Shown: one piece after another, positions 1-44,536 of the stretch | Numbering within the stretch: the first letter of the stretch is position 1 | Layout: each line of letters begins with the position of its first letter | NCBI GenBank assembly: GCA_024276465.1 | Contig: JAJRXD010000057.1 | Coordinates: 1 to 44,536, forward strand | Length of the DNA: 44,536 bases | Direction of reading: 5' to 3' | Source: Deltaproteobacteria bacterium | GTDB taxonomy: Bacteria > Desulfobacterota > WTBG01 > CAIYCZ01 > CAIRTM01 | Translations under genes and position numbers: made by a program | The notes under the pieces: model-generated | Databases searched by the model: none | Seen by the model: only the letters and a program-made list of their open reading frames with translations | Told to the model about the DNA's origin: nothing

Positions 1-20
1 CGGCTTCCCGGCAAAGAGCA

Positions 21-100
21 TCTTCTGCAGCGGGTCCAAAAACTCGCCACGGCACAAAGGCCGTGCCTCAAACAGTTTGGACCCTTCATCTGCAGAAAGA
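21..100. repeat. Nested inverted repeat (palindromic intergenic element)
   Basis: Outer arms at 21-30 and 90-100 (both contain ctgcag), middle arms gggtccaaa (32-40) and tttggaccc (76-84), and inner arms cacggc (48-53) and gccgtg (60-65) nest in one another, so the strand can fold into a long cruciform or RNA hairpin. No convincing reading frame covers it. The stretch 101-290 holds nothing I can support; a 63-codon frame at 77-268 has no ribosome binding site and unnatural composition. The element resembles dispersed palindromic intergenic repeats; whether it is multi-copy cannot be seen here. Confidence 0.6.
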
Positions 101-290
101 CACTCATTGCCGGCTGCGGTGCAATGGGTTTTAAAAAAAAACACTTTACCACTTGGTATTTCAGGGTTATTACTGCCATTATTGCCTTTAGTGAGATTTG
201 ATGCCTTTTTTCGGGAAAACTCCTGGACCTTTTGTTTTTTCAGGATGCATACAACTTGCCCTTACTAATAAGAAATGTTAACATTAATTT

Positions 291-321
291 AACAGGTTGT
301 TGCTTGGGCAAACAACCTGTT
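291..321. other. Perfect 11-bp stem-loop
   Basis: aacaggttgtt (291-301) pairs perfectly with aacaacctgtt (311-321) around a 9-nt loop. It lies just upstream of an 8-codon frame (337-363, MKKWQCTD) and the 32-codon small gene. It lacks a T-run, so it is more likely a leader structure or operator than a terminator. Confidence 0.5.
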
Positions 322-382
322 AACAGGGGGTGGAAAATGAAAAAATGGCAATGTACAGATTAACAAAAAAGGAGAAAGACAA

Positions 383-481
383 ATGAGTAAATTAGAATGG
401 GCTGATGAACACAAAACCGGTGTGGCAAAAGGTGTTGACCCGGAAGCAATTGACCTGCTGAAACGCTACTTCGGGGAGTAA
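383..481 (+). CDS. 32-aa small ORF with rubrerythrin-linker-like sequence
   Basis: A 32-residue frame (starts MSKLEWADEH, ends KRYFGE) begins with ATG behind a good ribosome binding site (aaaggag, 371-374 core). From memory, the string WADEHKTGVAKGVDPE resembles the segment between the rubredoxin-like and ferritin-like parts of some rubrerythrin/NADH-peroxidase-type proteins. The 8-codon frame just upstream (337-363, MKKWQCTD) resembles the first residues of rubredoxin-like domains. Neither the rubredoxin cysteine knuckles nor the ferritin helices follow. It is either a genuine small protein or the stump of a decayed rubrerythrin gene. The ribosome binding site argues that the frame may still be translated. 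Confidence 0.45.
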   Translation: MSKLEWADEHKTGVAKGVDPEAIDLLKRYFGE

Positions 482-500
482 AACAACTTGAAAATATTGA

Positions 501-540
501 CTCCTCTGGGGTATAAAACCTTAGATTTCTCCCCCAGGAG
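501..540 (+). terminator. Possible terminator hairpin after the small ORF
   Basis: ctcc (501-504) plus tgggg (507-511) pairs with cccca (532-536) plus ggag (537-540), leaving a 2-nt bulge. A T-rich but interrupted stretch follows. It lies between the small ORF and the 89-aa gene and could end transcription partially; the weak T-tract keeps confidence low. Confidence 0.3.
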
Positions 541-602
541 AAAATTCGTTGTTTCTTGTTTAGACCTGGGATCCGAAGCTGACCTTTGAAAGGAGGCAAA
601 AA

Positions 603-872
603 ATGGATGAAAACAATACAAAAAAACCTTTTCCTATTCACAAAGATACCCCCGCTTTCTTTTGTATTGAGTGTGGAGCGGTTTCGCTTTTGGCGTCAAA
701 CATCTGCAAGCCACATGGCAGGGGAACCAAGGCGGACTGGTGCGGTATCAAGCATGCGGCCCGGCCTGACAAGTGCCATAACCACGTCAACAACCTGAGA
801 TACAGGTGCAAAAAGTGCGGCCAGGCTTCAGTAACCTTAGAACTGCTTTGTGATCCGGAGAAAATGGAATGA
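603..872 (+). CDS. Small Cys/His-rich (probable zinc-binding) protein, function unknown
   Basis: This 89-aa soluble protein starts at ATG 603 behind a strong aggagg site. It has eight cysteines (about residues 21, 24, 35, 47, 58, 69, 72, 83) and histidines at 38, 51, 59 and 61. CxxC pairs at 21/24 and 69/72 bracket a CNICKPH-type and CHNH segment. That spacing suggests one or two structural zinc sites in a zinc-ribbon-like fold. There is no signal peptide or membrane segment. It stands alone, closed by a strong terminator. I do not recognise a named family; a DNA/RNA-binding or adaptor role is possible but unproven. Confidence 0.7.
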   Translation: MDENNTKKPFPIHKDTPAFFCIECGAVSLLASNICKPHGRGTKADWCGIKHAARPDKCHNHVNNLRYRCKKCGQASVTLELLCDPEKME

Positions 873-907
873 ACCTTTACCGCTGTCCTGGAAGCGGGAC
901 AAGTAAT

Positions 908-947
908 GCTCCGGGCCCTCTGGGCCCGGAGCCCTGCTTATTTTTTG
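908..947 (+). terminator. Rho-independent terminator
   Basis: An 11-bp GC-rich stem (gctccgggccc, 908-918, with gggcccggagc, 922-932) closes on a 3-nt loop and is followed by a T-rich run (938-950). It ends the 89-aa gene and abuts the stop codon of the convergent YHS lipoprotein gene. Confidence 0.85.
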
Positions 948-1294
948 TTTTTACATTTTGACTGGCAGCCACCGCAACCGGTCTCAGGCAGGTTGCCGGC
1001 AGAATTAATCTCTTTACATGAATGTTGTCTGACAGCAAGGTTGTCACTATCAAGGATCTTGATATATTTTGTCGGGTTTTCTTTAAATCTGGCAATGCAC
1101 CCCGAGCAGCAAAAGTAGATCCGCCTTCCATCATAGTCAGCATAAACATCCCTGTTTATCTTCCCGCCCATAACAGGGCAGACTGTCTGGGGTCGTGTTT
1201 CTGATATCCTCTGTTTTGTTGCTGTGCATCCGGCAAAGATAAAAAAACCTATTATTACTACACTCAGTGCCCCAGACGTCTTAAAAATGCTCAT
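938..1294 (-). CDS. YHS-domain lipoprotein (metal-binding)
   Basis: This 118-aa protein has an N-terminal signal peptide ending in a lipobox (FAGC, lipidated Cys about 23), so it is probably membrane-anchored and faces the periplasm. Residues about 37-80 match a YHS domain: CPVMGGKI, then YFCCSGCIARF, the heavy-metal-binding pattern found in copper/silver ATPases and related proteins. The C-terminus is Cys-rich (CGGCQSKCKNKK). It starts at ATG 1294 behind AAGGAA, 43 bases downstream of hemB in the same direction, so the two are probably cotranscribed. A role in metal sensing or delivery is inferred; a metal for HemB or haem-related traffic would fit but is speculative. Confidence 0.8.
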   Translation of the reverse strand: MSIFKTSGALSVVIIGFFIFAGCTATKQRISETRPQTVCPVMGGKINRDVYADYDGRRIYFCCSGCIARFKENPTKYIKILDSDNLAVRQHSCKEINSAGNLPETGCGGCQSKCKNKK

Positions 1295-1337
1295 AAATTT
1301 TTCCTTTCTTTCTGAAAACCCTGGTTAGAATTGTTTT

Positions 1338-2315
1338 TTATCTGTTCAGCATCTGCGCAGCATCCTTTGCCGCATAGCTGATTATGATATCAGCCCCTGC
1401 TCTTTTAATAGACAAAAGGACTTCAGCCTGCAGAGCCTTTTCATCAATCCATCCCATGGCTGCCGCTGCTTTTATAAGAGAATATTCACCGCTTACATTA
1501 AAGGCAGCAGTTGGGTGACCAAAGGTTTCCTTAACTGTTTTAATAACATCAAGATACGCCAGGGCGGGCTTAACCATTACAATGTCAGCGCCTTCTTCTA
1601 TATCAAGCCTGACCGCCCTTATTGCTTCAGAAACATTTGCCGGGTCCATCTGGTATGTTTTTCTGCTGCCAAACGCTGGTGCTGAGTCTGCTGCATCGCG
1701 GAACGGGGCGTAAAACCCCGAGCAGTATTTTGCAGAATAAGACATGATTGGTATACCGGCAAAACCCTCAAGGTCAAGTGCTCTGCGAATATTGCCCACC
1801 CGCCCGTCCATCATGTCAGAGGGGGCAATCATGTCACTTCCGGCCATGGCATGTGTTACAGCCTGTCTTGCAAGAAGTTCAAGAGACAGGTCATTGTTTA
1901 TGGTTTTGTCGGGATCAACAATTCCGCAATGGCCGTGGTCTGTATATTCACACAGGCAGACATCAGTAATAACCGTAAGTTCAGGACAGAACTCTTTTAT
2001 TTTTTTTACTGCCTGCTGGATCACGCCGTTTTTGTCATGGGCAGAGCTTGCCATGCTGTCCTTAATCTCAGGGATTCCAAAAAGAAGCACGCCCGGTATC
2101 CCAAGAGAGTGAATTTGCTTTATCTCTTCTTTCAGCATGTCAACCGAGAACTGAAAAACCCCTGGCATGGATTCAACAGGTATCTTTTTTCCCTTTCCAT
2201 GAATAACAAACAGAGGGTATATTAAATCATCAACTGACAGCACAGTCTCTTTTACCAGATTTCTCAGGCTGCGGCTGGCACGCAACCGCCTTAATCTTGT
2301 GGCAGGAAACGCCAT
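1338..2315 (-). CDS. hemB: Porphobilinogen synthase (delta-aminolevulinate dehydratase)
   Basis: HemB condenses two 5-aminolevulinate molecules to porphobilinogen in cytosolic tetrapyrrole synthesis (haem, sirohaem, cobalamin). The 325-aa length is normal. The zinc-type metal site is intact: DVCLCEYTDHGHC supplies Cys120, Cys122 and Cys130. The two active-site lysines are present in SYSAKYCSG (Lys196) and MVKPALAYLD (Lys249, Schiff base). Start ATG 2315 follows AGGGGA at suitable spacing. It is followed by the YHS lipoprotein gene and is divergent from the cupin/cysteine operon, sharing a 283-bp spacer with it. Identification is secure. Confidence 0.97.
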   Translation of the reverse strand: MAFPATRLRRLRASRSLRNLVKETVLSVDDLIYPLFVIHGKGKKIPVESMPGVFQFSVDMLKEEIKQIHSLGIPGVLLFGIPEIKDSMASSAHDKNGVIQQAVKKIKEFCPELTVITDVCLCEYTDHGHCGIVDPDKTINNDLSLELLARQAVTHAMAGSDMIAPSDMMDGRVGNIRRALDLEGFAGIPIMSYSAKYCSGFYAPFRDAADSAPAFGSRKTYQMDPANVSEAIRAVRLDIEEGADIVMVKPALAYLDVIKTVKETFGHPTAAFNVSGEYSLIKAAAAMGWIDEKALQAEVLLSIKRAGADIIISYAAKDAAQMLNR

Positions 2316-2484
2316 GAAAAAAATCCCCTAAAAGTATTGCTGAACAGATTGCTCAAACACTGTCATTGCTGTAAAATTTGGTTTTCATGAAAATTTTGGT
2401 CCATATCAACAGTCCATATCAGGATTTGCTTTTTAAGCAGCCTTCTGATATACTTCAGAGCTTTTTATGGGTTTAAATCTTCAG

Positions 2485-2556
2485 CAGCCTGCATTTTTGG
2501 AGGCTGTATCAAGTCAGGCATGACCTTGATACCCTGCTGCCCGGATGCTTTGTAAT
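2485..2556 (+). promoter_or_regulatory. Hairpin plus operator-like dyad upstream of the cysteine operon
   Basis: Within the 2316-2598 spacer, cagcct (2485-2490) pairs with aggctg (2501-2506). It is followed directly by the dyad 2507-2531 (arms tatcaagtca and tgaccttgata, one bulged base). The right arm contains ttgata (2526-2531), a possible -35 box, with tgtaat at 2551-2556 as a possible -10 (19-bp spacing, slightly long). A repressor bound to the dyad would cover the -35. This is inference; the rest of the spacer shows nothing else clear. Confidence 0.3.
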
Positions 2557-2598
2557 TTCACTTATATGTAATTATATTGTGTTTATGGAGGTTATACA

Positions 2599-2949
2599 AT
2601 GAAAAAAGTAAGCCTGTCTGATGTGAAAAAGGTAAATGTAACCATGGAAGGCGCAAAAAACGTCTTCAAGCAGGTTCCTTTGTCCAGAGAGGACGGCGCG
2701 CCGGTGTTTTCTTTCCGTGTGTTTACCGTGGGCCCGAAGGGCCACACCCCCTACCATAAGCACGATTTTGAACACCTGAATTTTATAATAGAGGGGCATG
2801 GGGCCATGGTGTCTGAAAGCGGAGAAGAAACTGAAATAAAAAAAGGTGACTTTGCAATGGTCCTTCCCAATGAAGTGCATCAGTATAAAAACAGATCGGA
2901 CAGCGAGCCTTTTGTTTTTATTTGTGCGGTTCCAAAGGAATATGAGTAA
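2599..2949 (+). CDS. Cupin-domain protein
   Basis: A 116-aa single-domain cupin. Motif 1 (KGHTPYHKHDFEHLNF) supplies His53, His55 and His59 or Glu58. Motif 2 (GDFAMVLPNEVHQYKN) supplies His94, forming a typical one-metal site. Start ATG 2599 has a clear ggagg (2586-2590). Its stop codon overlaps the start of the cysteine desulfidase-type gene by one base, so the two are translationally coupled. Small cupins can be thiol dioxygenases, sugar isomerases or ligand sensors. The context suggests a role in cysteine or sulfide metabolism, for example as a sensor or accessory of the lyase, but substrate and reaction are not known. Confidence 0.85.
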   Translation: MKKVSLSDVKKVNVTMEGAKNVFKQVPLSREDGAPVFSFRVFTVGPKGHTPYHKHDFEHLNFIIEGHGAMVSESGEETEIKKGDFAMVLPNEVHQYKNRSDSEPFVFICAVPKEYE

Positions 2950-4304
2950 TGGATGTTAAAAAATTCTTAAAGGACAATGTCAAGCCTGCCACAGGATGCA
3001 CTGAGCCGATAGCTGTAGGCTATGCAACATCTTTAGCCTATCATGCTTTACATGGTTTTGATTTAGAAGACGGAACAATTGTTAAAGGCAGAAAACCACC
3101 CGCCCCTGAAATTGACCGCATTGAGAGAATAACTATCAAGACAGACAGGAACATTTATAAAAACGCCATGGCTGTCTGCATTCCAGGAACTCATGACCAG
3201 AAGGGTTTGCCTGTTGCTGCGGCCCTTGGTCTGTATTGTGATCCAGCCAAAGAACTTAACCTGTTTGAAGACATAAGTCCCGAAATCGCAGCTAAAGCAG
3301 ATAAAATTTTAGGTTCTAATAAAATCGCAGTTGAGAAAATCAGCGATACAAACAGGAAACCTGACCTTAACATACAGATTAATCTGATTTACAGAATAAG
3401 TTCTGACAGCATTGAGACCAGAACCGCATTTGTTGAGATGCAGCATCAGCATGACAATATAAGCAGAATAGAGGTTAATGAAAAAACGGTTTTCAAGCTG
3501 TTCGCGGAGCAGGATTCTGAAAAAGAAAAGGAGTTTCCCTCTGCCTTAAAGGATCTGGTAAAAATTGCAAAAAACCTCTCAGACGAAGAGATAGAAGATG
3601 TCAATACCGGAATTTTAATGAATAACAGAATTGCAGAAGAGGGTTTGAACTCAGAATATGGCCTGAAAGTTGGAAAACATCTTGAAGCCCAGCTTGCCGG
3701 GGGGATTATTGACAACAGTATTGTAAGTGAACTGAAAATCAGGACTGCTTCAGCAGGAGATGCGCGTATGGGTGGTGCAAAGCTTTCTGTGATGACCACT
3801 TCCGGTTCGGGCAATCAGGGCCTTCTGGCTTTAATTCCCATTGCAGTTATTGGTGAGAGGAAGAATGCCGGAAAAAAAAAGATGTGTGAAGCTGCCATGC
3901 TGTCACATCTGGTTACCTGTCTTGCCGCAAGGCAGTCCGGAGATTTGTCTGCTATCTGCGGATGTGCAATTAAAGCAGGATTCGGGGCAGCGGCCGGAGC
4001 TGCTTATCTTCTGGGCGGAGGCATTGATGAAATCAATAATGCCATAAACATTCTGGCCGCAAATCTCACAGGAATGATCTGTGACGGAGCAAAGGAATCC
4101 TGTGCTTTAAAGCTTTATACTGCAGCAGCAGCTGCTGCAGAAAGTGCTTTTATGGCTGTCTCCGGAATGAAAGTTTCATCTGACAGTGGAATTATCTTTC
4201 CTGAAGCAGAGGAAACAATAAAAGCCATTGGGAAAATATCTTTTTCCATGATTCCGGCAGATGTGGAGATTGTAAAAATAATGCAGGAAAAAGGGATTAT
4301 TTAA
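2949..4304 (+). CDS. cyuA: L-cysteine desulfidase / serine dehydratase-like Fe-S lyase (CyuA/UPF0597 family)
   Basis: This 451-aa protein belongs to the UPF0597 (formerly YhaM) group of Fe-S lyases that break L-cysteine into pyruvate, ammonia and sulfide. Family marks visible: KPATGCTEP near the N-terminus (Cys17), a TTSGSGNQG substrate loop (about 283-291), CGCAIKAGFGAAAG (Cys337, Cys339) and ICDGAKESC (Cys378, Cys385). Archaeal members hold a [4Fe-4S] cluster with conserved cysteines in corresponding regions. The length is as expected. It is coupled to the cupin upstream (TAATG overlap) and lies 16 bases before an NSS transporter, so uptake and degradation of an amino acid, most likely cysteine, is the natural reading. 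Serine as substrate cannot be excluded. Confidence 0.88.
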   Translation: MDVKKFLKDNVKPATGCTEPIAVGYATSLAYHALHGFDLEDGTIVKGRKPPAPEIDRIERITIKTDRNIYKNAMAVCIPGTHDQKGLPVAAALGLYCDPAKELNLFEDISPEIAAKADKILGSNKIAVEKISDTNRKPDLNIQINLIYRISSDSIETRTAFVEMQHQHDNISRIEVNEKTVFKLFAEQDSEKEKEFPSALKDLVKIAKNLSDEEIEDVNTGILMNNRIAEEGLNSEYGLKVGKHLEAQLAGGIIDNSIVSELKIRTASAGDARMGGAKLSVMTTSGSGNQGLLALIPIAVIGERKNAGKKKMCEAAMLSHLVTCLAARQSGDLSAICGCAIKAGFGAAAGAAYLLGGGIDEINNAINILAANLTGMICDGAKESCALKLYTAAAAAAESAFMAVSGMKVSSDSGIIFPEAEETIKAIGKISFSMIPADVEIVKIMQEKGII

Positions 4305-4320
4305 AGAAAGAAGAGAAAAC

Positions 4321-5676
4321 ATGGCTCAGCAAAACAATCAGGGAAGAGAGCAGTGGGCGAGCAAAATAGGGTTTGTGCTTGCTGCAGCAGGTTCTGCAAT
4401 AGGTCTTGGCAACATCTGGAGATTTCCCTACAAGGCCGGACAGTACGGGGGCGGAGCCTTTGTTCTTGCCTATATTCTGGCTACATTCCTGATAGGCATT
4501 CCACTGATGATAGCAGAATTCAGTATGGGCAGGAGCACTCAGAAAAGCCCGGTTGGTGCTTTAAAGAAACTGCGCGACAGCAGGTTCTGGCCCCTTGTGG
4601 GGTGGATGGGCATCTGTTCAGCCTTTATAGTTCTTTCATATTACAGTGTTGTGGGGGGGTGGATATTAAACTATATTTATGAATCCTGTTTCAGCAGTTT
4701 TCAGACAGGCATGGCCGGGGTAAGGTTTGAAGAACTTCTTGCCCGGCCAGGGCAGCAGATGCTGTGGCACTTTTTGTTTATGGCCATTACTGTATTTATC
4801 GTCCGGGGGGGGGTTAAGTCCGGCATAGAAAAATGCAGCAAAATTCTGATGCCTTCTCTTATGGTCATTCTTTTCATTCTTATGGTCAATTCTCTGATGT
4901 CTTCCGGGGCTGGTGAAGGCATTCGTTTTTTGATGAAACCCGACTTTTCCAAGTTGACACGGGCAGGCATTCTGGAGGCTATGGGACATGCCTTTTTTTC
5001 ATTAAGCCTTGGAATGGGAGCAATGATTACCTATGGGAGCTACCTTGACAAAGGCACAAATATTTCTGTTTCAGTGCTTCAGATAGTTGCCCTGAACACA
5101 TTTTACGCCATCATGGCAGGCCTCATGGTTTTTCCGGTTGTTTTTACTTACAATGTTGATCCGGGCATGGGGCCGGGTCTTTTCTTTGTTACCATGCCCG
5201 AAATTTTTGCCAGAATGCCCGGGGGACAGATTATCGGGTTCTTTTTCTTTGTAATGGTGGTATTTGCAGCTATTACCTCAGCAGTCTCTCTTTTAGAGGT
5301 TGTGGTTTCATATTTTATAGATCAGCTTGGATGGTCACGGGAGAAAGCAAATTATCTGCTGGGATCTGTTATTTTCTTAGCAGGGATTCCCTCAGCCCTG
5401 TCCTCAAACATCCTGAAAACAGTGACACTGTTTGGCGGGAAAAACATTTTTGATTCACTGGACTTTCTTGCATCCAATTATATTATGCCGATAGGAGGAC
5501 TTCTAACCGCTGTTTTTGTCGGGTGGGTACTTACAAAACAGGAAAAAGAGCCTGAACTGAAATGCGGGGAGGGATCGTTCCATTTTTACGGCATATGGAA
5601 TGTTCTCATAAAATATGTTGTTCCGGTGGCGCTTGTAATTGTTCTGCTTTACACGACAGGCATCATGAATTTTTAA
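4321..5676 (+). CDS. Na+-dependent amino acid transporter, NSS (SNF) family
   Basis: A 451-aa inner-membrane protein with 11-12 hydrophobic segments and the LeuT fold. The N-terminus carries the family signature for the broken first helix, GSAIGLGNIWRFPY (about 30-43), which binds sodium and substrate in LeuT, TnaT and MhsT. It starts at ATG 4321 after a purine-rich aagaag site and closes the cupin-lyase operon. Bacterial NSS proteins import amino acids such as Leu, Trp or Tyr with sodium. Next to a CyuA-type lyase the likely cargo is cysteine, in place of the unrelated CyuP used by E. coli. Substrate is inferred from neighbours only. Confidence 0.92.
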   Translation: MAQQNNQGREQWASKIGFVLAAAGSAIGLGNIWRFPYKAGQYGGGAFVLAYILATFLIGIPLMIAEFSMGRSTQKSPVGALKKLRDSRFWPLVGWMGICSAFIVLSYYSVVGGWILNYIYESCFSSFQTGMAGVRFEELLARPGQQMLWHFLFMAITVFIVRGGVKSGIEKCSKILMPSLMVILFILMVNSLMSSGAGEGIRFLMKPDFSKLTRAGILEAMGHAFFSLSLGMGAMITYGSYLDKGTNISVSVLQIVALNTFYAIMAGLMVFPVVFTYNVDPGMGPGLFFVTMPEIFARMPGGQIIGFFFFVMVVFAAITSAVSLLEVVVSYFIDQLGWSREKANYLLGSVIFLAGIPSALSSNILKTVTLFGGKNIFDSLDFLASNYIMPIGGLLTAVFVGWVLTKQEKEPELKCGEGSFHFYGIWNVLIKYVVPVALVIVLLYTTGIMNF

Positions 5677-5682
5677 AAAACC

Positions 5683-5712
5683 TTGACACGATATTATAAA
5701 GGCGATTATTTT
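5683..5712 (+). promoter_or_regulatory. Probable sigma-70 promoter of the RND/envelope cluster
   Basis: A perfect -35 box ttgaca (5683-5688) is followed after 18 bases by tattttat-like sequence (tattttat core 5707-5712 as -10), in the 112-bp gap before the RND gene. A second weaker pair (ttgact, then tattat after 19 bases) lies further downstream in the same gap. No terminator for the transporter gene is seen. Confidence 0.4.
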
Positions 5713-5788
5713 ATAAACTTGACTTTTCAGGAGTTCTTCAAAATATTATGAAAAAGTGTATTTATAATACAAAACAGGAGGTATTGTC

Positions 5789-8143
5789 TTGGAAAAATTT
5801 GCTGATTTTTTAATACGAAGAAGAATAATGGTCATGGTTTCTGTTCTCCTGGCCACTGTATACTTTGCCTGCCAGTTGCAGGACCTGAAAATTTACACCT
5901 CGTTTGACGACCTCCTTCCTCAAAACCATCCCTTTGTAAAGCTCCACAATCAATTCAGGTCTGTTTTCGGGGGAGCCAATCAGGTTACCATGATGCTGGA
6001 AGTTAAAGAGGGCGATATCTTTAATGTAAAGACTCTGGAAAAAATAAAGTTTCTGGATGAAAATCTGCCGAAGGTTCCAGGGGTTGACCCATACAAGGTC
6101 ATGTCCCTTGCCTCAAGAAAGATGAAGGAGATTATAAGGTCAGCAGGAACAATGAGAATAAATACGGTTATGTTCCCTGAAATACCAAAGACAGCAGAGG
6201 AGTTAGAGGATTTGAAATGGAGGGTCTATGGCAATGGCATGTGCTTTGGCTCTTTTGTCTCATATGACACAAAAAAAGCACTGATTACAGCGGATTTTTT
6301 TGATGAAGAGGTTGACTATGCAGTGGTATTTAACAGGCTTCAGGATCTGCGCAAAAAGGTGGAGGATGAAAATCATATCCTGTCCATAGCCGGAACACCC
6401 ATGCATTTCGGATATGTCTGGTATTATTCCAAAGGGGTGGTCCTTGTTATGGCAGGGTGCCTTCTGGTAATTCTTTTATTCCTCTATTTTTACTTCCGCT
6501 CTATTCAGGGGGTGGTGGTGCCTTTTGTCTCCGGCCTGGTCAGCGGAATATGGGGTCTGGGGATTATGTCTTTGCTGGGCTACAACCTGGACCCCCTTAT
6601 AATGGTCATACCGTTCCTTCTTGCTCTTATGACCATCAGGCACGCCATGCAAAAACTGGTAAGATATACGGAAGAGTTCATGGCTGAGGGAGACGGAAAA
6701 AAAGCATCACGAAACGTTATTGTCCACATGTTTTCAGCAGGAATAACAGGAATCATTACCGACAGTTTCGGCATAGCCTTAATTGCAATTGCCGCAATTC
6801 CAATTCTGCAAAAAACTGCAATTGTGTGCGCCCTCTGGGCAATACCCACACTTATAGTTGCGCTTATCTTTACACCCGTACTGCTCTCTTTTATGCCTGT
6901 ATCTGAAAGACTTAAGGCTCAGTACAGGGCAAGGGCGGAAAACAACAGTGAAAAACCTGCATTTATGGACCGGATGCTGACTGCTTTCGGCAACTGGATA
7001 TTAAAAAGAGGGAAGTGGTATGTGGTGGCTACCTGTGCCCTCCTTATTGTTTTTGGATGGATAGGTGCTGAGCGAATTACAGTGGGAAGCCTGCTGCCCG
7101 GATCTTCAATACTGTGGCCCCACCAGCGTTTCAACCAGGATGCCCTGCGGATAGTCAAATCAATGCCCCTGTTAAATCCCATATATATAATTGTGGAGGG
7201 AGACAGGGCTGATGCGCTGCGCAATGCAGATGTAATCCGGGCAATGTATAAATTCAGCCGGTTTCTCAACAAAAAAGTCCCGGGGGTTATTTTTGCCAGA
7301 TCTGTTGTTGACAGGCTTCCTTCAAACAACACGGGTGGTGGTGACGGTGATCCGCGCTGGAAGTTTCTGGTTAAAGATAATGCGGAACTGGAACATACTC
7401 TGACCAGGCTTATGTTCAGGGGAGGCCCGGGGTCGTGGGATAAATATGCCACCATGGACCTGCGTCATGCAAATATTATGGCATACTGTGCAAGCAAATC
7501 AGCAGGCCTTGTCAGGTTAATAGTGGCAACAATTGAAAAATATTTTAAAGACCATCCTGAACTGCAGAAACTGCCTGATGTGAAGTTCAGAATGGCTGCC
7601 GGGCCCATCGGGGTGGAGGCAGCGGGAAACCAGGTGGTGGCAGAGGCCCAGATATGGAACCTGAGCCTTGCTCTTATCGGGCTGTTCCTCTTCTGCACAG
7701 TCAATTTTCGCAGTATTGCCGCGGGTTTTATTCTGACCCTTCCCCTTGCCATCTCCAACCTTATAGGCTTTGCCCTGATGGCTGTCTATGGCATAGGACT
7801 TACTGTTGCGACCTATCCAGTATCTTCTGTTGCCATCGGGCTGGGTGTGGATTATGGAATTTACTTTCTGAGCAGGCTGAAGGAGGAGATGGAGGTGGAT
7901 GGTGATGTAAATGCAGCTATTATGAGAACAATGACCTCCAACGGGAAGGCCATAATTGTTATTGGAACAACCCTTACTCTGGGACTGTTGGTATGGCTGT
8001 TTTCAAGTCTCAGGTTTCAGGCGGAAATGGGGGCTCTTCTTGCTATCCTTTTAATGCTGAATATGTTTGGAGCTTTACTTCTGGTGCCAAGCATGGTACT
8101 TATAATGAAGCCAAAATTTATTTCCAGAATCAGGGGAATGTAA
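5789..8143 (+). CDS. RND-superfamily exporter, MMPL/HAE3 type
   Basis: A 784-aa inner-membrane protein with the duplicated RND layout: an N-terminal helix, a large periplasmic loop (about 40-205), a block of helices (about 210-380), a second periplasmic loop (about 435-620), then a second helix block with ATYPVSSVAIGLGVDYGIYF. It is shorter than AcrB-type pumps, as expected for HAE3/MMPL/hopanoid-type lipid exporters. The start is TTG 5789 behind aggaggt at 6-base spacing; the next ATG lies 13 codons in with no such site. It leads a cluster of secreted and outer-membrane proteins, so proton-driven movement of a hydrophobic molecule out of the inner membrane is the likely role. Cargo unknown. 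Confidence 0.9.
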   Translation: MEKFADFLIRRRIMVMVSVLLATVYFACQLQDLKIYTSFDDLLPQNHPFVKLHNQFRSVFGGANQVTMMLEVKEGDIFNVKTLEKIKFLDENLPKVPGVDPYKVMSLASRKMKEIIRSAGTMRINTVMFPEIPKTAEELEDLKWRVYGNGMCFGSFVSYDTKKALITADFFDEEVDYAVVFNRLQDLRKKVEDENHILSIAGTPMHFGYVWYYSKGVVLVMAGCLLVILLFLYFYFRSIQGVVVPFVSGLVSGIWGLGIMSLLGYNLDPLIMVIPFLLALMTIRHAMQKLVRYTEEFMAEGDGKKASRNVIVHMFSAGITGIITDSFGIALIAIAAIPILQKTAIVCALWAIPTLIVALIFTPVLLSFMPVSERLKAQYRARAENNSEKPAFMDRMLTAFGNWILKRGKWYVVATCALLIVFGWIGAERITVGSLLPGSSILWPHQRFNQDALRIVKSMPLLNPIYIIVEGDRADALRNADVIRAMYKFSRFLNKKVPGVIFARSVVDRLPSNNTGGGDGDPRWKFLVKDNAELEHTLTRLMFRGGPGSWDKYATMDLRHANIMAYCASKSAGLVRLIVATIEKYFKDHPELQKLPDVKFRMAAGPIGVEAAGNQVVAEAQIWNLSLALIGLFLFCTVNFRSIAAGFILTLPLAISNLIGFALMAVYGIGLTVATYPVSSVAIGLGVDYGIYFLSRLKEEMEVDGDVNAAIMRTMTSNGKAIIVIGTTLTLGLLVWLFSSLRFQAEMGALLAILLMLNMFGALLLVPSMVLIMKPKFISRIRGM

Positions 8144-8154
8144 AAAAAGAGTAG

Positions 8155-8174
8155 ATTCCCGCTTTTGCGGGAAT
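8155..8174. repeat. REP-like palindrome
   Basis: attcccgc (8155-8162) and gcgggaat (8167-8174) form an 8-bp stem with a 4-nt loop, followed by gacagg. This is the classic shape of a dispersed palindromic repeat lying directly after the RND stop codon. It may act as an mRNA stabiliser or partial terminator inside the cluster. Confidence 0.55.
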
Positions 8175-8223
8175 GACAGGTGGGTTTTTGTAAATGTTTG
8201 GAATGGTTAAGGAGGGAGAAAAT

Positions 8224-8679
8224 ATGAAAAGATTTTTATCAGTAGTATGCATAACAGGTCTGTTTTCTGTTTTTACAGGTATCTGCAGTGTTTCTGCGTT
8301 TGAAGATGTGAGCCTGATTGAACCTGCGGTGGACATGGATATGGTGGTGATTCGCAACAATCAGTCAGTTACTGTTACCGCAGACCTGAGCGGACCGCTT
8401 GACTTCCAGCTGATACCGGTTATTGTCCTTGGCAAGGGAACCCTCAGGGTGACCATGTCAAGAACCAACACTCATGGAGAGCTGGTATATCTTTACCTGT
8501 ACGGGTTTGATGATTTTCTTGGCTTGAAAATAGATGGTAACATGGGAATAACACCGGTATCATTAACCGTTTCAAGCATAAACGGTTTGCTTGACTATAA
8601 TATCGGGTTTGTGATATCAGGGATACTTGTCTCTGCCGAGGAGCCGCCTTTTGAGTATAATGTGTCGTTCAGCTTCTGA
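8224..8679 (+). CDS. Small secreted protein of unknown family
   Basis: A 151-aa protein with a clear Sec signal peptide (MKRFLSVVCITGL..., cleavage likely near VSAFED, about residue 26). The mature part is about 125 residues, rich in alternating beta-strand-like sequence (SVTVTADLSGPLDF, GTLRVTMSR, ELVYLYLYG) and has no cysteines. The frame is open from 8194, but ATG 8224 has the ggagg site (8211-8216) and gives the signal peptide. It sits between the RND exporter and the DUF1302 outer-membrane gene. I recognise no family. A periplasmic carrier or accessory of the exporter is possible by position only. Confidence 0.72.
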   Translation: MKRFLSVVCITGLFSVFTGICSVSAFEDVSLIEPAVDMDMVVIRNNQSVTVTADLSGPLDFQLIPVIVLGKGTLRVTMSRTNTHGELVYLYLYGFDDFLGLKIDGNMGITPVSLTVSSINGLLDYNIGFVISGILVSAEEPPFEYNVSFSF

Positions 8680-8786
8680 TTGTTTTGGAACAGCAGGGAT
8701 GGAGGAAAACAGGATAACAGCAAAGAAATACTATAACCCATTCTGTTTCTGTTGAAACAAACAGCAACATGCTTAGGAGAGGGAAT

Positions 8787-10367
8787 ATGAAGACAGCAAG
8801 GACAGCAAAGTGTTTAACCGCCGTTTTCTTTATCGGTTTTTTAATACAGACTATGAGTGCGGGTTTTGCCTGTGCGGGATACCTGCAGCAGGGTTATGAG
8901 CCCATATCCCTTTTTAATGACCGCCTCAGGGTATCAGGCACATTTGATACTGAAACAAAATACCGCCTGAAGGTTTTAAAGTCCGCAACAGGTGTTCACA
9001 ATGAAGAGCGGCATGCAAGAAGTTCCAAAGTCAGCATGGTCCGCAGCAACCTGTCCCTTGAGCTGAACTGGTGGGCGGTCCAGAAACCGGACTTTGAAAT
9101 TAATGTTATATCCCATCTGTACTATTCCTATGATTTTACAGGCCATTTTGACGGCAGGTTCCAGAGAAACATTCCCAACCGCTCATACCATCAGTATATC
9201 CGAACCGCTGATAAGGACATCATACGGGAGTTGTTTGTTCAGATCCTTAAAGGTGACTGGGATGTGCGTATTGGCAAGCAGCAGGTGATCTGGGGAGAGC
9301 AGTTAGGGCAGAGAACCCTGGATGTTATAAACCCCCTTGACCTTCGAACCCAGGTTATCGGGCTTACAGAGTGGGAGAATGTAAGAATAGGTCTGTGGAT
9401 GATCCGCATGATAAGGCATACCAGCCTGCCGGGAGAGCTCGATTTTGAGGCCATTCTTATACCCAATGATTTTGAAAGTTTCAAGATGCCCCTTGAAGGA
9501 ACATATCTGGGAGGTATTTCCAGGCTCCCTGGCACCAAAGGCCCTACAGACCCCGGAACCCTTGGCTTTCAGGATCAGCTGTGGAGGGCCATGGAGCACG
9601 ACAAGCCCAGCCGCCACGGCCTGCACGGTTCAGAGTGGGGATTCAGAGTGAGGGGATTTGCCGCAGCCCTTGACCTTGACTGGTCAGCCATGTTTTTTCA
9701 TACCATTGATGACGGACCTGTTACAAAAAACATGGATCAATTCCTTGGCTGGCTTGGCGGTTATCCGGGTGTTCCATATTACAAAAGGCCCCATATCCCA
9801 AAGGGTACTTTTACTTACAGGCCTTATAATATCTTCGGGTTTTCCCTGCAGCGATACTTTGCCATGCTTGAGGCTGTTCTGAAGTTAGAGGTAGCCTATG
9901 AAGATAACAGGAATTATGATGCAGAGGGAGGCAGAGTTGTTGAAAGGGATGCAATCGGCGTGGGCTTTGCCATTGACAAGGATATGAAGGTCCCGTACCT
10001 CTACGAGCTTCAGGGAAACCAGGCAATGAGTTTCAGTGTTGAGCTGAACCAGCTGTGGTGGAGAGATTATCGCGAGTCCATAGACTTCAGCAGGACCCAC
10101 CCCAGAGGAGATACATATGATACATCCATTTCATGGTCAGCAACCCTTCATTTTTTTGATGACCGGTTCATGCCCATGTGCAGGGGCACCTACTACCTGA
10201 CCAGTGATGCAGGCAAAACCGCTATAACGCTGTATTTTAAGCCGGGACAGCACTGGAGCTACAGCCTGAGTTTAAGCATGTACTGGGCAAAGAGGTCTGA
10301 CAGAACACCATCCACAGCAATGGAAAAAAGGGATGCCCTGGGATTAAAAATCGCCTATATTTTTTAA
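8787..10367 (+). CDS. DUF1302-family outer-membrane protein
   Basis: A 526-aa exported protein with an N-terminal signal peptide (through about residue 30, ending FACAGY). It carries the DUF1302 core around residues 155-200: DWDVRIGKQQVIWGEQLGQ followed by LDVINPLDL. It is rich in aromatic amphipathic strands and ends in a beta-signal-like KIAYIF with a terminal Phe, as in outer-membrane barrels. The frame is open from 8769, but ATG 8787 follows aggagaggg and gives the better signal peptide. From general knowledge, DUF1302 genes commonly neighbour DUF1329, YCF48 and MMPL genes in proteobacteria, as here. It probably forms the outer-membrane end of a lipid or hydrophobic-compound pathway; the substrate is unknown. 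Confidence 0.88.
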   Translation: MKTARTAKCLTAVFFIGFLIQTMSAGFACAGYLQQGYEPISLFNDRLRVSGTFDTETKYRLKVLKSATGVHNEERHARSSKVSMVRSNLSLELNWWAVQKPDFEINVISHLYYSYDFTGHFDGRFQRNIPNRSYHQYIRTADKDIIRELFVQILKGDWDVRIGKQQVIWGEQLGQRTLDVINPLDLRTQVIGLTEWENVRIGLWMIRMIRHTSLPGELDFEAILIPNDFESFKMPLEGTYLGGISRLPGTKGPTDPGTLGFQDQLWRAMEHDKPSRHGLHGSEWGFRVRGFAAALDLDWSAMFFHTIDDGPVTKNMDQFLGWLGGYPGVPYYKRPHIPKGTFTYRPYNIFGFSLQRYFAMLEAVLKLEVAYEDNRNYDAEGGRVVERDAIGVGFAIDKDMKVPYLYELQGNQAMSFSVELNQLWWRDYRESIDFSRTHPRGDTYDTSISWSATLHFFDDRFMPMCRGTYYLTSDAGKTAITLYFKPGQHWSYSLSLSMYWAKRSDRTPSTAMEKRDALGLKIAYIF

Positions 10368-10448
10368 GCCTTTGGGGGCAAAATCCAGAAATCTATCTGC
10401 AGGTAGCTTGTTAGGAAAAATATTTGATAATGGAGGAGGAAGGATAAA

Positions 10449-11756
10449 ATGTTAGAGAAGAAAAAGACAGTTAATAAACCAAAAACACTTATCATGCTGC
10501 TGTTCATGACCTTCTGTCTCCTTGCGCCGCTGTACAGTTATGCAGAAGAGGCAAAATGGCTGGTTCCGCCGGGGTTTGAAGGAGAAGAACTTGCAAAGAT
10601 AAGGGAGTGGGAAAAAACATGGGTCGGTAAAAGAGTTGACAGGACCAATGTTGATCAGGTTAAGGAGTTTCTGCCAGCCCCTGTCCGTGACGTTATGGTG
10701 GAAAAAGACAAGTGGGGAGATTTTGATTTCTGGTTTGAGGTAGTGCCTTACAGAACATATCAGCCAACTCCGGGAATGATCAAGGCAACGGCTAAATACT
10801 CTCCAGGCTCCCGGTTTGAAAACGACAAGTATAATGCAATACTTGTTAACTACAAAGATATAGCGGGAGTTCCCTTTCCCAGGCCTAAAACAGGACAGGA
10901 GGTGGCATGGAACTTTAACTCATGGAGCAGGGGTGATACGGTATACAAAAAAGGGGGAGGATTTACAGTAAGTGCAAAATCCACAATGGAACGATACACC
11001 GGCCAGTTTTACTGGCGCACATTTTATGCCTCAAGGGTGGATCTCCCGCCTCTTCCAAGGATTCCTGACAAAAAAAACCCACGTGGAATAAGAAGGGCAA
11101 ACGTGATGAAAATGACCGCACCCACAAGCATGACAGACTTTGCCACCTTTTATGTCAAATATATTGACATGAACAAAGAGGATGACTCGTGGCTGTACTG
11201 GCCCAGGTTCAGGAAAGTTATAAGGCTTCAGTCTGACCAGAGGGATGATACGGTTGACGGAACAGACCTTATTAATGATGATGAAACAGGGTATGACGGC
11301 CGTGTTAATAAGAACAAATACAAACTTTTAGGAAGAAAAAAACTTCTCCTGTGCCGGCATACAGATCCCGCAAAATTTGAAAGGCATGAAGGAATGGTAA
11401 TGATGGGCGGGCTTCAAAGGGAGATGAATAATGTATATATGGTGGAAGTTTTTACCCAGCCTCCCAAATACGTGTATTCAAAACAGGTCTGGTATATTGA
11501 TCCGGAGACCTGGCTTATCAACTACAAGGAATGTTATGACCAGCAGGGGAGGCTGTGGAAATTTTATGAAAATTATCAAAACATGATTAAAAGCAAGGCA
11601 ACAGATAAAGGGGAAGTCCCGATTCAGAACGGAAGCACCTTTGTTGACATAATAAGACGGCACGGAACACCCGGTTCTGAGACCATGTTTCAGGTGGGAC
11701 TGGAAATTCCCCTGAACAAGTACTCAATTCGCGCTTTAGAAAGAAAGGCGTACTAA
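10449..11756 (+). CDS. DUF1329-family periplasmic/outer-membrane protein
   Basis: A 435-aa protein with an N-terminal signal peptide (about residues 14-32, ending SYAEEA). The DUF1329 pattern is clear: AREW-like start (KIREWEKTWVGK), the conserved GTDLINDDETGYDGR segment and a C-terminal YVYSKQVWYIDPETWLI block. The family is usually described as LolB-like outer-membrane lipoprotein-sorting proteins; no lipobox is seen here, so it is probably soluble periplasmic or peripherally bound. Start ATG 10449 has ggaggaggaagg upstream. It is followed after two bases by the YCF48 gene, whose ribosome binding site lies inside this gene. It may carry a hydrophobic ligand between the RND pump and the DUF1302 barrel. 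Confidence 0.88.
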   Translation: MLEKKKTVNKPKTLIMLLFMTFCLLAPLYSYAEEAKWLVPPGFEGEELAKIREWEKTWVGKRVDRTNVDQVKEFLPAPVRDVMVEKDKWGDFDFWFEVVPYRTYQPTPGMIKATAKYSPGSRFENDKYNAILVNYKDIAGVPFPRPKTGQEVAWNFNSWSRGDTVYKKGGGFTVSAKSTMERYTGQFYWRTFYASRVDLPPLPRIPDKKNPRGIRRANVMKMTAPTSMTDFATFYVKYIDMNKEDDSWLYWPRFRKVIRLQSDQRDDTVDGTDLINDDETGYDGRVNKNKYKLLGRKKLLLCRHTDPAKFERHEGMVMMGGLQREMNNVYMVEVFTQPPKYVYSKQVWYIDPETWLINYKECYDQQGRLWKFYENYQNMIKSKATDKGEVPIQNGSTFVDIIRRHGTPGSETMFQVGLEIPLNKYSIRALERKAY

Positions 11757-11758
11757 GA

Positions 11759-12844
11759 ATGAACAGACTGAAGACAAAACAGACCTTTTTTTTTCTGTCA
11801 ATTGTTTTTGTCACGGGATTCATCGTTGCAGGGTGCCAGGACAAAGGCTTAAAGCGGGGGGGGATGATGCGAAACAACCCCTACAAGGTTACTTCAGATG
11901 ACCTCCTCAGCATTAAAGCTGTAAATGATAAACAGGTCTGGACAGTTGGGTCGTTTGGAAACATTTTCCACACTTCCGATGGTGGTAAAACCTGGGAAAA
12001 ACAGAAAAGCAAAGTGGAAGAACAGCTCTGTGAGGTTGATTTTGTTGATGAGCTGAACGGGTGGGTTGTAGGATCCTATGGGCTGATCCTTCACACTGCG
12101 GATGGGGGGAAAAACTGGACCAGGCAGCAATCACCGGTTGACCGTCTTTTTATTAAAGTGGATTTTTATGATGAAAACCACGGCTGGGCAGTTGGTGAGC
12201 AGGGTACAATTGTGCGTACAGTTGATGGTGGGAAAACATGGGAGGATCACAGTATTAAATACGGGCCTGTCTTCAACGGAGTCTCTTTTGCAGACAGCAG
12301 CAGTGGCTGGATAGTGGGAGATTACGGAACTATTCTGCACACCATAGACGGGGGCATTACCTGGCAGGAGCAGAAATGTCAGGATATTGTTCCGGTTATA
12401 AAGCCCGATGAATGGGAACAGCCTCTGCCCATGCTGTATGATGTCTGTTTTGTGGATAATAACAGGGGGTGGATAGGAGGGGTTGACGGAATTATTCTGC
12501 ATACTGATGATGGCGGGAAAAACTGGCAAAAACTCAGGACAAATTCAAAGGGTAAGATCTATTCCATAGAAATTAAGGGAAACAGAGGGCTGGCAGTCGG
12601 AGATAAGGGAATATATATCTCTTCCAGCGATGGAGGTCTGACATGGACTGTCTCCATAGAAGCAATAAAAACAAGAAAATGGTTAAGGGACCAAAGCCTT
12701 GCCGGAGACCAGGGTGCCTGGATAGTAGGTTCAACCGGAACTCTGATAAGAAGCACGGATGGAGGGAAGAGCTGGGAAATGCTTTCAGGCAGAGCATATG
12801 AACTGCCTGTGAGAAAAAAAATGCTGACTCAGAACAAAAGTTAA
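11759..12844 (+). CDS. YCF48/BNR seven-repeat beta-propeller lipoprotein
   Basis: A 361-aa lipoprotein with signal peptide and lipobox (VAGC, Cys about 29). Seven repeats of the form G-x-x-G-x-I-x-x-T-x-D-G-G-K-x-W are readable, for example FHTSDGGKTW, LHTADGGKNW, VRTVDGGKTW, LHTIDGGITW, LHTDDGGKNW, ISSSDGGLTW and IRSTDGGKSW, enough for one complete seven-bladed propeller. This is the Ycf48/HCF136-like group, known in photosystem II assembly in cyanobacteria and widespread with unknown function elsewhere. It starts two bases after the DUF1329 stop (coupled translation). In this cluster it probably acts as a membrane-tethered scaffold or assembly factor for the export complex. Confidence 0.9.
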   Translation: MNRLKTKQTFFFLSIVFVTGFIVAGCQDKGLKRGGMMRNNPYKVTSDDLLSIKAVNDKQVWTVGSFGNIFHTSDGGKTWEKQKSKVEEQLCEVDFVDELNGWVVGSYGLILHTADGGKNWTRQQSPVDRLFIKVDFYDENHGWAVGEQGTIVRTVDGGKTWEDHSIKYGPVFNGVSFADSSSGWIVGDYGTILHTIDGGITWQEQKCQDIVPVIKPDEWEQPLPMLYDVCFVDNNRGWIGGVDGIILHTDDGGKNWQKLRTNSKGKIYSIEIKGNRGLAVGDKGIYISSSDGGLTWTVSIEAIKTRKWLRDQSLAGDQGAWIVGSTGTLIRSTDGGKSWEMLSGRAYELPVRKKMLTQNKS

Positions 12845-12898
12845 AATTGGGTGCAGACAAAAGCTTAATGAGTGCGCCAAAAAAGGGGAGAACATGAG

Positions 12899-12937
12899 CC
12901 ACAGGGCTCTCAGAGAAATACTCTGTGTTCTCTGTGG
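12899..12937. repeat. Imperfect inverted repeat between propeller genes
   Basis: ccacag (12899-12904) pairs with ctgtgg (12932-12937) and cagag (12911-12915) with ctctg (12921-12925), followed by a T-rich stretch. Sequence of this ctctgtgttctctgtgg type recurs in intergenic DNA of many bacteria. The reading frame of the next gene is open through it, but there is no translation signal upstream of it. Confidence 0.4.
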
Positions 12938-12980
12938 TTTGTTTTTAAAAACAGTTAAAAATGAAAAAGGAGAGATGTAT

Positions 12981-14828
12981 ATGACTAAAAGGAACCAGTT
13001 TTTCTGTCTGGTAACATCTGTTGTATTTTTAATTGCAGTTGGTTTTTTCTCGCTGCTTTTTGCTGATGCTGCCAGCGCAACAGAGTATCCATGGGCCTCA
13101 TTCAGGCACGACCTTAACAACTCAGGGGCAGCTGTTGATTCAGGCTATCCCACAACCGCAAAACTCCTCTGGGAAAAGGAAAGAGGAAAAGAACCCCCAA
13201 AGAATACCCCTGCAGCCTGCTCTTCGCCAATTGTGGTGGATGGTGATGTTCTTATCACGACCGGACATGGCGGAGTGGTTGAGGCAAGGAATCCTGAAAC
13301 AGGAAACATTATCTGGACAAAAACCTATACATGGATACCCAAGCCACCAAACCCTTCTGATGCGCCAAAAGACTGGTGTCTTGGCTCAAATCCGACCCTT
13401 GAAACAAACACAGCGGTTTGCCGCTATAAAATTGATGGTACGTGCCCTGACTGGTGCTTTGAATGTTCTGATAAGCCGAGAGACTGCTCAGGGAAACGAA
13501 ATGATGGAAGCTCGCTGGTCAGCCCGCTGCATTTCCCAAAGGAATACGGAACATTTGTCAGCGGTGCAACTATTGACTATAACCCCATGACCAAAACAGG
13601 ACGAGTCTACTTTGGAACAATGGATGGCAGGTTTTTTTGTCTTGACCTGAAAACAGGCAAAGAAATATGGCAGAAGGAGCCCTGGAAGGAGCCGGGCGGA
13701 CCAAATGAAGGAAGAGCCTGGTATGACCAGAAATTTGCATGGCACCTTTCGCCCCCCTCAATTTACAAGGATAAGCTTTTTGTGGGATCCTTTCTCCCAA
13801 GCTTCTACTGGGTATTCAAGGCCATGCCTTTTGCGCTGAATAAGAAAGGGCATTCCAGGCCGGGCTGGCCATCTTTTGGAACTGACTACAAGCAGTTCTG
13901 GGTAGGGCGTGACGGGTGGACGTACTGTATGGATAAAAACACAGGTAAGATTAAATGGGGCTGGGACCCCGGGGGCTGTGGGGTTACCAACCTTCCTCCG
14001 GTAGCAGGAGGAAAAGTCTTTTTCAATGCAGATACTGTTATTGATTACCACTACGGGCAGATGGCAGCAGTGGATATTGAGACAGGCAAAGAGGTGTGGC
14101 AGGTGGGCCCCATACCTCTGGCCCAGGGCGGCAGCCCGTCAATTTCAGCCTCAAGGAATACAATTTTCTATCCTGAAGGTGACGGTGCAGTATGGGCTGT
14201 GGACCTTGAGACAGGCCGTGTTAAGTGGACGACCCATGTGGGGTTCTGCATTAAAGGTGCAACAGGCGCTGCTGCTTCGCTGGCAGTAGATGATGGCAGG
14301 GGGCTGGTGATAGGCTCTTCTGATACGGGCCGGGTTTTTGTGCTGGATATGGATTCAGGGAAAATAATCCGCCAGGGCTATCTCGGGCTTCCCAACTGGC
14401 AGCCGGAACAGGGTCAGCCTGAATCAGGCTTCTGGTTTTCAGGCGCAGCATCTGTGGCGCTTGTTCCAAAACAGGGCATTCTTTATGTTGCAGGGACTGA
14501 TTATGAAAGTGCGTGGAAAGGCAAAAAGAGCAAGGGAAAAGAAAAACTTTTCTGTTATGATTATACATCGTCAGGTGACACGATCAAGCTGTTATGGGAC
14601 AGGCAGTTTTTCGGGAAAAATGGCAATGAATTTATTGTTGGCGGGCACAGTCCCTACCAGGTCTCCTTTTACTCCATGAGTTCGCCATGCCTGTCAAACG
14701 GGCATGTTTACTTTGGCTCGTTTAACGGGCATGTCTACTGTTTCGGGGATGGTTTTGGGGCCAGGCCAAAAAACGCGGTAAAAGCTGAAAAATTTCTGGC
14801 AGTTCCTTCTTCAACCGGAAACAATTAA
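12981..14828 (+). CDS. PQQ-type beta-propeller secreted protein (BamB/quinoprotein-like)
   Basis: A 615-aa secreted protein with a signal peptide (about residues 1-33, ending SATEYP). Repeats of the PQQ/WD-like form D-x-x-T-G-K-x-x-W occur through the length: ARNPETGNIIW, LDLKTGKEIW, MDKNTGKIKW, VDIETGKEVW, VDLETGRVKW and LDMDSGKII, about 7-8 blades. A Cys-rich insertion near residues 130-170 holds six to seven cysteines (CLGS, CRYK, CPDWCFEC, CSGK), probably disulfides; there is no CxxCH haem motif. The frame is open from 12894, but AAGGAG (12967-12972) is spaced for ATG 12981. It closes the cluster before a terminator. Dehydrogenase catalysis is unproven; a structural scaffold is equally possible. 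Confidence 0.88.
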   Translation: MTKRNQFFCLVTSVVFLIAVGFFSLLFADAASATEYPWASFRHDLNNSGAAVDSGYPTTAKLLWEKERGKEPPKNTPAACSSPIVVDGDVLITTGHGGVVEARNPETGNIIWTKTYTWIPKPPNPSDAPKDWCLGSNPTLETNTAVCRYKIDGTCPDWCFECSDKPRDCSGKRNDGSSLVSPLHFPKEYGTFVSGATIDYNPMTKTGRVYFGTMDGRFFCLDLKTGKEIWQKEPWKEPGGPNEGRAWYDQKFAWHLSPPSIYKDKLFVGSFLPSFYWVFKAMPFALNKKGHSRPGWPSFGTDYKQFWVGRDGWTYCMDKNTGKIKWGWDPGGCGVTNLPPVAGGKVFFNADTVIDYHYGQMAAVDIETGKEVWQVGPIPLAQGGSPSISASRNTIFYPEGDGAVWAVDLETGRVKWTTHVGFCIKGATGAAASLAVDDGRGLVIGSSDTGRVFVLDMDSGKIIRQGYLGLPNWQPEQGQPESGFWFSGAASVALVPKQGILYVAGTDYESAWKGKKSKGKEKLFCYDYTSSGDTIKLLWDRQFFGKNGNEFIVGGHSPYQVSFYSMSSPCLSNGHVYFGSFNGHVYCFGDGFGARPKNAVKAEKFLAVPSSTGNN

Positions 14829-14862
14829 AATATGGTTTGACAAACAATAAAGCTTGAAAAAC

Positions 14863-14909
14863 AGCTGGTTCACAGCGGGTTGCTGACCTTAAGGGAACCA
14901 GCTTTTTTT
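14863..14909 (+). terminator. Rho-independent terminator of the envelope cluster
   Basis: agctggttc (14863-14871) pairs perfectly with gaaccagct (14895-14903), followed by seven T residues. The 23-nt loop is long. It lies 35 bases after the propeller gene stop. Confidence 0.7.
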
Positions 14910-14925
14910 ATCGGAGGAATTACCA

Positions 14926-15708
14926 ATAGTTGACAGGCAGATTAAGGCTGCAGGCCTGGAGGCTGTAAAAAAAGGAGGCAGGGTGCTTAGGGAGAATTTT
15001 GGCAGAACTCACAACATCTCCTACAAGGGAAAGATAGACCTTGTTACTGATACAGACCTCTATTCCGAAGAAGTTATAGTAAATTTTCTGAACCGCGAGT
15101 TTCCCGGATTCGGCATGCTGGCAGAAGAACGCAATGAGACAAAACCCGGATCCCTGTTCCGGTGGATACTTGATCCTCTTGACGGCACAACAAATTATGC
15201 TCACGGGTATCCTTTTTTTTCTGTTTCACTGGCCCTTGAACAGGAAAAAACAGTTGTCTGGGGAGCTGTTTACGACCCGGTACTGGACGAAATGTTTACA
15301 TCCGAGCTTGGCAGGGGGGCCAGTCTCAACGGGTATCCTGTAAAGGTTTCATTAACAGACACTCTTATCAGGGGACTGCTCTGTACAGGTTTTCCCTATG
15401 ATGTTCATGAAAGCACAGACAATAACCTGGATCATTTCGAAAATTTTGTTAAAGTTGCCCAGGGGATAAGACGAGACGGTTCAGCAGCCCTTGATCTGTG
15501 CTATGTTGCAACCGGACGCCTTGACGGTTTCTGGGAAAACAAACTTAAGCCCTGGGATATAGCAGCAGGAAGTCTTATGGTTTCAGAGGCTGGTGGAAAG
15601 GTAACGGGATTTGACGGTCAGGCCTTTGATATAAACAGGGGAGAGGTGCTTGCCTCAAACCTGAGAATTCATGATGAAATGGTAAAAGTTCTTTTGCTTG
15701 ACAGATGA
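14926..15708 (+). CDS. Inositol monophosphatase-family protein, likely non-canonical or mutated ATA start
   Basis: A Mg2+-dependent sugar/inositol phosphatase of the SuhB/IMPase family. Motifs: MLAEERNE, DPLDGTTNYAHGYPF (metal and phosphate site) and WDIAAGSLMVSEAGG. The only standard start is GTG 14983, but the 19 in-frame codons before it (14926-14982) read as the normal N-terminal helix (IKAAGLEAVKKGGRVLRENF) and give the usual length of about 260 aa. The first codon at 14926 is ATA, with ggagg (14913-14917) 8 bases upstream. So the start is either a rare ATA or a mutated ATG. If GTG is used, the N-terminal helix is lost. Its stop overlaps the next gene by 4 bases. Substrate unknown. Confidence 0.85.
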   Translation: MVDRQIKAAGLEAVKKGGRVLRENFGRTHNISYKGKIDLVTDTDLYSEEVIVNFLNREFPGFGMLAEERNETKPGSLFRWILDPLDGTTNYAHGYPFFSVSLALEQEKTVVWGAVYDPVLDEMFTSELGRGASLNGYPVKVSLTDTLIRGLLCTGFPYDVHESTDNNLDHFENFVKVAQGIRRDGSAALDLCYVATGRLDGFWENKLKPWDIAAGSLMVSEAGGKVTGFDGQAFDINRGEVLASNLRIHDEMVKVLLLDR

Positions 15709-16274
15709 AAAATTTTTACATTCATTTTTTTCAACTTCTGATTATAGCGGGTTATTGCCTGAATCCGGATGCCGGCAGGGCTGACATCTATAAATATGTT
15801 GACAGCAGAGGGATTATTCATCTTACCAATATTCCCAATCACAATGGTTACAAGCTGGTACTTCAAAACAGCGATGAAAATATTGTCAGGGAAAACAAGT
15901 ATGATCATATCATAAAAAAATTGTGCAAAAAGTATGCTCTTGATGTTCCGCTCATTAAAGCGGTTATCAAGGCTGAATCTGATTTTAATCCCTCTGCTGT
16001 TTCAAAAAAGGGAGCACAGGGTCTTATGCAGTTAATGCCGGAAAAGGTTAAAGAACTCAGCGTTGCCGATCCTTTTGATCCGTATCAGAACATAGAGGGG
16101 GGCATCCGCTATCTTCGCGGTCTTTTTGAAAAATTCAAAGGGGATATTTCCCTGGTGCTTGCAGCTTATAATGCAGGAGAAAATGCAGTGCTTAAAAAAA
16201 ACCAGGTTCCTCCTTTTAAAGAGACACAGGATTATATTAAAAAAGTTTTACAACACAAAAAAAAGTATCAATAA
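15705..16274 (+). CDS. SLT-family lytic transglycosylase with N-terminal DUF4124-like segment
   Basis: A 189-aa exported protein. The signal peptide (about 1-25) is followed by a DUF4124-like segment (ADIYKYVDSRGIIHLTNIP, about 26-44) and a goose-lysozyme-like SLT domain (about 66-185). The catalytic Glu91 lies in IKAESDFNP; QGLMQLMP and AAYNAGENAV are the other standard motifs. It cleaves peptidoglycan glycan strands in the periplasm, forming 1,6-anhydro ends. The ATGA overlap with the phosphatase gene implies coupled translation. It is one of two lytic transglycosylases in the window, much smaller than MltD. Confidence 0.93.
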   Translation: MKNFYIHFFQLLIIAGYCLNPDAGRADIYKYVDSRGIIHLTNIPNHNGYKLVLQNSDENIVRENKYDHIIKKLCKKYALDVPLIKAVIKAESDFNPSAVSKKGAQGLMQLMPEKVKELSVADPFDPYQNIEGGIRYLRGLFEKFKGDISLVLAAYNAGENAVLKKNQVPPFKETQDYIKKVLQHKKKYQ

Positions 16275-16289
16275 AAAACACAGAGAGCT

Positions 16290-16739
16290 GTGGAAAAAAT
16301 TGAAATAAAAATAAAAAGGCTCCCGGGGTGTGAAGATATGCCCCTGCCCGGATATATGACAGATCATGCGGCTGGAATGGATATATGTGCGGCAATTGAT
16401 TCAGAGATGCTGTTAGATCCAGGGAAAAGAGCTCTGGTTCCCACAGGAATTTCCATTGCGTTGCCCCAGGGCTTTGAGGTGCAGATCAGGCCCAGAAGCG
16501 GTCTTGCAATAAAACATGGGATTGGACTGCTTAACTCCCCCGGAACGATCGATTCAGATTACAGAGGCGAAATCAAAGTAATCATGATCAACCTTGGTGA
16601 AAAGCCCTTCAGAATAAAAAGGGGAGACAGGATTGCCCAGATGGTTTTGCAGAAAGTGTTCAGGGGGCAGTGGTCCTGTGTGGATGACTTGCCACAATCA
16701 GACAGGAATGATGGTGGATTCGGCCATACGGGCAGATAG
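16290..16739 (+). CDS. dut: Deoxyuridine 5'-triphosphate nucleotidohydrolase (dUTPase)
   Basis: A 149-aa trimeric dUTPase that converts dUTP to dUMP and pyrophosphate, protecting DNA from uracil and feeding dTMP synthesis. All five family motifs are present, including [40 protein letters not shown] and the C-terminal [11 protein letters not shown]. The start is GTG 16290, 15 bases after the transglycosylase stop, with an agag site only. The gene closes a small operon and is followed by a bidirectional terminator. Confidence 0.97.
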
Positions 16740-16832
16740 AGGTCAGGCTGCCAGCCTGAAATCCGGGTTGGCTTGAGAGGGGTTAAGCCCCCCTTTTTTC
16801 TCTTCAGGTTTATATACCCCAGAGGAGACAAT

Positions 16833-16864
16833 AAAAAAGGCAGGTTATGGCGCCTGCCTTTTTT
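16833..16864. terminator. Bidirectional rho-independent terminator
   Basis: ggcagg (16839-16844) pairs with cctgcc (16853-16858), flanked by six A on the left and six T on the right, so it serves both dut (plus) and the ComEA-like gene (minus). A second possible hairpin lies just upstream near 16775-16795 (ggggttaagcccc followed by T-run). Confidence 0.85.
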
Positions 16865-16889
16865 GAAAGAGGAGGGTTGTACAGGGAGG

Positions 16890-17225
16890 TTATTTTTTTG
16901 CTTTCCTCAGCGTGGTTTCACCTTCAACAACAAGATATTTTTTGTTTTGTTCAAGTGTCTTTTTCCCAATGCCCTTAATTTTACAAAGATCCTCGGTTGA
17001 TTTAAAGTTTCCGTTTTTTGCCCGATATTCAACAATATTATCGGCAGTCTTTTTCCCAATGCCATTAAGCAGGGAGAACTGCCTTGCTGTGGCAGTATTA
17101 ATATTCAACTTTCCATTTAATAAAGAAGGGTTTTTTTCTGCTGCTGCCTCTTCCTGTAAAAAGGAACTCAGGACCAAAACCATGAGAAACGCCAGAACAA
17201 TCGAAGATACTTTCTTTGTTTTCAT
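16890..17225 (-). CDS. ComEA-like helix-hairpin-helix protein
   Basis: A 111-aa exported protein: signal peptide (about 1-30) then LNINTATARQFSLLNGIGKKTADNIVEYR and LCKIKGIGKKTLEQNKKYL, the two HhH motifs of the ComEA family, which bind DNA without sequence preference. The frame is open to 17420, but AAGGAGGAAAAAG precedes ATG 17225, and upstream residues do not resemble a protein. In competent bacteria ComEA hands DNA to the uptake channel; in other lineages single ComEA-like genes like this have unknown roles. It is divergent from the glycosyltransferase. Confidence 0.9.
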   Translation of the reverse strand: MKTKKVSSIVLAFLMVLVLSSFLQEEAAAEKNPSLLNGKLNINTATARQFSLLNGIGKKTADNIVEYRAKNGNFKSTEDLCKIKGIGKKTLEQNKKYLVVEGETTLRKAKK

Positions 17226-17340
17226 AACTTTTTCCTCCTTGTATTTGGGTTGTAAAATCTTTGAAGGCTTATAATAATATTTTTTTATCCCTTTTACCAT
17301 AGGAGGAAAATCACATTTTTTTGGGAAAAACTCCTGATTA

Positions 17341-18210
17341 ATGAATAATCCTGTAAAAAAAGAATTTGTAAGTGTTATCATTCCAACATACAATCGTTCT
17401 GCTTTTTTAGGAGAAGCCATAAAGTCTGTTTTATCCCAGACTTACAGGAGCTTTGAACTTATTGTTGTAGATGATGGATCAACAGATGACACCCGTGAAA
17501 TTTTGTCTGTGTATAAAGACAGGATTTTGATAATATTTTCCGAACATGGGGGGCCAAGTGCCGCGCGAAACAGGGGAATACAGTCGTGCCAGGGAGAATT
17601 TATAGCTTTCCTGGACTCAGATGATCTGTGGCTGCCCAAAAAGCTTGAAAGGCAAACAGATTTTTTCAGAAACAGGCCAGAAGCTTTAATATGCCAGACA
17701 GACGAAGTCTGGATAAGAAACGGGGTAAGAGTCAATCCCAGAAAAAAGCACAAAAAATTTTCAGGGTGGATTTTTGAAAAGTGCCTTCCTCTGTGCGTTG
17801 TCAGCCCGTCAGCTGTGATGATACATAGAAGTGTTTTTGAAAAGGTCGGTCTTTTTGATGAAGCGCTGCCAGCATGTGAGGACTATGACCTGTGGCTTCG
17901 CATTGCCCCGTGCTATCCCATTCACCTTGTTAAAGAACAGATGGTTATAAAAAGAGGGGGACACCAGGACCAGCAGTCAAAGGTCATTCCGTCATTGGAC
18001 AGCTTCAGAATAAAAGCTCTCTGTAAAGCACTGGAAAGCGGGAATTTAAATCCTTTGCAATACGGGAATGCCCTTAAAGAGCTTGAAAAAAAATGTTTAA
18101 TTTATGGCAATGGCTGCCTGAAAAGAGGTAAGGCTGGAGAAGGAAAAAAAATTTTAAAGCTGCCAGACCGCTATGTTTCTTCTCAGATCTTTGAAAAGAC
18201 GGGCAGGTGA
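17341..18210 (+). CDS. Family 2 glycosyltransferase
   Basis: A 289-aa GT-A fold enzyme: SVIIPTYNRSAFLGEAIKSV at the N-terminus, DDGSTDDT for nucleotide-sugar binding, ARNRGIQSCQGEFIAFLDSDD carrying the DxD metal motif, and a typical LFDEALPACEDYDLWLRIA segment. It is likely cytosolic or membrane-associated and involved in surface polysaccharide or glycoprotein sugar transfer. Start ATG 17341 has no clear ribosome binding site. It converges on the PfkB gene. Acceptor and donor are not known. Confidence 0.92.
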   Translation: MNNPVKKEFVSVIIPTYNRSAFLGEAIKSVLSQTYRSFELIVVDDGSTDDTREILSVYKDRILIIFSEHGGPSAARNRGIQSCQGEFIAFLDSDDLWLPKKLERQTDFFRNRPEALICQTDEVWIRNGVRVNPRKKHKKFSGWIFEKCLPLCVVSPSAVMIHRSVFEKVGLFDEALPACEDYDLWLRIAPCYPIHLVKEQMVIKRGGHQDQQSKVIPSLDSFRIKALCKALESGNLNPLQYGNALKELEKKCLIYGNGCLKRGKAGEGKKILKLPDRYVSSQIFEKTGR

Positions 18211-18224
18211 AAGCCATATGGAAT

Positions 18225-19238
18225 CTAAGAAATGTTTTTTTCAAGTTTTAAGCTTATCATCTCTTTTCTGATATCTCCAGCATAGCGGGGGCCTATTTGA
18301 GACACAACCCTTGATGCATAGAAGCTTGCAATTTTTCCGCTGTCTTCAACCGAGTATCCGTGGGTAAGCCCGAAAAGCAGTCCTGCTGCGTAGGAATCTC
18401 CTGCGCCGGTGGTGTCAAGAGCTGTTGCAATAAATGGCTGGATATTATACACCTGGCCATTGAAACTCAGGATTGAACCCCTGCTGCCATCTGTTACAGC
18501 AAGATTCTGACATATTTCAGAAAGAATCCCTACTGCCTTTGCTGTATCATCAGTATTGCTGAGTGCCTGTGCTTCCTGTGCATTTGCGAAAAGCAGATCA
18601 ACATCATCTTTTATCAATCCCATAAAAAGATCCCTGTGCCTTTCTACACAAAAAGAATCAGAGGCGGTTAAAGCTATTTTAACATTGTTTTTCCTGGCAG
18701 TATCAACAGCTTTTAGAATGGTTTTTGTAGCAACCTCGCTGTCAAACAGATAGCCTTCAATATAAATGTATTCGCTCTGTTTCAGTTGATCCTCATCAAC
18801 ATCGCCATATTCTATTTCACTGGAGACCCCCAGACATGTCAGCATGGTTCTTTGTGCATCATCGGAAATCAGGACAATACAGGTGCCTGTTGTGCCCGCA
18901 ACCTTTTTTTTATTAAAAGAAACACCACTGTCCTTCATATACTTAATATAGAGTTCTCCGAAACTGTCATCTGCAACTTTTCCGCAAAGTGCTGCCTTTC
19001 CCCCTAACTGTGAAATCCCAAACACAGTATTTGATGCGCTGCCACCAGGTGCTGTATGGAGCTTTCCACCTGTCTGGAGATCTTTGTCAAAAATTTTTCC
19101 TAAAATCTTTTCCTGCTGAAAACGATTTATCAAATACATATTCCCTTTTTTTATATCCATTTCATCAAACAGAAAATCCCTGGCATGCAGCTGTATATCT
19201 ATTAAAGCACTGCCAAAGGTATACACGTCTGTTTTCAT
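18225..19238 (-). CDS. PfkB-family carbohydrate/nucleoside kinase
   Basis: A 337-aa ribokinase-fold enzyme with the two PfkB signatures: GGSASNTVFGISQLGG near residue 65 and DTTGAGDSYAAGLLFG near residue 276, where the Asp is the catalytic base. The FANAQEAQAL segment and overall length fit the adenosine kinase/sugar kinase branch. Start ATG 19238 follows AAGGAG at 6-base spacing. It stands alone between the glycosyltransferase (convergent) and the CsgD-like regulator (divergent). Adenosine, ribose or a sugar-nucleoside are possible substrates; sequence alone does not decide. Confidence 0.92.
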   Translation of the reverse strand: MKTDVYTFGSALIDIQLHARDFLFDEMDIKKGNMYLINRFQQEKILGKIFDKDLQTGGKLHTAPGGSASNTVFGISQLGGKAALCGKVADDSFGELYIKYMKDSGVSFNKKKVAGTTGTCIVLISDDAQRTMLTCLGVSSEIEYGDVDEDQLKQSEYIYIEGYLFDSEVATKTILKAVDTARKNNVKIALTASDSFCVERHRDLFMGLIKDDVDLLFANAQEAQALSNTDDTAKAVGILSEICQNLAVTDGSRGSILSFNGQVYNIQPFIATALDTTGAGDSYAAGLLFGLTHGYSVEDSGKIASFYASRVVSQIGPRYAGDIRKEMISLKLEKNIS

Positions 19239-19383
19239 AAGAACTCCTTTATCCTGAAAGAAACACCCTCACAAATAATACCTTGATTGTTTGGCTAATA
19301 TCCAGTATTCAATTACCAGCACATTACCATAATTACGGGGCAACGCAAAACACAAATCCATCATTTTTCAGCAATCTTTCTGC

Positions 19384-19436
19384 ACAAAAGTAAAAAGCAT
19401 GAAAACAAGTTTTTTTATCATGCTGTTTACTTTTGT
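19384..19436 (+). promoter_or_regulatory. Long leader hairpin with T-rich tail upstream of LuxR-type regulator
   Basis: Arms 19384-19402 (acaaaagtaaaaagcatga) and 19418-19436 pair in 18 of 19 positions around a 15-nt loop, and ttttgtttttg follows. The start codon of the regulator lies 28 bases further on. No gene transcribed rightward ends before it, since the PfkB gene is divergent. So the hairpin is better explained as an attenuator or mRNA-stability element of the regulator than as a plain terminator. The remaining 19239-19383 shows no other clear structure. Confidence 0.5.
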
Positions 19437-19463
19437 TTTTGTTTTTGATATAAATACTTTATT

Positions 19464-20147
19464 ATGAAAGTCGAAGCAGACAAACAAGACACCAGTTGTG
19501 AGTCTTTATCGGGGCATGCGGTTTATATTATAGGGGCTAATCAATTTTATATCGAAACTCTTGGGAACATGATTGAAGCCAGGACAGGGGCACAATGCAC
19601 ATGCGTGAAAAACATGGAAGAGATATCTGAGGATGCTGTAACCAGCGGGAAGTCCATCTTTTTTTTGTTTGATCTGCTTGGAAAAAGCGTGGAAGAATTT
19701 ACGGCCCATTTTTTGCCTTCAGTTGAAACCATAGCAAAAACAAACTTTGTAGTAATGTTTAATATCCGTTCTGGTTTGGGAATTGAAGAAAGCAGCATGG
19801 ACCATGGTATACGGGGAGTCTTTTATGAAAATGACAGTTTAAGCGTTTTTTTAAAAGGAATCAATGCCATATACAATGGAGAACTGTGGTTTTCCAGAGG
19901 AACCATGACAAAATTTATTCTGGAAGACAAAGAAAACAGTGTAGTGTCCATTAAAGTCAGAAGCATCCTGACCCAGAGGGAGATAGAAATAATATCTCTG
20001 GTAGCTGTGGGATGCAGAAACGAGGAAATTGCAGAGAAGCTGTGTGTCAGCCCGCACACAATAAAGACGCATCTTTATAATATATACAAAAAGATAAATG
20101 TTACCAACCGCCTTCAGGCAACTCTCTGGGCTGCAAACAATCTTTAA
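19464..20147 (+). CDS. LuxR/CsgD-type transcriptional regulator
   Basis: A 227-aa regulator. Residues about 160-227 form a LuxR helix-turn-helix: LTQREIEIISLVAVGCRNEEIAEKLCVSPHTIKTHLYNIYKKINV. The N-terminal part (about 18-140) looks like a degenerate receiver (HAVYIIGANQFYIETL, FFLFDLLGKS) without the full acidic pocket, as in CsgD. It may therefore be controlled by ligand, cyclic dinucleotide or partner rather than by phosphorylation. There is no clear ribosome binding site; a strong hairpin sits in the leader. By analogy to CsgD a role in matrix or surface gene control is possible, but target genes are unknown. Confidence 0.85.
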   Translation: MKVEADKQDTSCESLSGHAVYIIGANQFYIETLGNMIEARTGAQCTCVKNMEEISEDAVTSGKSIFFLFDLLGKSVEEFTAHFLPSVETIAKTNFVVMFNIRSGLGIEESSMDHGIRGVFYENDSLSVFLKGINAIYNGELWFSRGTMTKFILEDKENSVVSIKVRSILTQREIEIISLVAVGCRNEEIAEKLCVSPHTIKTHLYNIYKKINVTNRLQATLWAANNL

Positions 20148-20165
20148 ATCCTGGCTGAAACTGTT

Positions 20166-21863
20166 TTACTTCTTAACTGTAATTATTGACTCAAGATAAT
20201 CTGCAGGTTTTTCAAAACCAAGAAGAGTTAAAATGGTGGCTGCTATATTACCAAGCCCCGGAGTCAAAATCTCTTTATTCAATTCATAACGGCTGGAGTC
20301 AGAGGAGTGCACAATAAAGGGTACTGGATTTAATGTGTGACTTGTCATGGGTTCATATGTCCCCCCTGGCCCCTTAATCGGTTTGCCTGTTTTTTTGTCC
20401 ACAGCCACCTCCTGTTCGCAATTACCGTGGTCAGCGGTAATAATAACAGCTCCGTCAAGCTCGTCCACAACCGAGACAAGCCTGCCCACCTCAGCATCAA
20501 CAACCCTGACAGCCTCAACAGACGCAGAAAGAGAGCCAGTGTGTCCAACCATGTCTCCATTAGCAAAATTAAGGCGAAGAAATTTATATTTTCCGGACCG
20601 AAGAGCAAGTTCTGTTTCTGCGGCAATTTCCCGGGCTTTCATTTGAGGGGCATGGTCAAAAGGGATCCTGTCTGACTCTATTTCCACCCACTCTTCAGTT
20701 TTTTCATCAAATTTTTCTGAATTGTTGCCGTTCCAGAAATAAGTGACATGGCCAAATTTCTGTGTTTCGCTTATTGCAAACTGAGTAATGCTGTTTTTTG
20801 CAAGATACTCTGAAACTGTCCTGTCAACAGCCGGAGGAGATACAAGATATTAAGGCGGGATGTGAAGGTCACCGTCATATTCCGTCATCCCCGCATAAAA
20901 CACCTTTGGATGGAATTTGCGTGTAAATCCCTTGAAATTATCTTCAACAAATGCCCGGCTGATTTCCATTGCGCGGTCACCCCTGAAATTAAAAAAAATA
21001 ACGTTGTGTCCGTCTTTTATTTCAGCAATGGGCTTTCCCGGGCTTTCAGGATCCTGTACAACCCAGTGTGGCAGGTACTGATCATCCACCCTGTGCTCCT
21101 CCCGCAGCATCCTGATTGCTGTCAGGGCATCAGGAAATGCCGGCCCTTCACCAAGCACATGTGCGTTATAACCTCTTTCAACAATACTCCAGTCAGCCTC
21201 ATATCTGTCCATGGTCGTAACCATGCGCCCCCCCCCGGAAGCTATATAATAACGGCGTTTTTTACCATCTCTGATTGCCTGCAGGCGCAAAGCCCAGAGG
21301 TAATCATCCAGCTCTCCAAAATATCTGAGAGCACTTAAAGGTGGCACATCACGCCCATCAAGCAAACCGTGTACATACACCTCCTCTAAACCCGCAGCAT
21401 CGCAGGAGCCTATTAAGGAGATGAGGTGGGAAATATTGCTGTGTACATTTCCGTCCGACAAAAGCCCTATAAAGTGAACAGGAGTTTTTTCTGTCAATGC
21501 ATTATTAATTATATCTTTCCATGTCCTGCTTTCAAACAGCCTGCCACTGTTAATTGCATCAGCAACCAGCTGTGCACCCTGGGCGATGACCCGCCCGGCG
21601 CCCATCGCATTATGACCAACCTCGCTGTTTCCCTGATCATCATCCGATGGCATGCCTACAGCAGTGCCGTGTGCTTTGATTTTAGCGGTAATTTTTTCAG
21701 TTGAAAGGAGATTAATAAGGTTGCCTGGTGCAGCAATGTCAAATGCATTGCCCGGATAACCATCATCATTGCCCCGATACAAGCCAATGCCATCCATAAT
21801 GATCAGCAGCAGCGGTCCCTTTACCCCACTATAATGAGCCAGTCTTTTCAGTTGAAAGTCCAT
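20166..21863 (-). pseudogene. gpmI: 2,3-bisphosphoglycerate-independent phosphoglycerate mutase, split by an in-frame TAA
   Basis: GpmI interconverts 3- and 2-phosphoglycerate with two Mn2+. The N-terminal piece (21863 to 20850, 337 aa) holds IIMDGIG (metal Asp24) and DQGNSEVGHNAMG (catalytic Ser80). Translation stops at TAA (20850-20852) after DGDLHIPP. The same frame then stays open and reads on as YLVSPPAVDRTVSEYLAKN, SETQKFGHVTYFWNG, NGDMVGHTG and ITADHGNCEQ to 20166. Thus one base substitution, not a frameshift, separates the halves. The truncated piece lacks the later metal ligands and would be inactive. The start has AAGGAG. Internal restart at ATG 20687 lacks the segment between. It is last in the M16-DUF362-gpmI run. 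Confidence 0.88.
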
Positions 21864-21898
21864 GTTGTTCTCTCCTTTCTGTATGTTCCAGGGCCGTC

Positions 21899-23068
21899 TT
21901 ACTCAAGGCCCATTCTCTTCAGCAACTTTACGCCAACAGTGTCTTTTACAGTAATAGCTCCTTCGGGACATAGTTCCTGGCAGCAAAAGCAGCGAATACA
22001 CAAGCTGTGGTTTATTATTACAGGTTTGTTGGCGACAGGCTGATCAATGCTTTTTGCCGGGCACGCCCCCATACAGACGCCGCATCCAATACAGGTGTGG
22101 CGGTCAACAAACGGCTTTGTTGTCATGTACCTGTTCAGCAGCCACGATAAAGGCCTTAGCCATAATGGGCCGTCTATACCCATGCTCGAGGCAAACCTGA
22201 AATTCCGTATCCTGAGAGAATCGATTGAATCACCGGTAACAGTAATGTTTTCCAGATTTATATTAAAACCCATCTGCTTTGCAACCTGAAGAGTGTGCAT
22301 CTGTTCCAGGTCAGCACCAACAATTTCCACTGCAACCCTGTCCAGACTGTTCATATCCCTTGATGCAGCAAGAAATCCGAGCAAGCGGGGGCTTCCGTTT
22401 CCAGGCCCGTTTCCCTCCATGCCTATTACTGCATCAAGGATAGAAACTGCTGGTTTAACAGTATAAGCAAGCTCGATGAGCAGGCGTGCAAAACGATTAT
22501 AGTCGCGGCCTGACTGGAGATGCCACCTCAATTTCTGCTTTCCGACAAACAGGCCGAATAAATTTTTCACTGAAAGGGTGAGCATCATCATTGCATGAGT
22601 CTTAAACTTTGGAATGTTTATTATTATATCAGCATCAGCAGCGTCCCGTGCAATGGTAAAATTTTTATGAAGAAAGTTCTCAGGGGCCGGTACAATAATG
22701 CTGTCGGCAAAATCAACAATTTCAACACCAAGATCCTGAGCAATTTCAAGTATGCCACACTTTCCGGCAACCTTCTGTGCGCTGCCAAATCCCGGCGAAT
22801 CTCCTATTACAATCCTGCCTGCCCCGGCTGCCATGCATACTTCTGCAATTGCCCTGACAACGCTGGGGTGTGGCGATACAACCTGTTCAGCTGTTGATGG
22901 TTTCAGAAAATTGGGCTTAAGCAGCACCCTTGCCCCGGAAGGAATAAAGGTGTTCCATCCCCCTAATATATCCTCACCCATTCTGATGACAGCATGCTTT
23001 ATATCAGGGTAATTATAATTGCTGCATTTGTAAAGGGAGACAGTGTTTTTATAAACAGAAGCTGTCAT
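21899..23068 (-). CDS. DUF362-domain protein with two [4Fe-4S] ferredoxin sites
   Basis: A 389-aa cytosolic protein. The DUF362 domain (about 35-270) shows VLLKPNFLKP, GDSPGFGSA and INIPKFKTHAMMMLTLSVKNLFG. The C-terminal ferredoxin domain (about 315-375) has CIGCGVCMGACP and CIRCFCCQELCP, two complete CxxCxxCxxxCP clusters. Proteins of this build are common in anaerobes and sulfate reducers; their reaction is not settled. A redox or electron-transfer role is likely. It lies 25 bases after the M16 peptidase gene and 35 before gpmI, all minus, consistent with one transcript. The start is ATG 23068 with a weak gaaag site. Confidence 0.92.
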   Translation of the reverse strand: MTASVYKNTVSLYKCSNYNYPDIKHAVIRMGEDILGGWNTFIPSGARVLLKPNFLKPSTAEQVVSPHPSVVRAIAEVCMAAGAGRIVIGDSPGFGSAQKVAGKCGILEIAQDLGVEIVDFADSIIVPAPENFLHKNFTIARDAADADIIINIPKFKTHAMMMLTLSVKNLFGLFVGKQKLRWHLQSGRDYNRFARLLIELAYTVKPAVSILDAVIGMEGNGPGNGSPRLLGFLAASRDMNSLDRVAVEIVGADLEQMHTLQVAKQMGFNINLENITVTGDSIDSLRIRNFRFASSMGIDGPLWLRPLSWLLNRYMTTKPFVDRHTCIGCGVCMGACPAKSIDQPVANKPVIINHSLCIRCFCCQELCPEGAITVKDTVGVKLLKRMGLE

Positions 23069-23092
23069 GATCTGTTTCTTTCAATAAAAAAT

Positions 23093-26011
23093 TCAAAAAA
23101 CATTAAACACGCTTGAAAAGCCCCTGTTGCTCTGGTTTGCCCCGGAGACTGCTTTTTCTGAAGCAAGAACTTTAACTATTCCATTTTCCCTGACATTATG
23201 TAAAACAGATCCAAAAGCTTTAATTTCAGCAGGTGAAGTGCCTATAATCTCCTCGCGCATCAGCTGGCGCGACTTATCAGTATTGTTGTTCAGGTATCGC
23301 TGCATGGAGATATATCCTCTTGTGTCCGGCAGCATGGGCGTATCAATATCTCCAATAGCACCTATAATGCTTTTCTCTATCTCAGCCCTTTCAATATCAA
23401 GCCCGGAAATATACCCGGCAGTCTGGTCAAACACATCAATAGTGCCTAACAGGTTGGGATCACGGTATGACACAAAGGTAAACCCGCCTGAAAAGCGGTC
23501 AAACCGGCACAAAGCCCCATATGCCCCCCCCAGCACCCTGATTCGCTCCCAAAGCCATGTGGTTCGCAAAAAATGGGTAATAACATGTACAGATCCATTG
23601 TACTGATATCCTGAAGCATAAAGGTTTGCGCCCTTGCCAACATAGTTTACAAGGGAAGGAACCACCATGGCTTCATTTTCCTGTGGCTGGTCGTGCACCC
23701 ATGACACAGGGTTGGTTTTTTTCGCCGGTATATTTTCAACAAACTTCATAACGCGGGGCTTAATGCCTGCCATGCTTTTTTCATCAACAGTGATATTTAC
23801 AATTATGGCTGAACGATTGAGAAGAACCTGACGCATTTTTTCAAGCCTGGATTGAATATTTTTCCAGTCACTGTCAGTTTTTTTTTCAAGTTCTCTCAGG
23901 AAGAACAGGTAACTTATCCCGTGCATCTGCTCCTCTGCCCAGTCAGCCTCACTGAAATGAGAGCAGAGCCGCGTGTTTACCAGCTGGTGCCCATGAGGAA
24001 TTATTTTTTGTTCCTGGACAGCCTTCTCTTCAAGAAGAATCTGCTTAAACCGGTTTCTGTTATCAAGACGGGCCGTGAGCAGCACATCAGAAAGTATATC
24101 CAGAAGATCAGAAACACGCGGCAGGGTTGCTTTTCCTCTCAGAAACAGCCATGCCGTACTATCTGTTGAGTCCATTACGGTTGATGTAAAAGTACTGGTT
24201 CTGATCCCACCCGTCTTCCGGCTGATAAGCTGTGAAAGCGAAACAAAGTCATGCTCCTGTGTTCCGGTTTCCAGCAGTGACCGGCCAAAAAGCTGCACAT
24301 AGGGAAGATCGCTTTGAGACAGCAGGTGAAGGTTCAGGCCGACATCCATATATAAAATTCCATTTGTGAAAATATCATGGTAAAGCACTTTACACCCTTT
24401 GTTTTCATAACAGTCAATGGGGATGAGCAGGTTTTTTCTGTCAATGTCAGAAAGTCTAAGCCTGGGAATAGTTGCAAGCGCCTCCGGGGTGTCAGGGGTC
24501 TGCTGGAACTGCCTGAGCTTTTTTGTGTTATCAACTACAGCCTGTAATTCATGGGGTGTAAGGGCTGACCTGACAGATGCAAGTTTTTCCCTTTCAGCCT
24601 TCTCCTCTTTTTCAGCCAGTAAAGAATCAGGTTTCAGGGTTACCGTGGTGCGGTGAAGGTTTTTTAAAAAAGATTCAGCAATCAGCTCCTCAAAAAAGGA
24701 GCTGTTGGAGGCAATCCTGGATTTCAGCTGATTGAGAGGAGCCTCAAACGCAAGAAGATGCAGAGGGTTGCCTTCGTACAACCAGACACTAAGAGCTTTC
24801 AGCATAAGAATTAACCCGCGGGGGAAGCTTCCGGTGTTGTTTTCCCGCAGACGAAATTCCATGGTGTTTATTGCAGCTTCTACAGTTTTTGTATCAATTC
24901 CTTCCCTGGCAAGGTCAGAAAAGGTTTGCATAATAAGGGCCCCAACCTTTTTTGCATCTTTATCTGCAATTCCCTTGAGTCCGGTTGAAAAGTACATCTG
25001 CTGCAGTTCATTTTCAAGGCCGACTCCGGCAATACCTTCTCCCAGCCCGGAATCAATGAGGGCCTTTCGCAGGGGTGATGCCGGCATGCCAAGCAGAATG
25101 TATTCCAATACACTTAAAGCCAGGTTTTGTTCCGGGTCCTTTGTTTGCCCCAGAAGCCAGTTAACAGTAACCATCCCCTTTTTCGTGCTTTTACCGGTGT
25201 TGCTGGAAGAGAATGGCCTGGAAATCTCTTTTGCCTGGTCAGAAAAGGTTTGTAAAGGTATTTTTGAATCAGGCTCCATGGAACCAAAATTTTTCAGATA
25301 CTCGTTTACTATGCGGCATCTCTCCTCCGGATCATCATTACCATAAAAGTAAATTTTGCTGTTTGAGGGATGATAGAACCGGGCATGAAAATTTTTAAAC
25401 TGTTTGTAGGAAAGATCCGGAATTTTTTTCGGATCACCCCCTGAATCAAGTCCATAGGTTGTGTCAGGGAAAAGTGATTGCTGGCTGTAGTGGGCCAGGA
25501 GGCTGTCAGGAGAGGAATAAGCTCCCTTCATTTCGTTGAAAACCACCCCCTTGCAGATAATATCACTGCCGGGGTTCTCCATTTCATAGTGCCATGCTTC
25601 CTGCTGAAATATTAAGGGGGTTAACAGCGGAGAAAATACAGCATCGAGATATACATCTATAAGGTTGTAAAAATCTTTTAAATTCTGACTGGCAACAGGG
25701 TAGCATGTCTTGTCCGGATAAGTGAAGGCATTTAAAAAGGTCTGAAGTGAACCCTTGATAAGTTCAACAAAAGGCTCTTTAACAGGAAATTTTTTTGAAC
25801 CGCAAAGCACAGAGTGTTCCAGTATGTGAGCAACACCAGTTGAATCCGGGGGGGGGGTTTTAAATGTAATGCCAAACACTTTGTTTCCATCGTCATTTAC
25901 TAAAGATAAAAGCTCTGCGCCGGTCTTTATGTGTCTGTACAGATGTGCTTCTGTTTTCAGCTCATTAATACTTTGCCTGGTTATCAGTTCAAACCCGTGA
26001 AGAGATTTCAT
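23093..26011 (-). CDS. M16 metallopeptidase, presequence-protease (PreP/M16C) type
   Basis: A 972-aa zinc peptidase. The inverted zinc motif HILEH (His62, Glu65, His66) lies in STGVAHILEHSVLCGSKKFP, with the distal Glu in VFNEMKGAYSSPDSLL. The length and the KEPFVELIKGSLQTFLNAFTYPDKT segment mark the M16C branch, in which one chain carries both halves of the peptide chamber. It degrades short peptides in the cytosol or periplasm; no signal peptide is seen. The start is ATG 26011 behind TGGAG. The frame is intact, in contrast to the damaged gpmI two genes downstream. Confidence 0.94.
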   Translation of the reverse strand: MKSLHGFELITRQSINELKTEAHLYRHIKTGAELLSLVNDDGNKVFGITFKTPPPDSTGVAHILEHSVLCGSKKFPVKEPFVELIKGSLQTFLNAFTYPDKTCYPVASQNLKDFYNLIDVYLDAVFSPLLTPLIFQQEAWHYEMENPGSDIICKGVVFNEMKGAYSSPDSLLAHYSQQSLFPDTTYGLDSGGDPKKIPDLSYKQFKNFHARFYHPSNSKIYFYGNDDPEERCRIVNEYLKNFGSMEPDSKIPLQTFSDQAKEISRPFSSSNTGKSTKKGMVTVNWLLGQTKDPEQNLALSVLEYILLGMPASPLRKALIDSGLGEGIAGVGLENELQQMYFSTGLKGIADKDAKKVGALIMQTFSDLAREGIDTKTVEAAINTMEFRLRENNTGSFPRGLILMLKALSVWLYEGNPLHLLAFEAPLNQLKSRIASNSSFFEELIAESFLKNLHRTTVTLKPDSLLAEKEEKAEREKLASVRSALTPHELQAVVDNTKKLRQFQQTPDTPEALATIPRLRLSDIDRKNLLIPIDCYENKGCKVLYHDIFTNGILYMDVGLNLHLLSQSDLPYVQLFGRSLLETGTQEHDFVSLSQLISRKTGGIRTSTFTSTVMDSTDSTAWLFLRGKATLPRVSDLLDILSDVLLTARLDNRNRFKQILLEEKAVQEQKIIPHGHQLVNTRLCSHFSEADWAEEQMHGISYLFFLRELEKKTDSDWKNIQSRLEKMRQVLLNRSAIIVNITVDEKSMAGIKPRVMKFVENIPAKKTNPVSWVHDQPQENEAMVVPSLVNYVGKGANLYASGYQYNGSVHVITHFLRTTWLWERIRVLGGAYGALCRFDRFSGGFTFVSYRDPNLLGTIDVFDQTAGYISGLDIERAEIEKSIIGAIGDIDTPMLPDTRGYISMQRYLNNNTDKSRQLMREEIIGTSPAEIKAFGSVLHNVRENGIVKVLASEKAVSGANQSNRGFSSVFNVF

Positions 26012-26163
26012 ATAAAGCTCCAGAAAAAAATTTTTTGTTTAACCCAGAGTACTGCCGGAAGTATCTTTTTTAATGTCCGGGTGAAATGATTATATAGAAA
26101 TTTCTCTGATTTTCAAAAGGTTTTAACTGAGGATTTGTCTGTGTCAAGGGATGAAAGTTTTTT

Positions 26164-27216
26164 CTATCTATCCTGCACCTGCAGCCTGATCCGTCGAAGT
26201 TGTGGCAGTACCCGTTTGAAAGCATCAAATATCTCCGGATCAAAATGAGATCCTTTATCCCGGCTTATCATCTGAAGGGCTTCTTTTTCCGGGATAGGAG
26301 GCCTGTAGACTCTTTTATGCACCAGGGCATCGTAGACGTCTATTACGGCAACAAGCCGCGCTGATATTGGGGTTTTCTCACCAGCTATTTTATTTGGATA
26401 GCCGGACCCATCCCATCTTTCATGATGATTGAGGGCGATTTCCTGGGCCATCTTAAGCAGGGAAATGCTGGAGCCTTTTAATATTTGTGCACCAATAACC
26501 GTGTGCCTTTTCATTATTTCAAATTCTTCATTGTTCAGGCTGCCCTCTTTTAACAGGATGTTATCAGGAACTGCAATTTTCCCAATATCATGCATAGAAG
26601 CTGCTATACGTATTTCATCTATTGCCTGTTGTTCCAGACCAATTTCTTCGGCCAGCAGCGAGGCATACAGTCCAAGGCGCCTGTTATGAGACCCGGTCTC
26701 CACGTCACGATATTCACAGGCAGAAGTAAGTCGGACACAAATTTCCTCTTCCCTGTGGTGAATTTCAGCTGTCCTGCTTCTCACCTCGTTTTCAAGCCGG
26801 TTTTCATATTCTCTGCTCTGAATAGCAAGCCGGCGGCGCTCAAGAGCATTAACAGCGCTTATTGCAATTTCATTTATGTCAAAAGGCTTTATCACAAAAC
26901 CATATGCCCCTAATTGTAAAGCCTTAATTGCGGTTCTTCGGTCGTCTACAGCGGTAACCATTATAACAGCAATGTCAGGGAACTGGTCTTTAACTATTGA
27001 AAGAAGTTCAATGCCTGTTTTCCCCGGCAAATTTATATCAGACATAATTAACGAAAAACTGTTTTCACTGAGAACCTCTAATGCATCCTCGGCATTATCA
27101 GCTATGTGGCAACCGTAACCCTCAGCCTCCAGACTTCTTGCGATTATATCACTTATTAGAGGTTCATCATCAACAACCAGAATCTTTTCTGAAAATGTAT
27201 TATCAGCCAATAACAT
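26164..27216 (-). CDS. Response regulator with HD-GYP cyclic-di-GMP phosphodiesterase domain
   Basis: A 350-aa two-domain protein. The receiver (about 11-125) has the acidic pair Asp16/17, phospho-acceptor Asp60 (SDINLPG) and Lys110 (VIKPFD). After a coiled-coil linker (about 130-165) the HD-GYP domain follows: HDIGK (His210, Asp211) and HHERWDGSGYP (265-275). All residues needed for c-di-GMP hydrolysis are visible. ATG 27216 leaves only one base after AGGAG; TTG 27210, two codons in, has normal spacing and may be the true start. It lies 44 bases after the kinase/receiver gene and is probably the output partner of that kinase. Confidence 0.93.
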   Translation of the reverse strand: MLLADNTFSEKILVVDDEPLISDIIARSLEAEGYGCHIADNAEDALEVLSENSFSLIMSDINLPGKTGIELLSIVKDQFPDIAVIMVTAVDDRRTAIKALQLGAYGFVIKPFDINEIAISAVNALERRRLAIQSREYENRLENEVRSRTAEIHHREEEICVRLTSACEYRDVETGSHNRRLGLYASLLAEEIGLEQQAIDEIRIAASMHDIGKIAVPDNILLKEGSLNNEEFEIMKRHTVIGAQILKGSSISLLKMAQEIALNHHERWDGSGYPNKIAGEKTPISARLVAVIDVYDALVHKRVYRPPIPEKEALQMISRDKGSHFDPEIFDAFKRVLPQLRRIRLQVQDR

Positions 27217-27260
27217 TCTCCTGTAAAATATTTTTCTGCGGGGACAGATATTATCTGCTG

Positions 27261-27563
27261 CTAATTCGGGTGGGCTTCTTTTGAAGAGATGCTCCTGAGT
27301 TCTAACCCTTTTTTAACCCCCTGAAGAATCTGTTCCATTCGAAAAGGCTTGTTTATTACTATATCTATACCGCTTTTTTCAATTTCAGCCTGCCTGTGCA
27401 TGATTTCCCACCCTGTCACAAGGATGACAGGGGTGTTTTTATCCATCTTTTTTATCTCCTCAGCCACCTTCCAGCCGGATATTCCAGGCATACCTAAATC
27501 TGTAAAAACCATATCAAACTTTTTATGCCTGAAAAGCTCAATAGCTTCGCTCCCGCTGCACAC
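27261..27563 (-). pseudogene. Receiver-domain remnant cut from the upstream hybrid kinase
   Basis: This 100-codon frame reads as the main part of a CheY-like receiver: SEAIELFRHKKFDMVFTDLG (phospho-acceptor Asp), then a MPGISGW loop, VILVTGW and INKPF with the conserved Lys. It lies in the same frame as the kinase, behind a single TGA (27579-27581). Six sense codons (CAT GCG GTA GAG GAT, then GTG at 27563) join them. The fragment lacks the first beta strand and acidic pair, which remain on the kinase end (SILIAEDEKGV). It is therefore the tail of an interrupted hybrid kinase, not an independent regulator. Confidence 0.8.
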
Positions 27564-27578
27564 ATCCTCTACCGCATG

Positions 27579-30008
27579 TCATTCGCAAATAAGCAGATCA
27601 CGAAGAAGTTCACGAACACCTTTTTCATCTTCGGCAATTAAAATAGAAACTTTTTTTGAGGTTTCTACTGCTGGCTGGGAAGATTCTCTTTTTTTTCTTT
27701 TCTCCCCAAGCGGCAGCCTGATGGTAAAGGTTGTTCCCTTCCCCTCTGTACTCCCAACACTGATAGTCCCTTTATGCCGGTTAATTATTCCATAGGAAAC
27801 ACTCATGCCAAGACCGGTGGATTTGAGACCTTTGGTAGTAAAAAAAGGATCAAAAATCCTGTCAATTGCAGCCTGTGTTATCCCGATGCCGGTATCCCGG
27901 ACTTTAACAACAACATGGGGTTCATCAACATAAGCAGTTATGTCCAGGTCACCGCCCCCGGGCATGGCATCAAGGGCATTATTGATAAGGTTGATGAAGA
28001 CCTCTCTGAGCTCAGAAGTGCTCCCCTTTATGTAAGAAAGGGATGAAATTTCCGTAGTAACCCTGTATTTTATTCCTTTTGCTTCAGCATCATTTTTCCA
28101 TCTTACTTTTGTAAATTCCACAGCACCCTCTATTACGTTTTTCAGATCAGTGATGCCTATGTATTTGTCATCTTCTCTTTTTCGCGAAAACTCCTGAATC
28201 CTTCGAACAGTCTCGGCACCGTCAATCGCAGCTTTTTCTATGGTTTCAAGGTCTTTTTTTATTTCATTTACTGACTTTCTTCTTTCCCTGCCCTCTTCCT
28301 GGAAATCGAGCAGTTTTCTCATCAGCTGTGCTCTTCCCAGAATAGCTGCAAGCACATTGTTAAAATCATGGGCAACACCACCTGCCAGCTCACCCAGCGA
28401 TCTGAGCTTTTCAGATTGCAGAAGCTGGTGCTCCATCTTTTTCCTGTCCGAAACATCCCTTATAACAGAAACACCCGCCACATAATTTCCCTCTTCATCC
28501 TTAATCATTGAAGAAATACATTCCACATCAATTATTTTTCCCTCTTTGTTTCTGTATTTTGCTTCATAGGAAGTAAAACCCTTTTCGAACAATTCTGCTG
28601 CTTTCTCTATGAAATAGGTTTTAACAGTTTCCTCTTTAAGTACCAGCTCGGAAGCATGTCTGCCAACCAGCTCTTCTTTTGTAAACATGCACATCTTTTC
28701 CAGAGCAGAGTTAAAAGAAATAATATTGCCCATTTCATCGCAGATAAGAATTCCATCCACACTGCTTTCAATTACACTCTCTAAAAAATCTTTTGTTTCC
28801 TTCAACTCTTTCTCTGCTTTTTTCCTCTCCTTGATATTCCTGATGATTGATACAGACCCGGTTGTATTTCCATGGCTATCCTTCAAAAGGCTTACATTAA
28901 ACTCTACAGGAATCAATTCCCCATCCTTTTTCTCCCAGATTGTCTCAAAATTTTCCACGTACCCTTTTTCACGCAGCGTGGTTATCATTCCAAGAGACAG
29001 ATCCATATCCCTGTTTTCCTGAGCAGCAAGCTCTGCTGTGTGCTTTCCCATGAGATCCGCTTCTGTGTAGCCCAGAAGGTTTTCCACGGCTTTATTTACC
29101 CTGAGAACATAACCCCTGGAGTCTGTAACAACAATTCCCTCTGTTGTGGTTCTGAAAACATTTTCCAAAAAATCTCTGGAAGCTCTGATCTCCTTTTCAG
29201 CAAGCTTGAGCTTTGTAATATCAGTCACTACTGCAAGGCTGCCCTGATAGCTGCCTGTTTCATCAAACAGAGGCTTTGGCGATATTATTACAAAAACCTT
29301 TTTTCCGTTTTTATGGGTCAAGGTTATCTCATAAGTATTCTTTATCCCTTTTTTTCTTTTTGCTAACTGCTGCAGCATGGTTTTTTTGTTCTCTTCATCC
29401 ATAAACTTGCTGCCCTGCTGCCCCATAAACTCATCCCTTGAATATCCAAGCATTTCACACAGCCTGTCATTAACAAAGGTAAAGCAGCCCTTTTTGTCAC
29501 CAACTATCAGGCCTTCGTTCATGGTTTCCACTAACTGACGGTACTTCTTCTCGCTCTGCCTCAGAGCTCTTTCGCTGTCCATCAGTTCATAATTGCTCGC
29601 TTTAAACTGTTCGTTTGCAGCCTGCAACTGCTGCTCGTGAGCTGTCAGCTGCATATTTACAGCATGCAACTCTTTCTTCCCGGCCATTAGTTTCTTATTA
29701 AGTTCCTGCAGAACCTTTTCTGTCCTTTTACGTTCAGTAATTTCCAGGCGAAGCTTTTCATTGGCTGTGGACAGCTCAGCGGTTTTTATCTGCACAAGCT
29801 CATTAAGATGATCCCGGTCTTTTTTCAGACACTTTTCATCCTGTTTCCGTACATTGCACTCAACCTGCTTTGCGGTCAGCTGGTTTTCAACAGAACCTGT
29901 TCCGCTGTTTTTCCTGGTTTTCCTGGTTTTTGTATGTCTGCAGGAAGGCTTTTCAGCTGATGAATCAGCTTTTTTGTTTTTTGCTTTTTGTTTATAGGCA
30001 AAAGCCAT
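27579..30008 (-). CDS. Multi-PAS sensor histidine kinase (hybrid, C-terminal receiver truncated)
   Basis: A soluble kinase of about 809 aa. Order: Lys-rich N-terminus, coiled coil (about 60-150), three PAS/PAC units (about 150-275, 280-400, 405-525), HisKA with the phospho-His about 547 ([16 protein letters not shown]), HATPase (NALDAMPGG, DTGIG, GLGMSV), and the first 23 residues of a receiver (VSILIAEDEKGVRELLRDLL). TGA then stops it where family logic expects Gly (CEGH). ATG 30008 follows AAGGA at 8-base spacing; a TTG at 30080 is in frame but poorly placed. No membrane segment, so it senses a cytosolic signal. It feeds the adjacent HD-GYP regulator by position. It is functional as a kinase even without its receiver. 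Confidence 0.9.
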   Translation of the reverse strand: MAFAYKQKAKNKKADSSAEKPSCRHTKTRKTRKNSGTGSVENQLTAKQVECNVRKQDEKCLKKDRDHLNELVQIKTAELSTANEKLRLEITERKRTEKVLQELNKKLMAGKKELHAVNMQLTAHEQQLQAANEQFKASNYELMDSERALRQSEKKYRQLVETMNEGLIVGDKKGCFTFVNDRLCEMLGYSRDEFMGQQGSKFMDEENKKTMLQQLAKRKKGIKNTYEITLTHKNGKKVFVIISPKPLFDETGSYQGSLAVVTDITKLKLAEKEIRASRDFLENVFRTTTEGIVVTDSRGYVLRVNKAVENLLGYTEADLMGKHTAELAAQENRDMDLSLGMITTLREKGYVENFETIWEKKDGELIPVEFNVSLLKDSHGNTTGSVSIIRNIKERKKAEKELKETKDFLESVIESSVDGILICDEMGNIISFNSALEKMCMFTKEELVGRHASELVLKEETVKTYFIEKAAELFEKGFTSYEAKYRNKEGKIIDVECISSMIKDEEGNYVAGVSVIRDVSDRKKMEHQLLQSEKLRSLGELAGGVAHDFNNVLAAILGRAQLMRKLLDFQEEGRERRKSVNEIKKDLETIEKAAIDGAETVRRIQEFSRKREDDKYIGITDLKNVIEGAVEFTKVRWKNDAEAKGIKYRVTTEISSLSYIKGSTSELREVFINLINNALDAMPGGGDLDITAYVDEPHVVVKVRDTGIGITQAAIDRIFDPFFTTKGLKSTGLGMSVSYGIINRHKGTISVGSTEGKGTTFTIRLPLGEKRKKRESSQPAVETSKKVSILIAEDEKGVRELLRDLLICE

Positions 30009-30270
30009 GTGATATTTCCTTGGGTTTTTGACAGGCTTTCTATCTGCTTGTTTTTTCTTGAGAAAATGTTGTATGCTCAAGCATCCAAATAATTATCGGT
30101 TTGTTGTTTGGAATCTTAAGGAAACTTTTGCAGTTTTCAGGCAGGTTTAAGATGTCTGCTGCAAAATGCTGGTTAAAGAGGATTTTGCAGGGCAAAAAGC
30201 CGATGGGTTTTCAATAGAATAAAGGCTGATGGCTTTGTTGGAACAAGCCATGAAATCTCAAAATATCTTT

Positions 30271-30360
30271 GAACCGAAGAATATCGAACATGGAATAAAG
30301 AATGTCGAAGGGAAAAATCATTATTCGATATTTTCTATTCTGCATTCGATATTCAAATCT
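30271..30360. repeat. AT-rich imperfect inverted repeat in a 512-bp intergenic gap
   Basis: gaatatcgaa (30279-30288) and ttcgatattc (30345-30354) are exact inverted arms, with further imperfect pairing inside (gaacatggaataaagaatg against cattc-containing sequence). Direct copies of ctttgttggaa flank it (near 30233 and 30367). Such ttcgatattcga-type repeats are frequent in intergenic DNA of related bacteria. The rest of 30009-30520 holds no gene I can support; it must contain the kinase promoter on the minus strand. Confidence 0.45.
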
Positions 30361-30520
30361 GAGGACTTTGTTGGAAGTCCAGCTTTGGCGTTGTGCTGCA
30401 TCCTTTTCCGGCATTAATCGGGACAGCGTACGAACAAGCAGGCTTCTTTCCTCAGGATTTGCGTGCCTTGAATTTTAAATTTTTACTGTTTTGTCAAGGT
30501 TTATTGCCTGGATTGACAGG

Positions 30521-32293
30521 TCAGTTGATGTTGACAAGTAAATTCTGACCAGGGAATATGGTACTTCTTGGTGTGATATTGTTCAGTTTGAGAAAAACAG
30601 CAAGATTCATTTTGTGCCTTTTGGCGATCAGATATGGGGAATCCCCCTCCCTGACTTTATATGGTATTGTATCAGATGAATGAAATGCCGCAGTTTTTTT
30701 TGGTATTAAAAGCACCTGCCCAACAGATAATTTTGTGGTTTTCAGCTGGTTAAGTGATTGAATAGTCCGGGTTGTGGTTTTAAATTCTTTTGCTATTTCC
30801 CATAAGGAATCCCCCTTTCTCACAACATACTCTGCCAGATTACCCTTAAGCTTTATTGTGTGTCTTGGTGGCCTGACTTTTTTGTAGGATAATTTCCTGC
30901 TTGTGGGGATCTTAAGTTTCCAGCCCTTTCTTATAAAATGCCTGCTTTTTATTCCATTCATGGCCATGATTGCCCTTACAGAGGTTCTGTATTTGGATGC
31001 AATAACAGATAAAGATTCACCGTTTCGGACCCTGTGAACGATGTATGGGGGAACAGGGGGAACATAGATGGGGATATCATTCAATTTGGCAAGCAGTATC
31101 TCTGCTTTACCCTTTGGAACTTTGAGTGAGTAAAGGCTTTTTGGTGTAACATTTTTTCTAAGTTCAGGGTTTAAACTTTTCAGTTCCTTATATGGAATAC
31201 TTAAGTTTTTGGCTATTGTCCTGACGTGAACCTGTTTATTGATTGCCACCTCTTCCACATCAATCTCTTTATCCACAGGAGGAAGCGTAAAACCGTGTTT
31301 TTCCGGATCGTTCAGAATATGCAGAACCGCTATAAACCTTGGCACATATGAGGCTGTTTCATAAGGCAGTTTGGTGAAAAGGTCCCAGAAATTGTCCAGG
31401 TAACGAATTTTTTGTTTCCTTATGGCTTTCAGAATTCTCCCCTCTCCGCAGTTATAAGCAGCAAGAGCTGTTGTCCAGTCGCCAAAAATACCGTGCAGTT
31501 CTTTAAGATATGCAATGGCAGCTTTGGTTGATTTTTCAGGGTCCATTCTTTCGTCTATCCACGTATTTCTTTCCAGTCCAAACTTGTAGCCTGTTGAAGC
31601 AATAAATTGCCAGATGCCAAGTGCCCTTGCCCGGGACAATGCTCTAACCTTAAAACCGCTCTCTATAAGAGGCAGCCAGGAAAGATCCTCAGGAAGCCCC
31701 TCTTCCCTAAGTGCTTTAATAATGGATGGCCGGTATTTTCCGGAGCGGACATACGAATCAATAAAAAACTGTTTTTCCCTGCCCTGAAACGATTTCAGGG
31801 CTTTCTGAACATGTTTGTTCATCACCATTGGAATAGCTTTTTGAAACCCGTTAACAGCATTAAACCGTGAAGCATAGACCTCCATAATGCGCTTTGCAAT
31901 GGTGAACCGCAGATCTTCTTTTTGCTGCAGCATTTCCTGGTCAGCATCCTGTCCCACCTCCAGTATGAGGGAATATGATTTATCAAGTGCATCAAGAGCA
32001 TTATCAAGATCGCCATGCACCCAAAATTCTATGGATGTCTGATAAAACTCAATGGCTGAGTCAACCAGGCCCTGATTTTTTTCCCGAATAGTCAGAGGGG
32101 TTTCTGCCTGTTCAACATTTGCATTCTTCTGTAATGTGTTTTCAGACACGTCCGGAATTGCTGCAAATGAGCCGGGGTTTTCTGTGCTTTCAGGAATTCT
32201 GAAAGAGGAACTTTTATCAGAAGGCTTTCTGGTTGCACACCCGAAAAAGCATAACAATAAAGAAAAAAGGACTAATTTTCTGTTTAAAATCAT
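30521..32293 (-). CDS. mltD: Membrane-bound lytic murein transglycosylase D with three LysM domains
   Basis: A 590-aa lipoprotein (lipobox FGCAT near residue 19). The SLT domain follows a helical region: LSWLPLIESGFKVRALS holds the catalytic Glu, ALGIWQFI and ALAAYNCGEGRI are the usual motifs. Three LysM repeats end the protein (VRNGESLSVIASKYRTS, VRKGDSLWEIAKEFKTT, VREGDSPYLIAKRHKMN) and bind glycan strands. It cuts peptidoglycan from the inner face of the outer membrane. The frame is open to 32371, but ATG 32293 follows AAGGAG and gives the lipoprotein signal; the extra codons run into a MITE-like element. Transcribed alone behind that element. Confidence 0.95.
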   Translation of the reverse strand: MILNRKLVLFSLLLCFFGCATRKPSDKSSSFRIPESTENPGSFAAIPDVSENTLQKNANVEQAETPLTIREKNQGLVDSAIEFYQTSIEFWVHGDLDNALDALDKSYSLILEVGQDADQEMLQQKEDLRFTIAKRIMEVYASRFNAVNGFQKAIPMVMNKHVQKALKSFQGREKQFFIDSYVRSGKYRPSIIKALREEGLPEDLSWLPLIESGFKVRALSRARALGIWQFIASTGYKFGLERNTWIDERMDPEKSTKAAIAYLKELHGIFGDWTTALAAYNCGEGRILKAIRKQKIRYLDNFWDLFTKLPYETASYVPRFIAVLHILNDPEKHGFTLPPVDKEIDVEEVAINKQVHVRTIAKNLSIPYKELKSLNPELRKNVTPKSLYSLKVPKGKAEILLAKLNDIPIYVPPVPPYIVHRVRNGESLSVIASKYRTSVRAIMAMNGIKSRHFIRKGWKLKIPTSRKLSYKKVRPPRHTIKLKGNLAEYVVRKGDSLWEIAKEFKTTTRTIQSLNQLKTTKLSVGQVLLIPKKTAAFHSSDTIPYKVREGDSPYLIAKRHKMNLAVFLKLNNITPRSTIFPGQNLLVNIN

Positions 32294-32340
32294 CAGTTGA
32301 TTCTCCTTGTAAATTTTACACCTGGTAAAAACCAGAACTT

Positions 32341-32485
32341 CTAGTGTCGTGTCAACAATATAAAGTCGCATGTCATTGCGAGCTTAGCGAAGCAATCTTG
32401 TGCTTTTTGCCAAAAAGATTGCCGCGGCCTTCGGCCTCGCAATGACTATCTTTGTTGCGCCGTTACAGGTTTGACACAACACTAG
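32341..32485. mobile_element. MITE-like element with terminal inverted repeats
   Basis: Terminal repeats ctagtgtcgtgtcaa (32341-32355) and ttgacacaacactag (32471-32485) match in 14 of 15 positions in inverted orientation. Inside is a palindrome of the widely seen gtcattgcgag type: 32372-32382 with 32436-32446 (perfect 11 bp) and gcaatctt (32392-32399) with aagattgc (32415-32422). It is 145 bp and encodes no transposase, as expected of a MITE mobilised in trans. It sits between the MBL hydrolase gene and mltD, just upstream of mltD, so it may affect mltD expression. No clear target duplication was seen. A perfect 8-bp hairpin lies beside it at 32529-32548. Confidence 0.65.
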
Positions 32486-32604
32486 TCTTTTCGGACGTAT
32501 AATCAAATAGTTAAAAGATGTTTTCAGGTTTCCTTTTGAAAAAGGAAAAAAATAACCTCCAATATTACATGCAATCTGAAAAATGTAAACAATAAAGAAG
32601 AGGT

Positions 32605-33240
32605 CTATTTTATTCCATGTTTTTCCTTATATTCAAGCCAGTTCTTTTTTAAGTCCAGGAAAGACTCAAAGGAATCCCTGAGAATAAACGGGTTGGTTTT
32701 TTTCTCCCTGCCGATGGTTGATTCAGGGGCAACACCGTAATCATGACCCGGGAATACACCTGCTTTGTCGGGAAGAACCATCAGTTTGCTGTGGAGAGAA
32801 TCATACTCCCTGCGGGCATCGTCTCCAAAACCTGTTCCGCCAACTTTACCAACAAACAATGTGTCACCGCTCATGAGTTTGTTCTCAACAAGGACACATA
32901 TTGAATCCGGTGTGTGCCCTGGAGAATGAATCAGTTTTACTGTCAACTCTCCCAGGAATAACTCATCACCGTCCTTTACGCTTATTCCAGGCGGGTGAAG
33001 GCCGAACCCCACCAGGCTGGCGTTGCTGTTTTTTACAATATAATCATTTCCATTGCTGTGATCATAATGGGAATGCGTATTGATGACATACCTTATTTTC
33101 AGATTGTACTTTTTTGCAAGCTCCAGAACAGCCTTTGGATTAAATGCAGGATCAACAGCAGCACCCTGCCCTGATTTTTCATCGCCAAAAAGATATGCGA
33201 AATTTCTGTCCCCCCCAATTTTTATCTGTTCAAATATCAT
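32605..33240 (-). CDS. MBL-fold hydrolase (glyoxalase II / persulfide dioxygenase-like)
   Basis: A 211-aa metallo-beta-lactamase-fold enzyme: NTHSHYDHSNG (His56, His58, Asp60, His61), HSPGHTPDSI, SGDTLFVG and FPGHDYG carry the two-metal ligands. This pattern fits hydroxyacylglutathione hydrolases and related thiol enzymes. Its start overlaps the bshA stop by 4 bases (ATGA), so it belongs to the bacillithiol operon. A role in cleaving S-acyl-bacillithiol or oxidising bacillithiol persulfide is likely by analogy with glutathione and Staphylococcus enzymes. Lactonase or sulfidase activities are alternatives. Confidence 0.88.
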   Translation of the reverse strand: MIFEQIKIGGDRNFAYLFGDEKSGQGAAVDPAFNPKAVLELAKKYNLKIRYVINTHSHYDHSNGNDYIVKNSNASLVGFGLHPPGISVKDGDELFLGELTVKLIHSPGHTPDSICVLVENKLMSGDTLFVGKVGGTGFGDDARREYDSLHSKLMVLPDKAGVFPGHDYGVAPESTIGREKKTNPFILRDSFESFLDLKKNWLEYKEKHGIK

Positions 33241-34355
33241 GATATCCCCCTGTTGTTTAAAATCTTTTCGTAACAGGCTTCGTACTTTGAAACAATGATG
33301 TCATTGCTAAATCGTTCCAGGGCTGAGAGGGCAGCACTCTGCCCCATCTCTTCCCACTTTTTTTTGTTTAACAGAAGTTCGACGCAGCACATGGCTATTG
33401 TATTAACCTCTCCAACAGGACATAAAATGCCTGTTTTTTCATTTTGAACAACCTCTGTTAATCCACCGGAGCGGGATGCAACCACCGGAATGCCGCAGGC
33501 CATGGCTTCCAGCGCAGACAGTCCGAAGGATTCGTAATCGCTCAGCAGCAGAAACAGGTGACTTTGTCTGAATATTTTTTCGATGTTTACCCTGGATCCG
33601 GCAAAAGTTACCTTGTCGCAGAACCCCAGTTCAGAGCAGAGTTCCCTTGCAATGCCCAGATCAGGGCCTTCTCCAACGAGTGTAAGGTGTGCAGGAATAT
33701 GTTTCTGAATTTCATAAAACACCCGGATTGTATCTGCGGTTCGTTTAACCGGCCGGAAATTGCTTACATGAAGAATTTGAAAGGATTTCCCCTTAGGATA
33801 TGGAGCCTGTTGTTCAGGATTAAAACGTGAACCGTCAAAAAAATTATATATCACTTCCGGTTCCCGTGAGATGTTAAACTCCTTCATGGTTCTGTTTTTC
33901 AGCCAGTTTGATACAGTGGTCAGTCCATCGCATTTCAGCATGGCAAACCTGCAGATTTTGTAAAAATCAGGATGGCTGCCAACAAGTGTAATGTCTGTGC
34001 CGTGCATTGTAGCCACTATTTTTACGGGTTTAGGCTGTACAATATGTTTGGCAAGAATTGCACATATGGCATGGGGCACGGCATAGTGAGCATGGATGAT
34101 ATCCAGGTTATATTTTTCAGTGATTTCAGCAAGCCTGTTAACCAGGCTGAGATCATGCGGGGGGAATTCAAACAGGGGATAATCCGGTATAGTAACTTTG
34201 TGAAACTGCACGGATCTGTTTTTGCCAAGCCGGTAAGGGCGGTTACGGCTGATCAGGTGAATTTCATGTCCCCGTGCGGCCAGAGCAACAGCAAGTTCTG
34301 TGGCTACAATTCCACTTCCGCCCTGGGACGGATGGCATGTTACTGCAATTTTCAC
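33237..34355 (-). CDS. bshA: N-acetyl-alpha-D-glucosaminyl L-malate synthase
   Basis: BshA joins UDP-N-acetylglucosamine to L-malate, the first step of bacillithiol synthesis. A GT4/GT-B glycosyltransferase of 372 aa, normal length. Family marks: VKIAVTCHPSQGGSGIVATE at the N-terminus, IIHAHYAVPHA, ATMHGTDITLVG and LFLLLSDYESFGLSALEAMA for the donor site. The frame is open to 34493, but GTG 34355 matches the family N-terminus, follows gaggaagg and starts 13 bases after bshB. It overlaps the MBL hydrolase gene by 4 bases. Confidence 0.95.
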   Translation of the reverse strand: MKIAVTCHPSQGGSGIVATELAVALAARGHEIHLISRNRPYRLGKNRSVQFHKVTIPDYPLFEFPPHDLSLVNRLAEITEKYNLDIIHAHYAVPHAICAILAKHIVQPKPVKIVATMHGTDITLVGSHPDFYKICRFAMLKCDGLTTVSNWLKNRTMKEFNISREPEVIYNFFDGSRFNPEQQAPYPKGKSFQILHVSNFRPVKRTADTIRVFYEIQKHIPAHLTLVGEGPDLGIARELCSELGFCDKVTFAGSRVNIEKIFRQSHLFLLLSDYESFGLSALEAMACGIPVVASRSGGLTEVVQNEKTGILCPVGEVNTIAMCCVELLLNKKKWEEMGQSAALSALERFSNDIIVSKYEACYEKILNNRGIS

Positions 34356-34368
34356 GGCACCACCTTCC

Positions 34369-35088
34369 TCAAATTTTCGTAAAAGGTTTGTAAAGCTCAA
34401 CCGGGTCGTCAACTGGTACAGGCCTGCGAACATAAAAGGGCTCACCGAATGTTTTCTGGATAAGGCTGCCATAATGGCGTGCACGCGCTTCAAGTATCAG
34501 TTTGAAATCGGGTTTTGCTATAATTGTTTCGGGCCCTTTGATGTCAGAGTTGTAAAGTTGAGATTGATAGCAGTCCACAGCCGCTGTTTTTTTTTCAAAG
34601 TAATCACTCACATCAACTATAAAGCTGGGTTCAAAAGGGAGGTGCCCCATAAAAAACAGAACTTCGCTGGGACGGAATGGCATACCACCAGCAGGGAAGT
34701 TGGCCATTCCCATGGGATACATAATGTCCTTCATCATATCACCAGCCTGACAGTGATCCGGGTGCAGATCTTCCCAGTGGTGAGTCATAACAATGACAGG
34801 GCGAAATTTGCGTATGATTTCAATCAGCTTGGTTTTATTAGCCCGGTTGTTTTCCAGTCTGCCATCACCCATGTCAAGACATATGCGCTCTGTAATTCCC
34901 AGAACTTCCGATGCTTTTTCTGCCTCCCTGCGTCGAACCTCGGGTGTCCCGCGTGTACCTGTTTCTCCACGTGTCAGGTCTACAACAGCCACACGTTTAC
35001 CATGTGCAACAAGCTTTGCAATGGTTCCTCCTGCTATCAGCTCAATATCATCGGGATGCGCTCCAACAGCCAGCACATCAACTCTCAT
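34369..35088 (-). CDS. bshB: Bacillithiol biosynthesis deacetylase
   Basis: BshB removes the acetyl group from GlcNAc-malate. A 239-aa zinc enzyme of the LmbE/PIG-L family: VGAHPDDIELIAGG near the N-terminus (His11, Asp13, Asp14), TRGETGTRGT, and HHWEDLHPDHCQAG with further metal/catalytic residues. Its ATG overlaps the bshC stop (ATGA type, 35085-35088). The gene sits between bshC and bshA in the order of biosynthesis, which fixes its role; LmbE relatives alone would be ambiguous with mycothiol deacetylases or BshB2 amidases. Confidence 0.94.
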   Translation of the reverse strand: MRVDVLAVGAHPDDIELIAGGTIAKLVAHGKRVAVVDLTRGETGTRGTPEVRRREAEKASEVLGITERICLDMGDGRLENNRANKTKLIEIIRKFRPVIVMTHHWEDLHPDHCQAGDMMKDIMYPMGMANFPAGGMPFRPSEVLFFMGHLPFEPSFIVDVSDYFEKKTAAVDCYQSQLYNSDIKGPETIIAKPDFKLILEARARHYGSLIQKTFGEPFYVRRPVPVDDPVELYKPFTKI

Positions 35089-36689
35089 GGCTTTGCCCCC
35101 AGATTAAAATTCGGTTCTATTTCCGCAACCTGGTGGCACAAATTTTCAGGATCAAAAAGCTCAAGAGAGCGTGAAATAAAATCAGGGCCGTAGCGACCAA
35201 GAAACTGAAAAATATTGACCACTCGCTCCTGTGGTTTACCTGAAGGTAATATGGAATTTGAAATTTTTTCCAGATTTTTTCTGCCTAATCCCATTTCATG
35301 CAGTTTTTCTTCTGCAAGCTTTCTTCTGATCTTTTCAAGGTTGTACTGAATTGCATCGCGGGATTTGTTCAGCCATTTTTTATTCTGGTCGGTCTTAAAG
35401 CAGTCAATACAGTCCAAAAGTTTCTGGCTTACTGCTTCAAGTTCTTCAATTTTGTCAAGGACAGTGATATCAGGTTTGTAATTCGACAGGAAATCCCTCA
35501 CATAAAAGATCTGATCCGGATAGAGGCCAGAACATATTGCCGCTTTTTTAATGTTGTTCTCTAAAATGGTTGTACTGATTCGGGGAAACAATTTTGAACG
35601 TGTGATTCCGGCCGCAAGGTATAAAGGTGATATTTGCCACGAATAGAGCAGCTCATCAGGACCACCTATATAGACCATGGTCGGGATAACAGCATCCTGG
35701 AGCAGGGGCCGAAGAGCTGCCCCCGGGGAAAAATCCATGGGCCTGCTCCGGATGAGATCTGCTGCAGGGGCGAAGTTTTTGGCTCCTGGAGAAGGTTCAG
35801 CGACATGTTTGTTCAAGTTGAATTTTATACGCCTGCCTTCAGCAATTTTAAAAATATTTAGCGTTGACAGGGGTGGGGAAATCCTGTTACGCCTCAGCAT
35901 CTCTTTTCCACGCTCAAAGGCTTTTTTAATGTCTTCCCACTGCCCGACAATTGAAGCCAGAACAGGCGCGGAAACAGGGCGCAGGGCAATGGGATCAATA
36001 AAGACAACAGGCCAGTCTTTAAATATTTTTTGAAGCAATGTTGCAAACAATTTGCCGTAATCCTCAAAGTTGCATGAGCCGACCATATCCATAATCCACT
36101 CGAAAAAATCATTGTGAGGCAGAGCATCATGTAAAAACTTTAACAGATGTTCACGGCACCCCTTCAGACTGATCTCTCCAACCTGAGGCATATGGCCTGT
36201 TTCTAAAATGCATTTGTCCCACACAAATTTTTGTCCGTTGACCACACATCTGTTTACTTCAGGCAGATCGTGGTCTTCTGTTGCAATCCAGATTCCGGGA
36301 ATTAATGGGGTTTGTGAAATCTGTTCGAGCCGTCTGGAAAGACTGATAATTGAAACAACCTTTAAAAATGTAAAAAGCGGACCTGTTAAAAGTACAGGCT
36401 GGTGACCGGTCAGAACAAATCTTCCGTCAGTCTGAATAGCATGCACAGTGCTGTTGCTAAGGGGGTTTCCCACGAGTTTATTGTATTGCTGAAGCAGCAC
36501 GGATAACCTGCTGCGGTCAAGAAATTCAGAATTGCTGGAATGATGTATGTGGCTTCTTGAAAAGACAGGCACTGTTTCGGAAAGCTCTCCTCTGTTCAGG
36601 CGGGCAATGAGGCTGTCAGAACCGAACCACGGGTGTTCGGAATAATCAACCCCCCTTATTTTAAATTGAAAAGAAGCCATGCCCATCAC
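35085..36689 (-). CDS. bshC: Bacillithiol biosynthesis cysteine-adding enzyme
   Basis: BshC attaches L-cysteine to glucosaminyl-malate, giving bacillithiol; it is a cysteine ligase-like Rossmann protein. The 534-aa protein shows FVLTGHQPVLLTGPLFTFLK (about 91-110), IWIATEDHDLPEVN (about 133-146) and a long C-terminal coiled-coil, with the family length. Start options are GTG 36689 or ATG 36686, both placed behind AAGGA and overlapping the methyltransferase stop. With bshA and bshB the whole known pathway is present in one operon. Confidence 0.94.
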   Translation of the reverse strand: MMGMASFQFKIRGVDYSEHPWFGSDSLIARLNRGELSETVPVFSRSHIHHSSNSEFLDRSRLSVLLQQYNKLVGNPLSNSTVHAIQTDGRFVLTGHQPVLLTGPLFTFLKVVSIISLSRRLEQISQTPLIPGIWIATEDHDLPEVNRCVVNGQKFVWDKCILETGHMPQVGEISLKGCREHLLKFLHDALPHNDFFEWIMDMVGSCNFEDYGKLFATLLQKIFKDWPVVFIDPIALRPVSAPVLASIVGQWEDIKKAFERGKEMLRRNRISPPLSTLNIFKIAEGRRIKFNLNKHVAEPSPGAKNFAPAADLIRSRPMDFSPGAALRPLLQDAVIPTMVYIGGPDELLYSWQISPLYLAAGITRSKLFPRISTTILENNIKKAAICSGLYPDQIFYVRDFLSNYKPDITVLDKIEELEAVSQKLLDCIDCFKTDQNKKWLNKSRDAIQYNLEKIRRKLAEEKLHEMGLGRKNLEKISNSILPSGKPQERVVNIFQFLGRYGPDFISRSLELFDPENLCHQVAEIEPNFNLGAKP

Positions 36690-37426
36690 TCTTTTTCCTT
36701 AGTCCCCACAGTAATCATTCGCTCTGTGTTTTTCTTCAGAGGGGTGCCTTTAAAGGACCCGAAAAACCTTACATCTTTAAGACCTGAGGTTTGGAACAGT
36801 CTCTTGATTTCATCAGGATAGAACAGCCGAACATTTTCTGTTAAACAAGTTGCAGAACCATCCCCGCTGATAAGCGTTATTTCTTTAATGACACGATTTT
36901 TTTCTATCCTGCGCTTTTGCAGCACTTCCCATTCGCCACGCTGTTGCTGGTTTTCTTTTATAAGATTTCGCTGCAGGTTGTAACGGTTAATGTGGTCAAG
37001 CACCAGCAAACCACCGGGCCTGAGCAGAGCAACCATCTCCTTTAATGCTGCCATGTTTTGACTGTCTTCTAAAAAATAACCGAAACTCGTGAACAGGTTA
37101 AAAACCACGTCAAAACAGCTCTTAAACGGCAGCGAGCGCATCTCGGCATTAATTATTCTACCTGCTGTTGCTGGATGGTTTGAAGCTTTTTTTAACAGGG
37201 CCATTGAAAGGTCTGTTCCCCAGGCATTAAAACTCCTGGCCACCAGGGCGGACAAATGGCGGCCTGTTCCGCAACAGATGTCAAGAATCTGCTCATCACC
37301 TGTTAAATTAAGGACCTTGATAAGCTGCTTTATTTCGCGGTCTGCTGACGAGTCATCGCGGTGGGGATAAAGGATGGGATAGAACTCACCAAAAGCCTGG
37401 ATATACCATTCGGACATAGCTTTCAA
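36686..37426 (-). CDS. Class I SAM methyltransferase, candidate N-methyl-bacillithiol synthase (NmbA-like)
   Basis: A 246-aa Rossmann methyltransferase: QILDICCGTGRHLSAL is motif I (SAM Gly loop), AWGTDLSMALL is motif II, CFDVVFNLFTSFGYF motif IV, and LLRPGGLLVLDHINRY motif VI. It lies directly upstream of bshC with a 4-base overlap, so the two are translated together. In Chlorobaculum tepidum the methyltransferase NmbA, also tied to bshC, makes N-methyl-bacillithiol. I infer the same product here; the assignment rests on context and fold class, since I cannot align it to NmbA. Alternatively it is a general small-molecule methyltransferase. Confidence 0.85.
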   Translation of the reverse strand: MKAMSEWYIQAFGEFYPILYPHRDDSSADREIKQLIKVLNLTGDEQILDICCGTGRHLSALVARSFNAWGTDLSMALLKKASNHPATAGRIINAEMRSLPFKSCFDVVFNLFTSFGYFLEDSQNMAALKEMVALLRPGGLLVLDHINRYNLQRNLIKENQQQRGEWEVLQKRRIEKNRVIKEITLISGDGSATCLTENVRLFYPDEIKRLFQTSGLKDVRFFGSFKGTPLKKNTERMITVGTKEKE

Positions 37427-37454
37427 GCTTTATGTGCCTTTGTAAAAAGAAAAC

Positions 37455-37949
37455 TCATGTTTCCTGATTCTCGCGAACAAGAACATAAAATTTTTTGTTG
37501 TTCAACAGAAAACAGAACCTGTCTTCTGCTTCCTGTTGAATATGCTGTGCTAACTGGTAGTATGGCGGCCTTAAAAACCGTGCAGGGAAAAGCCCCTTTT
37601 TTACCCTGCAATAGGGGATATTGTCTTTACCGATATAAAAGGTGTTCATGTCCAGTTTTTCCTCTGTTTCATCATTGAGTTTTATTCTGAAAAACTCTCT
37701 TCCCTCTTTGTCGGAACTTACAAAAGTAATTTTTGCAACAACATACGGAGTGTCTTCAACCACAAGCTTACATGTTTCTTTGCCGACCTGTAAAAGATAG
37801 CCCCCTTTTCCGTCTTTTATTATATGCTGGTTGAAAAACAGGAATATTTTTTTGTTTATAATGGGAAGATCATTATAAAACCAGTTGCCCTCTTTATCTA
37901 TTTTTATTGTTTGCTTTTCACTTAAAAAGCTGTTCCTGTTCAGATCCAC
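37455..37949 (-). CDS. DUF1285-family protein
   Basis: A 164-aa protein with the DUF1285 pattern: IKIDKEGNWFYNDLPIINKK at the N-terminus, then KGGYLLQVGKETCKLVVEDTPYVV and further beta-rich sequence. The start is GTG 37949 with AGGAG five bases upstream. Function is unknown. It lies between ppiD (45 bases upstream) and the methyltransferase gene (28 bases downstream) in one minus-strand run, so it may be cotranscribed with the bacillithiol genes. No signal peptide or membrane segment. Confidence 0.8.
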   Translation of the reverse strand: MDLNRNSFLSEKQTIKIDKEGNWFYNDLPIINKKIFLFFNQHIIKDGKGGYLLQVGKETCKLVVEDTPYVVAKITFVSSDKEGREFFRIKLNDETEEKLDMNTFYIGKDNIPYCRVKKGLFPARFLRPPYYQLAQHIQQEAEDRFCFLLNNKKFYVLVRENQET

Positions 37950-37993
37950 AAGAACTCCTGGGCCTTCCTGAAAGGCATGCCGCTAAGTTTTAA

Positions 37994-39895
37994 TTAAAAC
38001 AATCTGTTGTCCACCCATATTTCTGTCCTGGCCTTAAGCTTTTGCAAATACCTGTCAAAAGCTTCTTTTCTTTTCTCCTGAAGAACTGTCTGAGCTGTTT
38101 TATCCTTTTCTTTCTCAAACTCAGCATCATCCGTACCCGTTTTCTCCTTTAACCTGACAAGAAAGATACCCCGGTCTGTTTGAAAACAGGTGGCAGCAAA
38201 AGATCCCGGGCTGTCTAAAGCAAAAGCAGCCTTTTTCAGCTCTTTTGAGCTTCCAATTCCAGAAACAAAATCCCCCTGTCTATGCAATTCAACCTCTTCA
38301 ACCTTCAGACCATATTTTTTTTCGAGGCCATCCCATTTCTCCTCTCCGCTTATTAGCTGAGACAGTATTTTATCTGCCTTATCTTTTGCCATTTGCAGCC
38401 TTTTTTTCTTTTTCACTTCTTTTTCAATTTCAGATTTTACCTCCTCAACAGAAGGAATATGGGATTCTTTTTTGTCCACAAGTTTCAAAAGGAAATATCT
38501 CTGCCCTATTGCAAAAGCAGGTGCCATCTCTCCGGGAGAGAGCAAAAAAGTTTCTTCTGAAAACACCTCTTTTCCAGGCCTGTCCTCAGGGGCTTTCCCG
38601 AAAACAAAATAGCCTGTTTCTAACAGCTCTAAATCGTTCTCTGTTGCGTATTTCTCAATATTTCTATCTTTAAACAGTCTGTTATAAGCTCTTTTAGCAG
38701 TCCTTTTTACCAGTTCCTGGGCTTTTTCCTTTCTAATATCTTCTTCAATTTCAGATTTTACTTCCTCAAGAGGCTTTGTTCTTGCCTGCTTTTTGTCTTC
38801 CACCTGGATAATGTGAAACCCAAACTGTGTTCGGACAGGGGAACTTGTTTCACCGGGCTTAAGCGAAAAAGCTGTTTCCTCAAAAGGTTTAACCATCTGC
38901 CCTTTTTTAAAATAACCCAGATCACCCCCTTTTTCCGCAGAGGAGGGATCCTCGGAATATTTTTTTGCAAGGGTTTCAAATTTTTCTCCCTTGTTCAGCT
39001 GATCCAGTATGTCCAGAGCCTTTTTTCTGGTTTCGGCTACTTCCTTCTCTGAAGCATCTTTCTTTACGATCAACAGAATATGCTTTGCTTTCACCTGTTC
39101 CGGCTCAAAAAACTGTTCCATGTCCTGTTCATAGTATTCTTCTATCTCTTTATCAGAAACATCTACTTTCTGCTCAAATGTCTTTGGATCAAATATAATA
39201 TATTTTACCCTGGCTTTTTCAGGAACCCTGAAACCAGCTTTATTTTTTTCAAAATATTCGTTCAGCTCCTCTTGAGAAACCAGGGGTTCTTCTTTTATGT
39301 TTTCAGGATTAATTTTTATATATTCTATCTTTACCTTCTCTTTTTGGAGATTGTACACCTCTCTTATCTCCTCTTCTGATACAATAACAGAGTTTTTTAC
39401 CAGATTTTCAAGTATCTTTATTAACAACTCCCTTTCCTTGGCCTTCTCAAAATCCTTAGCAGAAACCCCATTATAGCTAAGCATCCTTTTATATAATCCC
39501 GGGCTGAATATACCGTTTTCCTGAAAGGTTTGAGTTTCTATTATTGCTTTTCTAACTTGTTCAGGCGTTGCCTTTATATTAAGATGTTCAGCCTCCTGAA
39601 GAAGAATCTCCCGATCTATCAAGTCTTCCAATGTTTTTTGTTTTAACCCCATATCCTCTATGTTCTTTGCAGAAAGACTTTTCTGATAAATGTTTCGGTA
39701 AAACTGGAGCATGTTATTGTATGCTTTTTTGTACTCAGCCATGCTTATCTTTCTATCGCCAACAGAAGCAATAGCATCAGACTCCTTTTTTCTGACCTCG
39801 TTAAAACCGTAAAAGAAAACAAAGACAATGACAATTATTGTAAACAGCACCTTTATTATCCAGGAACTTGCATTTTTTCGCATATAAGAAAGCAT
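37994..39895 (-). CDS. ppiD: PpiD/SurA-like periplasmic peptidyl-prolyl isomerase
   Basis: A 633-aa membrane-anchored chaperone. Residues 1-11 are cytosolic, a single helix (about 12-32) anchors it, then a SurA-type N-terminal chaperone region (about 38-200), a parvulin domain (about 265-360: AKHILLIVKK, AKKYSEDPSSAEKGGDLGYF, FGFHIIQVEDKK) and a long C-terminal helical/parvulin-like segment. PpiD helps proteins leaving the Sec translocon fold. It begins the long minus-strand run that includes the bacillithiol genes; a good promoter lies just upstream. The ribosome binding site is ggggg. Confidence 0.93.
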   Translation of the reverse strand: MLSYMRKNASSWIIKVLFTIIVIVFVFFYGFNEVRKKESDAIASVGDRKISMAEYKKAYNNMLQFYRNIYQKSLSAKNIEDMGLKQKTLEDLIDREILLQEAEHLNIKATPEQVRKAIIETQTFQENGIFSPGLYKRMLSYNGVSAKDFEKAKERELLIKILENLVKNSVIVSEEEIREVYNLQKEKVKIEYIKINPENIKEEPLVSQEELNEYFEKNKAGFRVPEKARVKYIIFDPKTFEQKVDVSDKEIEEYYEQDMEQFFEPEQVKAKHILLIVKKDASEKEVAETRKKALDILDQLNKGEKFETLAKKYSEDPSSAEKGGDLGYFKKGQMVKPFEETAFSLKPGETSSPVRTQFGFHIIQVEDKKQARTKPLEEVKSEIEEDIRKEKAQELVKRTAKRAYNRLFKDRNIEKYATENDLELLETGYFVFGKAPEDRPGKEVFSEETFLLSPGEMAPAFAIGQRYFLLKLVDKKESHIPSVEEVKSEIEKEVKKKKRLQMAKDKADKILSQLISGEEKWDGLEKKYGLKVEEVELHRQGDFVSGIGSSKELKKAAFALDSPGSFAATCFQTDRGIFLVRLKEKTGTDDAEFEKEKDKTAQTVLQEKRKEAFDRYLQKLKARTEIWVDNRLF

Positions 39896-39951
39896 ATTGT
39901 TTCCCCCAAGATTAACATTTTTGACAATAAAAACCTCAAGCTTAATCTTTT

Positions 39952-39980
39952 ATAGTAATAAAATATTCTGAATTTATCAA
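39952..39980 (-). promoter_or_regulatory. Probable sigma-70 promoter of the ppiD-bacillithiol operon
   Basis: On the minus strand TTGATA (39975-39980) is followed after exactly 17 bases by TACTAT (39952-39957), about 57 bases before the ppiD start codon. It is the only clear promoter between 32605 and 40434 on this strand, so it may drive ppiD through the MBL hydrolase gene. Confidence 0.45.
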
Positions 39981-40289
39981 GCACTATTACATATTATTTC
40001 CATCTGGATCCAGGGGATAGTTCCAGAGCTCTGTACTGTTTCTGACCTGACACCTGTTCATCAGCCCCGCGACAAACAGATCCATTGACACATAACATGG
40101 CAATGTTGCGTGCAAAAAGTGTAAGCAGCACTTTCAAGCAGTCGAGTTGTTTTTAGCGTGAAGAATTCTGGGGTAAAGATATAAAATATTTAAGGGGAAA
40201 AGAAAGGAAGGGCAGGATTGGGAAGAATATCAGAGGGGGGTAATATTGCATTCCCAAACCTGCCAGCGAAAAAAATTATCAAGCAACTT

Positions 40290-40320
40290 TTAAAATTTCC
40301 GTGGTGCATGGAAATTTTAA
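40290..40320. other. Perfect 11-bp AT-rich stem-loop in a 539-bp gap
   Basis: ttaaaatttcc (40290-40300) and ggaaattttaa (40310-40320) form a perfect stem with a 9-nt loop. The gap 39896-40434 has no gene I can support. Besides this hairpin it holds the ppiD promoter (39952-39980) and a terminator (40371-40412). Confidence 0.45.
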
Positions 40321-40370
40321 CTTGAACTCTTTACTTTAAATTATAGCTGCCAGGAATTGAAATGCAATTC

Positions 40371-40412
40371 AAAGAAGTGTAAAAAACATAAGGTATTTTT
40401 TTACACTTCTTT
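40371..40412 (-). terminator. Strong (bidirectional) rho-independent terminator
   Basis: aaagaagtgtaaaaaa (40371-40386) pairs perfectly with ttttttacacttcttt (40397-40412) over 16 bp with a 10-nt loop. It lies 22 bases after the stop of the minus-strand TSP3 gene. In either direction the stem itself provides the T-run. Confidence 0.8.
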
Positions 40413-40434
40413 TTCTTTTTAATTGTTCCCCCCC

Positions 40435-42018
40435 TTATTCCAGTACAGGACACCCACTTCTGGTATACTGATTTTTCATAACAGCCAGGTCAAAGATATC
40501 TACCTTGCCGTCATCATTAGAGTCTGCATCACAGGGGTTTGAATTACAGGCAGTCCTGTTATATTCGTTTTTCAGAATAGTAAGATCAAAAATATCAACC
40601 GCTGTACTATTATCAAAGTCTGAGTAACATTCACAGGCATCCCCAATGCCGTTTACATTAAAGTCTCCCTGTTCCATCTGACAGAAATCCAGGGTTTTGC
40701 AGGTGCTGTTGTCTGAACACGCGGCCCCCATACCAATGATAACACTGCTGATTGTCCTCATGCAGGTGCCATTGCCCGGCCCGTTTGGGCTTAAAGGGCA
40801 GTTGTCAATATCACCGCAAATGGTGTCATTGTCAAAGTCGTTTTCCGGATCATATGGACACAGGTCAATATCGCCACAAATCCCGTCCCCATCTATGTCA
40901 TTGTCAGCATCAAAAGGACAGCTGTCACAAACATCCCCCAGGGAATCATTGTCAGAATCTGTCTGGTCAGAATTGGCTGTTAAAGGGCAGTTATCGCAAA
41001 CATCCCCTGTATAATCATTATCAGTATCAGTCTGGTCGGAATTGGCTGTCACAGGGCAGTTGTCCACATCCCCGCAAACAGTGTCATTATCAGCATCATT
41101 TGCAGGGTCATACGGGCAGTTGTCCACAGAACACAAGTTTTCAGAAAACCCGGGATTGCCTAAACCATCACCATCCGTATCCGTGCAGATATCACAGGCA
41201 TCCCCTGTGCCGTCTTCATCAGAATCTGTCTGGTCAGGGTTTGTTTTTGCAGGGCAGTTGTCAATATCACCGCAAATCCCGTCTCCATCCACGTCATTGT
41301 AAGTATCAAAAGGGCAAACATCACAGGCATCCCCTATAAAATCAAAATCCACATCTGACTGGTTGGCATTTGCGATAAAATGACAGTTGTCAAAAACATC
41401 AAGAATTCCGTCATTGTCATCGTCATAATCACAGGCATCCCCAATACTGTCATTGTCAGTATCTGTCTGGGCCGGATTATGGTCCTCCGGGCAATTATCT
41501 TCAAAATTATAAACACCGTCACCATCACTGTCGATAGAGGATGAAAAGCAAAACCATCCTGACTCCAGCGTTACTCCCAGCGGGCTGCCATATGTATCTG
41601 AAACAACTGCATTTGCCATATCAAGGCTTTTGCATTCTCCCAAAGGAGCAGTTGGGGAAACAGCATAGGTTACAGTTAAAACAGGGCCTGTTCCATGCTG
41701 GATACGCGCAAATGCAGCTATGCTGATAAGGACCACCCTGCATTCACCGCCCGGCAGTTCGTTGGTTGAGCAGACAAATTCGGGCGCACGCCCCGGGTCA
41801 GGTGAACAACCCAGACAGGAGAGGAAATTGTCTGAATCAGAAATGTCTACCTGAATTGCTTTAACAGTGTCATTCGGGTTATCAAGGCTGACAGGGACAA
41901 TATCCGACTCACCAGGCAAAGCAGCCCCATATTCAACAGTTAAAGTTACTGCTGCATGGCTCAATAAGGGATAAAGGAGAACACACCACACCTCGATTGA
42001 AAAAAACAGTTTTTTCAT
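40435..42018 (-). CDS. Secreted cohesin-like / thrombospondin type 3 / dockerin-like protein
   Basis: A 527-aa exported protein. Signal peptide (about 1-22, ending SHAAVT). Residues about 23-155 resemble a cohesin-type beta-sandwich ([14 protein letters not shown], then [13 protein letters not shown]). Residues about 163-425 are thrombospondin type 3 calcium repeats (many copies of DSDGDG, NCP, QTDTDND, GDACD). The end (about 465-525) has two dockerin-like EF-loop copies: [20 protein letters not shown] and [20 protein letters not shown]. It probably binds much calcium and sits outside the cell. It is preceded by a GEMM-type riboswitch. Monocistronic with its own terminator. Cohesin assignment is the least certain part. 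Confidence 0.87.
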
Positions 42019-42063
42019 TATAAATCACCCGATCTGCGCAAGAAAGCCAAACCACCCTTGTCT

Positions 42064-42155
42064 TCAGGCAATCCGGCTTTCTTAAAAGTCCAAACGGGAC
42101 CTTCAAGACCCGTGGCTTTCCGACACCCGATTTCTCGGGATGTGGCTTTATCTGA
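42064..42155 (-). promoter_or_regulatory. GEMM-I (cyclic-di-GMP / cGAMP) riboswitch candidate
   Basis: Read on the minus strand, the leader of the TSP3/dockerin gene has a closing stem TCAG/CTGA (42152-42155 with 42064-42067), a CCCGA-GAAA-TCGGG hairpin (42126-42139) with the GNRA tetraloop, then GGAAAGCCACGGGTCT and a second hairpin AAGGTCC/GGACTTT, followed by AGAAAGCCGGATTGCC. Spacing between the tetraloop and AAAGCC equals that of the Vibrio Vc2 aptamer. Past it, GGCTTTCTT (about 42039-42047) is exactly complementary to AAGAAAGCC in the aptamer and could form the switching helix. No T-run follows, so control of translation is more likely than of termination. The ligand, c-di-GMP or 3',3'-cGAMP, is undecided. 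Confidence 0.75.
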
Positions 42156-42521
42156 TACGGAATTTAGCAGATTTGTTTTATGTTTATATCAAAAAGATGA
42201 AATAATAAACATAAACTTCACTGTAATGTTAACATGCTGATAATCAAATGTCAAAAAATATTATGTTTTTATGCACTTATTTACCAATTCTGTTGCAAAT
42301 TCTGGGTTTAACATAACCGAATAATTTCAAAGAAAAACAAGAGGAATAAGACCGACACTCAGAAGGAAGCTCCTTTTAATCACAAATACCTGTTTTGAGT
42401 GTTATTTTTACTGTAAATTTATAGTATTGACTTCAGGGAAAAATGTCCGAACAGTATATAAATTATTAACCTTGACACGGCAGTAGTTGCAAATTTTTAA
42501 AGGAAAAATATTAAATAAAAA
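42156..42521. other. Intergenic region with divergent promoters presumed
   Basis: 366 bases between the riboswitch and the HDOD gene. It must hold the promoter for the riboswitch transcript (minus) and the one for the HDOD gene (plus). A ttgaca box lies at 42472-42477, 45 bases before the HDOD start, but the base run 17 positions on (tttta) is a poor -10. No gene or clear repeat is seen. Confidence 0.3.
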
Positions 42522-43385
42522 ATGGACATTCAGGAAAAAATAGAAAATCTGGTCCGGGACAAACGGACGCAGATACCGACTCTGCCTGTAGTGGTAAACA
42601 ATATACTTCAGGTTGCAGGAGATGAAAGCACATCTGCAAAGGATCTGGCTGATATTATTATCAGGGATCAGGCTATAGCTAATAAGACCCTTAAGCTGGC
42701 CAATTCTTCTTACTACGGTTTTTCCAGTAAAGTTGACTCCATTCCCCGGGCCATAGCTGTTATTGGCTTTAATGAGGTCATTGGCCTGACCATCGGGATG
42801 AGTGTTTTTTCCGCTTTTAATCAAAAAGCCTCTAATAACACACTTGATATGCGGAGTTTGTGGATTCATGCTATTGGCTGTGGCACAGCTGCCAAGGAGA
42901 TCTCAAAAAGAACCGGTTCCAATGTGACTGAGCAGATCTTTTTAGCCGGCCTTCTCCATGATATGGGCAAAGTAATTTTATCAGTATATTTCCCGGAAGA
43001 GTACAAAACTGTTTTAGAAGAGGTAAAGCAGTCCCAGACCCCTCTGTTCAGGAAAGAGAAAGAGATGTTAGGTTTAGATCATGCACTGCTTTCTGGTTTC
43101 CTCATGGAAAGATGGAATTTTCCTGACAGTCTCCTTTTGCCAACCAGATTTCACCACAGTTCAACAGCATGCCCTCTTGAATACCAGCGTGATGCCATGA
43201 TCATTGAGGTTGCTGATTGTTTGTGCCAGAGGGCTGAAATTGGGAACAGTGGTAATCCGGTGATTGTCAATGTAGGCAATACAGTTAAGGAATTAAAAAT
43301 TACGCATAGTACAATAGAAACTCTTGTTAAAGAATTGAAAAAACAGCTCTCAGAAATCGAAGCTTTTTTTGAAGTAATAACGTAA
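42522..43385 (+). CDS. HDOD-domain signalling protein
   Basis: A 287-aa soluble protein whose HDOD domain spans about residues 15-215: [48 protein letters not shown] and [22 protein letters not shown] proteins are HD-related but lack full catalytic sets in most cases; they act as scaffolds or regulators, often next to c-di-GMP and two-component genes. Ribosome binding site is distant (aaagga about 17 bases away). It is followed after 26 bases by a GAF-PAS histidine kinase, which is probably its partner. Confidence 0.92.
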
Positions 43386-43411
43386 TACCTGAATTTTGCA
43401 AGACTATTGTA

Positions 43412-44536
43412 ATGGAAGACAAGACAATAAAAGAATTAAAAAACGAAAACAGGCTTCTACGCAACCAGGTTAATAAAATACAGGGACAATTTGAGGATAA
43501 AATAGCAGAGCTTTCCCTGATCCGTGAATTAGGCACGACCCTTTTTCATGTCAGCAGCTTTGAAAAAGCATGTCAGATTATTCTGGAGGTTATAATTAAA
43601 AACACAATTGCACAGAACTGTTCAATAATGCTTATAGATAAAGAAAAAAAAGAACTTTTTTTAGTCTGTGCAAGCGACCCAAAGAAAAACAACTTTGTGT
43701 TAGGGGCAGGGCAGCTCTTTTCCAGGCAGGGGCTTAATTATTGTTTTAAACATGGTGAGGGTGCTGCTGGTCAGGCAATACTGGAAAAACGACCGGTTCT
43801 AATCCATGATACGAAAAAATCCCCTGTTTTTAATTCCAGATCAAAAAGCAGGGTTAGGCTGGGGAGCCTTCTTTCAGTACCTCTGATAGTGGAGAATGAA
43901 GTCTTTGGTGTTATAAACCTCAGTCATGCAGATTCCAATGTCTTTGAAAAGAATGATATTCATCTTTTCAATATTGTTGCCAATTTTGTTGCAATATCTA
44001 TTCATAATACGATCAATTATGAAAAATTAATGTCTTCCGAATCTAAATACAGAGCGCTTTCTGAAAATTCTAATGACGGCATTGCAATAATACAAGGTGA
44101 CATGCATATGTATGCCAATGCGAAATACCGGGAAATCACCCGTTACAGCATGAAAGAACTGGAAACAATCCCTTTTGAAACACTGTCTGCAAAGCCAGAG
44201 ACCTGGAATAGTAGTCAGCATGCAGGGGCCTGCCCCTGTGATGGATTTAAAAACAGGAGTTTTGAAATCCGGATGGTCAGCAGTAAAGGAGAAAAGGTTG
44301 AGGTTGATATCAACTCTTCGGAAATTATCTACAATGGCAAACCAGCCATTATTATTTCAGTCCGGGACATTTCAGAACGTAAAAATCTGGAGAGACAGCT
44401 GCAGCGGGCCCAGAAAATGGAGGCCCTTGGAACCCTTGCCGGAGGTGTTGCCCATGATCTCAACAACACCCTTGGTGCCATAGTGGGATATCCTGACCTG
44501 CTGCTGGATGATATCCCTGATGACAGCCCTTTGAGA
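43412..44536 (+). CDS. GAF-PAS sensor histidine kinase (partial, runs off window)
   Basis: The frame is open from ATG 43412 to the window end (375 codons). Order: short coiled coil ([19 protein letters not shown]), GAF domain (about 45-200, with [20 protein letters not shown]), PAS domain (about 210-325, ending [20 protein letters not shown]), then HisKA with [19 protein letters not shown], where His is the phosphorylation site, up to [12 protein letters not shown]. The ATPase domain and any receiver lie beyond the edge. No membrane segment. It follows the HDOD gene after 26 bases and probably shares its transcript. Confidence 0.92.

Follow-up and report, generated by a model that had tools for sequence, protein, structure and literature searches.

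A five-gene operon in the window (the whole 44,536-nucleotide stretch of DNA that was analysed) very probably encodes the synthesis of N-methyl-bacillithiol, with the catalysis and the product deduced from gene content, gene order, orthology, conserved residues, and distribution. In the proposed pathway, BshA would couple GlcNAc to malate, BshB1 would take off the acetyl group, BshC would attach cysteine to give bacillithiol, and the NmbA orthologue encoded by the first gene would methylate the cysteine amino group with SAM as donor; a thioester or a persulfide is the probable substrate of the MBL-fold enzyme encoded by the last gene. Production of the methylated thiol by the host is predicted. 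The NmbA enzyme class, its pathway, and its wide distribution (1765 species) were published in 2018 and 2025 (PMC6282198, PMC12719100), and the elements added here are the occurrence in a lineage nearly without bacillithiol genes, the recurrent nmbA-bshC coupling over many phyla, and a residue signature that tells NmbA apart from closely related enzymes of genomes lacking bacillithiol genes. The likely distribution of N-methyl-bacillithiol widens to include the host lineage, and the compact five-gene cassette offers a way to probe the effect of thiol methylation. No paper on bacillithiol in the Desulfobacterota was found in a literature search whose scope left aside the supplementary lists of PMC12719100.

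Operon architecture and bacillithiol genes

The five genes were found on a single strand in the order methyltransferase, bshC, bshB, bshA, and MBL-fold protein (Table 1), with three junctions overlapping by 4 bases and one 13-base gap, exactly as the original prediction had placed them. The methyltransferase starts with TTG (alternative in-frame ATG at 37417) and bshC with GTG, where GTGA forms the overlap with the methyltransferase stop and an alternative ATG would leave a 1-base overlap. Both the bshC/bshB and the bshA/MBL junctions consist of a 4-base ATGA overlap, and bshA starts with GTG at 34355, 13 bases past the bshB stop, the gap containing the ribosome-binding-site-like stretch GAGGAAGG. 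A scan for promoters and terminators gave a result close to the shuffle expectation.

Table 1. Features of the operon and its flanks, with positions in the window.
Feature	Position	Strand	Remark
Dispersed repeat between operon and lytic transglycosylase gene	32377..32484	-	Near-identical copy on contig C96 of the same genome
MBL-fold hydrolase, ETHE1/glyoxalase II superfamily, GKVGGT subgroup	32605..33240	-	4YSB match, Foldseek
bshA, GlcNAc-malate glycosyltransferase	33237..34355	-	TIGR03999
bshB1, GlcNAc-malate deacetylase	34369..35088	-	TIGR04001
bshC, cysteine-adding enzyme	35085..36689	-	PF10079, PF24850
nmbA-like SAM-dependent methyltransferase, predicted bacillithiol N-methyltransferase	36686..37426	-	246 aa
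DUF1285-like gene just upstream of operon, lineage-native	37455..37949	-	Orthologues beside ppiD in six relatives
ppiD-like peptidylprolyl isomerase, native flank	37994..39895	-	Orthologues in family members

Family assignment from profile scores appears firm for BshA (451 bits against the equivalog cut-off of 273.7) and BshB1 (254.7 bits against 182.5). It appears good for BshC, which exceeded the cut-offs of PF10079 (167 bits, E 1.5e-48) and PF24850 (8e-17) and scored slightly below that of the equivalog TIGR03998 (258 bits against 265.8). BshA, BshB, BshC, and the NmbA-like methyltransferase are all encoded in one genome, in which no bacillithiol disulfide reductase (Bdr/YpdA) over cut-off and no BrxA/B were found. 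The original prediction called bacillithiol best known from the Firmicutes; it is not mainly a thiol of that group, as pathway species in the 2025 survey are more numerous in the Bacteroidota (2111) than in the Bacillota (1466; PMC12719100).

The methyltransferase and its NmbA-like relatives

The assignment of the methyltransferase as an NmbA orthologue rather than a UbiE-type enzyme is well supported by sequence comparison. Its family profile match was the generic Methyltransf_25; among PDB sequences the top phmmer match was Chlorobaculum tepidum NmbA (9RI2, E 9e-32, residues 5-237 of 246), followed by 5BSZ (1.6e-12) spanning residues 7-144 only. The alignment with CT1040 that had been proposed as a check gave full-length homology with 31% identity across 242 columns (pairwise), and these values lie within the NmbA thresholds of the 2025 survey (E <1e-20, coverage >80%, identity >25%), with the E-value here coming from a database other than the paper's. 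The two proteins are reciprocal best hits, C. tepidum NmbA retrieving the methyltransferase at 2.1e-31 and the next gene of the host genome at 1.2e-6. UbiE-like and glycine N-methyltransferase identities were rejected, as those models scored far below their own cut-offs and below NmbA. In vitro methylation of bacillithiol is documented for the NmbA enzymes of C. tepidum and Paenibacillus polymyxa (PMC12719100), and thiol content agreed with the prediction from nmbA presence in the tested species (PMC6282198).

A genome scan yielded 80 NmbA relatives, one of them from P. polymyxa (L065), by means of the patterns [SR]EW[YF]..[AW]F and SFGYF..D, so that conservation at the pattern positions is biased; R23, R56, R172, K181, E197, G223, and R236 fall outside these patterns. 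All 26 residues invariant among 81 other NmbA sequences are retained by the methyltransferase, including R23, R172, K181, E197, and R236, which lie outside the SAM-binding core motifs. In the first tree, two outgroup sequences with a branch length of 10 were placed within the Ignavibacteriota, most likely a long-branch artefact, and the tree was therefore rerun without them, upon which the NmbA set was parted from the outgroup (SH-aLRT 96). With the paralogue outgroup, the methyltransferase grouped with nmbA of Fermentibacterota and Hydrogenedentota (93/87) and, in the same clade, of Krumholzibacteriota (95/92), and bshC comes next in all three. UbiE-like clustering, named beforehand as a refuting outcome, was absent, the protein falling inside the NmbA tree. 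Its AF2 model (pLDDT 94.3) had 9RI2 as first Foldseek match by E-value, at a TM-score of 0.68-0.70 that was below those of several other methyltransferases; the crystal structure of NmbA has a cap domain with an unusual strand order, and the crystal paper reports that AlphaFold misplaces these strands. Sequence, tree, invariant residues, and fold all give good support to the earlier claim that the bacillithiol operon is complete and carries a methyltransferase of the NmbA type.

NmbA-like enzymes are more widespread in the phylum than bacillithiol genes. Of 395 genomes, 71 gave a match to the NmbA profile (E up to 1e-20), and the 70 other than the host yielded no BshC. Seventeen NmbA-like methyltransferases from elsewhere in the phylum were examined: R23, K181, and E197 were all replaced in every one, and no bshA, bshB, or bshC was detected near them (mostly within ~8 kb per side, less at contig ends). 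In the tree these sister enzymes fell into separate well-supported sets, and the branch parting all of them from NmbA was unsupported. Homology alone consequently does not imply bacillithiol methylation. The window enzyme passes the stricter residue test by keeping R23, K181, and E197, which we infer to bind bacillithiol; these three positions (window numbering) form a short signature that could give a stricter prediction of N-methyl-bacillithiol than percent identity. NmbA-like enzymes with changed substrate-side residues, in genomes of the phylum where no BshC was found, occur at L151 and L152 (G149, G221) and at L153-L157 (f32 genomes), and at the former two loci the gene adjoins one resembling a B12-type radical SAM enzyme.

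Alternative readings, host genome, and origin

The operon might instead yield plain bacillithiol, with the methyltransferase acting on another small molecule. The NmbA-like enzymes of the 70 genomes lacking BshC indicate that the wider family has other substrates, and outlying NmbA sequences may likewise have other acceptors (PMC12719100). Further points against an N-methyl-bacillithiol product are the 31% identity to C. tepidum NmbA, the BshC score slightly under the equivalog cut-off, the lack of a Bdr over cut-off and of BrxA/B in the genome, and the TM-score of 0.68-0.70 to 9RI2. However, the NmbA-like enzymes examined differ at R23, K181, and E197, all kept by the window enzyme, which is moreover translationally coupled to bshC and has nearest relatives that also adjoin bshC; this alternative is accordingly considered quite improbable, and synthesis of N-methyl-bacillithiol is the preferred reading.

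The place of the MBL-fold protein in that pathway is less certain. The protein matched the Lactamase_B family and the ETHE1-type persulfide dioxygenase 4YSB (E 1.3e-31), and Foldseek placed ETHE1 first for a poor model (pLDDT 72.9) built from three sequences. It shares the MBL fold, HxHxDH, and the other metal-ligand positions with ETHE1-type persulfide dioxygenases (4YSB) and glyoxalase II, and differs from the former in carrying GGTG in place of the GRTD motif. R139 and D141 of this motif are essential in AcPDO (PMC6060420), and both positions are glycine in the window protein. A canonical persulfide dioxygenase was ruled out by the replaced motif and a canonical glyoxalase II by the GloB equivalog TIGR03413 (94.4 bits, under the cut-off of 200.8). 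As an addition to the operon reading, the protein may genuinely belong to the thiol pathway and hydrolyse or dioxygenate bacillithiol conjugates, a possible role that is judged less likely than not: in its favour, its gene overlaps bshA by 4 bases, and relatives adjoin nmbA-bshCBA in a Bipolaricaulota (45% identical) and an Aminicenantes locus (54%). Against this role stand the loss of the R and D essential in a persulfide dioxygenase and the orthologues (69% and 58% identity) in two relatives of the same family that lack bshC, one of them beside genes resembling 2-oxoacid:ferredoxin oxidoreductase subunits (G071, L135 5542-9268). Because such close orthologues occur in relatives lacking bshC, the link to bacillithiol conjugates is weak and only suggested, and the original view of an enzyme fit for thiol conjugates was not sustained. 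A more specific proposal, judged rather unlikely, assigns the protein to a subgroup of its own (GGDRN, GDTLFVGKVGGT): members lying beside nmbA-bshCBA would be dedicated to hydrolysing conjugates of bacillithiol or N-methyl-bacillithiol, would have been recruited in at least three phyla, and would employ the thiol site of neither persulfide dioxygenases nor glyoxalase II.

The absence of bshC from all 16 classmates examined and a bin contamination estimate of 4.4% would also fit a contig mis-binned from another phylum, with a host devoid of the operon. This was rejected as extremely improbable on composition, neighbouring genes, and a common dispersed repeat: tetranucleotide make-up agrees with the other contigs of the genome (correlation with the rest of the genome 0.93-0.97), the bsh genes share one contig with ppiD and DUF1285 genes orthologous to those of family members (41-67% identity, order kept), and the repeat that lies next to the operon recurs in near-identical form elsewhere in the genome. 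This repeat spans ~100 bases (TCATTGCGAGG...GGCAATC), and its second copy lies around 11182 of L139 (contig C96). Elsewhere in the window, a protein with thrombospondin type 3 repeats and a dockerin type I domain is encoded at 40435-42018, and a plus-strand run of MMPL transporter, DUF1302, DUF1329, YCF48-like (BNR), and PQQ-propeller genes (5789-14828) looks like an envelope or lipid export cluster.

BshC was identified in two of the 395 sampled genomes of the phylum, namely the window host and G018, the latter not among the 70 genomes with NmbA-like enzymes. The class was represented by 16 further genomes, eight from the host's family, and all of them lacked BshC. In G018 (L003 7766-10629, GC 70%), bshC overlaps bshA with no bshB between, and no nmbA was detected near this bshC in the fetched 16 kb. 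Orthologues of ppiD are 56% identical in G071 and 41-52% in five other family members, and the ppiD-DUF1285 pair lies side by side in these six relatives with differing genes downstream, including a ProC-like gene on the opposite strand in three. An exact empty site was sought in the relatives and rejected, since the pair is conserved and the sequence after it differs; the insertion point is therefore bounded on one side only, with the DUF1285-like gene as the putative 5' boundary of the acquired operon. The rarity of BshC in phylum and class together with the conserved ppiD-DUF1285 neighbours suggests that the operon was horizontally acquired and inserted downstream of this native pair, and the occurrence of the nearest methyltransferase, BshC, and BshB on one Fermentibacterales contig suggests transfer as a block. 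As G+C content and tetranucleotide make-up fit the host genome, the transfer would not be very recent, or the donor genome was similar. The gene dsrA was over cut-off in 46 of 99 genomes of the phylum, which makes the Desulfobacterota placement given in the original prediction plausible, and no orthologue was detected in the window genome.

Gene order in other phyla and comparison with known systems

At 11 of 20 loci outside the Bacillota, nmbA is directly followed by bshC, comprising loci of Fermentibacterota, Hydrogenedentota, Gemmatimonadota (two), Bipolaricaulota, Calditrichota, Planctomycetota, KSB1, Latescibacterota, Krumholzibacteriota, and Aminicenantes, and recurrence at so many loci in many phyla argues that the adjacency is not due to chance. 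In 60 Bacillota loci and in the Chlorobiota and Ignavibacteriota loci, the neighbourhood of nmbA showed no bshC.

The enzymes of C. tepidum (CT1040, 9RI2) and P. polymyxa resemble the window methyltransferase in full-length homology, in being class I SAM methyltransferases with a cap, in the invariant residues, and in co-occurrence with BshA, BshB, and BshC. The parallel to C. tepidum drawn in the original prediction was right as to the enzyme and wrong as to the linkage, which is instead found in other phyla: by locus tag, nmbA (CT1040) is unlinked to bshC (CT1558). Unlike the window operon, in which nmbA (product 31% identical) and bshC are translationally coupled, C. tepidum has its four genes scattered (CT1040, CT1558, CT1419, CT0548).

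The closest counterpart is a Candidatus Fermentibacterales MAG (L012), where nmbA-bshC-bshB follow the gene order of the window and encode, on one contig, the nearest proteins for the methyltransferase, BshC, and BshB (46%, 36%, and 62% identity, compared to 40%, 27%, and 43% for the next-nearest). This contig ends within bshB, leaving bshA and the MBL gene beyond view, and its GC content is 67% compared to 45% in the window. The same five gene types as in the window are present in the Aminicenantes (L091) and Bipolaricaulota (L032) loci, arranged as MBL-nmbA-bshC-bshB-bshA with nmbA 33-35% identical, so that the MBL gene precedes nmbA there, whereas it follows bshA in the window.
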